Below are positions 1-64,000 of a stretch of DNA of 64,000 nucleotides, in pieces. The position numbers were made by a program, and so were the translations under genes. Below the pieces are notes generated by a model that saw only the letters and a program-made list of their open reading frames with translations, was not told the DNA's origin and did not search any database. The DNA comes from Miltoncostaea oceani. GTDB taxonomy: Bacteria; Actinomycetota; Thermoleophilia; Miltoncostaeales; Miltoncostaeaceae. The stretch spans positions 682,001-746,000 of the forward strand of contig NZ_CP064357.1 in assembly GCF_018141545.1 (NCBI RefSeq), given 5' to 3'. The first letter of the stretch is position 1. Every line of letters begins with the position of its first letter.

Positions 1-25
1 ACAGCTGACACGTCGAAGAGCCCAT
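1..25 (-). CDS. Possible 5' end of a gene leaving the left edge
   Basis: Only eight codons (MGSSTCQL) are visible before the window ends. The single argument for a gene is a TACTGT box on the minus strand nine bases upstream of the ATG, the same arrangement seen at many better-supported genes here. No product can be inferred. Confidence 0.3.
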
Positions 26-34
26 TGGATCGCG

Positions 35-40
35 ACAGTA
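35..40 (-). promoter_or_regulatory. Leaderless -10 box (TACTGT)
   Basis: TACTGT on the minus strand with nine bases to the putative ATG at 25. Confidence 0.35.
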
Positions 41-476
41 GGCGGCCCTGAGACGCCCTGAGCCCAACCTCCGGCCGTCACGGTTATAGAGAAGGGCCCT
101 CTCGGGACCATCAGCCCCGTCCACGTCTCGCCCAGCATCACGGGCCCATCCGCTGCTGACGCAAAATCCCCTGCAAATAACAACCTATGAGTCGCCATAC
201 GCCGCCCACCGGCCGCCGCGCACCTCCCCCGCCACGCCTTCCACACAACCCTCCTCGTGACAAAAGCCTCCTTCCCCGGAGGTCGTACGGCCCCCGTGTA
301 AGCCTCTCGATGAGCCACCAACCCCTGATGGCCTGAGTCGGCTACGGCTCCAAAGGTATGAATCTCGTAGGAAAACGCTGCGCCGGTGACACTGGGAGCC
401 GCCCTGGCACGAATCATGGAGGACGAGCCCTGCTGGCACCCCGCGTGCCGGCAGAGCGAAACCCTCCCGAAGACAG
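41..476. other. Region without a convincing gene
   Basis: Reading frames here are rich in Arg, Ser, Gly and Cys on both strands and resemble no protein I recognise. A near-palindromic run lies around 90-105. The region probably holds the 5' control sequences of the regulator that follows, but no clear promoter could be fixed. Confidence 0.4.
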
Positions 477-1556
477 GTGACCGCTGTGCTCTCAGCTGCC
501 TCCGCTGGTTCGCAACGGCTGCTCGGGCGTGGCCCGGCCCGGATTCCCGGGCGCGACGCGGCTCGGATGCCAGGATCCGACACGACTCGGATGCTCAGCG
601 CACTCGAGACACTGTTCGTCCCGCGCTCGCTCCTGCTCGCAGCCCAGGAGGCCGCGGCTCAAAAGCCCCCTCGGCATGACCGCCTCCAGGACGCGATCAA
701 CTCCAGTGCCAGTCTCACCATCCATCTCTTCCGTGTCGGCATGTCGGCGCCCACAGCTCCCACCTCAGTAGGGACCGACGTGATGGGGCTCTCATCGCGC
801 CTTGGCTACCCCTGGCTGCTGGAGACCCTCCAGGGCCTGCGTCAGCACTCGACGGACGGGTGCTTCCGATCGGTCGCTCGTGTCCGCCATGACGTCTCGG
901 TTGCCGCGATCGCGGCCGCTCTGGCCGGCGACCTCTGCCCGCGCCGGGTCGAGAGCGCGCGCCTGGCCGGACTGCTCCACGACATCGGCGAGCACCTGCT
1001 GATCCGTCTGATCGGTCTCGAGGGCGATCGCGAATCATCCGACGACTCGCCGGAGGCGGATCGGAGACTCCGCGCCGACCATGCAAGCGTCGGTGCCTGG
1101 GCTTGCCGGCAGGTCGGCTTCTCCCCCGACATCGTCCGGGCGGTCGAGTCCCACCATCGCCTCGACCCGCCGATCGGTTCACTGGAGCGTTGCGTCTGGC
1201 TGGCCGAGGCCATCACCCATGCGGATGACTCGGAGGAGGGCTACCGACGGGCGATCGCCGCAGCGGAAGCGGTTGGGGTGAGCCGCGAGCGGGTGGAGAT
1301 CCTGGCCGCGATCTCGAGCGGCTCCTGTTCGGTCGCCTCGGCATTGTCGATGAACCGCGTCGACAATCCCCTCGCCCCGCGTCAGCGACAGATCATGCGT
1401 CTGCTCGCCGCCGGCGTCGCGCCGCCGGAGATCGCAGTCCGGCTGCGAATCGCCCGTTCGACCGTCCACAACACCCTGTCGCAGATCTACCGGAAGCTCG
1501 GCGTCAGGGACTCGGTGCAGGCCGTCCTTCTCTGCGAGCGGCAGGGCTGGCTCTAG
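477..1556 (+). CDS. HDOD/HD-domain protein with LuxR-type HTH
   Basis: Predicted signalling or transcription regulator of 359 residues. The middle part (about 110-290) resembles the HDOD/HD helical fold, with LLHDIGE near residue 167 and ESHH near 226. The C-terminal 60 residues are a clear LuxR/GerE helix-turn-helix (LAPRQRQIMRLLAAG, then STVHNTLSQIYRKLGV). HD hydrolase metal ligands are incomplete, so the domain may be non-enzymatic, as in HDOD proteins. The start is uncertain: GTG 477 is the longest option, but residues 20-40 come from a tandem 24-bp repeat and ATG 591 would remove it. It stands alone, convergent with the next gene. Confidence 0.75.
   Translation: MTAVLSAASAGSQRLLGRGPARIPGRDAARMPGSDTTRMLSALETLFVPRSLLLAAQEAAAQKPPRHDRLQDAINSSASLTIHLFRVGMSAPTAPTSVGTDVMGLSSRLGYPWLLETLQGLRQHSTDGCFRSVARVRHDVSVAAIAAALAGDLCPRRVESARLAGLLHDIGEHLLIRLIGLEGDRESSDDSPEADRRLRADHASVGAWACRQVGFSPDIVRAVESHHRLDPPIGSLERCVWLAEAITHADDSEEGYRRAIAAAEAVGVSRERVEILAAISSGSCSVASALSMNRVDNPLAPRQRQIMRLLAAGVAPPEIAVRLRIARSTVHNTLSQIYRKLGVRDSVQAVLLCERQGWL
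535..604 (+). repeat. Three diverged 24-bp tandem repeats
   Basis: Units at about 535-556, 557-580 and 581-604 share the pattern CTCGGATGC..GAC. The 16-base stretches at 555-570 and 579-594 match at 14 positions. In frame they encode an eight-residue repeat (ARIPGRD, AARMPGSD, TTRM). They lie at the uncertain 5' end of the HDOD-LuxR gene and could be N-terminal coding or leader DNA. Confidence 0.6.
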
Positions 1557-1651
1557 TTGCGGCGTGTCAACCGCGGCGCCCGATCGACGCCTCCGGGTGT
1601 GGCGCATGTCGACGCGGTCGGCGCCGCGCCTCCCCGCTCGCTAGACGCCCC

Positions 1652-2299
1652 TCAGACCAGCCTGGTGCGGGGCGCGAGCGCGACGCTGGTCCCGGGGTCG
1701 CCGCCAAGCTCCCGGTAGATCGACGAGACTCCCGCGACCCAGTTGGCGTTCAGGCCAGCGGGGTCGTTGCCGGCGCCGATCGGCGCCCACTTGGCAGCGA
1801 TCTCCACGATGCTCTCACGGCCCTCGGCCAGGTAGTAGGCGGACAGCCCCTTTGCCACCGTCTCGATGTTCTCCTCCCAGCTTGCAAAGGGCAGGTGAGG
1901 TCCCCAGCCGAAGGCGTTGTTCACGGCCGCGCCGGGGCCAGCGGTGCCGAGGAGGCTCTCGTGTCGCGCGACGGCGACGAGGAACGCCGGGGAGATGCCG
2001 TGGGCCCGGCCTGAGCGGACGAACGCCTCACCCAGCCCGACCAGGGGCGAGTCCGGGGTGCGGGCGAGCATCCACTCGTCCAGGCGCCCCGCCTCGTCGG
2101 GCGATGCGACCGCGGAGCGGTAGCCAGAGTCGAGTGGGCCGGCCGAGGCGACCGCGTGGGAGGTGGTCATCCCGAGGCGCTCAGGGTCCGGACCGTCGCT
2201 GTGCTCCACGCCAGCGATCATCGCCAGCATGGTGATCAGGATCAGGAGGACAACCCAGGCAGGGACGATGGGATCGTGAGTGCGGCGGTATCGGCTCAT
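1652..2299 (-). CDS. Membrane-anchored lysozyme-like peptidoglycan hydrolase
   Basis: 215 residues with one N-terminal membrane segment (about 13-31) and an external glucosaminidase/lysozyme-like domain (about 85-205). Glu114 in ARHESLLG sits where the catalytic acid of this fold lies. The same domain, with matching NNAFGWGP/KNAWGLGP and NDPAGLNANW/NDPTGLNGNW segments, occurs inside the giant hydrolase at 14613-18269, so the two are paralogous. It probably cleaves the glycan strand for wall remodelling. It follows fabD on the same strand after about 50 bases. Exact bond specificity cannot be read from the sequence. Confidence 0.75.
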   Translation of the reverse strand: MSRYRRTHDPIVPAWVVLLILITMLAMIAGVEHSDGPDPERLGMTTSHAVASAGPLDSGYRSAVASPDEAGRLDEWMLARTPDSPLVGLGEAFVRSGRAHGISPAFLVAVARHESLLGTAGPGAAVNNAFGWGPHLPFASWEENIETVAKGLSAYYLAEGRESIVEIAAKWAPIGAGNDPAGLNANWVAGVSSIYRELGGDPGTSVALAPRTRLV

Positions 2300-2351
2300 G
2301 CCGACAACATCCGTTGGGCGAACCTCGCTGCATGTGAGCCCGCAACAGCGA

Positions 2352-3263
2352 TTACATGAGCGAGAAGGCGACTCTCACGGAGGGGTAGGTGCAGCGCACA
2401 CTCATGCCGGGGTCAATCCGCCGGACCAGTCCTTGGAGGGTCGTTCGAGGCGAGAACTCGACGCCGTTGTCGAATCCGGCCCCGCGGGCGGCACGGATCG
2501 CATCCTGGAAGAGCACCGGCGCCACCAGCTGCGTGACGAGCAGCTCGGCAAGCCTCGTCGGATCCGACTCGACTCGCCCTGAGGTCGCCGAGACGAAGGT
2601 CCGCTGCGGCGCGGTGAACGAGACCCGGGCGACCGCAGCGCGGAAGTCATCGAGGCAGTCCTCCATCAAGGGGCAGTGGAAGGCGCCCTCGACCGCGAGG
2701 CGACGCGCGCGCCATCCCCGGCCGATCGCGGCCGCCTCGACTCCGGCCAGGGGCTCCGTGAGCCCGGAGACCACTACCTGCCCCGGGCAGTTGACGTTCG
2801 CCGGCCACACCCCTCCGACGCCGGCGCAAAGCTCGGCGATCTGATCGAGGTCCGCTCCGAGGATCGCACTCATGCCCCCGGGGCGGCGGGCGGCGAGTGC
2901 CGAGGTCAGCTCCGCGCGGATCCGCACCAGGCCGATGGCGTCAGCGAACGAGAGGACTCCGCAGCTGACAAGCGCCGCGTACTCCCCAAGCGAGTGCCCG
3001 AGGGCGCCGCCGCTCGATGCCGTGTGCTCGATGCGCCAGGCGGCGACGCTGCAGGCAAGCACGAGCGGCTGGCAGATGGCGGTCTGAGCCAGCTCGTCCG
3101 CTCCGGCGTCCGTCCCGATGAGGGCGAGGTCCGCGCCGATGATGTCGGAGGCCTCTCCCATGGTCCGGCGCCCGGCCTCGTGTTCCATCAGCGGGCCGGC
3201 CATCCCGGGCTGCTGAGATCCCTGACCGGGGAACAGGTCGATAGAGGATGAGGGCGCGATCAC
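2352..3263 (-). CDS. fabD: Malonyl-CoA:ACP transacylase
   Basis: 303 residues, full length for FabD, which moves malonyl from CoA to acyl carrier protein to start each cycle of type II fatty acid synthesis in the cytosol. It has the N-terminal LFPGQGSQ motif, the nucleophile loop GHSLGEYAAL (Ser91), the arginine of RIRAEL (116) and the catalytic histidine in GAFHCPLM (196). The start is GTG at 3263, with a TAGACC box seven bases upstream. No other fab genes are adjacent; a wall hydrolase gene follows on the same strand. Confidence 0.93.
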   Translation of the reverse strand: MIAPSSSIDLFPGQGSQQPGMAGPLMEHEAGRRTMGEASDIIGADLALIGTDAGADELAQTAICQPLVLACSVAAWRIEHTASSGGALGHSLGEYAALVSCGVLSFADAIGLVRIRAELTSALAARRPGGMSAILGADLDQIAELCAGVGGVWPANVNCPGQVVVSGLTEPLAGVEAAAIGRGWRARRLAVEGAFHCPLMEDCLDDFRAAVARVSFTAPQRTFVSATSGRVESDPTRLAELLVTQLVAPVLFQDAIRAARGAGFDNGVEFSPRTTLQGLVRRIDPGMSVRCTYPSVRVAFSLM

Positions 3264-3270
3264 CGCTCAA

Positions 3271-3276
3271 GGTCTA
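3271..3276 (-). promoter_or_regulatory. fabD leaderless -10 box within a 12-bp palindrome
   Basis: TAGACC on the minus strand, seven bases before the GTG. It lies inside the perfect palindrome GGTCTACAGACC (3271-3282), a possible repressor site overlapping the -10 region. Confidence 0.5.
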
Positions 3277-3343
3277 CAGACCACCGCGCTGTGACCGACC
3301 CCGTTCTCGCTGAGAATCCGGCCCGTGTCCATCCGGTGCCGCT

Positions 3344-3349
3344 TAGATC
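3344..3349 (+). promoter_or_regulatory. -10 box variant (TAGATC)
   Basis: Six bases before ATG 3356; the last base deviates from TANNNT. Confidence 0.4.
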
Positions 3350-3355
3350 ATCCCC

Positions 3356-4078
3356 ATGGGATTGCGGCGTCGCGCTCACACCCGGTTGCCCGTGCGACCG
3401 TGGGCGAGCGCCAACGAGGTTCTCGACGCCCTGGCTTACCAGGCAGGCGAGGTCGCCGATCGCCTCATCGCCGCAGAGCTCGAGCGCCAGCGCCGACTCG
3501 GAGCTGCAGAGGGCTGGCTCCTGTTCGGGCCGGGGCGCGGGCGCCTGGCCGATGCCACTGGCCCTGCGTCTGACCTGCGCCAGCTCCTGGCCATCTCCGT
3601 CGCTGGCCAGGGAGGCCGCTCCCACGCCGCCAGCTGCCTACTGGTGCGCCGCGCGCGGGCGCACCAGGCAGAGCACCTGCGCCTGCTGGAGGCCGCCCGC
3701 TCAGAGCCGGGCGGTCCTGCATGGACGGCGATCGCCGCGACTTATCGCCTGGATCACGCCGCCGTGAGGATCGATCATCTGGCCATCGAGGCCAGGAGGC
3801 TCGAGCAGGACCTGGCCTGCCCGCCGGTCGCCGACGCGGCCACGGTGGAGATCCGCGCGCAGGTCGGCCAGGAGGCACAGACCCTCCGCGACCTCGTGGA
3901 GGCCCACCTGGCGCGCGAGCGACGCCGTGGCCGGCACACCGACGCCGCGGCGGTGAGCGCCGAGGCGCGCCGCCGCGGGATCGTCCTGGCCGACCCCTCA
4001 GGCCGTCCCGAGCAACCAGACCTCGGCGTCGGCAGCCTCCTCCGGGGTGACCGGCGGCCGGTCGACCTGACCCAGTAG
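3356..4078 (+). CDS. Hypothetical helical protein
   Basis: 240 residues, Ala/Arg/Leu-rich and largely helical by composition, without membrane segment or recognised motif. It is divergent from fabD. Its last 81 bases overlap the end of the convergent gene 3998-4618. Base composition in frame looks like true coding sequence, but no function can be assigned. Confidence 0.55.
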   Translation: MGLRRRAHTRLPVRPWASANEVLDALAYQAGEVADRLIAAELERQRRLGAAEGWLLFGPGRGRLADATGPASDLRQLLAISVAGQGGRSHAASCLLVRRARAHQAEHLRLLEAARSEPGGPAWTAIAATYRLDHAAVRIDHLAIEARRLEQDLACPPVADAATVEIRAQVGQEAQTLRDLVEAHLARERRRGRHTDAAAVSAEARRRGIVLADPSGRPEQPDLGVGSLLRGDRRPVDLTQ

Positions 4079-4618
4079 GGCCTCGAGGCGCACGGCCATC
4101 TCCGGGTCCAGGCGCCGGATCTGCGTCAGGACGGTCTGGGAGATCTCCCCGCCGAGGCAGGCCAGGCAGAACGCCTGGGAGACGGCCTCCTTGCCATCCT
4201 CGTCGTCGGCGCCGAGGCGGCCGAGCAGGTCCCTGATGTCCTCCCGCACTCCATCGAGGTCGAGAGCATCCTCCTGGGCGCACCACCAGCGCGCGGCTGC
4301 GGTGAGGAGCCGGCGCCGCAGACGGCCGACAGGAGCTCGGGCCTCGAGCGGGTCCGGCCATCCGGCGGCGAGCAGCCGCAGGCTCCAGAGCATCTCGAGG
4401 ACCCGCTCCTCACTGGCCCCCTCGGGGACACCGAGGTGGACGACGTCCTCCTCTCCCCAGGTGTCGAACAGGTCCTGGTGCCCGGGCTCGGGGTTGTCAG
4501 TGGCCGGCACCAGCCGGACCTCGAGGGGAAGGAACCCCGCAAGCGCATCGCGGAGAAGAACGGAATGTGCGACCCGGTCGCGTACATCTCTGGGGGCCTG
4601 GGTCAGTGGCGCGGCCAT
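3998..4618 (-). CDS. Hypothetical protein
   Basis: 206 residues, acidic, with no membrane segment. A GGAGG ribosome-binding site lies about eleven bases before the ATG, so this gene appears to have a leader, unlike several neighbours. Its 3' end overlaps the opposing gene by 81 bases. I do not recognise a family. Confidence 0.6.
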   Translation of the reverse strand: MAAPLTQAPRDVRDRVAHSVLLRDALAGFLPLEVRLVPATDNPEPGHQDLFDTWGEEDVVHLGVPEGASEERVLEMLWSLRLLAAGWPDPLEARAPVGRLRRRLLTAAARWWCAQEDALDLDGVREDIRDLLGRLGADDEDGKEAVSQAFCLACLGGEISQTVLTQIRRLDPEMAVRLEALLGQVDRPPVTPEEAADAEVWLLGTA

Positions 4619-4733
4619 GGGCGGAAACCTCCGCAGGATCGTGTGGCGAGCGCGATCTCACCGGAGTCCGGTGAGGCGACGATCAATGAAGTCGATCGTG
4701 GACTGATCACATCACGCAACGAGAAAAGTGCAT

Positions 4734-4752
4734 GTGAAACAGGGTGTTTCAC
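4734..4752. promoter_or_regulatory. Inverted repeat, possible operator
   Basis: Perfect 7-bp arms GTGAAAC and GTTTCAC separated by AGGGT. It lies in the 236-bp divergent intergenic region between the hypothetical gene at 4618 and the YyaC-like gene at 4855, a position suited to a dimeric repressor or activator site. Confidence 0.5.
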
Positions 4753-4842
4753 GGCTCGACTGTGAGCTTCTGGGAGGTTACCGCTACCTCCGGCCGGTCA
4801 TGACCTCTCCGCGAGTCGAGCGGCGATCGCCGAAAGACGACC

Positions 4843-4848
4843 TACCGT
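4843..4848 (+). promoter_or_regulatory. Leaderless -10 box (TACCGT)
   Basis: Six bases before GTG 4855; this spacing decides that start. Confidence 0.55.
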
Positions 4849-4854
4849 CTCCAT

Positions 4855-5505
4855 GTGAGTGACCTCTTCATGCCGGGTGGCGACTCCGCTCTCTCAGCGC
4901 GACTCGCCCAAGCTCTCGGAGCCCAGTGGGAAGCTCGCTGCAACGGCGTCCTGATCGCTTGCATCGGAACCGATCGCAGCACGGGGGACAGTCTCGGTCC
5001 GATCACCGGGGACCTCCTCGACCGCTCGGCGCCCGCGGGTGTCACGGTAGTCGGGTCGATCGAGGATCCCCTTCACGCCCTGAACCTCGAGGGTCGCCTG
5101 ACAGCGTCGCTTGCCACGTTCAAGGCCCGGCCTCTTGTCATCGCGGTCGACGCCGCGCTCGGAGACCTCCGCCACACCGGAGGCCTTTTCCTCACCGAGG
5201 GGCCGCTGGTTCCCGGCTCCACGGTCGGCAAGGGGCTACCGGGCATCGGGGACATCTCGTTGTCGGGCGTCGTCGGCCCCCTGGATGAGGAGCCGATGCT
5301 GACCCTCTCCTCGATCAGGTTGCACCTGGTGGTCCAGATGGCCCGCCGGATCGACAGTGCCCTCCGAGGCGCGCTGGCGCTCTCAGAGAGCGATGGTCAG
5401 GCCGCGATGTCCTCGAAGCCGAGCCGGCGGGTCTCGTCGCTCAGCGGGGCGTGCTCGGAGACGAACTCCAGGATCAGTGGCAGCCGGGCCTGGTCGGCGA
5501 GGTAG
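4855..5505 (+). CDS. YyaC-like sporulation-family protein (DUF1256)
   Basis: 216 residues. The motif IGTDRSTGDSLGPITG (about 37-52), followed by IEDPLHALNLEG and VIAVDAALGDLRHTGG, is the hallmark of the YyaC family, best known from endospore-forming Firmicutes where it is sporulation-associated; its chemistry is not settled. The conserved part ends near residue 178 and the last ~36 residues overlap the opposing gene at 5397-5822, so the C-terminus may be non-conserved read-on. Start GTG 4855 follows a leaderless -10 box. Presence beside actinobacterial-type genes is noteworthy. Confidence 0.8.
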   Translation: MSDLFMPGGDSALSARLAQALGAQWEARCNGVLIACIGTDRSTGDSLGPITGDLLDRSAPAGVTVVGSIEDPLHALNLEGRLTASLATFKARPLVIAVDAALGDLRHTGGLFLTEGPLVPGSTVGKGLPGIGDISLSGVVGPLDEEPMLTLSSIRLHLVVQMARRIDSALRGALALSESDGQAAMSSKPSRRVSSLSGACSETNSRISGSRAWSAR

Positions 5506-5822
5506 TGGCTGATCCCGTGCCGGCCGAGCAGGCAGGGGTCGGCAAGTAGGCCCTCGTCCCAGCGGAAGGCCCCTTGGCAGTCCCTCTCGATCTGGATCAG
5601 GACGGCGTTCTCCTGGGCGAACACATCACCCTCGCGGTCAACGCGGCCGCGGTACTCGGGATGGATCTCCATCCGGATGACGATCGGGCGTTGCCGGCCG
5701 GGGAGGACATCGAGGTAGGCGCCGATCGGGACGATTCGCGCCTGCCAGGTGCAGAGGCGCTCGCTGAGCGCCGTGGCGATCGCCTGCGCAATGTCGGAGT
5801 TCGTGCTCACCGCCCGCACCAT
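5397..5822 (-). CDS. Hypothetical protein
   Basis: 141 residues, soluble and acidic, with a possible beta-rich centre (PIVIRMEIHPEYRG). Its 3' end overlaps the YyaC-like gene by 109 bases in antisense. It lies just downstream of the HtrA protease gene on the same strand (39-base gap), so the two could be co-transcribed. No family was recognised. Confidence 0.6.
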   Translation of the reverse strand: MVRAVSTNSDIAQAIATALSERLCTWQARIVPIGAYLDVLPGRQRPIVIRMEIHPEYRGRVDREGDVFAQENAVLIQIERDCQGAFRWDEGLLADPCLLGRHGISHYLADQARLPLILEFVSEHAPLSDETRRLGFEDIAA

Positions 5823-5861
5823 AGGTGCATCACCCTCGGGCGGATGGCTTTCACGTTGACC

Positions 5862-6896
5862 TCACCCGGCATCGGCCGGAGCGTCGCGCCGGACGAGAGC
5901 GACCTCGACCGTGCCGAGCTCTCCACCGGACGAGATGTCGAGCTCCACCCGGTCTCCGGGCTGGTAGGCAGAAAGCAGGGAGAGCAGCTCGGCGATGCCG
6001 CGCACCGGCAGATCGTCGATCCCGCGGATGACGTCATTCACCCCGGCCTTGCCCGCCAGGGGACTGCCGGCATCAAAGCCGGTGATCACCACGCCGCCGG
6101 CGCCGCCGGGCGCCTCGGCAACCTGGATCCCGAGCCCGGGTCGCTCCACCTGACCACCATCGAGCCAGATCCGGAGGTTGCGCTCGACCAGGTCCGAGGG
6201 AACCGCAAAGGCGACCCCGACGTTGGCCGAGTTGCCGGCGTCGGCGATCTGGGTTGCGACCCCAACCACCCGGCCCTCGGCGTCGAGCAGCGGCCCGCCC
6301 GAGTTGCCGGGGTTCACCGCCGCGTCGGTCTGGATCGTGTTGGAGATCAGCAGACCGTCCGGGGCGACGATCTGCCGGTTCAGCGCCGAGACGATGCCGG
6401 TCGAGGCGCTCAGCTCGAGACCGAACGGGGCCCCGATCACCAGGATGGGCTGCCCCGGCGAGAGATCCGTCGCTGAGCCGAGCGAGAGCGCAGGCGGGAG
6501 GGTGCCCTGATTCACCTTGAGCAGAGCGAGATCGGCGGAGACGTCGACGCCGACGACAGTCGCCACCCGCGGCTCGCGATCCGAGGGGAAGGAGACCATC
6601 ACCGAGCGCGCGTCCGAGACGACGTGCTCGTTGGTCAGGATGCGATCGCCCTCGACCACGAACCCGGAGCCGCTCCCCGCCTGCCCGTCGGCCCCCACGG
6701 ACTCGATGAAGGCGATCGACCCGGCGGCCTCCTGATAGAGCGTCTGAGGATCGAAGGCTGGCCGCGGGACGGTCTCACCGCGCAGGTCTGACGGCCCGAT
6801 AACCACCATGCAGAGGGTCGCCACGCAGACGGTGAGCGCCGCGAAGACGCCGGTGATCACCAGTGCGACGGGGAAGCTCGGATGGCGGGGGCGCAT
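5862..6896 (-). CDS. Membrane-anchored HtrA/DegP-like serine protease with PDZ domain
   Basis: 344 residues: one N-terminal membrane segment (about 10-34), a trypsin-like protease domain (55-240) and a C-terminal PDZ domain (about 250-340). The catalytic triad is complete: His91 (LTNEHVV), Asp122 (DVSADLALLK) and Ser199 (NPGNSGGPL). It should act outside the membrane, degrading or processing misfolded exported proteins. The length is normal for single-PDZ actinobacterial HtrA proteins. It is divergent from the gene at 6996. Confidence 0.92.
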   Translation of the reverse strand: MRPRHPSFPVALVITGVFAALTVCVATLCMVVIGPSDLRGETVPRPAFDPQTLYQEAAGSIAFIESVGADGQAGSGSGFVVEGDRILTNEHVVSDARSVMVSFPSDREPRVATVVGVDVSADLALLKVNQGTLPPALSLGSATDLSPGQPILVIGAPFGLELSASTGIVSALNRQIVAPDGLLISNTIQTDAAVNPGNSGGPLLDAEGRVVGVATQIADAGNSANVGVAFAVPSDLVERNLRIWLDGGQVERPGLGIQVAEAPGGAGGVVITGFDAGSPLAGKAGVNDVIRGIDDLPVRGIAELLSLLSAYQPGDRVELDISSGGELGTVEVALVRRDAPADAG

Positions 6897-6979
6897 CCGC
6901 CGATTGATGTCAGCCGGCTCGCCACATCACCGCGCTTTCGCTTTGGCCGAGTTCCGAGCATCCACGGGCTCGCCAGGCC

Positions 6980-6985
6980 TAGCCT
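6980..6985 (+). promoter_or_regulatory. Leaderless -10 box (TAGCCT)
   Basis: Ten bases before ATG 6996. Confidence 0.5.
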
Positions 6986-6995
6986 GGCCTGTGAG

Positions 6996-7481
6996 ATGGA
7001 CGCTGAGCACTTCGACTTCGCCCAAGCCTTCGGCGAGAAACCCGCGGTGGCGCCGACAGGGGTCCCTCCGGCGATCTGGCGACTCCTGATGTACGAGGAT
7101 CGCGGGCACCGGGCGAAGGAGGCGGTCGGGCTCTGGGAGCAGGACGACGAGCTCTGGTTCGTCTGCGCACTCCCGCTTCCCGCCCTGCGCGGCCTGAGCG
7201 GACCGCTGCTGATCTCACCGGTGGCGAACGCCCCTCAGATCACCCTCAGCCTCACCGGCCCGAGCGAATCGGCCGGGCTCCACGTGGTCTACGACCTCCG
7301 CCAGGCCTCGGCCTACGGGGTCTGGGAGCGCCTCCTGGAGCAGGATGTGCTCCACGGCGCCTGGGTGGACACGCTCGAGGGGCGCGTGATCGCTCGCCGG
7401 CTACTCGGCCTGCGAACGGTCAAGCCCCTGATCACGGACGCCTTGCAGCACGCGCTGATCTCGGCGCCGCTCAGCCCCTGA
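6996..7481 (+). CDS. Hypothetical protein
   Basis: 161 residues beginning MDAEHFDFAQ. ATG 6996 is preferred over an upstream in-frame ATG at 6882 because of the TAGCCT box and because the extension lies in the promoter of the divergent htrA-like gene. It is soluble, with no recognised motif. Its stop directly abuts the stop of the convergent HAD gene. Confidence 0.65.
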   Translation: MDAEHFDFAQAFGEKPAVAPTGVPPAIWRLLMYEDRGHRAKEAVGLWEQDDELWFVCALPLPALRGLSGPLLISPVANAPQITLSLTGPSESAGLHVVYDLRQASAYGVWERLLEQDVLHGAWVDTLEGRVIARRLLGLRTVKPLITDALQHALISAPLSP

Positions 7482-8123
7482 TCAGATCGTCGGGGCGGAG
7501 AGCGGTGAAGCCGGCCCGAGAAGGGTCTTCAGGCGCTCGGTGAAGTCCGGCGTCCAGGTCTCGGTGTGCTCGATGCCGAGGCGGTCGATCACCTCGGCGT
7601 TGTAGGGCCAGCGGAGAGTGAGGACCCTGATCCCGCCGGCGTGGGCCTGCTCGATCGTCTCCGGCTTGTCGTCCACCAGGACGTCGATGCCCTCCTTGAC
7701 GCACTCGGCGATCTTGTCGTAGAAGCCGCAGCGGACCTCGTGGACCGGAGCCCTGAACTCGGCGAGGAACTCACAGACGTGGTCGATCACGTCATCGGGA
7801 CGCGCGGTCATCACCACGATGTGGTAGCCCGCCGCCTCGAGTTCAGCCAGGGCGAGCTCGACGCCCGCCAGCAGGCCGTGCGGGCGCATTCCCTCGATGA
7901 CGAAGCAGCGCCGGAACCATCGCATGACCTGCTCCGGCGTTCCGAGAGAATCGATCCCACCCCACTCGGCCGAGATGATCGCAAGGAGCTCGTCCTCATC
8001 ACGACCGAGTTCCGCGGCCGCCTCCCGGGCTGTCGCCCTGCTGAGGTCCCACAGAGTCGAGTCGAAGTCGAGGGCGATCGCCCGCTGTCCAGGCACGCGC
8101 GCCTTCAGGACCGTCGTTCTCAT
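7482..8123 (-). CDS. HAD-superfamily phosphatase (5'-nucleotidase-like)
   Basis: 213 residues. HAD motif I is LDFDST (Asp19 nucleophile, Asp21), motif II lies in VVMTARPDD, and motifs III/IV in DKIAECVKEGIDVLVDDKPE. This pattern fits small HAD phosphatases such as 5'(3')-deoxyribonucleotidases. It is soluble and probably dephosphorylates a nucleotide or similar metabolite; the substrate is not decidable. A CAGTCT box lies six bases upstream of its ATG. Confidence 0.8.
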   Translation of the reverse strand: MRTTVLKARVPGQRAIALDFDSTLWDLSRATAREAAAELGRDEDELLAIISAEWGGIDSLGTPEQVMRWFRRCFVIEGMRPHGLLAGVELALAELEAAGYHIVVMTARPDDVIDHVCEFLAEFRAPVHEVRCGFYDKIAECVKEGIDVLVDDKPETIEQAHAGGIRVLTLRWPYNAEVIDRLGIEHTETWTPDFTERLKTLLGPASPLSAPTI

Positions 8124-8129
8124 ACCGTG

Positions 8130-8135
8130 AGACTG
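8130..8135 (-). promoter_or_regulatory. -10 box variant (CAGTCT)
   Basis: Six bases before the HAD gene ATG at 8123 on the minus strand. Confidence 0.4.
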
Positions 8136-8221
8136 ACAGGGGACCGGTGCGAGTACGCCGAGTTCTCACCTTCATCCGCGAGCGGCGCGGAGTCTTGACC
8201 GTCCGATCCATCCGGGGCGCT

Positions 8222-8227
8222 TACATT
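8222..8227 (+). promoter_or_regulatory. Leaderless -10 box (TACATT)
   Basis: Six bases before the RNase Z ATG at 8234; it excludes the longer in-frame start at 8147. Confidence 0.6.
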
Positions 8228-8233
8228 GGATCC

Positions 8234-9145
8234 ATGGATCTCAGCGTCTGCTTTCTCGGTACCGGTGCCACCTCTCCGACCCGCACGCGCGGGCTGACCT
8301 CCTGCCTGGTCATGCGCGGCTCGGACCGCGTGCTGGTGGACTGCGGAGAAGGAACCCAGCGGGCGCTGCTGCTGGCCGAGGTCAGCCAGGCGATGATCCC
8401 ATTGGTCCTCCTCACCCACGGCCACTCGGATCACTACATGGGCCTGCCGGGGCTGCTGAAGGGTTGGAGCGCCCAGGGCCGCCGGGATCCGCTCGAGATC
8501 TACGGCCCTCCCGGTACCTGGCAGCTGGTGCGGGCGATGACCGGCTTCATCGGTCCCCTGCGCTACGACCTGGAGATCCGCGAGATCACCCGCGGGGAGG
8601 CGATCCTGCGCGACGGCTACCGGATCGATCCGGTAGCCACCCACCACCGGATCTCAAGCCTCGGCTGGGCCTTCGTCGAGGATGGGCGCCCTGGGCGCTT
8701 CGACGCCGAGCGGGCGCGTGCCCTCGGTGTGGCCGAGGGCCCCGAACTCGGTCGGCTGGCGCGCGGGGAGACGCTCACGCTCGCCGGTGGAGCCGAGATC
8801 GACGGAGCCGATCTGATCGGTCCCCCGCGGCCCGGGCGCCGCGTCGTCGTCTCCGGCGACACCACGCCCTGCGAGACCCTCGAGCGGGCCGCCACGGGGG
8901 CGGACCTGCTGGTGATGGAGGCCACCTTCCTCGAGGCGGATGCGGCGCTGGCCGACAAGGCTGCGCACAGCACGGCCCTCCAGGCCGGCGCCCTCGCCCG
9001 GCGGGCCGGCGTGCGCTCACTCGCGCTCACTCACATCTCCTCGCGCTACGAGACGATCGAGGTCCTCTCAGAGGCACGCCGCGAGTTCCCCGAGGCGATC
9101 ATCCCGGATGACTATGACCGCATCAGCGTCACCCACCGCGACTGA
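8234..9145 (+). CDS. rnz: Ribonuclease Z
   Basis: 303 residues of metallo-beta-lactamase fold, the length of bacterial short RNase Z. It should cut the 3' trailer from tRNA precursors. Metal ligands are in LLTHGHSDHYMGLPGLL (His62, His64, Asp66, His67), with further family motifs VATHHRISSLGWAF, VVSGDTTPC and LTHISSRY near the C-terminus. The usual HLHGDH is replaced by HGHSDH, which keeps the ligand positions. Start ATG 8234 is set by a leaderless -10 box. Confidence 0.92.
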   Translation: MDLSVCFLGTGATSPTRTRGLTSCLVMRGSDRVLVDCGEGTQRALLLAEVSQAMIPLVLLTHGHSDHYMGLPGLLKGWSAQGRRDPLEIYGPPGTWQLVRAMTGFIGPLRYDLEIREITRGEAILRDGYRIDPVATHHRISSLGWAFVEDGRPGRFDAERARALGVAEGPELGRLARGETLTLAGGAEIDGADLIGPPRPGRRVVVSGDTTPCETLERAATGADLLVMEATFLEADAALADKAAHSTALQAGALARRAGVRSLALTHISSRYETIEVLSEARREFPEAIIPDDYDRISVTHRD

Positions 9146-9196
9146 AGGCGGAGAAAGCCGGCGTTGGGGCGTCCTGCTCCTGGATGATCGCCACCT

Positions 9197-9703
9197 ATGA
9201 GACTCGACATCGACTACGGCGGGACCCGACCGGTCGCCTGGGGAGCATTGTCACAGCGTGATCTGAAGCAGTTCATCTCGGACTTCGAGACGCCAGGAGC
9301 CCCGGCGGGTTACACGACGGTGCTGAGCTGGATGTGCATCGAGGGCAACCCGATCCTGCGCAGCTTCGGCGAGACCCTGTGCGTTCGGCGGGCCGTGGCG
9401 TCCCCGCCGAAGGCACAGGTCCGGGCGTCGTTGACCCCGATCGGCAACGGCGGCGTCAACCTCATCTGTGAGGTTACGATCGAAGCCCTCCGGGTGCTGG
9501 AGAAGGGGGCGGAGTCCATGGCCTCGGATTCGGACGGCGGTCCCGTGGAGTTCCGCATGCCCCCGGCGCTCCTGGGCGGCATGGGGGCGGGTGGCTGGAG
9601 CGTCGGCATCAAGGTCGAGCGCGATGACTTCCACGCGCTCTGCGGAACCCACGGCCCGGTCTGGACCGCGGCTCACACCGCGGCTCTCGGCGAGCGCGAA
9701 TAG
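9197..9703 (+). CDS. Hypothetical protein
   Basis: 168 residues, no membrane segment or recognised motif. Its stop codon is followed immediately by the ATG of the DsbA-like gene, so the two are very probably co-transcribed and translationally coupled. Confidence 0.65.
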   Translation: MRLDIDYGGTRPVAWGALSQRDLKQFISDFETPGAPAGYTTVLSWMCIEGNPILRSFGETLCVRRAVASPPKAQVRASLTPIGNGGVNLICEVTIEALRVLEKGAESMASDSDGGPVEFRMPPALLGGMGAGGWSVGIKVERDDFHALCGTHGPVWTAAHTAALGERE

Positions 9704-10366
9704 ATGCGTCGTCGCCTCATCATCATCGGCCTCAGCTTCCTCGGCGCGCTCCTGCTGATGATCGGCCTCGCGCGCATCGGAGGCGGGGAGAGCGGTCCGG
9801 CGATCGGCCCCGCGCTCACCGTACTCGACGGGGTGCCCCAGGCGGGAACGGTGCTCGGCGGCGATTCGACGCTCCAGATCACCGAGTACATCGATCTGCT
9901 CTGCGACCCGTGCGCGCTCCAGAGCGAGACCGTGATCCCCGACCTGATCCGCGAGCGGGTCGCCCGGGGTGACGTGGCCGTGGAGCGGCTCGTGCTCGCG
10001 CGAAGCGGTCAGGAGTCCCGTGCGCTCGCCCTCGCCTCCTACGCCGCCGGAGAGCAGGGTCGGCTCTGGCACTTCACCGAGGCTTGGCTGGCGGCCCGGC
10101 GCGCCGGCACCGCCGAGGTCAGCGTGCCCGGGATCTATGCCATCGCCGAGCTGTCAGGGCTCGACCTCGAACGCTTCGCTGCCGACCTCGCCCGGGGCCA
10201 GGAGCGGCTGAACGACCTCGCGTCGGCGGATCAGAGGGCTGCGGCTGACAAGATCACCCTCACACCGGCTTTCGTCGTTCGCGGCCAGGGTGGCGAGGTC
10301 GTGCTGAACGGCATCCAGGACACCGCAGCGATCGACAGGGCGATCGCCGAGGTGGCCGGGCCCTAG
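9704..10366 (+). CDS. DsbA-like thioredoxin-fold exported oxidoreductase
   Basis: 220 residues with an N-terminal membrane anchor (about 5-22) and a DsbA-type thioredoxin fold. The active site is CDPC (Cys67-Cys70) after ITEYIDLL, and the cis-proline region is probably TLTPAFVV near residue 190. It would oxidise or isomerise disulfides in exported proteins. Its start abuts the stop of the preceding unknown gene. Confidence 0.85.
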   Translation: MRRRLIIIGLSFLGALLLMIGLARIGGGESGPAIGPALTVLDGVPQAGTVLGGDSTLQITEYIDLLCDPCALQSETVIPDLIRERVARGDVAVERLVLARSGQESRALALASYAAGEQGRLWHFTEAWLAARRAGTAEVSVPGIYAIAELSGLDLERFAADLARGQERLNDLASADQRAAADKITLTPAFVVRGQGGEVVLNGIQDTAAIDRAIAEVAGP

Positions 10367-10421
10367 CCGTCACTATCAAGATGCCGGCAGCTGCGAGGGG
10401 GCCGCTGCCATCATCGCCCGC

Positions 10422-10619
10422 ATGTCCCGCACCCTGCTCAACGCATCCTTCCTGATCGGCCTCGGCGGCCTCATCCTCGGCGCGATCGTCGGCCTCCCGG
10501 GCGTCATCCTTCTCGCGTTCGTCGCGGTGGCGGTCGTCTCCCTGGCCCTCACCTTCGTCCAGCTGCGGCGCGACGGCCGGCTCGGCAACGAGATCGAGCG
10601 TCTCGGCGACGGGGACTGA
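10422..10619 (+). CDS. Small two-pass membrane protein
   Basis: 65 residues with two closely spaced hydrophobic segments (about 6-25 and 27-46) and a charged C-terminal tail. No family was recognised. It sits 55 bases after the DsbA-like gene. Confidence 0.55.
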   Translation: MSRTLLNASFLIGLGGLILGAIVGLPGVILLAFVAVAVVSLALTFVQLRRDGRLGNEIERLGDGD

Positions 10620-10673
10620 CATGACGGGCACCTGGACAGCGGGGACTCCTCACCTCGCGGCGGTCAGCTGAGC

Positions 10674-11120
10674 ATGCCCGCGGGCCGGTTCGCGGAGAAG
10701 ACCAGCGTGACGAGCGACCGCTCGAGGTCTGAGATCGAGAGGACTCTTCGCCGCTACGGGGCGAGCGGGTTCGCCTACTCGTGGGAGGAAGCCGGCGCGC
10801 GGATCATGTTCCGGATCGGCGATCGGACCATCCGCTTCACGATGGACCTGCCCCAGATCGAGGAGTTCGGGCACACCCCGACAGGGAAGGTCCGCGCGCC
10901 AGCGGTCGCCCGCGTCGCGCTCGAGCAGGCCGAGCGTCAGCGGTGGCGGGCGCTGGCACTGGTGATCAAGGCCAAGCTCGAGGCGGTCACCAGCGGCATC
11001 ACCACGATCGAGGATGAGTTCCTGGCCTGGACGGTCCTCTCCGACGGCTCGACCGTCTCGGAGCGCATCCAGGGACAGCTCGAGAGCGGGGGCGCACTCC
11101 AGCTGGGTTCGGGGCTCTAG
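10674..11120 (+). CDS. Conserved hypothetical protein of phage/plasmid type
   Basis: 148 residues. The N-terminal layout (a short basic lead, SRSEIERTLRRYGASGFAY, then beta-strand pairs RIMFRIGDRTIRFTMDLP) resembles small uncharacterised proteins common in phages and plasmids; this is from memory of the pattern and no function is known to me. It is soluble. Confidence 0.6.
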   Translation: MPAGRFAEKTSVTSDRSRSEIERTLRRYGASGFAYSWEEAGARIMFRIGDRTIRFTMDLPQIEEFGHTPTGKVRAPAVARVALEQAERQRWRALALVIKAKLEAVTSGITTIEDEFLAWTVLSDGSTVSERIQGQLESGGALQLGSGL

Positions 11121-11122
11121 GC

Positions 11123-11695
11123 CTAGAGCAGGGTGTCGAGCCAGGTGGCGGTCAGGGCCGGCTCCCAGCCGATCCTCTGCATCGTCGCCAGGACCGCAGC
11201 GCGCATGTCGAGCCCATCGAGGAAGCCAGCGATCTGCGGGGCCAGACGCGAGAGCAGGTCGGCGTCCGCGCAGGCGTTCTCGAGTGCGACCAAAGCGAAG
11301 CGGCCGGCAGCGGGCGCATCGCCACGCTGACCGTGGAGGAGCGCCATCCCGAACAGGGCCTCCGGGCTACCCGGCACGCAGACCAGAGCCGCCCGGTAGG
11401 CCGCTTCGGCGCCGTCGAGCTGATCGAGGTCCATGAGGGCATCCGCCCAGAGACAGTAGGCAGGGGCGCGTTCCTGCGGATCACCGCAGAGGGCGACCGA
11501 GCTGGCCAGCCGGATCGCTGCCTTGGGGCGTCCGCCGCGTAGCTCGTCCTCCGCGAGGACGAGGGGGTGTTGTTCGGAGTCCCAGAAGCTCCCGAGCTCG
11601 CGCGCGAGGCCGTGGAGGGGTGCCCCCTCGGGGACCGCTCCCTGATGTTCGGGGTCGTTGAGCCACGCGGAGAAGTCGTCGGGGTCGTCGTACAT
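11123..11695 (-). CDS. TPR-like repeat protein
   Basis: 190 residues. Paired helices such as AYCLWADALMDLDQLDGAEA and AALVCVPGSPEALFGMALLH resemble tetratricopeptide repeats, so it probably mediates protein contacts. The start at 11695 (MYDDPDDFSAW) is chosen over a much longer in-frame extension because TAGCGT lies seven bases upstream and the extension covers the divergent promoter region. Confidence 0.65.
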   Translation of the reverse strand: MYDDPDDFSAWLNDPEHQGAVPEGAPLHGLARELGSFWDSEQHPLVLAEDELRGGRPKAAIRLASSVALCGDPQERAPAYCLWADALMDLDQLDGAEAAYRAALVCVPGSPEALFGMALLHGQRGDAPAAGRFALVALENACADADLLSRLAPQIAGFLDGLDMRAAVLATMQRIGWEPALTATWLDTLL

Positions 11696-11702
11696 GGGGG
11701 CG

Positions 11703-11708
11703 ACGCTA
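11703..11708 (-). promoter_or_regulatory. Leaderless -10 box (TAGCGT)
   Basis: Seven bases before the minus-strand ATG at 11695. Confidence 0.55.
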
Positions 11709-11791
11709 GGCGTCGGGGCGCTCCCGCTCGCCCGCTTCTCGCTCCCGCCGTTCCCCAAGACGAAAAGGCGGTGTCGCTGAACGCCGGCTCC

Positions 11792-11797
11792 TAGCCT
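11792..11797 (+). promoter_or_regulatory. Leaderless -10 box (TAGCCT)
   Basis: Seven bases before ATG 11805. Confidence 0.55.
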
Positions 11798-11804
11798 CGA
11801 TCGG

Positions 11805-13106
11805 ATGAGACACCCCCTGCCCATCGCCCTCGCGGTCCTTGCCGCTGCAGCCTCGCCGGCGATGGCGGCGCCTCCGGTGATCTCCACCAGCACACCCGCC
11901 GCGGACATCATCACCGCGTCCGGTGCGGTCCCGGTCTCGGTGACAGCATCCGGCGCGCTCTGCGCCCGGCTCGAGGTCCGCGACGGCGCAGGGACGTCGG
12001 TCTCGACCGCGGACCTCGTCGCGGCCGGCGCCGATCGCTTCGACGGCGCGGTCAGCCTTCCGGCCGACGGGCGCTACTCGCTGACCTTCCGGGCCACCAC
12101 GAACGCCGGCTGCGACTACACGGTGCCCTCGGATGGCGCCTCCCGGCGGGTGGACATCACCGTCGACTCCACGGCCCCCTCCCCCTTCTCGATCTCGAAC
12201 CCGCTGATCAGCTCCCCCAGCGGCTCCGGCCAGGCGGTGATCGGACGCGGTGCCTCGGTCGAGCTCGCGTGGGACCGCCCCGCCGACACGGGGACCGGCG
12301 TCGCGCACTACGAGGTAGTCGTCTCCGGCACCGAGCGTGTCCGGACCGCCGCCACCCGCGCCTTCCTGCCGCTCGCCGGGGTCGCGAACCTCTCACCCCT
12401 CCAGATCATCGCGGTGGACAACGCCGGCAACAGGCGCGCCATCTCCCCGAACCTCTCGCTGGTCATCGACAACGCGGGTCCGGGGATCACGTGGCTCGAG
12501 CCGTCCGCCCGCTGGCTTCGCGGCAACGTGAACCTGCGGGTCCGGGCGCGTGAGGATGGCCTCGGCTCCGGCCTGGCCCGGGTCGGATACACGACCCGGA
12601 CCGTCCTACCGGGAGGCGCCGTCCCCTCGGCCAACATCGGCGAGGTGTCCGACATCGACCCCGACGTCGATGTCGACTCCGCACGCGTCCCATGGAACAC
12701 CAAGACCTTCGCCACCCGGGACGGTCGCTACGAGCTGACGGCCTTCGCCCTCGACCGGGCGGGGAACCTCTCGCTCGCCAAGCGGGTCGTGTTCATCGAC
12801 AACACCGCCCCGCGCTTCACCACCCGAAAGCGCGCCTTCACCCTGCGCGCCAAGGGCACGGCGACGCTCGCCATCCGGGTGCAGGACAAGCTCGCGCCGA
12901 ACCTGCGTGTCTCCTGGGTCGTGCGCAAGGCCGGCTCGCGCAAGAACTTCCTGGTCTCCCGCGAGAAGCTCGTCCGGGACTCCGGGACCCAGCGCCTGCG
13001 GGTGCCGGTCGGGCGTCTCGCCCCGGGTGCCTACCGGCTGACGCTCCAGGTCAAGGACCTCGCCGGGAACTTCACCACGCGCGCCTACGTGCTCCGCCTG
13101 CGCTAG
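11805..13106 (+). CDS. Secreted Ig-like repeat protein
   Basis: 433 residues with a typical signal peptide (cleavage probably after SPAMA, residue ~21). The mature part is rich in Ser/Thr/Ala and holds several beta-sandwich-like units ending in VDNAGN, LDRAGN or VKDLAGN, as in bacterial Ig-like and fibronectin-type repeats. It is probably an extracellular or wall-associated structural or adhesive protein; no catalytic motif was seen. tmk follows after 48 bases. Confidence 0.7.
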   Translation: MRHPLPIALAVLAAAASPAMAAPPVISTSTPAADIITASGAVPVSVTASGALCARLEVRDGAGTSVSTADLVAAGADRFDGAVSLPADGRYSLTFRATTNAGCDYTVPSDGASRRVDITVDSTAPSPFSISNPLISSPSGSGQAVIGRGASVELAWDRPADTGTGVAHYEVVVSGTERVRTAATRAFLPLAGVANLSPLQIIAVDNAGNRRAISPNLSLVIDNAGPGITWLEPSARWLRGNVNLRVRAREDGLGSGLARVGYTTRTVLPGGAVPSANIGEVSDIDPDVDVDSARVPWNTKTFATRDGRYELTAFALDRAGNLSLAKRVVFIDNTAPRFTTRKRAFTLRAKGTATLAIRVQDKLAPNLRVSWVVRKAGSRKNFLVSREKLVRDSGTQRLRVPVGRLAPGAYRLTLQVKDLAGNFTTRAYVLRLR

Positions 13107-13142
13107 CGAGCGAGATCCCGGCGCCTGGTCGATCGGCGCACG

Positions 13143-13148
13143 CACCCT
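13143..13148 (+). promoter_or_regulatory. -10 box variant (CACCCT)
   Basis: Six bases before the tmk ATG at 13155. Confidence 0.4.
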
Positions 13149-13154
13149 CGGTGC

Positions 13155-13772
13155 ATGCTGATCACCTTCGAAGGCTCAGACGGCGCCGGTAAGAGCACCC
13201 AGGTCGCCCTCCTCGCCGAGCATCTCGAGGACCGCGGCGTCTCCTGCCTCAAGCTGCGCGAGCCGGGTGGGACCCGGGTCGGCGAGCAGATCCGCGCGCT
13301 GCTGATCGACCCGGACCTGACGCTGGACCCCCTCACGGAGCTGATGCTCTTCTCCGCGGCGCGGGCGGAGCTCGTCTCGAATGTCATCACCCCGGCCCTC
13401 GCTCTCGGCCAGGTCGTCATCCTCGACCGCTTCATCCACTCGACCATCGCCTACCAGGGCTACGGCCGGGCTCTCGGCCATGACGTCGCCGCCGAGGCCT
13501 GCCGGCTTGCGACCAGTGGCCTCGAGCCGGACCTGACGGTCCTCCTCGACATCAGCGAGCAGGAGCGCACCGCCCGCATCGGCATCTCCGGACGGGACCG
13601 GATCGAGAGTTCCGGGATCGAGTTCTATGCGCGCGTCCGCGAGGCCTACCTTCGCCTCGCCTCCACCGATCCGGACCGCTTCCTCGTCCTCGACGCCACG
13701 AGCTCCCCGCGCGCCATCGCCGCCGCCGTCAGCGCGCGCGTCGACGAGCTGCGCGACGCCACGACCCGGTGA
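13155..13772 (+). CDS. tmk: Thymidylate kinase
   Basis: 205 residues, normal length. It phosphorylates dTMP to dTDP for DNA synthesis. The P-loop is GSDGAGKST (about 7-15), followed by LREPGGTRVGE, the LDRFIHSTIAYQG motif and a LID-like GRDRIESSGIEFY. The end overlaps the rnhB start in a GTGA arrangement, so the two nucleic-acid genes are translationally coupled. Confidence 0.93.
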   Translation: MLITFEGSDGAGKSTQVALLAEHLEDRGVSCLKLREPGGTRVGEQIRALLIDPDLTLDPLTELMLFSAARAELVSNVITPALALGQVVILDRFIHSTIAYQGYGRALGHDVAAEACRLATSGLEPDLTVLLDISEQERTARIGISGRDRIESSGIEFYARVREAYLRLASTDPDRFLVLDATSSPRAIAAAVSARVDELRDATTR

Positions 13773-14440
13773 GTGGCCACTCGGCGCTGATCGACCACGA
13801 TCGAGCCATCGGAACGCGGGTCCTCGGCTGCGATGAGGCCGGCCGCGGCTGCCTCGCCGGCCCCCTCAGCGTCGCGGCCGTGCTCATCGACCACCGACAC
13901 CTCGGCACGGCCGACCTCAGGATCATCGCCGAGGTGGACGACTCCAAGCGCCTCAGCGCGAAGAGGCGCGGCGCCCTCTACCCCGAGATCCTCCGGATCG
14001 CCGATCGCGTCGTCGTCCTCCACGCCTGCGCGGCGACCATCGACGCCCGCGGCCTTCACCGCACCAACGTGTCGCTGATGATCCGCGCACTCGCCCTCGG
14101 AGGTGAGGACGTCGATGCCCGCCTGGTCGACGGCTTCGCACTCGGGCCCTCCGCGCCGGAGCACCGGCGGCTGGTCCGCGGAGACTCCCTGTCTGCATCA
14201 ATCGCCTGCGCGTCCGTGATCGCCAAGGTCAGCCGCGACCGCGTGATGGAGGCCCTCTCGCGCCGCCACCCGGGCTACGGGTTCGAGATCCACGCCGGCT
14301 ATCCGACCCGAGCCCACACGCAGGCCCTCGCGGATCTCGGCCCGAGCACTGCCCATCGCCTCAGCTTCAAGGGGGTGGCACAGAGCGCCAAAGGCGTCAG
14401 TTCTGATGCACTTCCGAGATCCGGCGCATTGTCAGTGTAA
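13769..14440 (+). CDS. rnhB: Ribonuclease HII
   Basis: 223 residues. It removes ribonucleotides and RNA from RNA-DNA hybrids. The family signature is CDEAGRGCLAGPL (Asp22, Glu23), with DDSKRLSAKRR, the VDG segment in RLVDGFALG, ASIACASVIAKVSRDR and the C-terminal GYPTRAHTQAL. The start is GTG, overlapping the tmk stop. The last ~25 residues after HRLSFKGVAQ look non-conserved. Confidence 0.93.
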   Translation: MSGHSALIDHDRAIGTRVLGCDEAGRGCLAGPLSVAAVLIDHRHLGTADLRIIAEVDDSKRLSAKRRGALYPEILRIADRVVVLHACAATIDARGLHRTNVSLMIRALALGGEDVDARLVDGFALGPSAPEHRRLVRGDSLSASIACASVIAKVSRDRVMEALSRRHPGYGFEIHAGYPTRAHTQALADLGPSTAHRLSFKGVAQSAKGVSSDALPRSGALSV

Positions 14441-14491
14441 CAACCGCTGGCGTGGCCCTCCCCTCTCCCCTCAGGCCCCAGCACTCATAGT

Positions 14492-14519
14492 CCGCGGACC
14501 CCGCCATCGGGGTCCGCGG
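14492..14519 (+). terminator. Strong hairpin after rnhB
   Basis: Perfect 11-bp stem CCGCGGACCCC / GGGGTCCGCGG with loop GCCATC, in the gap between rnhB and the giant hydrolase gene. No T-run follows, as is common in high-GC genomes. Confidence 0.75.
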
Positions 14520-14599
14520 CATGTTACGGACCGATGAGCGCCCGAACCACCGATGTCAGTGGGAGTGGCGAGAAGCGGGAAGCAGCGGAGGTCCGCTGT

Positions 14600-14605
14600 T
14601 AGCGT
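14600..14605 (+). promoter_or_regulatory. Leaderless -10 box (TAGCGT)
   Basis: Seven bases before ATG 14613; it favours this start over ATG 14553. Confidence 0.55.
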
Positions 14606-14612
14606 CGCGCCC

Positions 14613-17600
14613 ATGATCTTCTGGCAGCGCGCATACAAGTACATCAGTGCGCGCCGTAAGGGATCGCGCGGGTATCTGTTCCTCTGCGCCCTGTTCGGCA
14701 CGGCTCTCGGTGGACTGATCGCTGTCAGTGCCGTCCTGATGCCGATCGTCTACGTCACCTCGGCAATCATCCGCGCGCCGGTGATGAGTCAGATCATCTC
14801 GTTCACCTGTGATGTGCCCCTGGCCGGTGCCCTGGTCGGCGATTCGACGTGCGATCTCGTCGATGCCGGTCAGCGGCTGGTGGACAAGTCCGAGGAGATC
14901 GGTCTGAACGCGACCATCCGCGCCTACTTCGACTGCGCCAACAACCCGCCCTCATACCGTGAAGCCGGGCTCTGCGACCCGAACGCCCTCGCCCAGCGCG
15001 AGGGCGGCGCGATCCCGCCCGACCGCGGCTGGCTGATCCCGATCTTCGTGGCCGCCGGCCAGGAGCACGACGTCCCTTGGCAGGTGGTCGCCGCGATCGC
15101 GGGCGCCCGCTCGAACTTCGGTGATGAGAACTGCTCGACCGGCGGCCGCAGCGGCGGCTTCATGAGCGTCACCCGCAAGGAGTGGGACCGCTTCGGCTAC
15201 GACGCCGGCTCCACCGACGTCTCGTTCTCCGGGGCCGGCGAGGGGTGCTGGGAGCTGAAGACGATCGAGGAGGTCAAGGAGGACGACGACAACGCCCGGA
15301 TCTCGAGCTACGAGCCGGACGGCATCGTCGACGCACGGGACCCGGTCGACGCCATCTTCAGCTACGCCGCCCTTCTGTCGGCCAACGGCGCCCGGGGTGC
15401 GAAGGAGTGGCGCTACAACGGCGACGCCGCGAACGGCTGCCCCGTGGACGAGTCGCTCGACGGCGAGATCTTCCCGGCGCCGATCGGCACCAGCACCACC
15501 GTCGGCGGCGGCTTCAACGGCACGGGCCCGGCGACCTACCCGGGCGATGAGGCGCCGATCGAGCAGCGCGCGGCGTGGATGGCCGCCAAGGCCGCCGCGG
15601 CCGGCTTCCCGCCTGAGCTCCCGGTGATGGCGGCCTTGGTCGAGACCGGTGGGCTGATCAAGAACATCGGCTACGGCCACGCCGACTCGGTCGGATTCTT
15701 CCAGATGCGGACGAGCATCTGGGACAGCGGTGCCTACGCCGGCTACCCCCAGAACCCCGAGCTCCAGATCCAGTGGTTCGTCGATCAGGCCAAGGCCGTC
15801 AAGGCGAAGCCCCAGTGGGTCAACGTGGACCTCGTCCCCTCCAATTACGGCGAGTTCATCGCCGACGTGGAGCGGCCCGCCGCCCAGTACCGAGGTCGCT
15901 ACCAGACCCAGCTCGCCCGGGCGCAGGAGCTGCTCGCCGGCGCCGGATCGACCCCGGTCGCCGGGCCTGGCGTCGATGGCGGGACGGCGCTGCCGGGGAC
16001 CTACTCGTTCCCGGTCAACGGCGCGAGCAACTACACCAACGACTGGGGCGCGGCACGCTCTGACGGCCGCGGTGGCCACAAGGGCACCGACATCTTCGCC
16101 GCCCGCGGGACGCCGGTGGTCGCCGTCACCGACGGTCGCCTGCGCCAGGTCGGCTCGAACACGCTCGGTGGCAAGCGCCTCTGGCTCGTCGGCCAGGGGA
16201 GCCTCGAGTTCTACTACGCCCACCTCGACAGCTTCGCCCCGATCTCAAAGGACGGGGCCCAGGTGAAGCGCGGCCAGATCCTCGGCTATGTCGGCAACAC
16301 CGGCAACGCCGTCTCGACCCCGCCCCACCTCCACTTCGAGGTCCACCCGACCGGCTACGACTCGGCGATCAACCCTTTCCCGCACCTCTCCAGCTGGGAG
16401 CAGGGGGCGGCCTCGGGCGGCTCGGGTGGGTCTGGCGGCTCGGGTGGCTCGATCTCCGTGCCGAGCACGCCGACCTCCGGCGGGTCGACGGTCTCGCCCG
16501 TGAGCGCCGCCTACCTGTCCAAGTACCTCGAGCGCAAGCGCGCCCAGTCGCCCCTGCTGCCCCACATCGACTTCATCGTCTCCGAGAGCCAGAAGGCCGG
16601 AGTCGACCCGAGGATGGTCCTGGCGATCGCCGGCGCCGAGAGCCAGTTCGCGACCGACTCCTCGAACGCCGCCTCGCTCAAGAACGCCTGGGGCCTGGGT
16701 CCCCATCGTCAGTACGAGACCTGGGAGGCCGGCATCCAGTCGCTCCTGCGGACCCTCGTGAACTACCGCAAGGACGGCCTCGACACCATCCCCGAGATCC
16801 AGGCGCGCTACTGCCCCGTGGGCGCCGCGAACGACCCGACCGGCCTGAACGGCAACTGGCTCGGCAACGTCACCGCGCTCTACACCGAGATGGGTGGCGA
16901 CCCGACCAAGCCCGTCCACACCGGCGGCGGAGATGACTACACCAGCCAGGCGGGGACGGGCGGCTCGGGGTCCACCCCGGCCTCCGGCGGCCCCTACAGC
17001 GGCCGCATGCCGACTGACAAGGTCTCAAAGGCGGTCCGGGTCCGTTACGGGGAGCAGGAGAAGCACACCGCCTGCTACGTGGCCTCGGTCCACCAGTGGT
17101 ACGACGCGATCCGCAACGGCGTCTCGGCGAGCTCCTCGACCGGGGGCAACGGCGGGCCGCTCCTCCAGCAGTTCATGTCGCTCGCGCGGGCCCAGATCGG
17201 CAAGCCCTACATCTGGGGCGCCGCCGGCGCCGAGAGCTTCGATTGCTCGGGGCTGCCCAGCTGGATCTTCGGCCAGATCGGAAAGCCCCTGCCCGCCGGC
17301 GGCCGCTGGATCACCTACACCTTCGATGACGCCGCCCAGACGCACCCGGGCGAGTGGGAGGAAGGCACTGACTGGTCCCAGATCCGCGAGGGCGACCTGG
17401 TGCTCTCCAACGGCGGCGGGCACATGGTGATCTACGCCGGCGACAACAAGTACCTCCACGCCTCCGGCGGTCAGGCCTGCCCCTCCTCGGGCATGCGATG
17501 CCGGGTCGTCCTGGACGACGGGTTCGATCAGTACAGCTCGCGGATCAAGTGGGTCCGCTACAAGCCCTTCTGGGAGGGGAATCAGAACGTCTCAGGCGGG

Positions 17601-18269
17601 GCGCAGCAGGTCGCCGCGGCCGACGAGGACACCGTCTGGGTCCAGGCCGGGCACAGCGCACCGCGCGAGCCGGGCTATGCGGCGCAGACCGGTGCTCCTG
17701 GTGAGGAGGCCTTCAACACCGCGGTCACCCAGAAGGTGATCTCCAAGCTCACAGCGCGCGGCATCGACGCCCGCCCGATGCAGGGCATGGTCGACCCGAT
17801 GAACGCACCAGGGCTCGCCTTCGTCAGCATCCACCATGACGTCGCCGACAGCTCCGGGCGAGGCTTCGCGGCCTACGCCCTCGCCGGCGCCTCTGAGAAC
17901 TACTACGCCGGCGACGGCGTCGGCACCGCCCGCGACACCCCGGTGCCGGGCGCCGTCCCCCACCGCACGCCCGCGACGACCGTCTCGCCGAGCGTCGAGG
18001 CCAACTCCCGAGCCCTCGCCCGCGAGGTCGACCGGCGCATGCGCGGGATCGGAGCCCCGGACTGGACGGGCCTCGGCAACAAGAACAAGGCCAACGACCG
18101 TCGCGCCATGCGCTACTACGGCTTCTACCGCACCCGGGCGGAGGCCCGCGTGCTGATTGAGGCCGGCCGCGGCGGCACCTCCTTCGTGACGGGCGCCCAG
18201 AGCCAGGACCGGATCGCCACCGCCGTCTCGAACGCCATCGCGACCTACGCCGAGTCCAAGCAGGACTGA
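14613..18269 (+). CDS. Giant multi-domain peptidoglycan hydrolase (VirB1-like)
   Basis: 1,218 residues. Order: N-terminal membrane segment (about 17-50); a lysozyme-like helix pair near 135-175; a transglycosylase-like region near 310-410 (MAALVETGG, VGFFQMR); an M23 LysM-type metallopeptidase (about 470-595; GHKGTDIFAARG and HLHFEVHP give the His/Asp/His-x-His ligands); a Gly/Ser linker; a glucosaminidase-like domain (about 650-770; AGAESQF, KNAWGLGP); an NlpC/P60 peptidase (about 845-985; FDCSGLPSW, GGHMVIY); and a C-terminal Amidase_3 domain (about 1005-1218; VQAGHSA, SIHHD, VLIEAGRGGT). Together these could cut glycan strands, stem peptides and the amide bond between them. It probably opens the wall for the secretion apparatus encoded around it. 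Signal anchoring implies action outside the membrane. Confidence 0.88.
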   Translation: MIFWQRAYKYISARRKGSRGYLFLCALFGTALGGLIAVSAVLMPIVYVTSAIIRAPVMSQIISFTCDVPLAGALVGDSTCDLVDAGQRLVDKSEEIGLNATIRAYFDCANNPPSYREAGLCDPNALAQREGGAIPPDRGWLIPIFVAAGQEHDVPWQVVAAIAGARSNFGDENCSTGGRSGGFMSVTRKEWDRFGYDAGSTDVSFSGAGEGCWELKTIEEVKEDDDNARISSYEPDGIVDARDPVDAIFSYAALLSANGARGAKEWRYNGDAANGCPVDESLDGEIFPAPIGTSTTVGGGFNGTGPATYPGDEAPIEQRAAWMAAKAAAAGFPPELPVMAALVETGGLIKNIGYGHADSVGFFQMRTSIWDSGAYAGYPQNPELQIQWFVDQAKAVKAKPQWVNVDLVPSNYGEFIADVERPAAQYRGRYQTQLARAQELLAGAGSTPVAGPGVDGGTALPGTYSFPVNGASNYTNDWGAARSDGRGGHKGTDIFAARGTPVVAVTDGRLRQVGSNTLGGKRLWLVGQGSLEFYYAHLDSFAPISKDGAQVKRGQILGYVGNTGNAVSTPPHLHFEVHPTGYDSAINPFPHLSSWEQGAASGGSGGSGGSGGSISVPSTPTSGGSTVSPVSAAYLSKYLERKRAQSPLLPHIDFIVSESQKAGVDPRMVLAIAGAESQFATDSSNAASLKNAWGLGPHRQYETWEAGIQSLLRTLVNYRKDGLDTIPEIQARYCPVGAANDPTGLNGNWLGNVTALYTEMGGDPTKPVHTGGGDDYTSQAGTGGSGSTPASGGPYSGRMPTDKVSKAVRVRYGEQEKHTACYVASVHQWYDAIRNGVSASSSTGGNGGPLLQQFMSLARAQIGKPYIWGAAGAESFDCSGLPSWIFGQIGKPLPAGGRWITYTFDDAAQTHPGEWEEGTDWSQIREGDLVLSNGGGHMVIYAGDNKYLHASGGQACPSSGMRCRVVLDDGFDQYSSRIKWVRYKPFWEGNQNVSGGAQQVAAADEDTVWVQAGHSAPREPGYAAQTGAPGEEAFNTAVTQKVISKLTARGIDARPMQGMVDPMNAPGLAFVSIHHDVADSSGRGFAAYALAGASENYYAGDGVGTARDTPVPGAVPHRTPATTVSPSVEANSRALAREVDRRMRGIGAPDWTGLGNKNKANDRRAMRYYGFYRTRAEARVLIEAGRGGTSFVTGAQSQDRIATAVSNAIATYAESKQD

Positions 18270-18324
18270 TGAACTCGGCGAGAACCGAGCCCTCGATCAG
18301 CTCATCGGCCGATCATCCAGATCG

Positions 18325-19116
18325 ATGAACGACGAGCCGCCTGCGATCCGCTCCCCCCGCACGGGGAGCCCGAGACCTGCCACGAACCGTGCGCCCAAGC
18401 GCCCGCGGCGTCGCCCTGGTCGTGGCACGGTCATCGCCCTGGGCACTCTCGCCCTGCTGAGCGCCGTCGTCATGCTCTCCCGGGGTGGGGGGTCTGACCC
18501 CATGCCCACGGAGACGGTCGCCGAGCAGCCGGTCGCCCCGGTCCCCACCGCGCCCGACGAGCCGGCGGTCGTGGTGCCGGATCCTCGACCCGGTAACGAG
18601 CCCTCCCCGCCCCGGGCGACGCCCGCCGAGCCGGAGCCCCCGGCGCCTGCGCCCCGCCCCGCGCGCCCCCGTCCCCGGGTGATCTCCTCGGTCGCCGACC
18701 TCTTCCCCACCGGCCGCCCTGTGGTCGAGTTCCGCACGGTGAGCTGGCCCGACCGTGAGCGGGTGGCCGAGAACGCCGTCGTCGCGGGACAGGCGATCCT
18801 CTCCTCGAACGGCCGCAACGCCGCGGCGCTGGTCAAGATCCTCCGCCCGCGGATGGCCCCGAACACGCTCAAGAGCTTCCGCGACCTCGCCGCCAACGGC
18901 GACGCCGCACCGAAGGGGGTCACGCTGAAGGTCAAGATCCTCAGCGCGAGCCTGCAGCGCGACCCCCAGACGGGGGCCCGCTCGGCGCTCCTGGTCTACC
19001 AGCGCGGTGCTGACCGCGACCCGGCGACCGGCGTCCTGCGGCTCGAGTTCGCCCCCAACGAGTCCGTCGTGACCAACTTCAGCATCTCGCCGCTCCAGTC
19101 GGGCTCGGCGCCCTAA
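18325..19116 (+). CDS. Single-pass membrane protein with Pro-rich stalk
   Basis: 263 residues: a basic N-terminus, one membrane segment (about 35-52), a Pro/Glu/Ala-rich linker (about 60-118) and a compact external domain (about 120-263) that could be NTF2-like by size and position. Its place 55 bases behind the giant hydrolase suggests a structural component of the same apparatus, perhaps in a VirB8-like role; this is inference. Confidence 0.6.
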   Translation: MNDEPPAIRSPRTGSPRPATNRAPKRPRRRPGRGTVIALGTLALLSAVVMLSRGGGSDPMPTETVAEQPVAPVPTAPDEPAVVVPDPRPGNEPSPPRATPAEPEPPAPAPRPARPRPRVISSVADLFPTGRPVVEFRTVSWPDRERVAENAVVAGQAILSSNGRNAAALVKILRPRMAPNTLKSFRDLAANGDAAPKGVTLKVKILSASLQRDPQTGARSALLVYQRGADRDPATGVLRLEFAPNESVVTNFSISPLQSGSAP

Positions 19117-19355
19117 GGCGTCGAGGGGACGACCCCGCGAGCCAGGCAGGTCATGCACCAGTCGAAGACGTAGCCGCCACCCTCGGACTTCACGAGGGTC
19201 TTACGCTGGTTCCAGCAGGTGGGGCAGAAGTGGCAGTCCGGCTCGCTCAGGGGAGCGGGCGCCGCGCTCGAGCGACCTCTGACATCGGCCTTGTATTCAT
19301 CCCAGGTCTCGAAGAAGACCGGGATGCCATCGCTGACGTTCTTCACACTCGGCAT
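19113..19355 (-). CDS. Small zinc-ribbon protein
   Basis: 80 residues from MPSVKNVSDG. Cysteine pairs CHFCPTC and CMTC, 25-30 residues apart, suggest a zinc ribbon that may bind nucleic acid or protein. A longer in-frame upstream start (19454) was rejected because it runs into the next gene's promoter. The stop overlaps the convergent gene's end by four bases. Confidence 0.55.
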   Translation of the reverse strand: MPSVKNVSDGIPVFFETWDEYKADVRGRSSAAPAPLSEPDCHFCPTCWNQRKTLVKSEGGGYVFDWCMTCLARGVVPSTP

Positions 19356-19476
19356 GGTGTCGCTCGATGCCTCCGCTCGTGAGCAGACAGTGGCACGCCG
19401 TCTCAGCCTCGCGCTGTCTTTCGCTTCTCGGATCGCTGACAGGCGGAAGATCACCTGCGACTCACTGGCCGGGTCC

Positions 19477-19482
19477 TAGGGT
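19477..19482 (+). promoter_or_regulatory. -10 box (TAGGGT) with short leader
   Basis: Transcription would start near 19489-19492, giving a ~15-base leader containing a GAGG ribosome-binding site eight bases before ATG 19506. Confidence 0.5.
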
Positions 19483-19505
19483 GTGACCACGATGAGGCCG
19501 CGGAC

Positions 19506-20237
19506 ATGAACAAGGGACTGAGAATCGTCCTGAAGAAGGGCGCGCTCGGCCTCGCCGTGATCATCGGCCTGGCGCTGGCGATCTCCTTCGGTGTGCGCCA
19601 GTTCGTCGATGACCCGGTCCGCTCCGATCTGATCCCCTCCCGGGAGGTCGACCTGCAGGGGGAGCGCAACGAAGGTGGGGCCGGCTTCGATCTCTTCGTG
19701 CCTGAATCCCGGATCCCGCGCGGCCTGGAGGAGGAGCTCGACGCGCCTATCCTGACCCTGATCGCCGAACGACAGGCCGAGCCGCTCACGCCCGTCGCGG
19801 TGTCCGCGACCACCCTCGACGAGCTCTCGGAGACCGCGCGGGGGTTCCTCTCCGCCTCCGAGACCTTCACCCCGGGCCAGGACCCGTCGGCCTACCAGGC
19901 GGCGCTCGCGCGCTGGAGCGCCACGAACCGGATCTCGACGGTCGCCGCGCGCACCGACAGCCACCAGTACTCCGGCATCGGACTCTGCTCGTCCTGCGTG
20001 ACGGGCTCCGAGGCCACGACCATGATCGACCCGCGCTACTACCTCTCGGTGCGGCGCATCGACGATGGGAGCGCCTACGTCACGACCCAGCTGATCGTCC
20101 AGTACTCCGGGGTCGGGTCCCCGTGGAACGGCCGCCTGTTCCGGCGTAGCTACGCCCTGATCATGCTCCGCCAGTCCGACCGGTGGGTCGTCGCCCGCGC
20201 CGCCTCCGAGACCCTCGATGAGGTCCGCCAGGGCTGA
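19506..20237 (+). CDS. Single-pass membrane protein, possible secretion component
   Basis: 243 residues with one N-terminal membrane segment (about 13-28) and an external domain. The C-terminal ~110 residues (SVRRIDDGSAYVTTQLIVQY, ALIMLRQSDRWVVARA) have the alternating strands of a VirB8/TcpC-like or NTF2-like fold. A CSSC pair (about residue 160) may form a disulfide. No confident family assignment. Confidence 0.6.
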   Translation: MNKGLRIVLKKGALGLAVIIGLALAISFGVRQFVDDPVRSDLIPSREVDLQGERNEGGAGFDLFVPESRIPRGLEEELDAPILTLIAERQAEPLTPVAVSATTLDELSETARGFLSASETFTPGQDPSAYQAALARWSATNRISTVAARTDSHQYSGIGLCSSCVTGSEATTMIDPRYYLSVRRIDDGSAYVTTQLIVQYSGVGSPWNGRLFRRSYALIMLRQSDRWVVARAASETLDEVRQG

Positions 20238-20284
20238 GCGCGTAAATGGCGGCCGACGGGGACGCCCGTTGCTAGTCATGAGCC

Positions 20285-20797
20285 ATGACCTGTCTGTCGC
20301 GCCTGCGCTCCCGTGATGGAGCGGTCTTCGTGGTGTCGCTGGCCTTCCTGGTCGGCTTGCTCGCACTCGCGGCGATGGTCGCCCAGGTGACCGGGTCGGA
20401 CCGGATCGCGAGCATCAACCTGGTCAACGCCGCGCAGGTCGACCTCAGCACCGGCGCCGCCGTCGAGGATGCGGTCGCCTGGCTCGACGCGCAGTCCGGC
20501 GTCGCGGAGGGCTCGATGGCGGCGACGCTCACGGCGCGTTCCGCGGCGAGCGCGCCGGGTCCGCGCTCCGGGGTGATCGGTCGCTCCTGCTTCGACTGGT
20601 GGGTCGAGGCCTACAACCCCTCGACCCGGTCAACGGTCATCCACGGGCGCTCCTACTCACCCGGTCTGATCACCGGCGCCGGATGCGTCAAGGACTCCGA
20701 GCAGATCTCCGGAGGAGCCGAGTACATCTCCACCGCGCGCCGGCAGACCGACAACACCTTCCGGATCACATCGCGGCGGGTCGTGCGCCTGAGCTGA
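20285..20797 (+). CDS. Pilin-like/PilX-like membrane protein
   Basis: 170 residues with a short basic N-terminus, a single long hydrophobic helix (about 13-36) and a Ser/Ala/Gly-rich exterior containing paired cysteines. This resembles minor pilins of the PilX/TadE type but lacks a classical FTLIE prepilin motif. It precedes a large exported protein gene whose product also starts MTCL. Confidence 0.55.
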   Translation: MTCLSRLRSRDGAVFVVSLAFLVGLLALAAMVAQVTGSDRIASINLVNAAQVDLSTGAAVEDAVAWLDAQSGVAEGSMAATLTARSAASAPGPRSGVIGRSCFDWWVEAYNPSTRSTVIHGRSYSPGLITGAGCVKDSEQISGGAEYISTARRQTDNTFRITSRRVVRLS

Positions 20798-20864
20798 CGC
20801 CCGGGTCCGGGTGGCTCCTGAGAACCACCCATGCGCTCGGCGTAAGTGCTACATCGAGGTCAGG

Positions 20865-22805
20865 ATGACCTGTCTGAAGAATAAGTGCCGCTCGACCCTG
20901 GCGGTCATGCTGCTCTCCCTCGTCGCCCTCGGCGCCTACATGGTGGGCCCCTCGGTCCCGCGGGCGGACGGCTACGTCTACATCACCGGCGCCAACGCCG
21001 ACGGCTCGCTGTTCTGCAACGGCGGCGGCTGGGCAGGCGTGACGGTGGCAGGTGGCAACGCGGTCATGCAGGCAACGATCTTCGCCAACTCACAGGTCGG
21101 CGGCAGCTGCCGTTGGGAGTCGGCGATGGGCAACACCGGCTTCGGCACCCGCGGCCACGCGCTCGAGGCGAGCTACTGGCGCAACTACGGTGACTACCAG
21201 TTCCTCTACCGGATCGAGGCCCAGCTGCGGGATGGTAACGGCGGTCTCCACTGGATCCCGATCAACGACCAGAGCTACGGCACCGTCGGCAACGGGAACC
21301 TGCGGATCGACTACATCCCGGGGACGATCAACCTCCAGTTCCCCCGCTTCTGGCACAACGGTTCCGGCGAGCCGCGCCTCTACCAGCGCGCCGTCCGCGC
21401 TGGCAACCTGAAGTTCTGGATCGATGACTTCCACGGCCCGACCGCGGGAGTGCGAAGCGGCTTCTCGGGCGGGACCTTCGAGTGCCTCGATGGCACGTTC
21501 ACCTCATTCAACGGCAACAACTGGTGCTCGGGTCGCTCGCGCTTCCACTGGACGAGCGGCGACAACGCGCTCGGGCGCGGTGGCAGCTCCCTCTGGATCG
21601 GTCGAAGCGGCCATCAGGCCGGCGGTCTCATGGTCGCGGGCTACGGGGACCTGCCCGACGGCAACCACTCCTGGGACGGCAGCTTGGGCTACCCCGGTTC
21701 GGGCTGCCACAACTTCCAGGCCGACCGCGCCGGCACCGGCCACGCGACGACAAGCACCCAGTTCGGCGCCAGCATCTGCCTGGACCAGGACAATCCGGGC
21801 GCGCCGTCTGCATTCGGTGACTCCGCGGCGAGCAACGGCGCCTGGACCAACGTCGCCGTCCCGGTCTCCGTCAGCGCCAGCGCCACCGACGTCGGCTCCG
21901 GCGTCCGCGACTACGAGTGGAGCGTCAGCTCCTCCTCGACCGGCTTCTCCGGCAACCAGGTGATCAACAACGAGGGTTCGACCCTCGTGAACGCCCGCGC
22001 GCGCGACGGCGTCTACCGCATCGGCCCCTGGGGTCCGGGCTACTGGGTCAACATCGACCGCACCGGCCCGACCGCCCCCGGCGCCGGATCGCAGACCACC
22101 ACCTCCTTCACGCAGAACAACGTCACGGTCACCTCGGGGGCGGCGACCGACCCGGTTCCGGCCGGCGTCAACGCGGTCTCCGGGATCGATCCCTCCGGCT
22201 ACCAGTACCAGACCCGCCACTCGGTGGACCCGGACACGATCGGCTACGGAGCCTGGTCGGGCTGGACCTCGGGTAACAGCGTCGCGGTCTCCCAGGAGGG
22301 CCACACCGAGGTCCGCTTCCGCGCCCGCGACATCGCCGGCAACACCGGCGTCGAGGGCCCGGTCCGCACGGTCCGGATCGACCGCACCGCGCCGGGCGCC
22401 CCGCAGGCCCCGACCTCTGACGCGATCACCGAGTGGGAGGACGGCGGCGACGCATCGATCATCACCGGCCCGGCCCAGGACAACATCGGCGGATCGGGTA
22501 TCGGGAGCTACCAGTACCAGGTCAGCAACGACGGCAGCTTCACGGGTCTCCCGGTCCAGACCGGCGACAGCGTCGAGGTCCCGCCGGGCAACTGGTTCGT
22601 CCGCTTCCGCGCCGTGGACAACGTCGGCCTCACGGGCCCCTGGGGTCAGCCCTCACAGTTCACCTGGGCCCGCCAGCCCGGCGTCCGTCGCGCATGGGGG
22701 ATCGACATCGACTCCGCCCGCTGCTACTTCCCGACCTCACAGGCTCCCGGGGGCATCGGGTGCGAGGACGGCGGTCTGAACTGGTTCAAGCGCCTGGCGA
22801 ACTGA
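20865..22805 (+). CDS. Large secreted Ig/FnIII-like repeat protein
   Basis: 646 residues. ATG 20865 has a GAGGT site upstream and opens a signal sequence (hydrophobic ~13-28). The N-terminal half is Gly/Trp/Asn-rich and beta-like. The C-terminal half has repeats bearing the IDRTGP/IDRTAPGAP boundary and YQYQ segments, as in bacterial Ig-like domains that follow cell-surface proteins. It is probably an extracellular adhesin or appendage component. Confidence 0.65.
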   Translation: MTCLKNKCRSTLAVMLLSLVALGAYMVGPSVPRADGYVYITGANADGSLFCNGGGWAGVTVAGGNAVMQATIFANSQVGGSCRWESAMGNTGFGTRGHALEASYWRNYGDYQFLYRIEAQLRDGNGGLHWIPINDQSYGTVGNGNLRIDYIPGTINLQFPRFWHNGSGEPRLYQRAVRAGNLKFWIDDFHGPTAGVRSGFSGGTFECLDGTFTSFNGNNWCSGRSRFHWTSGDNALGRGGSSLWIGRSGHQAGGLMVAGYGDLPDGNHSWDGSLGYPGSGCHNFQADRAGTGHATTSTQFGASICLDQDNPGAPSAFGDSAASNGAWTNVAVPVSVSASATDVGSGVRDYEWSVSSSSTGFSGNQVINNEGSTLVNARARDGVYRIGPWGPGYWVNIDRTGPTAPGAGSQTTTSFTQNNVTVTSGAATDPVPAGVNAVSGIDPSGYQYQTRHSVDPDTIGYGAWSGWTSGNSVAVSQEGHTEVRFRARDIAGNTGVEGPVRTVRIDRTAPGAPQAPTSDAITEWEDGGDASIITGPAQDNIGGSGIGSYQYQVSNDGSFTGLPVQTGDSVEVPPGNWFVRFRAVDNVGLTGPWGQPSQFTWARQPGVRRAWGIDIDSARCYFPTSQAPGGIGCEDGGLNWFKRLAN

Positions 22806-22822
22806 GCGGACCCGCCCTCCTC

Positions 22823-23551
22823 TCAGAGGGTGTCCTCAACTCGCTTCTTCAGGGCCAGTAGCTCCCCCGCGGCGCCGATCGCCTCCTCGGCGTGTTCCCT
22901 GACCGCGCGGCGCATCGCGTTCAGGTCATCGAACGCGTCCGCCTGCGCCAGGGACAGTGCCGTCAGCTTCTCGACCACGTCTGCGAGCGCGGCGTGGGCG
23001 TTCTCCCGGGAGGTCTCCATCGCCGCGATGTCCATCCTCAGCCCGGTGAGGATCGTCCTCATCTCCGAGCCCATGGCGCTCGAGGCGCGATGCTGCTCGC
23101 GGATTGCGGCGAGCAGGGCGGTCCCGATCCGGGACGACTCCACGAGCTCCTCGGTGGCGACGCCGCCGGCCTGGTTGGCGCGCTCGATCGCCTCGCGTGC
23201 CTCGTCTCCGAGGCGCCCGATCGCCTCAGCTCCGGCGTTGGCGCTCTCTCGGGCCTCCTCGACGATGCGATCGAGCCGAGTGGTCGCCTGATCGCAGGAT
23301 GCAAGGGCGGCCTCGGTCCTCGCTCGAGCCGCTTCCTGCTCCTCCTGGTGCTGGCGGAGGCGTTCCCCGTGGGTGCGGTTCTCGTGGGCGATCGCGCGCT
23401 GGACCACCTCGATCGCCTCCTCCAGATGGTCTGCCAGCCGATCCGAGGCGACGGGGTCCACACGGGGCGCGAGAGCGAAGGGCCGCGGCGCCGGCCGCGG
23501 GACGAGCGCCGATGTCAGCGGCCTGACGATTCTTCGCACGAGCTCACTCAC
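22823..23551 (-). CDS. Coiled-coil protein
   Basis: 242 residues from GTG 23551. Almost the entire length after residue ~45 is charged, Ala/Glu/Arg-rich helix with heptad spacing, as in long coiled coils. There is no membrane segment. The GTG is chosen over ATG 23608 because TACGAT lies seven bases upstream and the longer form would overlap the next gene. Function unknown; perhaps a scaffold or DNA-associated protein. Confidence 0.65.
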   Translation of the reverse strand: MSELVRRIVRPLTSALVPRPAPRPFALAPRVDPVASDRLADHLEEAIEVVQRAIAHENRTHGERLRQHQEEQEAARARTEAALASCDQATTRLDRIVEEARESANAGAEAIGRLGDEAREAIERANQAGGVATEELVESSRIGTALLAAIREQHRASSAMGSEMRTILTGLRMDIAAMETSRENAHAALADVVEKLTALSLAQADAFDDLNAMRRAVREHAEEAIGAAGELLALKKRVEDTL

Positions 23552-23558
23552 ACCGACG

Positions 23559-23564
23559 ATCGTA
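23559..23564 (-). promoter_or_regulatory. Leaderless -10 box (TACGAT)
   Basis: Seven bases before GTG 23551 on the minus strand; it fixes that start. Confidence 0.55.
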
Positions 23565-23582
23565 CGCGTGGGCGAGAGTCCC

Positions 23583-23999
23583 TCAGCGCGAGTCTTGCGA
23601 AGCGCCACCCTGGTAGACGCTCTCGAACTCGCTCAGGTGGATACCCATCGCAACGCAGAGCCTGTCAGCGACGGCGACCGGGACGAGCTCCCGCTCGCCG
23701 GCGAGGATCGCCCTCAACGCCCGACGGTCGATCCTCGCCTTCGAGCTGAGACTCGTCGGACCCTCGAGCGGTCGGCGTGCGAGGTAGGACGTGATCCGCT
23801 CCCTCAGGTCGCGGCCGCGGACGAACTCCCGCTCACGCGTCGAGGCCGGGCGCCGGCGCGGGGAACGCACGGACCCCGTCGACTGGCTGCGCCACACGCG
23901 GATCCGGTTCCGGATGCATTCGAGGCACCGGTAGCGGTCATATCCGAAGGCCCCCTCCGGCTTGACCTGCTGACAGCGCGAGCAACGACGTTCGGCCAT
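23583..23999 (-). CDS. Zinc-finger and HTH-like putative regulator
   Basis: 138 residues. The N-terminus has CSRCQQVKPEGAF followed by CLEC, a four-Cys zinc knuckle as in HNH-associated or Sigma-like small regulators. The C-terminal part (SLSSKARIDRRALRAILAGE, then VAVADRLCVAMG) looks like a Cro/XRE-type helix-turn-helix. It probably binds DNA. An AAGGAG site lies seven bases before the chosen ATG. Confidence 0.65.
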   Translation of the reverse strand: MAERRCSRCQQVKPEGAFGYDRYRCLECIRNRIRVWRSQSTGSVRSPRRRPASTREREFVRGRDLRERITSYLARRPLEGPTSLSSKARIDRRALRAILAGERELVPVAVADRLCVAMGIHLSEFESVYQGGASQDSR

Positions 24000-24096
24000 C
24001 CTCTTGCTCCTTGGCATCGAGGGTGAGCATGTGCTTCCGAGCCCAGTCTGCGACAGGACGGGGTTTCTGCATGTGTGCATGCACCTTTGCCGCTGT

Positions 24097-24393
24097 TCAG
24101 GAGCGCGGCGGTGGTGCGCAGGCGGAAAGGTTCTCGGGGCCGATCTGACCACGCACGGTCTCGAAACTCACCGCGCCGGCGCCCAGGCACGAGATGCGCT
24201 CGCCCCACCCGTCCTGACTCACCGCGGCCTCCGCGATCGCTCGCGGACCGGGGAACAGGGCTGCGATCACGACCGCCAGGAGCAGCGCGACCGAAAGAGC
24301 GGCGATCCGCCGCACCGCACCGACGACAAGTCCGATCGCAAGGGCAATCAGAATGACCACGAGGCCGGGGTGCTCGAACAGGGTCGCGCGCAT
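24097..24393 (-). CDS. Small membrane protein
   Basis: 98 residues with two hydrophobic segments (about 10-28 and 30-48) and a short external tail with two cysteines. A GGGAGGA site inside the end of the preceding gene and a six-base gap indicate an operon with 24399-24599. Confidence 0.6.
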   Translation of the reverse strand: MRATLFEHPGLVVILIALAIGLVVGAVRRIAALSVALLLAVVIAALFPGPRAIAEAAVSQDGWGERISCLGAGAVSFETVRGQIGPENLSACAPPPRS

Positions 24394-24398
24394 CGGGG

Positions 24399-24599
24399 TC
24401 AGTCCTCCCTCACCCCAGAGGCCGGCCTCTCCTTCTGACGAGCACGCTTACGGCGCGCGCGTCGCTGCCTGGTCCTCTTGTTCGCCTTGGCGGCATCGTA
24501 GTCGGAGACCATCCGGTCCCGGATCTCCGTCAATGCCTGGCGCGCCTGGTCGCTGATCACCACGCCATATTGCCGAGCGGGGCCTTCCGATCTGCTCAT
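24399..24599 (-). CDS. Small basic protein
   Basis: 66 residues. Its second half is a dense Lys/Arg run (positions ~40-60), which could bind nucleic acid. No recognised family. It is the first gene of a two-gene unit with the small membrane protein. Confidence 0.5.
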   Translation of the reverse strand: MSRSEGPARQYGVVISDQARQALTEIRDRMVSDYDAAKANKRTRQRRARRKRARQKERPASGVRED

Positions 24600-24653
24600 T
24601 CTCCGCTGTCAGTGCCGCGCGGCGAGATACGAAACGCGCGAGTGGCGTGCGCC

Positions 24654-24659
24654 TAGGAT
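24654..24659 (+). promoter_or_regulatory. Leaderless -10 box (TAGGAT)
   Basis: Nine bases before ATG 24669. Confidence 0.55.
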
Positions 24660-24668
24660 CGGCTCCCG

Positions 24669-26210
24669 ATGACCAGTAGACGAGCATTCACACTGATCGA
24701 GCTGATGGTCACCATGGTGGTGCTCCTGGTCTTGCTGACGATCGCGACGCCGAGCTTCCAGAACACCCGCAACGCCGCGCAGGACACCGTCGCCCGCGCC
24801 TCGGTGACGGACTCCTACTACTCGGCGAAGGCGATCTGGAACGCCGAGCGCGTCTACCCGCCGCTGGCGACGATCGTCTCACGTCTCTCCGCGGATCATC
24901 CGGACCTGACCTTCGTGACCAACCCGCCTGGGGGATCTGATCCGGAGACGGTCTACGTCCAGCTCCTGACCGATGAGACCATCGAGCTCTGTGCGCGCTC
25001 GAGGAGCCGCACGGCCTACTGCCTCCAGGCCACCGAGCCCGGCAACCGCCGCGCCGAGCCGCTCGTCCTGACCTCGGTCCCCGACAACTCGGACAACCCG
25101 AGCGCCCAGGTGGCGTTCTCGACCCTGCCCGGCGTCACGTCGATCCGGTGCGTCCTCGACGGAGGCCCGAGCGCGCCGTGCACGTCTCCCTGGACCGGTA
25201 GCGGCCTCTCCGCCGGCCCACACACCCTCACCGTGACGGTCTCCGGCGCCGGTATCGCAACGACGAGCAAGGTCGCACGTTGGAGCCGCGTCCTGAACGC
25301 GCCGAGCGTCCAGATCACCGGCCGACCGCGCAACGGATCCCACTGGGCCTCGGGCACGATCACCTTCTCGACCACCGGCACGATCGCCAGCCGTGAGTGC
25401 CGGATCGACGGCGGGCCCTGGCAGAACTGCGCCAGCGGCAACTTCCCCTTCTCGGGCCTCGCAGTCGGCGACCACAGCGTCGATGTCCGCGTCACGAACG
25501 CCACCGGCTCCGACACCGCGAGCTTCAGCTGGCGTCGCGCCGACTACGACCAGGCGGTCCTCGCCAGCGTCCCGAACCACTACTACCGGATGGAGCAGGC
25601 GGACGGGAACATCAGCTGGGACAGCATGCACAACCCCTCGGGCAGCGGGATCGTCTGGACCAACTGGAACGGCCAGGTTGGCGACGCCCGGATCGGTGCC
25701 GGCCGGTACGGGCTCGGCCGGCACATGTTCGGCACGAGCCAGGCGACCATCGGGGGCATCACACCCTGGAGCTGGACCAACACCTCGTTCACCATCGAGT
25801 ACTGGCTCAGCCTGAACGCGAGTGGGAGCTGCACGATCGGCCGCGGTGTGGCCGCCAACAGCCAGCTGCTGCACCACTGCTTCCACTTCGACCAGGGCAA
25901 CGGTCAGGCCCGGATGCAGAACTCCTTCTACTTCGACGACATGACAACCGCGGGCGTCTTCGCGCCGAACACCTGGTACCACATCGCCACCACCTACGAC
26001 GTGGCGACTGACAGATCGAGGATCTATCGCAACGGCGTGATGATCGCGGAGAGCAGCGTCGGCCCCCTCGTCGGGAACTCATCGAACGTCACCTACGCGG
26101 GGCACGGCGTCGGGGGAGGCTTCCTCCTCGGGCGGATCGATGAGATCGCGACCTACAACCGCGCGCTGACCCCCCAGGAGATCGCCGACCGCCAGCCCGT
26201 CCAGCCCTGA
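24669..26210 (+). CDS. Type IV prepilin fused to a LamG-like domain
   Basis: 513 residues. The N-terminus has a full prepilin signature, basic leader then AFTLIELMVTM with Glu at the fifth mature position, followed by a hydrophobic helix (about 8-30). Beta-rich Ig-like segments follow (about 130-300). The C-terminal ~200 residues (ITPWSWTNTSFTIEYWLSL, WYHIATTYD, RIDEIATYNRALTPQEI) are a concanavalin/LamG-type lectin fold. A prepilin peptidase should process it, so it is probably a pilus-displayed or surface adhesin. No prepilin peptidase gene is in the window. Confidence 0.85.
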   Translation: MTSRRAFTLIELMVTMVVLLVLLTIATPSFQNTRNAAQDTVARASVTDSYYSAKAIWNAERVYPPLATIVSRLSADHPDLTFVTNPPGGSDPETVYVQLLTDETIELCARSRSRTAYCLQATEPGNRRAEPLVLTSVPDNSDNPSAQVAFSTLPGVTSIRCVLDGGPSAPCTSPWTGSGLSAGPHTLTVTVSGAGIATTSKVARWSRVLNAPSVQITGRPRNGSHWASGTITFSTTGTIASRECRIDGGPWQNCASGNFPFSGLAVGDHSVDVRVTNATGSDTASFSWRRADYDQAVLASVPNHYYRMEQADGNISWDSMHNPSGSGIVWTNWNGQVGDARIGAGRYGLGRHMFGTSQATIGGITPWSWTNTSFTIEYWLSLNASGSCTIGRGVAANSQLLHHCFHFDQGNGQARMQNSFYFDDMTTAGVFAPNTWYHIATTYDVATDRSRIYRNGVMIAESSVGPLVGNSSNVTYAGHGVGGGFLLGRIDEIATYNRALTPQEIADRQPVQP

Positions 26211-26272
26211 TCTGAGCTGACCGGGGCCATGGCGCGAATCGGAACTTCGGGGGCGGCCCGCGGATCGGCGTC

Positions 26273-26278
26273 CAAGAT
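26273..26278 (+). promoter_or_regulatory. -10 box variant (CAAGAT)
   Basis: Six bases before GTG 26285. Confidence 0.4.
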
Positions 26279-26284
26279 CTGGAC

Positions 26285-26791
26285 GTGGATGAGGTGGCCG
26301 CCCTGCGAGAGGAGATCAGACGCCTCGAGGCACGTCATGAACGCGATCTCGAGCGCGTGCGCACCACGGCGATCGAATCCGTCGCCCGGTCGGCCTTCGA
26401 GATCGTCGACGGCTGCGACCGCGTCCTCACGGACCTCGACGCGCGCAAGGCGGCCGGCATCAGCACGGGGATCGTCATGCTGCGCGACCAGGTCCTCAAC
26501 GAGCTCGACCGGCACGATCTCCGGAGCGTCAACCCGCTCGGGGCCGCCTTCGACCCCCACCTCCACGAGGCCGTCGGGCGGCGCGTCGGCGCCCCCGAGG
26601 GCGAGGTCGTCGAGGTGCTCAAGCGGGGCTGGTTCCTCGGCGAGCGGATGCTGCGGGCCGCCGCGGTCGTGGTCGGCGACGGCGGCGGATGCCCGCACGG
26701 GCAGTCGAGCCCCGAGGCCTGTCTCAGCTGCTTCCGCGAAGGCCGGCGCACACGCTCGGACTCCGAGCAGCGCCGAAGGGACCGGTCATGA
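26285..26791 (+). CDS. GrpE-like nucleotide exchange factor
   Basis: 168 residues. The centre and beta domain fit GrpE: a charged N-terminal helix, then VNPLGAAFDPHLHEAV and VVEVLKRGWFLGERMLRAA. GrpE releases ADP from DnaK. Unusual features: the N-terminal coil is short, and the C-terminus carries CPHG...CLSC, a possible metal site not typical of GrpE. The stop overlaps the dnaJ ATG, so the pair is translationally coupled; no dnaK lies nearby. Confidence 0.82.
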   Translation: MDEVAALREEIRRLEARHERDLERVRTTAIESVARSAFEIVDGCDRVLTDLDARKAAGISTGIVMLRDQVLNELDRHDLRSVNPLGAAFDPHLHEAVGRRVGAPEGEVVEVLKRGWFLGERMLRAAAVVVGDGGGCPHGQSSPEACLSCFREGRRTRSDSEQRRRDRS

Positions 26792-27834
26792 CCGGCGCTG
26801 ACCCCTACGCGATCCTCCAGGTGCCGGTCGGCACGGACGACGCGACGATCAAGAAGTCCTACCGCCGGCTGGCCCGTGAGTTCCACCCGGACCACAACCC
26901 CGGCGACGAGACGGCCGTCGCCCGCTTCCGGGAGGTCGCTGCCGCCTTCGAACTGATCAAGGACGCGCCGGCGCGCGCCAGGTACGCGTCCGCCACGACG
27001 GCCCCGGGTCCGGCGGCTGGCCGGGCGTCCAGGTCCGGGGTGGACTGGACCGAGATGTTCAACGAGACCTCCGAGGGCGGCCCGCCCGAGCGTGGCCGCG
27101 ATCTTGAGATCGCGGTCGAGGTCAGCTTCGCGCAGGCCTTTGCGGGCAGCCAGGTCGAGGTCCAGGCGAGCGTCGAGGTCAACTGCGGGGTCTGTGGCGG
27201 GACGGGCGCCGCCCCCGGGGCGAGCGTGCGCCGCTGCCATGTCTGCAAGGGCGAGCAGTTCATCAGGGTCGGACGGATCAACACCGTCTGTGAGGCCTGC
27301 GCGGGGCAGGGGCGGATCATCGAGACCCGATGTGAGTCCTGCCACCAGGGCCGCATCCTCGAGCGGCGGACCCAGAGGATCGCCATCCCCGCAGGGGTGG
27401 CCGACGGCCAGCAGCTGGTGGTCGCCGGCGCCGGCGAGTCCGGGGCCCAGAGCCCCGGCGACCTGCTGGTCGCGGTGTCCGTGGCCCCATCACCGACCTT
27501 CGAGCGCCTCGAGGGCGCTGACCTGCTCATCGAGATCCCGGTCTCGTATCCGGAGGCATGCCTCGGGGCGAAGATCAGGATCCCGACCCCCGAGCGGCCG
27601 ATCCTGCTGAGCCTGCCACCCGGCTCGGGCTCTGGCGCCCTGCTGAGAGTCCGCGGCCGGGGGATGCCCCTGGTCGATGACCCCGGCACCCGGGGGGACC
27701 TCTATGCGCGCATCGTCATCGACGTGCCGGTGAAGCTGAGCTCGGCCGAGAGGCGCCTCGTGACCCAGCTCGCCAGCCATGGACGCAAGGACCTGCGGGC
27801 CTCGCTGTTCGAGCCCGAGGTCGCCGGCGCATAG
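26788..27834 (+). CDS. dnaJ: DnaJ-type co-chaperone
   Basis: 348 residues. The J domain (about 5-67) has the HPD motif at 33-35, which stimulates DnaK ATPase. A short linker follows, then a zinc-binding region with four Cys pairs (CGVCGGTG, CHVC, CEACAGQG, CESC); the second and fourth repeats are degenerate at the Gly positions. C-terminal substrate-binding beta domains follow (GADLLIEIPVSYPEACLG). It should deliver substrates to a DnaK encoded elsewhere. Start ATG 26788 overlaps the grpE-like stop. Confidence 0.9.
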   Translation: MTGADPYAILQVPVGTDDATIKKSYRRLAREFHPDHNPGDETAVARFREVAAAFELIKDAPARARYASATTAPGPAAGRASRSGVDWTEMFNETSEGGPPERGRDLEIAVEVSFAQAFAGSQVEVQASVEVNCGVCGGTGAAPGASVRRCHVCKGEQFIRVGRINTVCEACAGQGRIIETRCESCHQGRILERRTQRIAIPAGVADGQQLVVAGAGESGAQSPGDLLVAVSVAPSPTFERLEGADLLIEIPVSYPEACLGAKIRIPTPERPILLSLPPGSGSGALLRVRGRGMPLVDDPGTRGDLYARIVIDVPVKLSSAERRLVTQLASHGRKDLRASLFEPEVAGA

Positions 27835-27862
27835 AAACGCCGCCCGCGCTCAGGCGCGTGGG

Positions 27863-27868
27863 CACAGT
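27863..27868 (+). promoter_or_regulatory. -10 box variant (CACAGT)
   Basis: Seven bases before GTG 27876. Confidence 0.4.
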
Positions 27869-27875
27869 GGACGGC

Positions 27876-28487
27876 GTGAGAAGCCGCCTCCTCGCCGTGG
27901 TGTCCGTGCTCGTCTGCGCGCTGTCGCTGACCGCTTGCGCCCCGTCGGCAGACAACTTCAGTGCCCTCGGCAACGCGATCTGCGCCAACACCGGGCGCTC
28001 GCTGGCATCCCAGGGCGCTCAGGCGATCTCGGAGGAGACCAGCGAGGAGCAGCTGGCCGACCTCTACCTCGCGATCCTCACCGTCCACCTGCAGGAGCGC
28101 AAGGCCCTCGGTGGCCTGACCGCCCCGGGTGACAAGGCGGCCGCCTGGCAGGCGTTCCTCACCCATCTCGACGCGGTGAACCTCTACGCCAAGAACCAGC
28201 TGACCGGACGCAAGCAGGGCAGCTCGATCGACCTCGCCCACCAGGACCAGAGCCACGCGGCCTTCGCGGCCTTCGGCCTGTCCGAGTGCGCGACCCGGGG
28301 CCAGGAGTGGCCGGGCTATGGCGACCCGGTCGGCCCGGGATCCGACAGCGCAGACCCGCCTCCGGGCACCCCCGTCCCTGACGGGACGCCGCTTCCCTTC
28401 GGCGTCGAGATCGAAGGCTTCGAGACCGCCCCGGACCCGAACGCGGTGCCGGGGGAGGAGCCCGCCGCTCCTCCGGCGGCCCCCTGA
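27876..28487 (+). CDS. Lipoprotein of unknown function
   Basis: 203 residues from GTG 27876. A lipoprotein signal peptide ends in lipobox LTAC with Cys21. The middle (about 25-150) is helical with no recognised motif, and the C-terminal 60 residues are Pro/Gly/Asp-rich and probably disordered. It should be lipid-anchored outside the membrane. It is convergent with the SMC-like operon. Confidence 0.7.
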   Translation: MRSRLLAVVSVLVCALSLTACAPSADNFSALGNAICANTGRSLASQGAQAISEETSEEQLADLYLAILTVHLQERKALGGLTAPGDKAAAWQAFLTHLDAVNLYAKNQLTGRKQGSSIDLAHQDQSHAAFAAFGLSECATRGQEWPGYGDPVGPGSDSADPPPGTPVPDGTPLPFGVEIEGFETAPDPNAVPGEEPAAPPAAP

Positions 28488-28509
28488 GCCTGGTCCCGCC
28501 GCCGAGCCC

Positions 28510-30666
28510 CTAGGCGGCGAGAGCTCCCGCCGCGCGCAGGATCAGCAGGGGCGCCTGGGCCCATTCGTCGCCGGCGCGGGGGGCGAGGAAGCCGATCTGG
28601 GCATCGCACCAGCCAAGCGACTCACTCGCCCTCTTGGTCGGCGCGCAGAGGATGAACTGCAGGCCCTGGGTGTCGGCCAGGCGCGCGAAGACCTCCCCGA
28701 GCTCCTGGGCCCGGTCCTCGTCGAGGCTGGCTGCGTGCTCGTCGATCATGACCAGGGGACAGCGCGACCGCTCGCCGGTGAGCGCCGACAGCAGCAGGAG
28801 CAGCCCGGTCTTCGCCCGCCATCCTCCGCTGAGCTCACCGTCCCGGAAGAAGCTCTTGAGCGGCCGGCCGGGGTGCTCACGCATCAGCAGGTCGATCCGC
28901 GAGCGGCCGGATTCGCTCGTCTCGACGACCAGACGACCCTCCATCCCCGCCGCCTCGCAGAGCAGGCCGAACCTCTCCCCCATCTCCTCGAGGATCCGCC
29001 CGCGCTCGGTCTCCCAGAGCGACGTCGCCTCATGGAGGACACCCAGGAGCCGCTCGACCGCGGCGTCGTGCTCACCGAGCAGCGACAGGGCCTCCTCGAG
29101 ACGGGCTTGCGCCCCGTCGTGCTCCCCGGCGCGCGCCCGGAGGACCTCGACCGAACCGACCGAGCCAAGGATCCGGTCCAGAGCGCGTGAGCGGGCCGAC
29201 TCGCAGGCCGACAGCTCGGCGCGGGCCTGCTCGAGTGAGACCTCCTCCACCGTTGAGGCCTCATCAGCATGCGGGGCCGGCCCGATCTCAGAGAGCTCGC
29301 GCTCGAGGGAGCGAAGGAGCGACCGGTCGGCCGCGGTCTGGGCCGCGAGCGTCGCCCGCAGGCGCTCCGCATCCCCCAGCTGGCCGACCAGATCCTCGCG
29401 CCGTGCCGCCGCGGCGTCGGGGAACCACTCGGCGCCCGACCAGACCCCGCCCTCCTCGCGGACCATCGGGCCGGCGAGACCCACGGAGGCCAGGTAGGCG
29501 TCGATGCCGGACCCTCCGCCGAGCGACGGAGTCAGGACGAGAGGGACGCCGTCCGGCAGATCCGGGTCCTCGCGCAGGGCGTCGAAGGCCGCGCGATCAT
29601 CGACAAGCAGCCCGTAGCGGCGGGGGCCGAGGAGCGCCTCGATGAGTTCACGCTCGGCCAGGTCCGCGGCCAGGCGCTCATCGAGGATGCTGACCCCGGT
29701 GTGCCGGGCGCAGACGCCGCGCAGGTGGTCCATCAGGCTCTCATCGCGCTCGGCCGGCGCGAGGGTCGGCGCCCCTCGGCGAAGACGCGCGCGGAGCTCG
29801 CTGACCGCCTCCTCTGAGTCCTGCAGCTGCTCCTCGGCCTCGGCGATCCGCTCCCGGAGCGCCTGCGCCTCGGTCTCGATCCTGACCCGGTGCTGGGCCC
29901 GGGCGCCGGCGAGCGTCCGCGCCGCGACGGCGACCTCTCCCTCGAGCTCGGTCAGCTCGTCGGCCATCTCACGTGCGCGCTCCAGGGAGGCGACGCGCCG
30001 CTGCTCGGCGATCGCCCCGTGGCGGACCTGCTCGCGCTCGCGCTTTGCGTCCTCGAGGCTCGCTCTGGCGAGGTCGAGCTCGTCGAGCCGGTCCTGATGG
30101 CCGAGCATCGCCAGCAGCTGGGCCAGCAGGTCGTCCTGCTTGGCTGCCATGACCCGGTGGGCCTCGCCCTGGGGCAGCTCGAACAGGCGGATCATCGAGG
30201 CGTCGACGCCCAGAGGCTCGAGGACCTCACGGCGCCACCGCTCAGGAGCCAGCCACCGCTCGCGCGGCTGGTCCGACAGGAACGCCGCCATGCTCTGTTC
30301 CAGGGGCGCCGTGAGGCCCACCGACCCCTCCAGCAGGCAGAACCGCCGGGAGCGTCGCGTTACCGACATGCAGAGCGTGCCGTGGTCGCTCCCGGCCCCG
30401 AGCAGCGGGGAGAGGCCGCTCGCCTCGAGGAGAATGAGGGCCGTTGCCGCCTCCCGGCCCTCGGGGGAGCGGTGGAGGTAGTGGGCGGGGGTCCGGCTCT
30501 GCCCGAAGCGCCGCGCCCCGAGGACGGCCTTGATCGCGTCCATCGCCGAGCTCTTGCCCGAGCCGTTCGCGCCGCAGAAGACGTTGATGCGCCCGTCCAC
30601 GCTGATCCGCGACGGGGACAGGTGCGACCAGTTGATCGCCTGCAGAGAGTGGATGCGAAGGCTCAT
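28510..30666 (-). CDS. Compact SMC-like ATPase
   Basis: 718 residues, much shorter than canonical SMC (about 1,150-1,200) or MukB/JetC. Walker A is GANGSGKSS (32-40) after a RecF/SMC-like beta start; two coiled-coil arms (about 215-300 and 440-560) flank a hinge-like centre (about 305-420, LLGPRRYGLLVDDRAAFDAL); the signature is LSGGWRAKTG (from 612) and Walker B is LVMIDEHAASLDED (Asp642, Glu643). It should dimerise and bind DNA in an ATP-dependent way. Its start overlaps the winged-helix-like gene by four bases, making a three-gene condensin-like unit. A RecN/SbcC-type role remains possible. Confidence 0.82.
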   Translation of the reverse strand: MSLRIHSLQAINWSHLSPSRISVDGRINVFCGANGSGKSSAMDAIKAVLGARRFGQSRTPAHYLHRSPEGREAATALILLEASGLSPLLGAGSDHGTLCMSVTRRSRRFCLLEGSVGLTAPLEQSMAAFLSDQPRERWLAPERWRREVLEPLGVDASMIRLFELPQGEAHRVMAAKQDDLLAQLLAMLGHQDRLDELDLARASLEDAKREREQVRHGAIAEQRRVASLERAREMADELTELEGEVAVAARTLAGARAQHRVRIETEAQALRERIAEAEEQLQDSEEAVSELRARLRRGAPTLAPAERDESLMDHLRGVCARHTGVSILDERLAADLAERELIEALLGPRRYGLLVDDRAAFDALREDPDLPDGVPLVLTPSLGGGSGIDAYLASVGLAGPMVREEGGVWSGAEWFPDAAAARREDLVGQLGDAERLRATLAAQTAADRSLLRSLERELSEIGPAPHADEASTVEEVSLEQARAELSACESARSRALDRILGSVGSVEVLRARAGEHDGAQARLEEALSLLGEHDAAVERLLGVLHEATSLWETERGRILEEMGERFGLLCEAAGMEGRLVVETSESGRSRIDLLMREHPGRPLKSFFRDGELSGGWRAKTGLLLLLSALTGERSRCPLVMIDEHAASLDEDRAQELGEVFARLADTQGLQFILCAPTKRASESLGWCDAQIGFLAPRAGDEWAQAPLLILRAAGALAA

Positions 30667-31211
30667 GAGGTGGCTCCGAGGGCGCGGGCGACAAGACGGG
30701 CGTCGATCAGCAGCAGACGCGGGCCGGCTTCGATGAACTCGGCCGAGCGCCGCTGCCCCGGAGCGGTGACCCGCAGGTAGCCGTCGCGCTCGAGCGGTCC
30801 GAGCACGGCGCGGCGAAGCCACTCCTTCGACCATCCCTGGCCGTCGGAGATCCGGCGGTGGAACTCGCTGACGCTGATGCGCGGCCGGGGGGTCTCCTGG
30901 CCGGGTACAGGAGCCACGACGAGCTCGACGCTCAGGAGGGCGAGGGCGGCGAGCTGGGGCTCGGAGTAGCCGCTCGCCCCGTCCTCGAGGTCGGCCGCCA
31001 CGGCGTAGTAGCGGTCGTCGACCAGCCCGAGCCGGAAGCCGACCGCATCGAGCAGCTCCTCGACCTCGCGGACAAGACCCGGGTCCCGCATGGCACTCCG
31101 GGGGACGGTCTCATCACAGAGCAGCCGCTGGGTCTGTGCCCGGGCCTCCGTTCCGCGGGCGGCGGAGTCCCAGCCCTCCTCATCGTGCTCGACAAGCTTC
31201 AGATCAACCAT
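30663..31211 (-). CDS. MksE/ScpB-like accessory subunit (winged helix)
   Basis: 182 residues from MVDLKLVEHDEEG. The C-terminal half (ISVSEFHRRISDGQGWSKEW, LGPLERDGYLRV) looks like tandem winged helices as in MksE, MukE or ScpB, which bind kleisin and DNA. It overlaps the kleisin-like gene by eight bases and the SMC gene by four. The family call rests on operon position and fold pattern more than on a signature. Confidence 0.6.
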   Translation of the reverse strand: MVDLKLVEHDEEGWDSAARGTEARAQTQRLLCDETVPRSAMRDPGLVREVEELLDAVGFRLGLVDDRYYAVAADLEDGASGYSEPQLAALALLSVELVVAPVPGQETPRPRISVSEFHRRISDGQGWSKEWLRRAVLGPLERDGYLRVTAPGQRRSAEFIEAGPRLLLIDARLVARALGATS

Positions 31212-32328
31212 GGACCGCGGCTTCCTTCCATGCGTCGACGCTCGCCCGGGAGGCGAGGCGCACTGCCGGCGAGGGGTCCACGAGGACACTCCCGTCGCTG
31301 CTGATGCCCGCCGCCTCGCGGCCGAGCAGTGTTTCGTGGAGACGCACGAACCCGTGCTGGAGCGACAGCGCGTCGCCCCAGTCCCCGCACTCTCCGATCA
31401 GGGATTCGAAGGAGACCTGCTCCCGGGCGCCGAGGTTCCGGTAGAGGCGCTCGAGCGAATCGGGCTGGGGCTCCGCGGCCTCGACCGCCTGGGTCACCTC
31501 GGGCTCCGGGAGGGCGCTGGGCCTGTCCCGATCCGAGAGGCGCAGCAGGGCGGCCGCGAGGGCCCGCGGGTCCGGCAGCTGGTGCATGCGGGGCGCCGGG
31601 CGCGCCCGGCCGCCGAGAAGCGAAGCCAGCTGTTCGAGTGAGAGGGAGCGCGCCTTGGCGCGCAGGTCGGCGGCCGAGGCGCCGCCGGCCCGGGGCATCC
31701 GGTCGGCCGACTCGCGGCTGAGGTTCTCGAGGACGCCGGAGACGCCGAGCGCGAGGCGCGAGACCAGCTCGACGGCCCGCTCGGTGTAGCGGCGGCCGTG
31801 ATCGTCGGTGCCGAGCCGCTCCAGAAGCCGCTCGGCATCGTCCACGTGGCGCTCGATCTGCCGAGCCGTCTCGAGGGCGTCCTCGATCTGCCCCTGCCCG
31901 ATCGCTTCGAGGGTGAGGACGTCCTCCTCCAGCAGGTCGATCAGCCCGGCGAGGGTCAGGTCCCCGTCGTCGCTGTCGGCGGCGATCCCGAAGAGGGCGC
32001 CCTGTAGCTCGACCAGCTCGGCAGCCGGCCGGGAGCCGGAGAGCAGGTAGAGGGCCGTCAGCACCGGGCGCTGATCGGCCGGGACCAGATAGCGGCTGCG
32101 CTGGGCGTCCCACTGGAGGGAACCCGTGCGCTTGAGGGAGACGAGCGCCCGCTGCGTACGAACGTCGTCCATCCGGGAGAGCTGGCGTATCTGGCCGGGG
32201 GACCAGCCGCCGCCGGGGGCGCCGAGCAGGTCGCGTAGCAGCGTCAGCCGCTCGTTGCGCTGCTCGTGGGGCCCCGAGAGGATCCTGGCGAGCGCCTCGA
32301 TCCCCGCGCCTGGTGACAGTTCCGACAC
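31204..32328 (-). CDS. Kleisin-like subunit (MksF/JetA-like)
   Basis: 374 residues, all helical. The N-terminal part (about 35-90, SPGQIRQLSRMDDVRTQRAL and LVSLKRTGSLQWDAQRSRY) looks like a winged helix; the middle is long helix (about 120-210), and the C-terminus is variable. Size, order and overlap with the next two genes match the first gene of MksF-MksE-MksB (Wadjet JetA-JetB-JetC) operons. The start is GTG. No nuclease gene of the JetD/MksG type was found next to it. Confidence 0.6.
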   Translation of the reverse strand: MSELSPGAGIEALARILSGPHEQRNERLTLLRDLLGAPGGGWSPGQIRQLSRMDDVRTQRALVSLKRTGSLQWDAQRSRYLVPADQRPVLTALYLLSGSRPAAELVELQGALFGIAADSDDGDLTLAGLIDLLEEDVLTLEAIGQGQIEDALETARQIERHVDDAERLLERLGTDDHGRRYTERAVELVSRLALGVSGVLENLSRESADRMPRAGGASAADLRAKARSLSLEQLASLLGGRARPAPRMHQLPDPRALAAALLRLSDRDRPSALPEPEVTQAVEAAEPQPDSLERLYRNLGAREQVSFESLIGECGDWGDALSLQHGFVRLHETLLGREAAGISSDGSVLVDPSPAVRLASRASVDAWKEAAVHG

Positions 32329-32345
32329 GCAGGCTGTTTCGACGG

Positions 32346-32371
32346 CCCCGGTGGCGGTCCTGCCACCGGGC
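32346..32371 (-). terminator. Hairpin between the DNA-binding-like gene and the SMC operon
   Basis: Perfect 9-bp stem CCCGGTGGC / GCCACCGGG, loop GGTCCT, just past the stop at 32384 on the minus strand. Confidence 0.65.
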
Positions 32372-32383
32372 CCGCGGGTCGGA

Positions 32384-33202
32384 TCAGCGCAGGAGGTGGA
32401 TCTGCTCGGGGGAGATCTCGCTCGGGTCCAGGTCCGCGCCGGTCATCTTCGGGTCGTCGCCCGAGTAGAACAGACCGAAGGAGGGGCTCGAGAACGGGTT
32501 CAGGCAGACGTGGCCGTGGGAGACCCAGAGGCGCTCCCACGGGGCGCCGTGCTTCTGGACCGACAGCACCGACTCGATGATCTCGCGGATGAAGAACTGG
32601 TCCGCGCCGCGCGCCACGAGGCGCTGCCAGCATCCGCCGCGCACCAGCGCGCGCGCCAGGTCCGTCGACTCGACCAGGATGGTGCGCACCCGTCCCCGAC
32701 GGTCGCAGCACCGGTGGAGCTCGACGCCCCAGTCGCGGAGGGTCGGGCCGTCCACGCCGAGCCAGTCCATGACCTTGGCCAGCTCCCAGTGCCGGGCGGC
32801 CCGGCGCAGGCCGAGGCGACGGGCGCGGTAGGCGACGGCGGTCTCGGTGTGACCGACGAAGTGCGCGATCACCTCGATCTCGAGCCGGCCGAAGTGGCGG
32901 GTCAGGTAGTCGTCGTGGTCCGCGCTGAAGACCGTGGTCGCCGGGTCCTCCCGGAGAAGGCGCCGCCCCGGCTCCATCGCCTTGGCACGGGCCAGATCAC
33001 GCTCGGGACGGTCATCCCCCGCCGTGACATGCAGTCGACAGGCCAGGTTGTAGAGTTGCGGCACCGAGAGGATCCCCAGATCCGACGCAAGTGCCCGCTT
33101 GTCATCGATACCCCGGCAGTGCGGGTATCGGTCCCGGACCGCCTCGATCACATCGGGCGCGTACCGTGATCGGCTCGGAGCTGGACTGACAGTGTGAGGC
33201 GG
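32384..33202 (-). CDS. Hypothetical protein with HTH-like segments
   Basis: 272 residues from MPPHTVSPAP. Two segments look like DNA-binding helix-turn-helix or SANT-type motifs: LASDLGILSVPQLYNLACRL (about 45) and EIEVIAHFVGHTETAVAYRA (about 105). The rest is unrecognised. An upstream extension to 33586 was rejected as low-complexity. It sits upstream of the SMC operon but a terminator hairpin separates them. Confidence 0.55.
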   Translation of the reverse strand, partial: PPHTVSPAPSRSRYAPDVIEAVRDRYPHCRGIDDKRALASDLGILSVPQLYNLACRLHVTAGDDRPERDLARAKAMEPGRRLLREDPATTVFSADHDDYLTRHFGRLEIEVIAHFVGHTETAVAYRARRLGLRRAARHWELAKVMDWLGVDGPTLRDWGVELHRCCDRRGRVRTILVESTDLARALVRGGCWQRLVARGADQFFIREIIESVLSVQKHGAPWERLWVSHGHVCLNPFSSPSFGLFYSGDDPKMTGADLDPSEISPEQIHLLR

Positions 33203-33498
33203 CATTCTCTTCGCTTCCGTACAAGCCGGGGGCGCGGCGTTTGGCAGGGGCTGCTCCGGGGGACTGACCGGCGCGGTACCAATGAACGATGGGCCGGGCG
33301 AAAAGCCTGGATTAGCGGCTCTTTCGACGATGGGCAGCTGCTCTAGCCGAGATGCCGCTCCCCGACCGGGATCCGCCCCGCACGCGAGGCCGGGGATGAG
33401 TACCGGGCGCGGGGAATCGAGAGGTACAACCTCGCTCTGAGCGGCAAAAACGACGCAAGCGAGATCTGGAGATCGTCTCCGCGGCGCGTCCGATACTG
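33203..33498. other. Divergent intergenic region
   Basis: About 296 bases between divergent genes. It holds a short palindrome GATCTGGAGATC (about 33460-33471) and a GATACT box just before the gene at 33499, but no convincing reading frame. Confidence 0.45.
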
Positions 33499-33945
33499 AT
33501 GTCAGTGAGTGAGCACCCGGACATCCACGCCCAAGCCCTCGGTGTGCTGCAGGGATGGAAGCTCGGTGCGCGGCCGGCGCCCTCACAGGGGGCTGTCGCC
33601 TTCGCGCTCTGCGGCCCGGCGGCGGACGAGGTGGCGGAGCTGGTCAGCGGAGAGAAGGTGATCGCCCAGCTCGATTCGCTGACGCGCTCGATCTACTCCG
33701 AGGGCCTGCCCCGCCTTTCCTCGCCGGGTCTTCTCGACCTCGCCCTCGCCCAGCGGCTTCTCTCCGGATATGCGCTCGTGCTGAGCAACCGCGGCTTCGG
33801 CCAGGCGGTCATGGCTCCGGGCCTCCGGATGGAGGCGGCCGATGATGCGGCGGTACCGGGCCTCCAGGTGGCGCTCGCCATCGGGCCTGCTCAGCGTGGC
33901 GCAGCCCGCGCGAGCGCCTACGTCGTCGGAGAAGGAGCCGCCTGA
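33499..33945 (+). CDS. Hypothetical protein
   Basis: 148 residues, soluble, alpha/beta by composition. ATG 33499 or GTG 33505 may start it; the GATACT box would suit GTG 33505 (seven bases). It overlaps the next gene by one base, so the pair is co-translated. No recognised family. Confidence 0.55.
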   Translation: MSVSEHPDIHAQALGVLQGWKLGARPAPSQGAVAFALCGPAADEVAELVSGEKVIAQLDSLTRSIYSEGLPRLSSPGLLDLALAQRLLSGYALVLSNRGFGQAVMAPGLRMEAADDAAVPGLQVALAIGPAQRGAARASAYVVGEGAA

Positions 33946-34280
33946 TGGCGAGCTTGGTGGCAGCCGCACAGCTTCTGTGCGCCCTCGGGCTGATCTCCTT
34001 TGCGATCGCGGCCTGCCTCGGCAGGCACACGATGCTCGCCGGCTACCTGCTGCGGGCCCTGTCGACCAGTGCGGGCGGGGCGACGTTGCTGCGGGTCCTC
34101 TGGCAGGAGCGGATCGCGACCCGGTACCGGCGCCGGCGCAACGCCCGCTCCCGTGCCCGTCGGGCCCGCCAGGCGCGCGATGAGGATCCGCCCGCGGATG
34201 CCCCCGCCTCCCGCCGCCAGGCCTGGCGCACCCGCCCCGAGGCCGAGGCGGGCGCGGACCCTCCCTCGCGCGAGGAGTAG
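33945..34280 (+). CDS. Small membrane protein with basic tail
   Basis: 111 residues: one or two hydrophobic segments (about 3-25 and possibly 30-48) followed by a long Arg/Asp/Ala-rich cytosolic tail. It starts within the stop of the preceding gene (TGATG). Function unknown. Confidence 0.55.
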   Translation: MASLVAAAQLLCALGLISFAIAACLGRHTMLAGYLLRALSTSAGGATLLRVLWQERIATRYRRRRNARSRARRARQARDEDPPADAPASRRQAWRTRPEAEAGADPPSREE

Positions 34281-34282
34281 GG

Positions 34283-34666
34283 GTGGGGTCATCGGTCGCC
34301 CACTTCAAGCGGCTACCGCGGGGATCCACCGGGCACCCGGCGGACTGTCTCTGCCGCCTCCATGAGTCCGGCGTCTGGGCTGGCTATGACCCGGTCACGC
34401 GCGCGCTGGTCATGCCGAACTCGCCGGTCGGTGAGCAGACACGCGAGAGACTCCAGCGGCGCTTCCGGATCACCTTCCAGGAGGAGATCGGACCGGGTGA
34501 ATGGCAGCGTGGCTGCGAGCTCCACCGTGAGGCCGACCAGAAGCAACGCGAGGAACGCTGGAAGGCCGGCAACTCGACCGCCTACGAGCGCAGCATGGTC
34601 AAGTGGCAGCGGGGCGTCGCGATGGGCCACTGGCCCGGCGAGCCGGCGACCGGGCCCAGCTCCTAG
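34283..34666 (+). CDS. Hypothetical protein
   Basis: 127 residues from a GTG two bases past the preceding stop, so part of the same operon (33499-34666). The N-terminus has DCLCRLHESG and the middle is charged helix. No motif or family recognised. Confidence 0.5.
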   Translation: MGSSVAHFKRLPRGSTGHPADCLCRLHESGVWAGYDPVTRALVMPNSPVGEQTRERLQRRFRITFQEEIGPGEWQRGCELHREADQKQREERWKAGNSTAYERSMVKWQRGVAMGHWPGEPATGPSS

Positions 34667-35265
34667 CGTTCGTCGCTGCGGAAGGCGTAGTCAGCGAAGC
34701 CGCGTCCCCGCAGGACCAGCGGCGGGCAGGTCCGCTCGGCGTATCCGCTGAACAGGCACGCGCGCAGGGTGATAGTCAGGCTCACCGTCACGCCTGAGGT
34801 CAGGTGGCAGTCGCCGAAGTCATCGCGCCAGGCCAGGCGCCCGCCGATCCCGATGCCGGGGAGGGCCTCGCAGGTGTTCGGGTCGATCAGGGCGCGGGCC
34901 TCGATCGGGTTGAAGGCCACGTTGTTGACCTCGATCTGGATCGAGTCGAGCGCCTGGGGCGTCAGGCCGAACTTGCCCTGGAGGTTCGCGTCGATGACCG
35001 CGCGCGCCCGCGCCTGGGCCCCGGCCTCGTCGATCAGGATCACGCCGGCACCGGCGCCACCGGCCGAAGGGTCGACGATGGCACTGGCCGCGGCGTAGGC
35101 CGCGGCCTGGGCGGTCTCGGTGAGGCGTGAGTGGGCGGCGGTGGAGACCGCGATCAGGTGGAGGCCGAAGAGGCTCCCGAGTCCGAGGAAGCCGAAGAAG
35201 ATCAGGGTGAGCAGGAGAACCGCGCCGCGGCGGCGGCCGTGGCGACGGCGAGGGAGCCGAGGCAT
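34663..35265 (-). CDS. TadE/TadG-like pilus-assembly protein
   Basis: 200 residues from MPRLPRRRHG. The basic N-terminus followed by GAVLLLTLIFFGFLGLG (one membrane helix, about 14-38) and AAHSRLTETAQAAAYAAASA is the TadE/TadG pattern of exported Flp-pilus minor components. It is the third of three overlapping genes of this kind; start and previous stop overlap by one base. Confidence 0.7.
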   Translation of the reverse strand: MPRLPRRRHGRRRGAVLLLTLIFFGFLGLGSLFGLHLIAVSTAAHSRLTETAQAAAYAAASAIVDPSAGGAGAGVILIDEAGAQARARAVIDANLQGKFGLTPQALDSIQIEVNNVAFNPIEARALIDPNTCEALPGIGIGGRLAWRDDFGDCHLTSGVTVSLTITLRACLFSGYAERTCPPLVLRGRGFADYAFRSDER

Positions 35266-35750
35266 CAGCGGACCTCCCGGGTGAGGCTCGGCACGTCGAT
35301 GTGGCGCTGCATGGCGATCGAGACGTCGCCGGCGCACTCGCGGTCGCCCATCAGCTCCGGCACGCAGAACTCGAACCAGGGCTGGGTGTAACGGACCTCG
35401 ATCCGCAGCTGCTCACCGAAGGGGACCGGGACCGCGCTCGAGGTGTTGGCCGCCGGCGGGATCTGCTCGATCACCTGGCCGTCGCGGACCCGGAACGCCC
35501 GGCAGATCGCCTCACCACCGCCCGAGCGCGGCAGCATCTGCTCACAGCGCGTCTCGATCGCCTGGGTGTAGCGACCGTTTGCGGCGACGTACAGGGCCGT
35601 CTGGGAGAGCGCGTGCTGGGCGGCGAGGGCGTTCCCATAGCCGACGGTGATGAAGACGCAACCCGCCGTCACGATCATCAGGATCACGAAGGTCAGCAGG
35701 AACTCGAGGGTCTCGACCCCGGCGCGGCGCGCGTGGCGGTGCCGGCGCAT
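35265..35750 (-). CDS. TadE-like pilin
   Basis: 161 residues from MRRHRHARRAGVETLEFLLTF; a Glu (GVETLEF) precedes the hydrophobic helix (about 15-36), as in TadE proteins processed like prepilins. The exterior has paired cysteines. It overlaps both flanking genes by one base and is co-translated with them. Confidence 0.7.
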   Translation of the reverse strand: MRRHRHARRAGVETLEFLLTFVILMIVTAGCVFITVGYGNALAAQHALSQTALYVAANGRYTQAIETRCEQMLPRSGGGEAICRAFRVRDGQVIEQIPPAANTSSAVPVPFGEQLRIEVRYTQPWFEFCVPELMGDRECAGDVSIAMQRHIDVPSLTREVR

Positions 35751-36295
35751 CAGTCGCCTCTCAGTGAGCTGGTGCGGCTGCTGGCGCTCAGGCACTCGTT
35801 CAGGTTGTCGGCAAGGGCCAGGCCGGAGATCCAGCGCGCCGTGAGCTCGACCTCGATCTGGGTGAGTCGGCGGTCTCCACCGACTCCACGCGAGACGAGC
35901 ACACGCCGGCGCACCAGGTCTCCGGTGCCCGTGCCACAGGATGCGTCGGCGATCACACCGGGGAGGCCGTTCGCCGCACCCTGGTCGGAGATGCTCGCGA
36001 GGACGATGCCCGCGGCCCGGTCCGCCTCGCGCACGGCGATCTGGTGGTTGGCGGCGTCAGCGGCGATGTCACCACCGAAGGCACTGGCACCGAAGCGCCA
36101 GCGGTCGTATGCCGACTGGGCTGACTGGGCGGCCACGTCTGAGCTCGTGGAGAGGACCGTCGAGGTCCAGTAGAGCGAGCCGACCGTGTAGAGGCCCCAG
36201 AGGAGCACGATCAGGGAGAACATCGCCGCGAGCAGCTCGATGAAGCTGGTGCCGTGTCGTGCACGCAGAGCGCGCGTGAGTCGGTGGCCTCTCAT
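35750..36295 (-). CDS. TadE-like pilin
   Basis: 181 residues from MRGHRLTRAL (ATG 36310 is an alternative). It has GTSFIELLAAMFSLIVLLWG, a TadE-like Glu-containing hydrophobic helix, then a Ser/Ala-rich exterior with two cysteines. First gene of the three-gene pilin set; no TadA ATPase, TadB/C or prepilin peptidase is near. Confidence 0.7.
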   Translation of the reverse strand: MRGHRLTRALRARHGTSFIELLAAMFSLIVLLWGLYTVGSLYWTSTVLSTSSDVAAQSAQSAYDRWRFGASAFGGDIAADAANHQIAVREADRAAGIVLASISDQGAANGLPGVIADASCGTGTGDLVRRRVLVSRGVGGDRRLTQIEVELTARWISGLALADNLNECLSASSRTSSLRGD

Positions 36296-36380
36296 CGGTC
36301 GTCCGAGCATGCCAGCGGCCCGATTCGGGAGAGGACTTCTCCGCCCTCCCTGAAGATGAGCGGCCCGTCGGGCCCCCTCC

Positions 36381-36386
36381 TATCCT
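36381..36386 (+). promoter_or_regulatory. Leaderless -10 box (TATCCT)
   Basis: Six bases before ATG 36393. Confidence 0.55.
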
Positions 36387-36392
36387 CGCCCC

Positions 36393-37022
36393 ATGCGCCG
36401 GCACCTGATCACGATGGCCTCGACCGCCCTGCTGATCGGGGTGGTCCCGAGCTCCGCGGCGGCGCAGGCGTGCTTTCACCCTTTCAGCGGATGGGTGGTC
36501 CTGGAAGGGACTCTCGAGCGCGCCGTCGCTCCGGGGCCGGGGGCTGTCTCCACGGCCGAAGCGAGGCTCCGCAGGGCCACAGCGAACCAGTCCAGGGCGA
36601 AGGTGTCCCTACGCCGGATCCCCGACAAGGGGAGCCCGCAGGCCGTGAAGGCACGCGCGGTCCTCGCGCGCACCGCATCAGTCGCATCGGCGCGCGCCGC
36701 GGAGCTCCGCCTGCTCCGCGCTGGCGCCCGCGGCTTCACGCTCCGGGTCGGCCTCGGCCTGACCGGCAGCGGCCACCTCGGCCCCACCTCCTATCGCTTC
36801 GACACTCCCTGCCATTTCCAGAAGCAGACAGGCCGTCCGCTCAGGGCCGACACCGGGCTGAGGGTGACGGTGCGCTCCACCCGGGCGACGAAGATGGCCG
36901 CTGTCAGCCGGGATCTCATCCGGCCCCGCGTCGGACACCGGATCTCGGTGACCCTCAGTCAGGTCCCGAACATGCGGCGGATCGGGGCCGGGCGCCTGCG
37001 CGCCTTGACCAATTGGGGCTGA
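36393..37022 (+). CDS. Exported hypothetical protein
   Basis: 209 residues with a signal peptide (cleavage probably after SSAAA or AQA, near 24). The mature protein is basic with beta-like segments at the end (about 110-200) and two cysteines. No recognised family. It is convergent with the membrane-protein operon at 37037-38867. Confidence 0.6.
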   Translation: MRRHLITMASTALLIGVVPSSAAAQACFHPFSGWVVLEGTLERAVAPGPGAVSTAEARLRRATANQSRAKVSLRRIPDKGSPQAVKARAVLARTASVASARAAELRLLRAGARGFTLRVGLGLTGSGHLGPTSYRFDTPCHFQKQTGRPLRADTGLRVTVRSTRATKMAAVSRDLIRPRVGHRISVTLSQVPNMRRIGAGRLRALTNWG

Positions 37023-37036
37023 GCCCCGGCAGTGCC

Positions 37037-38092
37037 CTACGAGGGAGCCGGGACCTCGAGGCGGATCAGGTCCTCGGACCCGTTGGGGTCGGGGAGGCTG
37101 ACGATCACCGGCTCGCTCGATGACACCGGCGGGAAGACGATGTAGCCGCGACGGGTGAGGCGCTCGTCCGTCTGGCCGCCGGCGGGGAGGTTGCTGGAGT
37201 CGAGCGCGTCGCTCTGGGCGGCCTCGGGCACCGCGCCGAGCTCACGCCCGTCGGCGGTCAGCAGGCTCGCGCGCCCGGGGTCGTAGCTGGCCGGGGTGCT
37301 GGTCGAGAAGTTGCGCAGGCTCAGGAAGACCCGGGTCTCGTCGGGGGCGAACTCCACCCGCTGGACCGACATCCTCAGGTTGTCGCGCCGGATCACGAGG
37401 GCCGGATCGGGCGTCACACCCTCCGGCGCCTCGGGCCACGTCCGCACCGCCGGGGCGCGCAGCTGGGACGGTGAGACGTCGGTCCAGGAGCCGACGGCGA
37501 CGATCGGCTGGTTGTTCAACGTGCTCGGGTTGAGGAAGGCGCTCGACCAATAGATGAAGCCGAAGACCTCGATGAAGCCGCTCGAGGGCACCTGGTCGCG
37601 CGAGAAGCCGAGGGTGACGGGGCGCTGGCCCTCGCCGTCCTCGGTCACGACCTGCTGGAAGAAGCCCGGGTTGTTCGGCGGCAGGAAGACCGCCGGCACG
37701 AAGATCGCGCTGTCGCGGACGAAGTAGTCCGGGTTCCCGGCGTTCGAGGTCGTCGGGATGTAGGCGTTGAAGCGGACCGGGATGCCGCGGTTGAAGGGGT
37801 AGCTCTCGTAGAAGGTCTCGAGGCCGCTGACCGGCTGGGCGGCCTCGACGAAGGCGTCGAGCTCCTCACCGACCAACGGGAAGGTGTAGGCGGTGGGCTG
37901 GGCGGTGTCGCAGCCGGCGAAGCAGGGCGGGTTGGCCGGGGTGGCGAGGGCGGCCTGCGCCTCGGCGACCTCGTCTCCTCCGCAGGAGTTGACTCCGACG
38001 AAGGCGATCGCCATCAGGACCACGGCGATGATCCCGAGACGGATGGGGTTGCGGATCTTGTAGCGGGTCCGCCCGATGGTGATGGAGGCCAT
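37037..38092 (-). CDS. Membrane-anchored hypothetical protein
   Basis: 351 residues with one N-terminal membrane segment (about 20-36) and a large external beta-rich domain (about 230-345, with FAPDETRVFLSLRN, DGRELG and LTRRGYIVF) that recalls Ig-like DUF4352 folds. The first half has paired cysteines (CFAGC). Third gene of a unit with the two preceding membrane proteins; probably an envelope component of the secretion system by context. Confidence 0.6.
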   Translation of the reverse strand: MASITIGRTRYKIRNPIRLGIIAVVLMAIAFVGVNSCGGDEVAEAQAALATPANPPCFAGCDTAQPTAYTFPLVGEELDAFVEAAQPVSGLETFYESYPFNRGIPVRFNAYIPTTSNAGNPDYFVRDSAIFVPAVFLPPNNPGFFQQVVTEDGEGQRPVTLGFSRDQVPSSGFIEVFGFIYWSSAFLNPSTLNNQPIVAVGSWTDVSPSQLRAPAVRTWPEAPEGVTPDPALVIRRDNLRMSVQRVEFAPDETRVFLSLRNFSTSTPASYDPGRASLLTADGRELGAVPEAAQSDALDSSNLPAGGQTDERLTRRGYIVFPPVSSSEPVIVSLPDPNGSEDLIRLEVPAPS

Positions 38093-38316
38093 CAGCGGGC
38101 GCCCGGCGGGTCGATCGTCTTCGGCGTCGTCCCGCTGTCGGGGGCGGGCGAGTCGACGTCGTTGCCGGTCGCCTGCGCCAGCGCCTCGAAGACCGAGTTC
38201 AGGAGCCAGTTGAGGAAGTCGTGAACCAGCTCGGGCCGGGCCAGGTAGGCGGCGAGCAGGACGATGCCGATGATCACCGGCCCTGCGTTGACACCCTCAC
38301 CGAGGCGCGACCTCAT
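38092..38316 (-). CDS. Small membrane protein
   Basis: 74 residues: one hydrophobic segment (about 11-28), an amphipathic helix (LVHDFLNWLLNSVFEALAQA) and an acidic Pro-rich tail. It overlaps the genes on both sides by one to four bases. The general layout resembles the 59-residue protein upstream of the VirB2-like pilin (61696-61875); relatedness is uncertain. Confidence 0.65.
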   Translation of the reverse strand: MRSRLGEGVNAGPVIIGIVLLAAYLARPELVHDFLNWLLNSVFEALAQATGNDVDSPAPDSGTTPKTIDPPGAR

Positions 38317-38867
38317 GAGCCGATCCCCGATGTGACGCCGGCCGACGCGAGGGCCCAGCCCTCGTCGGCGCGGGTGTAGACCAGGTCGATGCCGAGAGCC
38401 GTGGGCTGGGCCTCCGGGGGGAAGTAGGTCGCGATGACCGCCACCGTCGCGTCGGTCCCGTCGAAGGCGCTGATCTCGAGACTCGGCTCGCCGGCCTGTG
38501 CGCCTGCCAGGGCCTGGGCGGCGGGGGCGAGCTGGCTGACCAGGCGCTCGGCGATCGAGCGGGACCCGAGGCGCTCCGTGAGCTGCTCCACGTCCGGGCG
38601 GAGGGAACCGATCAGAGGGAAGTCCGTGGAGGCGACCTCGAGGAGGGCCTCAGCGTCTGCGTCCGGGATCAGAGGCTCGGCGAGGCCGCGGGCGTCGACG
38701 ATCGTCGGCTCCCTACCCTCCGCGAGTCCGGCCGGAGGGGATACGGCGTAGGCCGGCACATCATCCCCGAGGCTGAGCCCGCTGACGGTCTGCCAGATCA
38801 CCGTCCCGATTCCGATTGTCAGTAGGAGACCGAGGATCGCTGCCTTGCGTGGATCGAATCGACTCAT
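38313..38867 (-). CDS. Single-pass membrane protein
   Basis: 184 residues from MSRFDPRK. One N-terminal membrane segment (about 12-30) and an external domain whose C-terminal part (ATVAVIATYFPP, ALGIDLVYTRADEGWALASA) has the NTF2/VirB8-like pattern of strands. It heads a three-gene unit and has a clear leaderless promoter. Its first eight codons and promoter are duplicated, in degraded form, at 50880-50920. Confidence 0.65.
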   Translation of the reverse strand: MSRFDPRKAAILGLLLTIGIGTVIWQTVSGLSLGDDVPAYAVSPPAGLAEGREPTIVDARGLAEPLIPDADAEALLEVASTDFPLIGSLRPDVEQLTERLGSRSIAERLVSQLAPAAQALAGAQAGEPSLEISAFDGTDATVAVIATYFPPEAQPTALGIDLVYTRADEGWALASAGVTSGIGS

Positions 38868-38874
38868 CAGCGCG

Positions 38875-38880
38875 AAGTTA
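38875..38880 (-). promoter_or_regulatory. Leaderless -10 box (TAACTT)
   Basis: Seven bases before the minus-strand ATG at 38867; conserved in the relic copy at 50914-50919. Confidence 0.65.
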
Positions 38881-38934
38881 GCAACCACCCTCGCCGAACG
38901 CGGCGACCTTCGCTTGCGAGACCCCCGTTACGAC

Positions 38935-38969
38935 GAGAGGGGCCCGCTGATGCCAGCGGGGCCCCTCTC
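38935..38969 (-). terminator. recA terminator hairpin
   Basis: 15-bp stem GAGAGGGGCCCGCTG pairs with CAGCGGGGCCCCTCTC (one bulged G), loop ATGC. It lies between the recA stop and the next promoter on the minus strand. Confidence 0.75.
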
Positions 38970-38997
38970 ACTTACATCCATACTCCCGCTCCGAGCC

Positions 38998-40059
<1,062 letters not shown>

Positions 40060-40113
40060 TGTTCGATTTCTCCTTGTCTCGGGACTGGACTGGCCGGCCT
40101 CTCGTTGACACCG

Positions 40114-40119
40114 AACTTA
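40114..40119 (-). promoter_or_regulatory. recA -10 box overlapping a possible LexA-like site
   Basis: TAAGTT on the minus strand. On the plus strand GAACTTACGTGT (40113-40124) matches only part of the actinobacterial LexA pattern GAACNNNNGTTC, so the SOS call is weak. No well-spaced -35 was found. Confidence 0.35.
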
Positions 40120-40216
40120 CGTGTCCGGGAGCCGCCAAGGAGTGGTTCTCGCGGTCTCTGAGAAGGGTGTCGGCCGAGCCTGTCAGAGAAGCCACCGGGT
40201 GCCTCCGCCTGCGGCC

Positions 40217-40222
40217 TATTGT
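40217..40222 (+). promoter_or_regulatory. Leaderless -10 box (TATTGT)
   Basis: Eight bases before ATG 40231. Confidence 0.6.
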
Positions 40223-40230
40223 CCTCGTCC

Positions 40231-40809
40231 ATGGCCCGAACCCGCGTACCTGACTGCCTGATGATCTGCCCGGTGTGCCCCAAGGATGAGCGCATCAGGA
40301 TCAGCTTCTTCTCGAGTGCCACGAGTGTCCGATGCAACAAGTGCCGGACGAACTACCGGGCCCTGACCCAGATCGTCGCTGACACCACGCGCCAGCGCCC
40401 CGCGATGGGCGGCCGGCGCGGCTACCGGGTCACCACCAAGGACTCCGGCGGTCACGTCGCTCATCACCGCTTCGAGGCCCCTGCCGGCCTGAAGGCCCTC
40501 AGCGGCCAGCGGATCAGCATCATCTCGCGACGGGGGCGGATCATCGGTATCGCCAACCAGGCGACCGAGACCTGGTATCCGGTGCCGAACCGCTCCCTGG
40601 GCCAGGTCTCGACGCTGGCGCAGCTGGGCGGCGTCGTCGCCGCTCTCGCAATCGCCATCTACCTCGCGGTCGTCTCGGTCATCTCCCTCGGCAGCGAGGC
40701 GATCTCCGGGCTCGGCGGGCCGGCGCTGATGATCCTGGCCATCCTCGTGTTGCTCTCACCCCTCGCCGACGGCCTGCGCGCTGACGCGGCGAGGCCAAAA
40801 TCCGACTGA
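40231..40809 (+). CDS. Zinc-ribbon membrane protein
   Basis: 192 residues. The N-terminus has CLMICPVC and, 24 residues on, CNKC, a zinc ribbon in the cytosol; two hydrophobic segments lie near 130-155 and 160-180. Function unknown. Divergent from recA and followed at 29 bases by the VirB6-like gene, which has its own promoter. Confidence 0.6.
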   Translation: MARTRVPDCLMICPVCPKDERIRISFFSSATSVRCNKCRTNYRALTQIVADTTRQRPAMGGRRGYRVTTKDSGGHVAHHRFEAPAGLKALSGQRISIISRRGRIIGIANQATETWYPVPNRSLGQVSTLAQLGGVVAALAIAIYLAVVSVISLGSEAISGLGGPALMILAILVLLSPLADGLRADAARPKSD

Positions 40810-40825
40810 CGCGGGGTCTCACTTC

Positions 40826-40831
40826 TAAGGT
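40826..40831 (+). promoter_or_regulatory. Leaderless -10 box (TAAGGT)
   Basis: Seven bases before ATG 40839, likely promoter of the secretion-core operon. Confidence 0.6.
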
Positions 40832-40838
40832 TCGACCG

Positions 40839-43800
40839 ATGCCTGGCCTCGCTCACATCCGTCGTCTGCTCGTCGTGACGGCGTTGATGATGCTGGCCGT
40901 CTTCCCTGCGCTCGCCACCGCGAACGCCGGTGACACGCCGGGCCTCGGCACCGGAACGCCGATCTTCAGCCCGGATCTGCCCTTCCAGCTTCCGATCCTC
41001 GCGCCGAGCGTGGGCAACAACGAAGCCTTCACCTTCAGCTGCGTCCTGCCTCCGTCGACCGAGAACTCCGACGCCTCCAGACGCGCCCAGAGCCTCGCGG
41101 TCTCAGGCGACACGCTGAGCGAGGAGGATGTCAGCACCCTTCGACGCCTGATCGAGTTCGAGCAGAAGATCTGGCGCGACAAGGACATCGAGGACGACCT
41201 GAAGCGCAAGATCGCGGCCTTCGTCGCCGACGGAACCCCCGTCGCCAGCGGCGGAGTCGATGGCGTCCTTGTCGAGAAGATCCTCAAGGACATCAAGCCG
41301 GTGCGCGAGTCGGCGAGCCCGCGCGTCCTCGCGATGCTCAACCCCGACCCCGACGTCAAGGAGGAGAAGAGCCTCCTCGCCTTCATCCCGAGCGACTGCC
41401 CGTGGAACATCGGCATCGACCTCGAGGCGCCGGGGCTCTTCGACCTCTTCGACGATCCGGGCCGGTTCTTCGTGGACCTGAGCGTCTACCTGATCTCCCA
41501 GCCGGCCAGCGCCATCTACGACACGGTCGGCCCGTTCACCTACCGCTTCACCTTCTTCACGCCGCACGTCGAGCGCGGCGAGTCGATCTTCAACACGCCG
41601 GGATTCAGCAGCGACACCGCCGATGCGGCCGCGGCGGCTCGGGGCTATGACGTCAGCCTCGCCAAGGACGCCAACGAGCAGGTGAAGCGCAGCGGCTGGC
41701 TCCAGGCCGCCGTCTGGCTGCGCACGCTCGTCTCGGGGCTCTACATCCTGGTGCTGGTCGGGGCGGCGTTCCTGTTCATGGCCCGGGGGCCGGTGCGCAA
41801 CAAGATCAACGCCCTCGAAGTGGCGCCCCTGGCGTTGCTGTCGATCATCATCGTCCTCGTCGGGCCGATCCTGATCGGCTACGGCATCACCCTCAGCAAC
41901 CTGACGGTCGGTGAGTTCTTCCGGATGGACGCGAGCTGCTCGGCCACGGCGGTCGGAGCATCGGGGGGACAGTGCACCACGGCCCTCCAGCAGATGAACG
42001 CGATCATCACCAGCGTGCCGAGTGGCGGGGGATGGGCCGAGGTCTTCTACCGCGCGCTCGCCCTGAACGGCGCCGCGATCGCCTTCCTCCTCTTCACGAT
42101 CGTGATCCTGGTCCGGATGATCGCCCTGATCGCCCTCGTGGTGCTGCTGCCGGTCGCCAGCTTCCTGATCATCTTCGGCCGCCGCCAGCGTCAGTGGTTC
42201 GCCGCCTACGTCGCCGCTCTGGCAGTCGCGATCTTCCTGCCGGTCGGCATGGCCCTGATCCTTCGCATCGGCCTGGCGCTCAACCCGCTGACCGGTGACA
42301 TCACCGCCGCCGGCACTCTCGGAGACGTCTCGACCGGGGAGCGCCTCATCGGCCTCCTGGTCCTGATGGTGACGTTCTGGGGGATGTTGAAGCTGGTCAA
42401 GTTCATCCGCGGCCTGATGGGTCAGGGCCAGGCGGGTGCGGGGTTCCGCGATCTGCGTCGGATGGGGTCGCAGGCCTCTGTCCGCGCACGGGCCGCGGGT
42501 GGCTCTGCGGGGGGCCTGATCCCGGGCCGCGGCAAGCAGGGCGAGGAGGACTCCTCGATCGCCCCGGGCCCGTCCGCGCCCTCGAACCCCATGCGTCCGG
42601 GCTTCGGCCGCCGCGGCGCCCCGGGCGTTCCGAGCACGGCTGCGGCCCTGGGAATCGGCGGAGCCGCCCAGCCGGGCGCAGACGCCGCGGCAGGCGCCGT
42701 CCAGGGCGCGGCTGTCGCGGGTGCGGCCGTCCCCACGGGCGCCGAGGGCGCCCCCATCGTCAGGACCGACACCACCGGCCGCTCGCCGATGGACGGGACC
42801 TCGCTCCTTGGCGCCGCCGGCGCGCAGGCCCAGGGCGCCACCCCGGTGCGTCGCCCCGTCTCCCGCGAGCAGTACGAGTCGGCGATGCGCGAGCGTCGCG
42901 ATGACCTGTCCTCGGCTGTCTCGACCGGCTCGATGCCCCCTGCGCGCGAGTGGCTGCCGGTCCAGGACGGCGACGAGTACTACCTCGAGCAGAACATGAA
43001 CTTCGACGGCGAGCCCGGCGAGGCCGCGGGCGTCGGTGCGCCGGCGGCCGCGGGCGCACGGGTCATGCGCTCCACTTCTTCTGAGGGGAGCGCCAACTCC
43101 TACGTGCCCCAGGACGACGACGGATTCGATGGACCGAGCCCGGTGATGATCGCCCGTCCGGCGAGCATGGGCGCGGTGGAGGGGCATGACCCGGAGGCAG
43201 AGGAGGCGTACGCCGGCGTCGGACACGGGGTCGGCGGCATGGCCCCTACGATCGGCGGCGGCGGTCCCTCCCCTTATGAGGCGGTCCCAGGCGCGGAGGA
43301 TCTGGAGGGCCCGCTGATGCGGATGAGCTCACCCAGTCTCGGCGGCCAGGACGGCGCCTTCTTCGACGACGCCAGCGCAGGTTTCTCCGACGCCGGCGGC
43401 GCCCCGTCGGTGGACATGACCTCGTCCTCCCCGGCGGCCACCCCGAGCGGAGACGAGGGCATCGACGCCTTCTTCACCCCCGAGGAGCCCGGCGCCGGCG
43501 CGTCCACCGGTGTGGACGCCGACCTCGGCGAGCGCATCGGCGAGCGCGTCGACTCCGCCGTCGAGCGTCTCGGGGAGGGGATCACCGAGACCCACCAGGA
43601 GAGCACCGCCAGGATCGTCGACGCCACCGAGCGGAGCTCGGCGATGATCGGTGAGACGACCGATGCCGCGAGTGCCGCGGTGGTCTTCGGCCAGGCCGAG
43701 ACCGCTCAGGCCATCGGCGGGCAGATCGCCGACTCCCACGCGGACATCGCGGCCGGCATGAGCCGCAACATGGGCGACCTCCAAGAGTCCCTGTCGTCCG

Positions 43801-44207
43801 CGATCGAGGGCGGGATGGCCGGTTCAGCCACCGTCCATGGTGAGCGGATCGCGATGCTGCTCGCCGGCGGCGACAAGGAGATGGGCGGGATCTCCGACCT
43901 GGCGCGCAACCTCGGTGAGCGACACGACGAGATGCGCTCGAGCCTCGCCGACATGAGCGAGCGGTTCTCGCTGGCCAGCCGGGCGGAGCGCGAGGCGATG
44001 ATGACCACGATGCTGAGCCGCTCCGCTGAGCTCCGCCAGCTGCGCCAGGAGATCTCCGGCGGCCACCTCGCCACCGACGAGCACGTCCGCGCGCTCGGCC
44101 TCGGAGGAGTCGCCGACGATGTCGATGAGTCTCTGCGGGTGATGGACCAGAGCTTCGCCGCCCAGCAGCAGTCGCTCGAGGCGATGATCGACCGCATGCG
44201 CTCCTGA
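40839..44207 (+). CDS. VirB6/TrbL-like polytopic secretion protein with long tail
   Basis: 1,122 residues. A signal sequence (about 8-29) and an external segment of about 250 residues precede a cluster of six or so membrane helices (about 285-530), the VirB6/TrbL pattern of a type IV secretion inner-membrane channel. The remaining ~590 residues are cytosolic or extracellular: a Gly/Ala/Pro-rich stretch (about 545-870), then a long coiled coil (about 885-1120) with chemoreceptor-like repeats such as STARIVDATERSSAMIGETT. The tail is far longer than in typical VirB6. PrgI/VirB3, VirB4-N and VirB4 genes follow. Confidence 0.8.
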   Translation: MPGLAHIRRLLVVTALMMLAVFPALATANAGDTPGLGTGTPIFSPDLPFQLPILAPSVGNNEAFTFSCVLPPSTENSDASRRAQSLAVSGDTLSEEDVSTLRRLIEFEQKIWRDKDIEDDLKRKIAAFVADGTPVASGGVDGVLVEKILKDIKPVRESASPRVLAMLNPDPDVKEEKSLLAFIPSDCPWNIGIDLEAPGLFDLFDDPGRFFVDLSVYLISQPASAIYDTVGPFTYRFTFFTPHVERGESIFNTPGFSSDTADAAAAARGYDVSLAKDANEQVKRSGWLQAAVWLRTLVSGLYILVLVGAAFLFMARGPVRNKINALEVAPLALLSIIIVLVGPILIGYGITLSNLTVGEFFRMDASCSATAVGASGGQCTTALQQMNAIITSVPSGGGWAEVFYRALALNGAAIAFLLFTIVILVRMIALIALVVLLPVASFLIIFGRRQRQWFAAYVAALAVAIFLPVGMALILRIGLALNPLTGDITAAGTLGDVSTGERLIGLLVLMVTFWGMLKLVKFIRGLMGQGQAGAGFRDLRRMGSQASVRARAAGGSAGGLIPGRGKQGEEDSSIAPGPSAPSNPMRPGFGRRGAPGVPSTAAALGIGGAAQPGADAAAGAVQGAAVAGAAVPTGAEGAPIVRTDTTGRSPMDGTSLLGAAGAQAQGATPVRRPVSREQYESAMRERRDDLSSAVSTGSMPPAREWLPVQDGDEYYLEQNMNFDGEPGEAAGVGAPAAAGARVMRSTSSEGSANSYVPQDDDGFDGPSPVMIARPASMGAVEGHDPEAEEAYAGVGHGVGGMAPTIGGGGPSPYEAVPGAEDLEGPLMRMSSPSLGGQDGAFFDDASAGFSDAGGAPSVDMTSSSPAATPSGDEGIDAFFTPEEPGAGASTGVDADLGERIGERVDSAVERLGEGITETHQESTARIVDATERSSAMIGETTDAASAAVVFGQAETAQAIGGQIADSHADIAAGMSRNMGDLQESLSSAIEGGMAGSATVHGERIAMLLAGGDKEMGGISDLARNLGERHDEMRSSLADMSERFSLASRAEREAMMTTMLSRSAELRQLRQEISGGHLATDEHVRALGLGGVADDVDESLRVMDQSFAAQQQSLEAMIDRMRS

Positions 44208-44208
44208 G

Positions 44209-44232
44209 ATCTCCTCCGCGGCGGAGGGAGAT
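44209..44232 (+). terminator. Hairpin between virB6-like and prgI-like genes
   Basis: Imperfect stem ATCTCCTCCGC / GCGGAGGGAGAT directly after the stop. It may attenuate transcription or protect the mRNA rather than end the operon. Confidence 0.5.
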
Positions 44233-44275
44233 TCTGGCCCCCGCGCGCCGGGCTCACCCATCATGAGCTCGAGCT

Positions 44276-44644
44276 ATGGCACGCCAACCGACCAGACTTC
44301 CCTCGGGCCTGAACGACGAGGGCTACTTCCTCACCACGAGCATGATCTCGCTGACCCTGCGTCAGCTGATGGCCCTGCTCGGCGGCGGAATGCTCTTCTA
44401 TCTCGGCGCTGAGATCCTGAACAACTTCCTCCCCGGGCCGATCGCCTGGGTGCTCGCGCTTCCGATCCTGCTGACAGGGGTCGCGTTCGCCTTCATCAAG
44501 CGCAAGGGGCGCCCGATCGACGACTGGCTCGGCGACAAGCTGCGATTCCTGATCGAGCCGACCGTCTACACGATGCGCGACCCGAACGCCGAGGAGCCCG
44601 AGAGCGACGAGGCGGAGTGGACCGAGGAGAAGATCCGTGGCTGA
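44276..44644 (+). CDS. PrgI/VirB3-like membrane protein
   Basis: 122 residues. LTLRQLMALLGGGMLFYLG, a second hydrophobic segment (about 60-77) and FIKRKGRPIDDWLGDKLRFL are the PrgI-family pattern of Gram-positive conjugation systems, the VirB3 counterpart. It is an inner-membrane component next to the VirB4 ATPase. The last eight bases overlap the next gene. Confidence 0.82.
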   Translation: MARQPTRLPSGLNDEGYFLTTSMISLTLRQLMALLGGGMLFYLGAEILNNFLPGPIAWVLALPILLTGVAFAFIKRKGRPIDDWLGDKLRFLIEPTVYTMRDPNAEEPESDEAEWTEEKIRG

Positions 44645-45650
44645 GTCATCGGTCCTCGACCTCGTCCCGGTCTGGCGGATCCTCCCCGAGGCCGGTCAGA
44701 GCGATGGCGCGATCCTGATCATGCGCGACGGCAGCTTCCGGATGATCATGCGCGCCGGCGCCGTGAACTTCGACATGAAGTCGCCGAGCGAGCAGGGCGC
44801 GATCTCGGACGCCTTCGGGGCGCTGCTGAACTCCCTGAGCGCCGACTTCCCGCTCCAGATCCTGGTCCACACCAAGAACCTGGACGCCAACAGCTACATG
44901 CGCCAGTTCGAGTCGCGACGGCGGGACACCACCCTGCCGGCGCTGACACGGGCCCTGATCGAGGACCACTGCACGCACTTCGAAGCCCAGGTGCGCGACC
45001 ACAATCTGCTCCAGCGCGAGTTCTACTTCGTGGTCCCCTACGGCGTGGAGACGACCAGCATCAAGAAGGGCTCGGACTCCCTTCCGGGGTGGTCGATCAT
45101 CAAGGCCCTGATCACGCCCGACGACTCGCGCTTCGAGCCGAAGATCGACGCCCTGAAGCTCGACATCGTCCGCCAGCAGCTGGACCTGCGAGCCCACCAG
45201 CTGGAGGGCTATCTGGGCCGGATCGAGATCCCGAGCCGGCGCCTCAACTTCTTCGAAGTGCGCGAGCTCCTCTATGAGATGTACAACCCCGACGCCGCCC
45301 GGCGCCAGCGACAGCGATCCGTGCCACGCTCGGACCGCCTCTTCTCCGGGCCGCGCCGTGTCGTCGCCGAGGACGCCGGCCGCCGCGCCGCGCCGGCCTC
45401 GACGCCGAACGAAGCCCCCCAGGTGCTGCGCGCCCGGCCGGTCGAGACGACCCCCCGCCCCGCCCCTCCGCGTCCTGCCCCGCCGCGGGCCGCTCCTGCT
45501 GATGACCGTCCCGAGGAAGGTCGCCGGCGCGCCCGGCCGACCGCGGGATCCCCGCCTGCCGCGCCAGGTCACGCTGCCCCGGATGAGCGCCGTCGTTCAC
45601 GTCCGGCCGCTCCGGCGCCGGCGTCCAACGAGCCTCCGCGCATCGGCTGA
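44637..45650 (+). CDS. VirB4 N-terminal-like protein (separate polypeptide)
   Basis: 337 residues from GTG 44637. Residues 1-220 match the N-terminal half of VirB4-type ATPases (GAILIMRDGSFRMIMRAGAV, ALLNSLSADFPLQILVHTKN, YFVVPYG) but there is no Walker motif. The C-terminal 115 residues are Pro/Arg/Ala-rich and likely disordered. The ATPase part is encoded by the next gene, so VirB4 appears split. It probably docks the ATPase to the membrane complex. Confidence 0.75.
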   Translation: MAESSVLDLVPVWRILPEAGQSDGAILIMRDGSFRMIMRAGAVNFDMKSPSEQGAISDAFGALLNSLSADFPLQILVHTKNLDANSYMRQFESRRRDTTLPALTRALIEDHCTHFEAQVRDHNLLQREFYFVVPYGVETTSIKKGSDSLPGWSIIKALITPDDSRFEPKIDALKLDIVRQQLDLRAHQLEGYLGRIEIPSRRLNFFEVRELLYEMYNPDAARRQRQRSVPRSDRLFSGPRRVVAEDAGRRAAPASTPNEAPQVLRARPVETTPRPAPPRPAPPRAAPADDRPEEGRRRARPTAGSPPAAPGHAAPDERRRSRPAAPAPASNEPPRIG

Positions 45651-45704
45651 GCCGCCCCCTGGGCGGTAGCGAGATTGCCCTCCTGCCGATCCCGGGCGGC
45701 GCAC

Positions 45705-45710
45705 TATCGC
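45705..45710 (+). promoter_or_regulatory. -10 box variant (TATCGC)
   Basis: Six bases before the VirB4 ATG at 45717; it may give the ATPase gene its own promoter. Confidence 0.35.
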
Positions 45711-45716
45711 GGTCTC

Positions 45717-47702
45717 ATGGGATTCCATCCACTCAAGAACCTCAAGGACGCGATCGCCGCTGAGCCCGATGAGGGCCCGGTCCTCGAGGACGAGGAGGTC
45801 CATGAGGATCCGCTTCTCGAGCGGGGCGCCATGGAGGTCCGGCGGATGGTCGCCCCCCAGTCCTTCGTGGTCAACCAGTACCACCTGAGGGTGGGCGGCG
45901 AGTTCTGCCGCACGCTCTGGATCCAGACCTACCCGCCGACGGTCCAGGACAACTGGCTCGGCCCGCTCTTCCTCTGGCAGGAGGTGATGGACGTGAGCAT
46001 GTTCATCAACCCGCTCGAGACCGACCGGGTGCTGCGCAACCTGCGTCAGCTCGTGAACCGCGACGAGGCCCAGCTGACCGTCTTCGACGAGCAGGACAAG
46101 GACCGCGACTATGCCCTCGAGCGTCGCTACGCCGACAACCAGAAGTTCATCGCCGCGCTCGAGAACGACCAGACCCGGGCGTTTCAGATCTCGATCATCA
46201 TCACCCTGCGCGCCCGCAGCGAGGCGCAGCTTGACGCGATCTCGGAGATGCTCGAGCGGCGCCTGTCGATGTGCCACATCTCGCGCGCGGACCTGCGCCA
46301 CAAGTCGGGATTCATCTCGACGCTGCCCCTGCTCGACAACCGCCTCAGCGACATGTTCGCGGTGACCAACATGCAGACCCAGGGCGTCCAGACGATGTTC
46401 CCCCTGACCTCGTCTGACATCGCCCACCCGACCGGCGTCCTGCTCGGCGTCAACATGATCACCCGCTCGAACGTGATCGTGGACCGCTTCCTGCAGCCGC
46501 TGATCGCCAACCCGACGATGGCGATCCTCGGGGTGCCGGGCTCGGGCAAGAGCTACGCCGCCAAGTCCGAGATGCTGCGCTGGAACGTGCTCCACGGCGT
46601 GCCGGTGATCGCCATCGACCCCCAGAACGAGTACGACCGGCTCTGCGAGGGCCTGGGCGGGCAGTTCGTGGACATCTCCGCCGACAGCCGCGACAAGATC
46701 AACCCGCTCGACTTCAGCCACCAGGTCGGCTCGGAGACCAACGCCCTCCAGCAGAAGCTGACGTTCATGATCGGCATGGTCGAGGTCCTGCTGCGCGCCG
46801 GCTCCCGCGAGCGGCCGCCGCTCACCGACTACCAGCGGGCGATCCTCGAGCGCGCCCTCCAGGCGCTCTACAAGCGCCACGGCTATGAGATCCGCTCGAT
46901 CCAGTCCCAGCAGTCCGCGACGCCCGAGAACATGCCGCTGCTCGGGGATCTCTATGACTCCCTGGTGCGGCTGGACCGGATCTCCTCGACCAAGGACGCC
47001 GCCTTCCACGCCCAGATCACCCCGTTGATCGTCGGCATGGGGCCCTACGTCAACAGCGGCGCCTACTCGGGCATGTTCGACCACCCGACGACGGTCGACC
47101 TGAGCTCGCACTTCATCGTCTTCAACATCCAGAAGCTCGAGGACTCCCTCCTGCCGATGGGCATGTACCTGATCCTCGAGTTCCTGCGGACGGCCCTGTT
47201 CACCCTCCGTCAGATGCACTCGGGCAAGAGGCGCCTGCTCTACGTGGACGAGGCCCAGCGCCTGATGGACTTCCCCGAGACGAGCTCGTTCCTCGACTGG
47301 GTGGCCCGGACGGCCCGTAAGTTCAACGTCGGCCTCACGGTGATCACCCAGAACATCGAGGGCTTCCTTCTCGACGCGAACGGCCAGGAGAACCGCGCCG
47401 GCCGCGCGATCCTCGCCAACTGCGCGACCACCCTGATGCTCCGCCAGCACGCGAACTCCCAGGAGGTGCTCTCCAAGGCCTTCCGGCTCTCACCCGCCGA
47501 GGCTCAGCACCTGGCGACCTTCGGCCCCGGTGAGGGACTCCTGAAGGTCGGCGATGAGCGGTGCTGGGTCACGATGACGAACATGACCAGCCCCCTCGAG
47601 CACCGGATGATCACCACCAACGCCTCCGAGGTCGCGAAGATCCACCGCGAGATCGAGGCTGCCGACCAGCAGCGTCAGATCGGCAGCGGCCCCCGCCGCT
47701 GA
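45717..47702 (+). CDS. virB4: VirB4-like secretion ATPase
   Basis: 661 residues. An N-terminal part of about 240 residues is followed by a RecA-like ATPase: Walker A GVPGSGKS (272-279), then PVIAIDPQNEYDRLCEGLGG, and Walker B LLYVDEAQRLMD (Asp511, Glu512), then VITQNIEGF, the VirB4/TraC pattern. It should power pilus biogenesis or substrate export at the inner membrane. Start ATG 45717; the longer 45675 frame lies in a spacer. Closest relatives are probably VirB4 proteins of the PrgI-linked Gram-positive and CPR type. Confidence 0.9.
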   Translation: MGFHPLKNLKDAIAAEPDEGPVLEDEEVHEDPLLERGAMEVRRMVAPQSFVVNQYHLRVGGEFCRTLWIQTYPPTVQDNWLGPLFLWQEVMDVSMFINPLETDRVLRNLRQLVNRDEAQLTVFDEQDKDRDYALERRYADNQKFIAALENDQTRAFQISIIITLRARSEAQLDAISEMLERRLSMCHISRADLRHKSGFISTLPLLDNRLSDMFAVTNMQTQGVQTMFPLTSSDIAHPTGVLLGVNMITRSNVIVDRFLQPLIANPTMAILGVPGSGKSYAAKSEMLRWNVLHGVPVIAIDPQNEYDRLCEGLGGQFVDISADSRDKINPLDFSHQVGSETNALQQKLTFMIGMVEVLLRAGSRERPPLTDYQRAILERALQALYKRHGYEIRSIQSQQSATPENMPLLGDLYDSLVRLDRISSTKDAAFHAQITPLIVGMGPYVNSGAYSGMFDHPTTVDLSSHFIVFNIQKLEDSLLPMGMYLILEFLRTALFTLRQMHSGKRRLLYVDEAQRLMDFPETSSFLDWVARTARKFNVGLTVITQNIEGFLLDANGQENRAGRAILANCATTLMLRQHANSQEVLSKAFRLSPAEAQHLATFGPGEGLLKVGDERCWVTMTNMTSPLEHRMITTNASEVAKIHREIEAADQQRQIGSGPRR

Positions 47703-47707
47703 GCTCC

Positions 47708-47734
47708 CGGGGGCGCCGGCTCCGCGGCGGCCCC
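47708..47734. terminator. Convergent hairpin
   Basis: GGGGGCGCCG pairs with CGGCGGCCCCC (one bulge), loop GCTCCG, between converging genes virB4 and 47735-48700; may stop transcription from both sides. Confidence 0.6.
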
Positions 47735-48700
47735 CTACTGCTGCCTGATCGCGAGTGCCTCGGCTGTCTTGCAGCGCCGGCAGTCCGCGTCCCCGCAGCC
47801 GATCTTCGACTCGGCGACGCTGATGCTCTCGCGGAGAGACGCGATGTCGCGCGCGCGCTTCTGCTTGCTGGCCTTCCCCATCGCGGAAAGGGCCAGGACG
47901 AGGGCCACCGCGAGGACGGCCCCGCAGCCGGCGAAGATCAGCGGTAGGAAGCTGTCCTCCCCCGCGGACGTGTCCACTCCTGAGACTCGCATTCCAAGCG
48001 TCCAGCCACCGAACGCCGCGGCGCCGATCAGCAGAAGCGAGAGCCGAAACAGGGCGTCATCGGAGAAGCCGCCGACGGATTCCTCGATCTTCTTCGCGAG
48101 CTTCGCCTTGTCGGCGGCGATCGCGCGCTCGATCGGCTCTTCCGGACCGTGGGTCTCCCGCGCCTTCCTCAGCCGGATGAGGTGCTGCTCACGGCTGGTT
48201 CGCTCGAGGTCGGCTTCTGCTTGTCGCCTCCGGCGGACCTTCAGCGCAGCGCGCTCGGCTTCCTCGCGGGCCTCGCGGGCATCGATCTCCTTCGCGGCCT
48301 CCCCGGCCGATGCGGCCGCCCGCTCCCGGCACCACACGCAGGTCCTCACGGGCTTCGTCCAAGACTCGACCTCGGCCTCGATCACCCGCGGGCTGGGGCC
48401 GGAGGGGTACGGGTAGTTGCTGCTCAGGCCGTTGTGAGTCGTCGCCATCAGGACCGGGACCTGGACCGTCACGGGGACATGGACCGGGACGAAGGGAGGA
48501 CTATGTATCGGTTGCCCCGTCGGGGCGAAGCCGATCACGGGTCCCGGCACCATGTGGGTCTGGGTGTAGGTGTGTCCCACCTCCCCGACCTCCACGCTCA
48601 GTAGGAGATGATCCTCGCACCGGCGCTGCCCACACTCCTGGCAGGCGACCGATCCACGAAGGCTCTCGCAGGTCTGGCAGGTGAAGCGGGCGCCGCTCAT
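47735..48700 (-). CDS. Zinc-ribbon and coiled-coil membrane protein
   Basis: 321 residues from MSGARFTCQTC. Cys pairs CQTC/CQEC (about 8-32), CVWC (about 120) and CRRC near the end may bind zinc. A charged helical stretch (about 125-205) precedes two hydrophobic segments (about 220-240 and 255-278). Function unknown. AGAGG lies upstream. Confidence 0.6.
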   Translation of the reverse strand: MSGARFTCQTCESLRGSVACQECGQRRCEDHLLLSVEVGEVGHTYTQTHMVPGPVIGFAPTGQPIHSPPFVPVHVPVTVQVPVLMATTHNGLSSNYPYPSGPSPRVIEAEVESWTKPVRTCVWCRERAAASAGEAAKEIDAREAREEAERAALKVRRRRQAEADLERTSREQHLIRLRKARETHGPEEPIERAIAADKAKLAKKIEESVGGFSDDALFRLSLLLIGAAAFGGWTLGMRVSGVDTSAGEDSFLPLIFAGCGAVLAVALVLALSAMGKASKQKRARDIASLRESISVAESKIGCGDADCRRCKTAEALAIRQQ

Positions 48701-49014
48701 GGCTGGTTCCGTTCCTCTGAGCACGTCGTCCCCGGTGAACTCGACCTAGCGGAGCCCTTTGGATCCGCGGTCGTGGAATCTACGGACCGACCGGCATGGA
48801 CAGAACTGGACGTCCGTACAGTCGCCTCGTCGGCCGCCGGCGGCCCGTCGCTGTGTGATGACCTGCCTTCGGCAACATCGGAGAGTGCTGTGTGGCAGTG
48901 GATGACCCTAGGGGACCAAGGATCACGGTCGGCCGTCCGGCCAGGTAAGTCCCGGCGGTCGGGGAGTCGCCCTTGCGCGGATGCGAAACGGGCCGGGGCA
49001 CCTGCAAGCGTCGG
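48701..49014. other. Divergent intergenic region
   Basis: About 310 bases between divergent starts. It includes a perfect GC palindrome GCCGCCGGCGGC (about 48832-48843) and promoter DNA at its right end; no convincing reading frame. Confidence 0.45.
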
Positions 49015-49020
49015 TAAGAT
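49015..49020 (+). promoter_or_regulatory. Leaderless -10 box (TAAGAT)
   Basis: Six bases before ATG 49027. Confidence 0.6.
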
Positions 49021-49026
49021 CATCAC

Positions 49027-49800
49027 ATGACGGACCTGGTTCTCGAAGCCGATGAGAGTGTCGGAGGTGGCGACCTCTTCCTCGGTGAGGATGTCGATCT
49101 CTCCGATGAGACGGTCCTTCGCAACCTCCAGCGCGTGATCGAGGAGGTCGTCGGCAGCGCCCGTGGTGTCCGCATCAGCGTCCTGTCCGCCGACCAGTGG
49201 CTGACGGCGGTGGACCGCCTCGTCCCCGCCTCTCTGCGCCGCGGGGTGCGTCAGCACTTCCACATCCTCGCGGACCCGAAGAAGCGCGGTCATCTGCTGG
49301 TCGGGCCGGCGACGCTGGCGGGCCTGAACGAGAAGTCCTGCCAGATCACCGCGGAGGTGACCTACGCGATCCTGAAGTCGGGGACGCCGGCTCCGCCACC
49401 CCTGTATCAGCGCGGCTCGGCCGATCTGCTCGCCGAGGAGGTCGCCCAGCGGATCGAGGTGCCGATCTTCACGCACAACTACCCGCGCGAGGCCCGGTTC
49501 TGTGCTGAGATGATCTCGATGCTCCAGATCGACCACGCCGGCTTCGAGCGACGCGAATGGCTCGGGACTCTCATGACGAGTCCGCGTCAGTTCTTCCTCG
49601 CGGTTCGCAAGTCGCGCTTCAGTGACAGGCTGCTCGAGGCCGTCAAGCAGGACGAGGCCCTTCTCGCCCGGCTCGAGGCTCCACGGCGCCCGGCGCTCGT
49701 GGCCGCCCTCGCCTCCACGGAGATGACACACGACGATCCGCTGGTTCGGCTGACCGAGCGCCTGCTCGTGGCCTACCGCGCCGAGGCCAAGGTCGCCTGA
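49027..49800 (+). CDS. Hypothetical protein
   Basis: 257 residues, soluble, alpha/beta, no recognised motif. It is co-translated with the next gene (TGATG overlap at 49799-49801). The two conserved-looking unknowns form a unit with its own leaderless promoter. Confidence 0.6.
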   Translation: MTDLVLEADESVGGGDLFLGEDVDLSDETVLRNLQRVIEEVVGSARGVRISVLSADQWLTAVDRLVPASLRRGVRQHFHILADPKKRGHLLVGPATLAGLNEKSCQITAEVTYAILKSGTPAPPPLYQRGSADLLAEEVAQRIEVPIFTHNYPREARFCAEMISMLQIDHAGFERREWLGTLMTSPRQFFLAVRKSRFSDRLLEAVKQDEALLARLEAPRRPALVAALASTEMTHDDPLVRLTERLLVAYRAEAKVA

Positions 49801-50390
49801 TGGCCGATCTCGGTCAGTTCCCCTCAGACAGCGGCGAGGAGGTCGAGGACCTCCTGCGCGAAGGCCGGCCGCGCCTTGCCACCCAGGCCCTGATCGACGC
49901 CTTCGCCGACTGCCTGCCCGAGCTCCCCCTTCGCTTCAGCCTGCTGCTGGTGCGGGTGGACGAGCAGACGGCTCTCGAGGTCGCCCAGGGCATCCGCCGG
50001 GGCGACAAGGTCTCCCTCACCCTCACCGACGGGCCCCGCGAGGCCCTCAGCGTCTACTGGGGTGCGCGCCGGGTCGGGGACCTGGCCGCCTCGGACCGCG
50101 AGCTCGTGCTCGAGTTCGGCGAGCACCGCGCGCTCTACACGCCCCGCGTGCTCGAGATCCTCTTCCGCCCCGGAGCCGGTGGTGGACTCCAGACCTTCGC
50201 GATCGAGCTGGTGCGGCCCGAGCAGCGTCGCTGCCCGCGCTGCGGCAGGACGATGCCCGCGCGCTCCGGCCACCGCTGCAAGACCGACCCCGAGATCGAG
50301 GCGCGCCCCGGTCAGCCGGCGGTCGCCCTCCACGGCCCCCTGGCCTCGCTGATCAGCGACAGGGACAGCCGGCGCCGCTCACCCCGCTAG
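49800..50390 (+). CDS. Hypothetical protein with one zinc finger
   Basis: 196 residues. The first 135 are beta-rich and unrecognised; CPRCGRTMPARSGHRC (about 142-157) is a compact four-ligand zinc site. It overlaps the preceding gene by one base. Confidence 0.6.
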   Translation: MADLGQFPSDSGEEVEDLLREGRPRLATQALIDAFADCLPELPLRFSLLLVRVDEQTALEVAQGIRRGDKVSLTLTDGPREALSVYWGARRVGDLAASDRELVLEFGEHRALYTPRVLEILFRPGAGGGLQTFAIELVRPEQRRCPRCGRTMPARSGHRCKTDPEIEARPGQPAVALHGPLASLISDRDSRRRSPR

Positions 50391-50579
50391 GGGCCCCGTT
50401 ACCGGACCTCGCCGGGCCCGACGCGTGCCGGTAGTGCTCTGCCGTCGATCGGGGATACTGATGCGGCCAGGCATCAGGCCACTCAGCGTCCGTCGCGGGG
50501 GCTCACCATCGACCACCAGACCCGCGGACTCCTCCGAGCTCTCCGCATCGACCAGGTGCCGTCCTCTCCGGCGCGGCCC

Positions 50580-50789
50580 TCAGGACGGGTGCTGGCCGGA
50601 CCAGAGTCCCGTCGCGAGATGCCGATCGATGAGCGCCTCCAGGTCGTCATCCTCCACCTCGAAGAGGGGCGTAGGCGCCGGGGTCGCCCCCAGGTTGACC
50701 AGCAGCTGGCCGAGCCTCATGTCGGGGACGGCGTCCCAGGCGACGGCGAGCTTGCCGAGGATGCGCTCCATCCGCTCAGGGTCTCTCAT
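50580..50789 (-). CDS. Conserved small protein
   Basis: 69 residues (MRDPERMERILGKLAVAWDA, then DMRLGQLLVNL and FEVEDDDLEALI). This pattern recalls a widespread family of small proteins of unknown function found in many bacteria and phages. A perfect GGAGGAG site lies seven bases before the ATG. A short chimeric leader ORF ends inside that site. Confidence 0.7.
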   Translation of the reverse strand: MRDPERMERILGKLAVAWDAVPDMRLGQLLVNLGATPAPTPLFEVEDDDLEALIDRHLATGLWSGQHPS

Positions 50790-50792
50790 CGT

Positions 50793-50906
50793 TCAGCTCC
50801 TCCGGTGCCGCCGGCCACGCAGCCGGCGGAGCGAACATCCGCTCACGCACGGCGCGTCGAGCTCGACGGCCGCCTCCGGGTCCTTGCGTGGATCGACTCG
50901 GTTCAT
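50793..50906 (-). pseudogene. Chimeric leader ORF from a 38867-gene/recA duplication
   Basis: A 37-codon reading frame on the minus strand. Its first eight codons (MNRVDPRK) copy the start of the membrane-protein gene at 38867 (MSRFDPRK), and the next ten (DPEAAVELDA) copy the RecA C-terminus ([10 protein letters not shown]); a one-base deletion then shifts the frame. It stops at 50793, inside the ribosome-binding region of the gene at 50789, so it may act as its leader. Order is permuted relative to the source locus. Confidence 0.65.
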
Positions 50907-50990
50907 CCGCGCGAAGTTAGCAACCGCCCCAGCCGAACACGGGCGACCTTCGCGTGCAAGCCTCCTCGTGACCGCGCAAGGGCTCCGCTG
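50826..50990. repeat. Degraded duplicate of recA 3' end and adjacent promoter region
   Basis: 50826-50881 matches 39053-39110 (recA 3' coding part) and 50882-50990 matches 38843-38952 (start of the membrane-protein gene, its promoter and part of the recA terminator), both in the same strand orientation but in swapped order. Several substitutions and indels are present and the terminator stem is lost. Confidence 0.75.
50914..50919 (-). promoter_or_regulatory. Duplicated leaderless -10 box (TAACTT)
   Basis: Same box and seven-base spacing as at 38875-38880, in front of the chimeric leader ORF; it may drive the small gene at 50580-50789. Confidence 0.5.
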
Positions 50991-51025
50991 ATGTCATCAG
51001 TCCCACCTGCTCCTGGAGGTGCGGG

Positions 51026-51760
51026 GTGATCCTCCCATCGCTGGGGGCCGCGCTCTCTGCTGCCGCGGACCAGGTCGGCCACCCGGCAGCAGGCGTCGCG
51101 CTCTACCCCTCCGCCGGCGCCGACACCATGCCTCTCATCCAGCTGTCCAAGGCCCGTTGCCTGGCTGCGATCGGTGATGGACCTCAGGCGGTCGGCGTCT
51201 TCGCCTACGTGGACAACCAGCCGGTGCTCGAGCCGCGGGCCCAGCTGGCCTTCAAGGATGCGCGTACCTCCATAGAGACGGCGCAGTCCATCCCCGTTTC
51301 CATCGCGGGTCGCCCCGCCTGGATGCTGAGTGTTCGCGTGACGAGCCATTCGGAGCGATGGTCGACGGTCTGCGCGGTGATCCGCATCGAAGCGGACAAC
51401 AGCGTCGTCGCATCCTGGTGCGAGAAGGAGGGTTGGAGGCCGGACATCTTCATCGGTGTCTGCGATGGATGCGGCGCCTTCGGCGGCAACCAGGGCAGAT
51501 GCGTCAACGCGCTCCACGGCTCAGGGTTCCTCGGTCCACAGACCCCCGACTGGTGGATCACCGACCACTTCCCCAGTGCGGAGCCGCCCAGGTTCGAGGG
51601 ATCCCACGTCCTCAGCACCGAGGACGGATTCCCCTATGCGCTGCGTCGAGTCGCGCGCATGGGAGGGTGGCCGGGTGGGTACGGGCGCTGGCACCCGGAG
51701 GTCCGCGGCAGCACCCTCTACCGCGTCGAGCGGGTCGGCGAGACCCTGTCGATCTTCTGA
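51026..51760 (+). CDS. Hypothetical protein
   Basis: 244 residues from GTG 51026, set by GGAGGT five bases upstream. Soluble; contains CDGC and aromatic-rich segments (TPDWWITDHF, GGWPGGYGRWHP). No family recognised. Confidence 0.55.
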   Translation: MILPSLGAALSAAADQVGHPAAGVALYPSAGADTMPLIQLSKARCLAAIGDGPQAVGVFAYVDNQPVLEPRAQLAFKDARTSIETAQSIPVSIAGRPAWMLSVRVTSHSERWSTVCAVIRIEADNSVVASWCEKEGWRPDIFIGVCDGCGAFGGNQGRCVNALHGSGFLGPQTPDWWITDHFPSAEPPRFEGSHVLSTEDGFPYALRRVARMGGWPGGYGRWHPEVRGSTLYRVERVGETLSIF

Positions 51761-51865
51761 GTCGGTGTGGCCTCACTGACCGCCTGGGACAGCCGGTGCC
51801 GGACTCCCACGCGGGACCCGGGGCCTGGGGCCGACCTCACAGGCGCCCCGACGGGGCCAACGCTC

Positions 51866-51871
51866 TAGACT
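51866..51871 (+). promoter_or_regulatory. -10 box (TAGACT) with leader
   Basis: About 45 bases of leader follow, ending in AGAGGA near GTG 51924. Confidence 0.45.
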
Positions 51872-51923
51872 TGCCGGCGGCCGAGAGGCCACATCCTGGA
51901 ACGCGTGAGAGAGGACCTCGACG

Positions 51924-52556
51924 GTGGGTCTGTTCCGGAGCAGGGAGGTCCGCGACCATGAAGCGCGCACCGCGCGGCTCGCGGATGTCGGATTGGACCA
52001 CCTGGTGGCTATCCAGGGATGGCTTCCGACCTCGAACCTGACCGACTCCCTCACGTCCTACGCGCGGGCGTGTCAGCCATTCTTCGCGGCCGTCACGCTC
52101 GGGGGAGCGGCGACGACAGCCCATCTCATCGCGAGCCGGCCGCAGCTCCAGAGATCCGGGAAGGATGGCGGCGATCTCGTCCCCGACATCTACGCCAGGG
52201 CGATGCACGTTGTCGCGATACGTCTTGGCCTGGCTCTCCTGGATGGCGCGTCATCTCCCGAGCGCGACGCCCTGACGTTCACCTGCACCCAGGTTCTGAT
52301 GAGGCCATCAGGCGACGGAGTCTTCAACGAGATCCTCGAACTCTGGCCTCGGAGCACCGGCGCGGACAGGCTGGGACAGGCAAAGATCCAGGCCCCGTGG
52401 CTCCTGGCTCCGCTCGGCCTTGACGAGGACCCTCTCGCTCTTGATCAGGCCACCGAGCAGATCTCTTCCGGGGCGAGGATGGCCGCCAGCTGGCTTCGGG
52501 AGAAGGGGCCCTCGGGCTGGTATCTGACCCGGGTCCCGCTCGCAGATCTCCAGTAG
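51924..52556 (+). CDS. Hypothetical protein
   Basis: 210 residues, mostly helical, from GTG 51924. No membrane segment or recognised motif. Its codon use is less biased to GC at third positions than the neighbours by eye, so it may be a more recent arrival. Convergent with the next gene. Confidence 0.5.
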   Translation: MGLFRSREVRDHEARTARLADVGLDHLVAIQGWLPTSNLTDSLTSYARACQPFFAAVTLGGAATTAHLIASRPQLQRSGKDGGDLVPDIYARAMHVVAIRLGLALLDGASSPERDALTFTCTQVLMRPSGDGVFNEILELWPRSTGADRLGQAKIQAPWLLAPLGLDEDPLALDQATEQISSGARMAASWLREKGPSGWYLTRVPLADLQ

Positions 52557-52567
52557 GCCCGCTTGCC

Positions 52568-53119
52568 CTATCCGCTGCGGGTGAGGCAGCTGGGCAGCCG
52601 GGAGAACTCCCAGCGGCCCTCGCCGGCGCGGAGCAGGCCGACCGCCTGGAGCAGGCGCAGGTGCTTGCGCGCCATCGCCGCTGACTGGCGCGGCTCCGAG
52701 GTCTCGGGGTCCATCTCCAGGAGGTTGGCGCGCAGGGCGAGCCCCTCGGCGTCGAGCATCAGGCCGGTCTTCTGCTGGACGAGCACGAGGACCAGGAACG
52801 AGCGGTAGACGTGGGCGGTGATCCCCGCCGGGCAGTCCTTGGCCAGGGATGCGTAGGCGTCGAGCTTCCCCTCGGCCTCGATCGCCTTGACGGCGCCGAG
52901 TGACATCCGCGTGCGGAGCACGGCGGCACGCTGACGCGCGAGGCGCAGTGCCTCCTGGCTGCGGAAGCGGTAGATGCCCTCGACCGGGTCCTCTGCAGGA
53001 AGCAGCTCGGCCCAGGTGATCAGGTCCTCGGGGCGGCAGTCGAGGAGCTTCGCGAACTCCGCGCGGCTCATCTCGACATAGGCGACGCGCCCGTCCGGAC
53101 TAAGCGCGCGTCGAGCCAC
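52568..53119 (-). CDS. Hypothetical protein with possible winged helix
   Basis: 183 residues from GTG 53119. The N-terminal EMSRAEFAKLLDCRPEDLIT and the C-terminal AMARKHLRLLQAVGLLRAGE look like winged-helix DNA-binding segments, suggesting a regulator or replication-type protein. It overlaps the upstream membrane protein gene by 20 bases, so they are probably co-expressed. Confidence 0.55.
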   Translation of the reverse strand: MARRALSPDGRVAYVEMSRAEFAKLLDCRPEDLITWAELLPAEDPVEGIYRFRSQEALRLARQRAAVLRTRMSLGAVKAIEAEGKLDAYASLAKDCPAGITAHVYRSFLVLVLVQQKTGLMLDAEGLALRANLLEMDPETSEPRQSAAMARKHLRLLQAVGLLRAGEGRWEFSRLPSCLTRSG

Positions 53120-53960
53120 GGCCCCTCCTCATCCGGGAACCGCTGAGCGCGGTCAGGAAGACACCGAGCACATAGCCCCCGAGGCCCATGACAAGGGCCG
53201 CCACCGGCTGGAGCTGATGGACGAGGGTGAGCATGACCACCGCGCAGGTCGCGAGCGCCAGCGCGTTGATCAGGCTGAGGAAGCTGAGGCGGAGGGCCGC
53301 CCGCAGGAACTCGGCGGACATGTGGACGCTGAGCATCAGGAAGATCAGCGGGCACATGAAGGTGATGGCGTAGAAGCCGACCTCCGCGTAGTCGCTGAAG
53401 TCCCCCAGCCGGCTGTCGAAGGCGGCGGCGAGCCAGAACGGCACCTCGAGATCGCCGAGCGAGGCGAAGAGGTCGCGCCAGATCCCGTAGAAGGCGGCGG
53501 TGATGGCCATCGCGAGGATCAGGCCCCCGCGGACCGAACGCTCCTCGGCCTTTCGGGCCTTGTGGACGCTGTCGAAGATGATGGTCTCGGCCTCGACCTC
53601 GGCACGCAGGGAGTCGAGGTCCCTCGCCGACAGGGGGGACAGCACCGCGGCGAAGGGATCCGACGGCTCGGGGTCGGCGGTCGTCGCGACGGGCTCGGGG
53701 CGGTGCCGGCGCAGCAGGCCGCCCACGCGCTCGCCGAGGCCGGCGCGCACGGAGAAGCCGAGCCGCTCGGGAGCGTCATCGACGGTGATCTCCGCCTCCT
53801 CACCCACCGGCTCCGGCGCCCGGTCGAACTGACGGGGCTCCGGAGCGACGCGCGGCGGACCGACCGCGGGCGGCTCGAAGAGGAGGTCCTCGAAGGAGGA
53901 ACCCCTCAGTGTCTCGATGTCGACCCGCTCGATGATCGGCGGGACCTGCGGTGTCGCCAT
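53100..53960 (-). CDS. Four-pass membrane protein with disordered N-terminus
   Basis: 286 residues. About 130 Pro/Glu/Arg-rich cytosolic residues precede four predicted membrane helices (about 140-160, 187-207, 215-240 and 245-268). Start ATG 53960 is supported by GAAGGA nine bases upstream and a TACTCT box that rules out the longer 54020 start. Divergent from the coupling-protein gene, a possible partner by position. Confidence 0.65.
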   Translation of the reverse strand: MATPQVPPIIERVDIETLRGSSFEDLLFEPPAVGPPRVAPEPRQFDRAPEPVGEEAEITVDDAPERLGFSVRAGLGERVGGLLRRHRPEPVATTADPEPSDPFAAVLSPLSARDLDSLRAEVEAETIIFDSVHKARKAEERSVRGGLILAMAITAAFYGIWRDLFASLGDLEVPFWLAAAFDSRLGDFSDYAEVGFYAITFMCPLIFLMLSVHMSAEFLRAALRLSFLSLINALALATCAVVMLTLVHQLQPVAALVMGLGGYVLGVFLTALSGSRMRRGRGSTRA

Positions 53961-53994
53961 GAACGTCAGTCCTTCGGCGCGGTTGACGCTGATG

Positions 53995-54000
53995 AGAGTA
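53995..54000 (-). promoter_or_regulatory. -10 box (TACTCT) with short leader
   Basis: Start of transcription near 53987 leaves a ~27-base leader with GAAGGA at 53970-53975 before ATG 53960. Confidence 0.5.
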
Positions 54001-54105
54001 GGACCGCGCCGCACTGACACACCGGGTTTGGTGATCTCGGTGTGAAAGCCGGTGCCGGGCGCGCTCTGACAAGGCGAAAGTCGGCAGGAAGCGGGATGGC
54101 TACCG

Positions 54106-54111
54106 CATCCT
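54106..54111 (+). promoter_or_regulatory. -10 box variant (CATCCT)
   Basis: Nine bases before ATG 54121. Confidence 0.4.
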
Positions 54112-54120
54112 CGCCCTCAT

Positions 54121-57100
54121 ATGTCAGCGCACGAGCCGAAGACGCCCCCCGGCGCGGTGAGCGGCCTGGTCGGGCGTCGCGGTCCGGTGCGCGACGTCGA
54201 GGCCCAGGACGCCGCGCCGCTCCTCGACACGACCGAGAACGCCCCGCAGCGGCTGATCGACCCGAACCTCCTCACCGACGAGCTCGATGAGGCAGACCTC
54301 GAGGGTGCCCCGGCAGCGGCGGCGCAGTCCACCCGATCGCGTCCGAGCTCGGCACCGCCCGCGACCCAGGCCACCGCCGTCCCGCCTCCGGCCCCGGCCG
54401 CCCCTTCGCCGCCGCGGCCCTCCACGCCCCCTGCCGCGCCCGCACCCCCCGTCAGCTCCGGCGAGCCGGGCGGCAGCGAGCTGCGCCGGCGTCGTTCGCG
54501 CTCGGCACCGCCGGGGTCGGACGCCCAGGCGCCCGCACCTCCCCCCGCTCCCGTTCCGCCCAGTCCTGTTCCGCCGGCGGGTGATCCCTGGAGCGAGGTC
54601 GGCGACCAGTTCGACAGCGTCACCGGCGCCCGTGAGGCGATCACGCCCGAGGACGAGGGCGATCTCGGCTGGGCGCTCGGCGACGAGGAGGAGGCCCAGA
54701 CCGCAGAGGTCCCGGACGAGATCTCGGTGTCCGGCGTCTTCGACGACGAGTCATGGATCGACGCGCCGCCCGACCTCGCCTACCCGGCGCGGGCAGACGC
54801 AGCAGAGGCGGATCTTCCGGCGCGCAGTGCCGCGCAGCCGCCCGCGCGCGATCACGAGGAGTACTTCCCGGAGGAGGCCGGCCGCGAGTCGGATCCCCCG
54901 GGGTTCGCCCTCAGCGACTACCTCGCCCGCCTCGCCGCGGATGAGGACGAGGACCCCATCTCCGGGGCGCCTCCGATCATCAGCACCGAGCAGCCCTCGC
55001 CCCGCAAGCGTCGTGGAGAGGCCGTGGACGCACGGCCGCCCGCGCCGCCCGCCGGACGGGACATCTCCCCGCCGAGGGAGGACGCTGGCCCCTGGGCCGG
55101 GCAGGACCTCTCCGAGCCCGAGCCCGTCGACGGCCCCGGCTACCCCAGGGACGACTCCGCCGCCTCCGAGGGCGAGGAGCCGGCCGCCAAGAAGAGCCGC
55201 CGCCCGGGCAAGGGCGCCCGGGCCGCCGCCCTGCGCCGGGTCCGCGCGTCACGCCGCGGCGCCCAGCCGACGGCCGACGTCGACGCGTCCGACTTCTGGG
55301 ACGACACGCCCGGTGGTCCCGCCCCGCAGCCCGACGGGCCTGAAGAGCAGAGCATGGGCGTCGAGGGGCTCCGGGGTCTCGGCGGCCCTCCGGGCGACGG
55401 TGCCCAGGAGTCGAAGCTGGCGGTCTCCGCCTCACGGGGCGTGTTCGGCGGGCACCCCGCTCTCAGCCTGATCAGTCCGAACCTCACGCCCCACGAGGAC
55501 GAGCTCAACGACGCGCTGACCGCCTTCAGCCTTCTCGATCCGGGGATGGTCGGCTTCATCCGCGTGGACTTCCGGGCCTACCCGGAGTTCAAGGGCATCT
55601 CGCGGGCCTACGTCCAGGCGCTTCGCACCGGGCAGAACCCCGAGCCCCAGAAGAGCGGCGGCCGTCTGGTCTTCGGCTCGCTGATCTGGGTCCTGAAGAC
55701 GCTCAAGTACTACGCCAACCAGGACGGCTCCCGGGGCATGCCGCCCCCGCGCGCCCCTTGGATGCGCGCCCCGGTGGTCGTCCTGTCAGCGAAGGACATG
55801 ACCGATGAGACGCGCCAGGCGATCCGCGACGCCGAGCGCAAGTCGCAGGCGGTCTCCCACTACGAGACGATGCTCAGCATCGGCGTGGTCGGCCCCTCGA
55901 GTGAGAGGGCTGAGCTCGAGCGGATCCGGCTGAGCGTCGAGAGCGGCTTCGACGTCTACTCGACGCCGCACCAGCGTCTGGTCTGGGCGGAGCGCAACGG
56001 CCTCGACGCCCTGATCGGCTTCATGCCTCCCGACCAGGAGCGCCTGCTGGTGCTCGCCGCGGACGAGCTCGCCGAGCTCGCGCGGGTCCCCGACGCACTG
56101 ACACGTCCCCAGGGCGTGATCATCGATCGCGCGCGGATCAAGCCCCTGCCGCCGACCAACCCGGTGGTCATCAAGAACCCCCTCGATCCCGACGGCGGGA
56201 AGATCCCGCTGGGCGTCGTCAACCGCGGCACGGACGACGAAAAGGTCATCGGAATGCGCAATTCCGAGCTCGACCAGCACCTGTTCATGGCGGGCAGAAC
56301 GGGGACGGGCAAAAGTGTGGCAATTGATACAATGTGCCCGACGCGAGATGGATACAAGCAGATGGGAGACATCGAGGTCGGAGATTTCGTCTTCGATGAG
56401 AAGGGCCAGCAGTGCCGTGTCACCCACGCCTGGCCGATCAGGTATGACCGCCCGTGCTACGAGATCGTCTTCAACGACGGCACCACTATCGTCGCCGACG
56501 AGGACCACAACTGGCTGACCGAGACATGGGCGGCACGTAAGTCGGCCTCAGAGGCGAAAGGCCGGGACACGAGGTCCGCCGCCCCGGCGCCGGCCTGGCT
56601 CGCGGCGGTCGAAGCCCTCGACCCCGAGGGACCCCCGATGACCAAGGCCGAGGTCGACGCCCTCGGGGTAACGAAGAGCGCCATCCACCAGATGAAGTAC
56701 GCCGGCACGCTGACACCGTGCGGGAAGACCGACGTCGTCCTGACCCGCGTCTATGACGGGGTTGAGAAGATCTCCACGCGCAAGGCGGACGTCTACAGCC
56801 GCCCTGAGCTCATCGCCGCGCTCCGCGAGCGCGCCCTCGGCCCCGGCCGGGATCAGTCCCACAAGCGCGAGCGGGCCAGCGTCAAGACGACCAAGGAGAT
56901 CATCGAGACCCTGAACGCGACCTACGACGGCCGCCCCAACCACTCGATCGACCTCGCCGGCGCCGCGGACTACCCCGAGGCAGACTTGCCGATCGGGAGC
57001 TACACCCTCGGTGCCTTCCTCGGAGACGGGACGTCGCTTTGTTCGACCATGACGAGCATGGACCCCGAGGTCAGGGAGAACATCGCGGCAGAGGGACACC

Positions 57101-59049
57101 TCACGTCGGATCGCGCGCCGTCCGGAGGAGGCTGCCCCCAGTTCGGCATCCTCGGCATCCGGCCGGCGCTCCGCGCACTCTCGCTGGACACGACCGGCTC
57201 CAAGCACATCCCGGACATCTACAAGTTCTCGAGCATCGAGCAGCGTTGGGCACTTCTCGAGGGCCTGATGGACACCGACGGCTCGGCGGACAAGCGCGGG
57301 GTGCTTGAGTACTACTCGACCAAGAAGCGCCTGGCCGAGGACGTCCTCGAGCTCGTCGCCTCCCTCGGCCTGCTCGGTCGCATCCGCTCCAAGCGGGCCA
57401 TGCTGAACGGCCAGGACTATGGCGAGACCTACACGGTCTCGTTCTCGTCCCCGCGCCCGGTCTTCCGGATCCCGCGTAAGCGTGAGCGCCAGAGCACCGT
57501 CGGCCGGATCACCAACCGGCTGATCGTGGACGTGCGCCCTGTGCCCTCGGTCCCTGTCCGCTGCATCGCGGTGGACTCCCCGAGCCACCTGTTCCTGATC
57601 GGCCGCTCGTATGTCCCCACCCACAACTCGGTGGCGATGCAGTGGCTCGTCCACGGGGCGATCAAGGCCAACTACCCCGTGGTCGTGGTGGACCCCCACG
57701 GCGCCCTCGGTGACGACATCGTCCGCAACACGATCCTCTACGCCCCGGAACGCCTCGAGGACCTGGTGATCGTCGACTTCAGCGACGAGATGTGGCCGGT
57801 CGCCCTGAACCCGCTCGACATCACGCACAAGGACCAGGTGGAGCCGACCGTGGGGTCGGTGAAGGAGATGCTGGCCCGGCAGATGTCCCTCTCCGGGGAC
57901 TCGGCGCCTCGAGCGGTGAACTTCGCGACCCAGGCCCTCTCGGTGATGACCGAGGCGAACCTCTACACGAGCGACCCGGACACCAAGCTGACGCTCCTCC
58001 ATGTCCCCCGGTTCTTCGCTGACTCCGAGTTCCGCCAGCTCCTGATGAACTTCTGCTCGAACCCCTCGACACGGGAGTCCTTCGACCCAGAGCAGGGGCT
58101 CTTCGAGCAGCTCTCGGACAAGCAGCGGATCGAGTACTCGGCGCCGATCATCCGCGCCTTCCAGCCCCTCTCGAACTCACGCTCGTTCGCCAACGTGTTC
58201 GCCTCGGGTCAGAACCGCCTCGACTTCAACCGCCTCGTCGGCGAGGGGAAGATTATCATCCTCAAGCTGTCGCACTTCGGCGGCCAGGGTGAGCTCGCGA
58301 GCTTCGTCGGCTCGCTCTCGATCCCCTACCTCCTGCAGGGCATGAACAGCTGGGGTCGCACAAAGGACCCGGACACCGGTGAGTACCGCGGCCGGGGGTT
58401 GCGCCTGTTCATCGATGAGGCGCCGACGGTCTGTGGCCCGAACTCCTCGGCGGTCACGATCCTCGCCCAGGCCCGTAAGTGGGACCTCGGACTGATCGCC
58501 GCGTGCCAGTTCCCCCGTCAGCTGGACCGCTCGGTCGAGGAGGAGTTCTACGCCAACACGGCCTCGAAGATCTGCCTCGCGCTCGACCCGCAGGGTGTCG
58601 GCGGCATGGCCCGCTCGCTCGCCGGCGACTCGGGGCTGATCACCTCCAACGACGTGGTCGCCCTCCCCAACTACGCCGCCTACCAGAACATCCTCCTGTC
58701 CTCCGAGGACGGCTCCAAGTACACCTCCGGCGTCTTCGCGGTCCAGACCCTCCCCCCGATGGACGTGGTGGCCGGCCGCACCGAGCCGTTCGGCGAGAAG
58801 GAGAAGAAGATCCTCGAGCAGGTGCGCGAGCGGTCGCGCGCGCTCATCTGCAACCCCCGCGATGTGATCGAGGCCAAGCGCAACCGCGACGTCGAGGACA
58901 TCCGGAGCGCCCTCGTCCAGGCGCTCGCCGACCGCGCCGGCGATCTCCCCGGTGCCCAACGAGCGGCGGAGCCCCAGAAGATCACGGCGCTCGACCTGGA
59001 CGACGACGACATGATCGGCGGCAGTGACTGGTTGTCGGAGCTCAGCTGA
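54121..59049 (+). CDS. VirD4/TraD-like coupling ATPase containing an intein
   Basis: 1,642-residue precursor. Residues 1-440 are Pro/Ala/Glu/Ser-rich and probably disordered; 440-720 form the N-terminal half of the ATPase region. Walker A is GRTGTGK|S (725-732) and is interrupted by an intein (732-1169); the mature chain resumes SVAMQWLVHGA and continues VVVVDPHGALGDDI to Walker B LRLFIDEAPT (Asp1432, Glu1433) and LAQARKWDLGLIAACQFPRQ, the TraD/TraG pattern. The spliced protein would have about 1,204 residues. It should bind substrate and feed it to the VirB-like channel. No obvious membrane helix is seen, so it may need a partner such as the divergent four-pass protein. Confidence 0.88.
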   Translation: MSAHEPKTPPGAVSGLVGRRGPVRDVEAQDAAPLLDTTENAPQRLIDPNLLTDELDEADLEGAPAAAAQSTRSRPSSAPPATQATAVPPPAPAAPSPPRPSTPPAAPAPPVSSGEPGGSELRRRRSRSAPPGSDAQAPAPPPAPVPPSPVPPAGDPWSEVGDQFDSVTGAREAITPEDEGDLGWALGDEEEAQTAEVPDEISVSGVFDDESWIDAPPDLAYPARADAAEADLPARSAAQPPARDHEEYFPEEAGRESDPPGFALSDYLARLAADEDEDPISGAPPIISTEQPSPRKRRGEAVDARPPAPPAGRDISPPREDAGPWAGQDLSEPEPVDGPGYPRDDSAASEGEEPAAKKSRRPGKGARAAALRRVRASRRGAQPTADVDASDFWDDTPGGPAPQPDGPEEQSMGVEGLRGLGGPPGDGAQESKLAVSASRGVFGGHPALSLISPNLTPHEDELNDALTAFSLLDPGMVGFIRVDFRAYPEFKGISRAYVQALRTGQNPEPQKSGGRLVFGSLIWVLKTLKYYANQDGSRGMPPPRAPWMRAPVVVLSAKDMTDETRQAIRDAERKSQAVSHYETMLSIGVVGPSSERAELERIRLSVESGFDVYSTPHQRLVWAERNGLDALIGFMPPDQERLLVLAADELAELARVPDALTRPQGVIIDRARIKPLPPTNPVVIKNPLDPDGGKIPLGVVNRGTDDEKVIGMRNSELDQHLFMAGRTGTGKSVAIDTMCPTRDGYKQMGDIEVGDFVFDEKGQQCRVTHAWPIRYDRPCYEIVFNDGTTIVADEDHNWLTETWAARKSASEAKGRDTRSAAPAPAWLAAVEALDPEGPPMTKAEVDALGVTKSAIHQMKYAGTLTPCGKTDVVLTRVYDGVEKISTRKADVYSRPELIAALRERALGPGRDQSHKRERASVKTTKEIIETLNATYDGRPNHSIDLAGAADYPEADLPIGSYTLGAFLGDGTSLCSTMTSMDPEVRENIAAEGHLTSDRAPSGGGCPQFGILGIRPALRALSLDTTGSKHIPDIYKFSSIEQRWALLEGLMDTDGSADKRGVLEYYSTKKRLAEDVLELVASLGLLGRIRSKRAMLNGQDYGETYTVSFSSPRPVFRIPRKRERQSTVGRITNRLIVDVRPVPSVPVRCIAVDSPSHLFLIGRSYVPTHNSVAMQWLVHGAIKANYPVVVVDPHGALGDDIVRNTILYAPERLEDLVIVDFSDEMWPVALNPLDITHKDQVEPTVGSVKEMLARQMSLSGDSAPRAVNFATQALSVMTEANLYTSDPDTKLTLLHVPRFFADSEFRQLLMNFCSNPSTRESFDPEQGLFEQLSDKQRIEYSAPIIRAFQPLSNSRSFANVFASGQNRLDFNRLVGEGKIIILKLSHFGGQGELASFVGSLSIPYLLQGMNSWGRTKDPDTGEYRGRGLRLFIDEAPTVCGPNSSAVTILAQARKWDLGLIAACQFPRQLDRSVEEEFYANTASKICLALDPQGVGGMARSLAGDSGLITSNDVVALPNYAAYQNILLSSEDGSKYTSGVFAVQTLPPMDVVAGRTEPFGEKEKKILEQVRERSRALICNPRDVIEAKRNRDVEDIRSALVQALADRAGDLPGAQRAAEPQKITALDLDDDDMIGGSDWLSELS
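56314..57627 (+). mobile_element. LAGLIDADG intein in the coupling-protein P-loop
   Basis: 438 codons, residues 732-1169. Block A is PTRDGYKQMGDIEVGDFVFD; block B IVADEDHNW has His796 and Trp798; two LAGLIDADG motifs are LGAFLGDG (964-970) and LLEGLMDTDG (1045-1054), marking a homing endonuclease; the end is YVPTHN followed by Ser. VRCIAVD has Cys1148 in block F; with Trp798 and Thr1167 this fits the class 3 Trp-Cys-Thr triad, although residue 1 is Ser so a class 1 mechanism cannot be excluded. It splits Walker A between Lys and Ser, so ATPase function needs splicing. Its first ~100 bases use AT-rich codons unlike the flanks. Confidence 0.9.
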
Positions 59050-59189
59050 CCTCTCTCAGCTGAGTCCTCGCCCCGGGGCCTGATCGCCCGTCGACGGCGA
59101 CCGCGGCCAGCGATTGGGGGCGGCGGGAATGCCGGGGTGTCGCGACGCCGGCGAGCTGCCAAGCGTGCGCGAACAGCACCCGGCTCGGA

Positions 59190-59195
59190 TAGGAT
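59190..59195 (+). promoter_or_regulatory. -10 box (TAGGAT) with short leader
   Basis: Likely start near 59203 with about 35 bases of leader to GTG 59237. Confidence 0.4.
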
Positions 59196-59236
59196 CCGGC
59201 TCGCGTACTTGCCTTCCAGGGATTGGCGGGGGTGTG

Positions 59237-60700
59237 GTGTCAGCGGGACGCTCATCCACTCGGATTTCGGGGGTCGCAGCATCCCTGGTCGCCATGACGG
59301 CACTGGGCGGGCTGCCGGGAGCGGCTGCGGCCGCGCTCAGCCCTGTCCCGGAGGGCCCCTACGGCGCGGTCGAGCGGATCGTGCCTGCCGAGGACGCGCC
59401 CCGGATCCTCATGGTCGCTCGGACCGGATTCGACGGGGAGGACCCGGGCCGGCAGGAGCGGCACCACCTGTGGGCCGCCAACGACGACGGCTCGAACCCC
59501 GTACGCCTCACCGGTCCCGCAGGCACGGGGGACATCATCCCCATCGGGATCACACCAGACGGGGCCAGGGTCGCCTGGGCTGAGAGGGCTCCTGAGCCGA
59601 AGTCCCCGTTGCTCTATTACAGGGGCACTACCGATGGTGCTGTGAAGGAGCTGATCGGTCGCGGTTCCTCGTTCCCGTCCGCATCCCTCGAGACGGCCGG
59701 CACGGCCTCTCTGTCGGACGACGGGGCGATCGTGGCGCTCGCCCGCGCGCGCGCCGGGACACAGGGCCGCGCGAGGACCCCGAGCACCTCGGTCCGGCTG
59801 GTCGTCGCGCCGTGGGGCTCCTCGACGTTCCGGACCACACGGCGCTTCAGTCTCCTTGCCTCCACGAACGAGTACCCCTCCGCGGACGGGCGGGTCAACT
59901 GCCTCGTGCTCCGGAGCGCCGGCGGCCTGCGACTCGCGACCGTGGGACCGGATCCCTTGCGGGTCGTGGTCGGGCCGCCTCGTAGGACGCGACTGGGCAA
60001 CACGACCATCTGCCTGACGTCCAACGATGGAACAACGGCGGTCGCTCTCACCGATCGCGCGGGACGTGCTCACCTGCTTCGACGAACGGGAGGCAGGAAC
60101 TCGGAGTTCGCGCTGCCGCGCTTCTCCCGCAATGGAGCTTCGCTGGTCGGCCTCTCCCCGACGGGGCGCCACGCCCTGGTCAGCGTCCGGACAGATGTGC
60201 CGGACACGAGCGGAGGCGCCGACCAGCTGGTCGAGATCGTCGACCTCCAGACCCGCCGTGCCCGCATCATTCGGCTGCCGTTCGACGCGGTGGACAGTCC
60301 GACTGCGCTGTCGGACGACGGCAGGTACGCGGTGTATGTCATCCGCACGCCGAGCCGATCGGTCCTCTGGGTCGTCCGGCTGAGCAGCGGGCAGATCACC
60401 AAGATCCCGCTGGAGGCAGGGCACTCGGGCACCGGTGTCGCATTCACCCCCGATTCATCACGCATCGTCCTGTCCTCGTCGAGCGTCACCTCACAGAAGA
60501 CGATCTCAGTCGATGTGCGGGGCGCGGCGCCCGTCATCCTCATCGCGCGCACGGGCACGGTGACCTACGTCCGAACGAACGACGGATCTCGAGCCTGGGC
60601 TCTCTACGCGCCGCCCTTCAGCTCGGGCCCAGCCGCCTTCCGGGTCCCGTTCTGGACTCTGGCCACCGCTGAGATCGGACGACTCCCCGTCGTCCCCTGA
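59237..60700 (+). CDS. Exported beta-propeller-like protein
   Basis: 487 residues from GTG 59237 (59234 equally possible; an ATG start at 59114 would put the signal peptide too far inside). The signal peptide ends near LPGAAAAA. The mature part has repeated SxDG/PDGxRVxW-type segments (GITPDGARVAWAE, LSDDGAIVALAR, LSDDGRYAVYV, FTPDSSRIVLS) as in TolB/PD40 propellers. Probably a periplasmic or surface binding protein; no enzyme motif. Confidence 0.72.
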   Translation: MSAGRSSTRISGVAASLVAMTALGGLPGAAAAALSPVPEGPYGAVERIVPAEDAPRILMVARTGFDGEDPGRQERHHLWAANDDGSNPVRLTGPAGTGDIIPIGITPDGARVAWAERAPEPKSPLLYYRGTTDGAVKELIGRGSSFPSASLETAGTASLSDDGAIVALARARAGTQGRARTPSTSVRLVVAPWGSSTFRTTRRFSLLASTNEYPSADGRVNCLVLRSAGGLRLATVGPDPLRVVVGPPRRTRLGNTTICLTSNDGTTAVALTDRAGRAHLLRRTGGRNSEFALPRFSRNGASLVGLSPTGRHALVSVRTDVPDTSGGADQLVEIVDLQTRRARIIRLPFDAVDSPTALSDDGRYAVYVIRTPSRSVLWVVRLSSGQITKIPLEAGHSGTGVAFTPDSSRIVLSSSSVTSQKTISVDVRGAAPVILIARTGTVTYVRTNDGSRAWALYAPPFSSGPAAFRVPFWTLATAEIGRLPVVP

Positions 60701-60915
60701 TGCAGGGCTGCGGCCCGGCAGGGTCGCAAGGCAGCCGGATCGAAGTACCCGGTGCGATGTCAGCTGCCGCGGGAGTCCGTCCAGGCCCTACCTGAGGGGT
60801 CATCGGCCCTCACGCCCACTCGCCGGGTAGGCGGGCTGGGCTCCGTCGGGGTGCGTCCGTGGGCCACCCGTCAGCCCCTGGCGCCATAAACGGGAACGCC
60901 GGCGATCGACCGTCC

Positions 60916-60921
60916 TACGGT
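60916..60921 (+). promoter_or_regulatory. Leaderless -10 box (TACGGT)
   Basis: Nine bases before ATG 60931; excludes the 60859 start. Confidence 0.55.
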
Positions 60922-60930
60922 GGATGGGTC

Positions 60931-61530
60931 ATGGGCCGCGGACAACGCCACTCCCCGCGCGCGGGCGCCGTCGTTGACGGATCACGCCCCGGGCCCCCGC
61001 CCAGCAAGCTGACGCTCCAGGGAGGTCGGCTCTGCTTCCAGCGCCTCGGTCACCTGAACGCGCCCCGCGCCCGTGATGTGCGCCGGCGGAGCATCCGCAC
61101 TCCCCCGGAGCGCCGCGGCCTCTGGGCCTTCCCGTTCGGCTTCATGGACCTCTTCTTCGCCTACCACAAGTTCGATGAGGTCGTGCCCCGGCACCTGCGA
61201 GACGCCGTCATCAAGGCGGCCGACCCCGAGGTCGCCCCCGGCCTCTGGAAGGAGCGCGAGCACTGGATCAACAGCAAGGGCGCCCGGGCGCTGCCGCTCA
61301 AGACCTTCTGGCAGGGCGGCGACCTTTACACGCGCCTTGACCGGACGGGCGAGCCTCTCGAGCACGGGGATGAGTGGATGCGCATGAGCGTCAGCGAGTT
61401 CGCCCATGCCGCCCGCCGTCACCTCGCGAGCTCCGAGGGCCTGGGCTACATGACCGAGGACTATTTCGGGACGATCCGGGTCAGCGCCGACTGCCTCGAG
61501 GTCTTCCTCCCGCTTCGCCGCCACACCTGA
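60931..61530 (+). CDS. Conserved hypothetical protein
   Basis: 199 residues. The segments RRGLWAFPFGFMDLFFAYH and LPLKTFWQGGDLYTRL recall uncharacterised proteins I associate with phages and plasmids; the recollection is loose. Soluble, with an N-terminal basic lead. It ends 14 bases before a terminator hairpin ahead of the pilin operon. Confidence 0.6.
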   Translation: MGRGQRHSPRAGAVVDGSRPGPPPSKLTLQGGRLCFQRLGHLNAPRARDVRRRSIRTPPERRGLWAFPFGFMDLFFAYHKFDEVVPRHLRDAVIKAADPEVAPGLWKEREHWINSKGARALPLKTFWQGGDLYTRLDRTGEPLEHGDEWMRMSVSEFAHAARRHLASSEGLGYMTEDYFGTIRVSADCLEVFLPLRRHT

Positions 61531-61543
61531 GGCGCGGGCTCCT

Positions 61544-61574
61544 CGTCCGGCCCGTCGCTCCCGGGCGCCGGACG
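61544..61574 (+). terminator. Hairpin after 61530
   Basis: Perfect 8-bp stem CGTCCGGC / GCCGGACG with a 15-base loop that can itself pair; between the hypothetical gene and the pilin promoter. Confidence 0.6.
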
Positions 61575-61656
61575 TCAGTGAAACCGGGCTGGGAGAGCGC
61601 GAATCGCGTCCCTGAACAGGCTGGCGCGAAAGTCTGGCGCGCTGGCAAACGACCGC

Positions 61657-61662
61657 TAGCTT
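61657..61662 (+). promoter_or_regulatory. -10 box (TAGCTT) of pilin operon
   Basis: A weak CTGGCG lies 17 bases upstream as -35. The leader carries GAGGA seven bases before GTG 61696. Confidence 0.5.
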
Positions 61663-61695
61663 TGTCAGCGAACCCAGAGAACGCGAGGAAACGCA

Positions 61696-61875
61696 GTGGG
61701 CAACGGCCTTATCGGGAAGATCATCTCAGCATTCGTCGGTCTGGTGATCATCTACTTCATCCTGATGTACCCCGACAAGATCATCGACCTGCTCCAGCTG
61801 TTCCTCGACGCCGCTCACCGGTTCGCCGAGGCACTCGGCGGTGTGGACACACACAGCCAGGACGTCTCGAAGTAG
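61696..61875 (+). CDS. Small membrane protein upstream of pilin
   Basis: 59 residues from GTG. One hydrophobic segment (about 9-24), then an amphipathic helix (KIIDLLQLFLDAAHRFAEAL) and a polar tail. It is short enough to be missed by length cut-offs but has a good ribosome site and promoter. It lies 44 bases before the VirB2-like gene and is probably co-expressed; a TcpD-like or pilus-accessory role is guesswork. Confidence 0.75.
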   Translation: MGNGLIGKIISAFVGLVIIYFILMYPDKIIDLLQLFLDAAHRFAEALGGVDTHSQDVSK

Positions 61876-61919
61876 CACCCGGACCACCACCCCACCCCCA
61901 AAAGGAGACCCGAACACCG

Positions 61920-62444
61920 ATGTCCACTCGCAACCTCAACGCTCAGGTCGGCCTGCAGCTGCGGTTGCTCGATCGCCTGGCCGACTCGGACAGCGGTGTG
62001 AGCAACTCCTCGACACGCCGCCGCCTCACCCTTGCCAGCGCCGGTGGTGCCGGCGCGCTCCTGCTCGCCCCCGCCCTCGCCGCCGCTCAGGCGCCGGCCG
62101 CTCCGGGCGGCGCCACCGGCGGCTGTAGCGCCGGTGGCGCGAGCACCGACGGCCTCACCAAGCTGATCCAGCAGGGCGCCAACTTCCTGATCATCATCGG
62201 CGGCGCCTTCGCGGTGCTGATGTTCGCCATCGGCGGCTTCATGATCATGGGCCTCGGCGGCACCCGCAAGTCGAAGAAGGGCATGGACATCGTGAAGAAC
62301 GCCCTGATCGGTCTCGCCATCATGGTCGCCGGCCTCTTCGTCCGCGAGGTGCTCGTGAAGTTCATCGCCGGCGCCACGGGCGCGGGCAAGAACTCCGCGG
62401 ACTGCCTGAACAACGACGTCTTCGGCAACCCGAACCGCCCCTAG
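61920..62444 (+). CDS. VirB2/TrbC-like pilin
   Basis: 174 residues from ATG 61920, preceded by AAAAGGAGA. A long N-terminus ends in a signal region with three arginines (TRRRLTLASAGG) and cleavage probably after AAAQA; a twin-arginine signal is possible. The mature part holds two membrane helices (LIIIGGAFAVLMFAIGGFMI and ALIGLAIMVAGLFVREVL) around a basic loop (GGTRKSKKGMD), the VirB2/TrbC pilin layout. Two cysteines flank the helices. It should form the secretion pilus or channel filament. Confidence 0.85.
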   Translation: MSTRNLNAQVGLQLRLLDRLADSDSGVSNSSTRRRLTLASAGGAGALLLAPALAAAQAPAAPGGATGGCSAGGASTDGLTKLIQQGANFLIIIGGAFAVLMFAIGGFMIMGLGGTRKSKKGMDIVKNALIGLAIMVAGLFVREVLVKFIAGATGAGKNSADCLNNDVFGNPNRP

Positions 62445-62465
62445 CCCGACGGGCGTGATCTGAAT

Positions 62466-62499
62466 CGAGGGGCCTCGACCACCCGGTCGGGGCCCCTCG
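62466..62499 (+). terminator. Strong terminator after the pilin gene
   Basis: CGAGGGGCC(TCGACC) pairs with (GGTCGG)GGCCCCTCG, about 15 bp with one wobble, loop ACCC. Confidence 0.8.
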
Positions 62500-62687
62500 T
62501 CGTACCGGGGGGCATCTGATCGCGGTGTCCATTCGATCGGACCGTCGTGTAGCTGCGAGGGCGGCCGGCCCGCAGAGCGCCACTCCTCTTTCGGATTCTG
62601 GAATCCGGGATGTCCGCGGTGGGTGCGGCGGGAGCATCCACTGAACGTGTGAGCGCACGATCCTCACAGTCCGGCGCGACGCTCACC

Positions 62688-62693
62688 TACCCT
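62688..62693 (+). promoter_or_regulatory. -10 box (TACCCT)
   Basis: Eleven bases before ATG 62705. Confidence 0.45.
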
Positions 62694-62704
62694 CGCTCGC
62701 GCCG

Positions 62705-63703
62705 ATGCCATCACCGCTCCCCCGCCTCGGCCGCCCGTGGCCTCGGCCTGTCCGCTACCTCCTGGCTCTCCTGGGTGGCGCCGGCCTTGTCGCCCTCGCC
62801 CTGGGCCTCGGGTGGATCGACTTCTCATCGGCCGCGCGCACCGCCCGGCAGATGGCCGGCCTGGATCCGTGGTTCGCCGCCGGTGTCGTACTCCTGTTCA
62901 CCTGCGCCGGGGCGCTCCGGGGCCTTGTCTTCTGGCTGGTGCTCCGGTCCAGCGGATCTGGGATCCGCCTTCGCCGGGTGCTCCTGGCCCAGGGTGTCGG
63001 CTCCACCGCGGGGGCGGGCCTTCCCGGCCCGGTAACGGACTCCCTGAGGGTCTTCCTGATCCGCGACGAGCACACGCCCATCCCGCAGATCGTCGGGGCG
63101 CTCGGGCTCCAGAAGGTCCTCGAGGCCCTCTGCGGGTTCTTCTTCATCGGGGCGCTCGCGCCGATGCTCCCGCTGCCCTCCGGGCTTGCCCACCTCAGCT
63201 GGTTCCCGGTCGTCCTGCTGGGCGCCGGCCTCCTCGCGGCTTTGGTCGCCCGCCGCGGCTGGTCGCCCGCTCCCCGCTCGGGCCGCATCGCCCTGAGACT
63301 ACGGAGGGTCGCGACCGAGCTGATGACCGGCGCTCACGCACTTCGCTCGGCCCGGACCGTCGTCGGCCTCTGCCTGATCGAGCTCATGGCGATCTTCCTG
63401 AACGTCCTCGGGCTCTGGCTCCTGCTGAACGCCTTCTGGTCGACCGGACCGGCGCTGGCGCTCTGTGTCTTCCTCCTGGTGAAGGTCAGCTCCCTCGTGC
63501 CGACGATCGGTGGACTCGGCACCCGGGAGGCGGCCCTCATCCCGGTCATCTCCAGCGTCCTCGCCGCGGGACTGTCGGATGCCCTGGCCTTCTCGCTGAG
63601 CATCCATGTCGCCGGCCTGATGTCCGGGGTGGTCCTGGTCCTCGCCCTCACGCCGCTCCTTGCCGGCTCCGCCGCGCGCGCTTCGCTCAGAACCCGCATC
63701 TGA
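62705..63703 (+). CDS. Lysylphosphatidylglycerol synthase TM-region family (flippase-like) protein
   Basis: 332 residues with about eight hydrophobic segments. Motifs of the LPG_synthase_TM/UPF0104 (AglD-like) family include QGVGSTAGAGLPGPVTDSLR, PQIVGALGLQKVLE and SLVPTIGGLGTREAALI. Such proteins are thought to flip or transfer lipids or polyprenyl carriers; no soluble synthase domain is attached. Nothing in the neighbourhood suggests the substrate. Confidence 0.85.
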   Translation: MPSPLPRLGRPWPRPVRYLLALLGGAGLVALALGLGWIDFSSAARTARQMAGLDPWFAAGVVLLFTCAGALRGLVFWLVLRSSGSGIRLRRVLLAQGVGSTAGAGLPGPVTDSLRVFLIRDEHTPIPQIVGALGLQKVLEALCGFFFIGALAPMLPLPSGLAHLSWFPVVLLGAGLLAALVARRGWSPAPRSGRIALRLRRVATELMTGAHALRSARTVVGLCLIELMAIFLNVLGLWLLLNAFWSTGPALALCVFLLVKVSSLVPTIGGLGTREAALIPVISSVLAAGLSDALAFSLSIHVAGLMSGVVLVLALTPLLAGSAARASLRTRI

Positions 63704-63853
63704 GCGGGATCTGCGTCTGCCGCAGGTTTGCCAGCAAACAGACAGCGGAGAGCCGCAGGGGCGCATGCCGACCTGTGGCAAATCGCATTCGGTCTGCTCT
63801 GACATTGCCGCACCTGCGCATGCGAGAAAGCAGCAGTGGGGGTGCGTCACACT

Positions 63854-63859
63854 TACCTT
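63854..63859 (+). promoter_or_regulatory. Leaderless -10 box (TACCTT)
   Basis: Six bases before GTG 63866. Confidence 0.5.
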
Positions 63860-63865
63860 TGATGG

Positions 63866-64000
63866 GTGCCTGCTCCCGATACGCGCATCGATCTGCGCAG
63901 ATTCCAGCTCCTCCCCGACGACGAGAGATCAGGTCGCGTGCGACCACTCTCCGCCCGCCTGTCAGTGGGCAAGTGGAGGGAGCACGCTGAGGCCGCGGCC
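63866..64000 (+). CDS. 5' part of an unknown gene leaving the right edge
   Basis: Forty-five codons from GTG (MPAPDTRIDLRRFQLLPDDE...) remain open to the window end. The leaderless box and a charged, soluble N-terminus support a real gene; the alternative ATG 63862 is in another frame that soon closes. No family is visible. Confidence 0.5.
   Translation, partial: MPAPDTRIDLRRFQLLPDDERSGRVRPLSARLSVGKWREHAEAAA

Follow-up and report, generated by a model that had tools for sequence, protein, structure and literature searches.

SMC complexes combine a hinge dimer, engaged ATPase heads, a bridging kleisin and a KITE subunit into a ring that uses ATP to move DNA, and in current loop extrusion models the length of the coiled-coil arms sets the reach of this motor. 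Wadjet/MksBEF operons carry their genes in the order kleisin, KITE, SMC, with an SMC longer than the one described here, and the defence versions additionally carry JetD/MksG. Pseudomonas aeruginosa MksBEF is a nuclease-free condensin.

We analysed a 64,000-nucleotide stretch of the Miltoncostaea oceani genome (C2:682001-746000), referred to as the window in its entirety, which contains a three-gene operon (genes A, B and C) that is unusual in being short, nuclease-free and located on a second replicon. It resembles MksBEF as a three-gene set, putatively kleisin/KITE/SMC, lacking a nuclease, but its SMC has only 718 residues, neither A nor B is significantly assigned to a family by Pfam, NCBIfam or PADLOC, and it is carried on a second replicon. 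The likeness to Wadjet (JetABCD/MksBEFG) lies in the gene order, if A and B are as they seem, in a weak profile match of C to JetC, and in the JetC chains, which have the highest query TM-scores (up to 0.37) among the Foldseek matches listed for the C model; in contrast to Wadjet, A-B-C has no JetD and far shorter arms, and no IFDR motif, one that contacts JetD in the JetB of type I (PMC10586767), is visible at the N-terminus of B. By the defining JetD nuclease, A-B-C is not a Wadjet system.

Organisation of the operon

The three overlapping genes of the sequence-only reading are all present as open reading frames on the minus strand (Table 1). The longest frame of B begins at a GTG at 31289 (208 aa), whilst the ATG at 31211 is the start that matches the relatives in the alignment. 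Genes A and B share 8 bp, and the overlap at the junction of B with C is 4 bp long (ATGA); A-B-C is a coupled operon, and owing to these overlaps the three genes probably form one translation unit. Both A and C show gene-like G+C by codon position. A gene of unknown family lies 55 bases upstream of A (32384-33586, minus strand), with three paralogous stretches elsewhere on C2 (at 746945, 747976 and 812936) sharing 36–43% identity.

Table 1 Features of the A-B-C operon (window positions).
Feature	Position	Strand	Details
Gene A, putative kleisin-like subunit	31204..32328	-	GTG start, 374 aa; ORF list and counterparts at the equivalent place in four loci
Gene B, candidate KITE/winged-helix-like subunit	30663..31211	-	182 aa from likely ATG start 31211
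Gene C, compact SMC ATPase	28510..30666	-	718 aa from ATG overlapping the B stop
Walker A GANGSGKS	30550..30573	-	C residues 32-39
Q-loop LPQG	30166..30177	-	C residues 164-167; invariant across five aligned sequences
N-terminal coiled-coil arm (predicted)	29776..30138	-	C residues 177-297; AF2 secondary structure
Hinge-like alpha/beta domain (predicted)	29413..29760	-	C residues about 303-418; AF2, low confidence from 381; aligns with the centre of the relatives
C-terminal coiled-coil arm (predicted)	28951..29412	-	C residues 419-572, break at 462-472; AF2 secondary structure
ABC signature LSGGWRA	28813..28833	-	C residues 612-618
Walker B and D-loop LVMIDEHAASLD	28720..28755	-	C residues 638-649

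An SMC protein with short arms

Gene C is more than a chance frame, as evidenced by a Pfam SMC_N match (E 1.6e-14), the A-B-C order kept in four further loci and its codon-like G+C. Its earlier description as an SMC-like product of 718 residues with Walker A, an LSGG-type signature and Walker B was borne out by the same SMC_N match and by intact motifs; the hinge-like centre of that description is predicted. The ABC head is split, with its halves at the two ends of the protein and Walker A, signature and Walker B all present, as in the SMC superfamily. The AF2 models of A and C were built on three-sequence alignments and are of low confidence (mean pLDDT 51 and 59, respectively); in that of C, antiparallel arms flank an alpha/beta insert which falls partly below pLDDT 50. 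Both the modelled insert between the arms, at low confidence, and the lack of a CxxC motif speak against a Rad50/SbcC/RecN-type protein.

The profile of the C family matched SMC heads with E 1.9e-14 and, with E 6.1e-4, the MukB hinge entry 3ibp; the centre of the window protein alone gave no hhalign profile signal for a hinge. A CxxC zinc hook was absent from C and from three relatives, and the canonical SMC hinge glycine pattern was not found in C. From the profile of the family, together with a model of low confidence, the centre of C appears to be hinge-like and not a zinc hook.

The best-scoring models for the SMC of this family are SMC heads, which, with the head motifs, it shares with Smc-ScpAB. 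The differences from Smc-ScpAB are that the host has a separate canonical SMC, that neither A nor B matches ScpA or ScpB in Pfam or NCBIfam, and that the hinge glycine pattern was not found in C. A copy of the host's own SMC was rejected as the origin of C (best blastp piece 32 residues, 5.6e-4). The head of C also matches RecF and Rad50 models, and Rad50 occupies the first Foldseek rows of the C model, with MukB, Smc5/6, condensin and JetC also listed. C has in common with Rad50/SbcC an ABC head with coiled coils, but differs in having neither the zinc hook nor a nuclease neighbour.

Compared with its relatives, the head of C is about full size and the shortening is confined to arms and hinge, the arms being about 120–150 residues long in C versus about 210–230 in the relatives. 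As the relatives keep the A-B-C order with an SMC of ~955 aa, we regard C as an arm-shortened member of the MukBEF/MksBEF/JetABC-like family.

The partner proteins A and B

The earlier labels of the partners, kleisin-like and winged-helix-like, have weak sequence and fold support in the window proteins in both cases. Neither PADLOC nor Pfam significantly matched A, B or the relatives of either to the JetA and JetB families. The model of A begins with a helix-helix-helix-strand-strand arrangement (a winged-helix pattern), followed by long helices, its C-terminal half being unreliable. Its top Foldseek row is MukF (9gm7_C, E 0.011, prob 0.89, on this low-confidence model), and MukF recurs among the rows. 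VIA-align placed A against MukF with Z 10.1–10.4 over 110–116 residues, scores that designed helical proteins reach equally; against MukF 3rpu in particular Z was 10.4 over 115 residues, and Z of helical parts is unspecific. On the strength of the model, A is likely to be kleisin-like. A-B-C resembles MukBEF in the MukB hinge profile match of the C family and in this top fold match of A, but MukB is about twice the length of C and the similarity is weak.

Protein B gave scattered weak matches, several of which are winged-helix domains and none significant, and no significant match to a known KITE protein. These matches weakly suggest B as a winged-helix/KITE-like candidate.

Relatives of the operon

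A phylum-wide search found relatives with a ~955-aa SMC in three genomes of one other actinobacterial family. An alignment-based scan of one genome per species (84,980 species) found two loci, one of them already known from the phylum search and labelled as an uncultured actinobacterium, the other in a Gemmatimonadetes MAG, where it lies on a short contig for which wrong binning is possible. Among 61 near genomes the host alone had a full-length match, the phylum sample of 198 had matches in the host and three others, and the MAG alone matched among 200 genomes of its phylum. The A-B-C family is rare. In all four intact relatives the genes follow the A-B-C order and either overlap at start and stop or are closely spaced, and identity with the window proteins is 28–30% (C), 22–27% (A) and 28–33% (B); A is shorter in the window than in relatives, and the arms and hinge of C are shorter than in all of them.

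In the plasmid search the sole relative was a B-C fragment on Variovorax sp. WDL1 plasmid 2 (L009:7479-9479), in which the SMC is shortened beside an IS1071 transposase gene. No relative was found in the phage search or in single-protein scans of genome contigs and of viral contigs; an alignment scan of viral contigs returned Walker A look-alikes only, and scans of viral contigs with the kleisin, the long SMC and the fourth gene of the MAG (described below) returned none. Three relatives lie on contigs without any plasmid sign, so service to a second replicon may not be a family trait. Each of the three actinobacterial relatives (L019, L020 and L021) has a dynamin-like GTPase gene pair close to the operon, called by Pfam in L019 and by likeness of the protein starts in L020 and L021.

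Nuclease genes

The claim that the operon has no nuclease partner stands: the two Pfam domains of JetD (PF11795 and PF09983) had no match in the whole host genome, with C. glutamicum as positive control, and no recognised nuclease lies beside the operon. PADLOC likewise found nothing significant for the Lamassu neighbours LmuA/LmuC, whether in A and B or in the upstream ORF of 400 aa. An adjacent JetD had been suggested as something to look for in relatives; there was no nuclease beside the operon in the three long-SMC actinobacterial relatives, where the neighbours of C are a TetR gene, what by eye looks like an MscS-type channel, or further genes unrelated to it, whilst the MAG has an overlapping fourth gene that is unrecognised. 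The absence of a nuclease is thus not special to the window copy, since these three relatives equally have none adjacent.

The fourth gene of the MAG (L023:7359-8177) overlaps the SMC stop by GTGA and runs off the contig end. It matches nothing in family or profile searches and has no homologue in the host genome; by eye, we would guess that it stops where a JetD Toprim domain could begin. A G172 match to it (E 0.04) was rejected, as it contains three stops and lies on a different contig from the operon.

The 816-kb replicon

The host genome comprises three contigs, and the window belongs to C2, which has 815,643 bases; C1 (3.68 Mb) has tRNAs of its own spread along it and a canonical SMC. C2 carries ~40 tRNAs, mostly clustered (351-363k, 489-502k and 671k), with a tmRNA and a tRNA-Sec, and no rRNA was found on it by motif. 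It codes for ParB, ParA, DnaE, GyrA, GyrB, a primase-helicase, LigA, ribonucleotide reductase and SecA, and the window itself for RecA, GrpE, DnaJ, thymidylate kinase and a TraG/VirB4-type ATPase. At window position 54121-59049 lies a coupling-type ATPase with an intein inserted in Walker A. Further C2 inteins occur in DnaE (6155-11119) and ribonucleotide reductase (323535-327497). The PHROG 'terminase' label of a 1642-aa window protein was rejected, the matches being attributed to the intein and the remainder reading, by eye, like a T4SS coupling ATPase. The protein of 1238 aa at window 14553-18269, which has an M23 peptidase and an NlpC/P60 domain, is probably a conjugation-linked wall hydrolase. 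The cumulative GC skew of C2 rises to about 420 kb and falls after, and circular closure of the contig was not seen.

We consider a conjugative megaplasmid or second chromosome the likeliest identity of C2, and a separate organism less likely because it is without rRNA. Apart from C, nothing on C2 matches SMC_N. No canonical parS occurs on C2 with up to three mismatches (0.45 expected), so the host SMC may not load there by its usual route. Eighteen C2 proteins start with M-x-RGRG or a near variant (e.g., at 315507, 401074, 436231, 469387, 516183, 517329, 524981 and 760493); RGRG occurs 43 times across all predicted C2 proteins and at the start of none of 41 sampled C1 and C3 genes, and the N-terminal motif is possibly a common tag or sorting signal.

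Function of A-B-C

Our leading explanation, to which we give about an even chance, is that A-B-C, in the manner of MukBEF/MksBEF/JetABC, is an SMC-kleisin-KITE complex, here one without a nuclease, most likely folding and segregating the 816-kb replicon. Two C proteins would dimerise via the hinge and via ATP-sandwiching heads, A would bridge the heads and B would bind A, and through cycles of ATP the ring would hold DNA or reel it in; owing to its shorter arms this ring would be little more than half the length of those of the relatives. It would act on the replicon in parallel to the host's chromosomal SMC, and if A and B are as they seem the complex would work like an MksBEF-type condensin. 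We infer complex formation, loop extrusion and the replicon as substrate, the last from the location, the lack of a nuclease and the MksBEF precedent (PMC10586767).

The sequence-only reading had offered either a miniature condensin or a defence system minus its nuclease. The condensin half fits best, with a putatively hinge-bearing SMC, MukF-like and KITE-like candidates, no JetD and a second replicon; the defence half draws on the overlapping fourth gene of the MAG and is set back by the three long-SMC relatives, which are equally without an adjacent nuclease. On the defence reading A-B-C would be a Wadjet-like anti-plasmid sensor, detecting small circles and recruiting a nuclease encoded elsewhere or of an unrecognised type. 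The weak profile matches shared with JetC and the GTGA-linked MAG gene, cut by the contig end, are compatible with such a sensor, and a conjugative-looking replicon would suit competition between plasmids, but neither JetD_C nor DUF3322 is encoded in the host genome, the MAG gene lacks a homologue there and no nuclease adjoins the three relatives, leaving it rather unlikely. Were the operon instead a plasmid-encoded JetABC mimic that poisons a host's Wadjet through mixed assembly, its nuclease-free state and mobile-looking replicon would be as expected, but no JetD that it could block is recognisable in this host and C is only distant kin of JetC; we consider this very unlikely.

Two further explanations were considered. 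The shorter arms and hinge, and the shorter A, might indicate the decaying remnant of a longer system; this is very improbable, as the ATPase motifs are all intact, the three coupled frames are unbroken with codon-like composition, and the shrinkage spares the full-size heads. A Rad50/SbcC/RecN-type repair ATPase next to two unrelated genes is very improbable too: the Rad50 rows heading the Foldseek result and the reach of the head matches to RecF and Rad50 models are outweighed by the absence of a zinc hook and of a nuclease subunit beside C, the alpha/beta centre with a family profile similar to the MukB hinge, the likeness of A to MukF above all else, and the partners kept in order.

Implications

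If the condensin explanation is taken one step further, a half-length SMC complex would be the dedicated condensin of an 816-kb conjugative second replicon that brings its own replication genes, and long arms would not be needed for SMC function, a proposal that we put forward tentatively and hold to be doubtful. A-B-C, whose arms reach slightly more than half the length seen in its own family, would make it possible to test directly how the arms affect step size, hinge and obstacle bypass. As a replicon-borne, nuclease-free member, it also bears on whether MksBEF-like condensins came from defence systems or vice versa.
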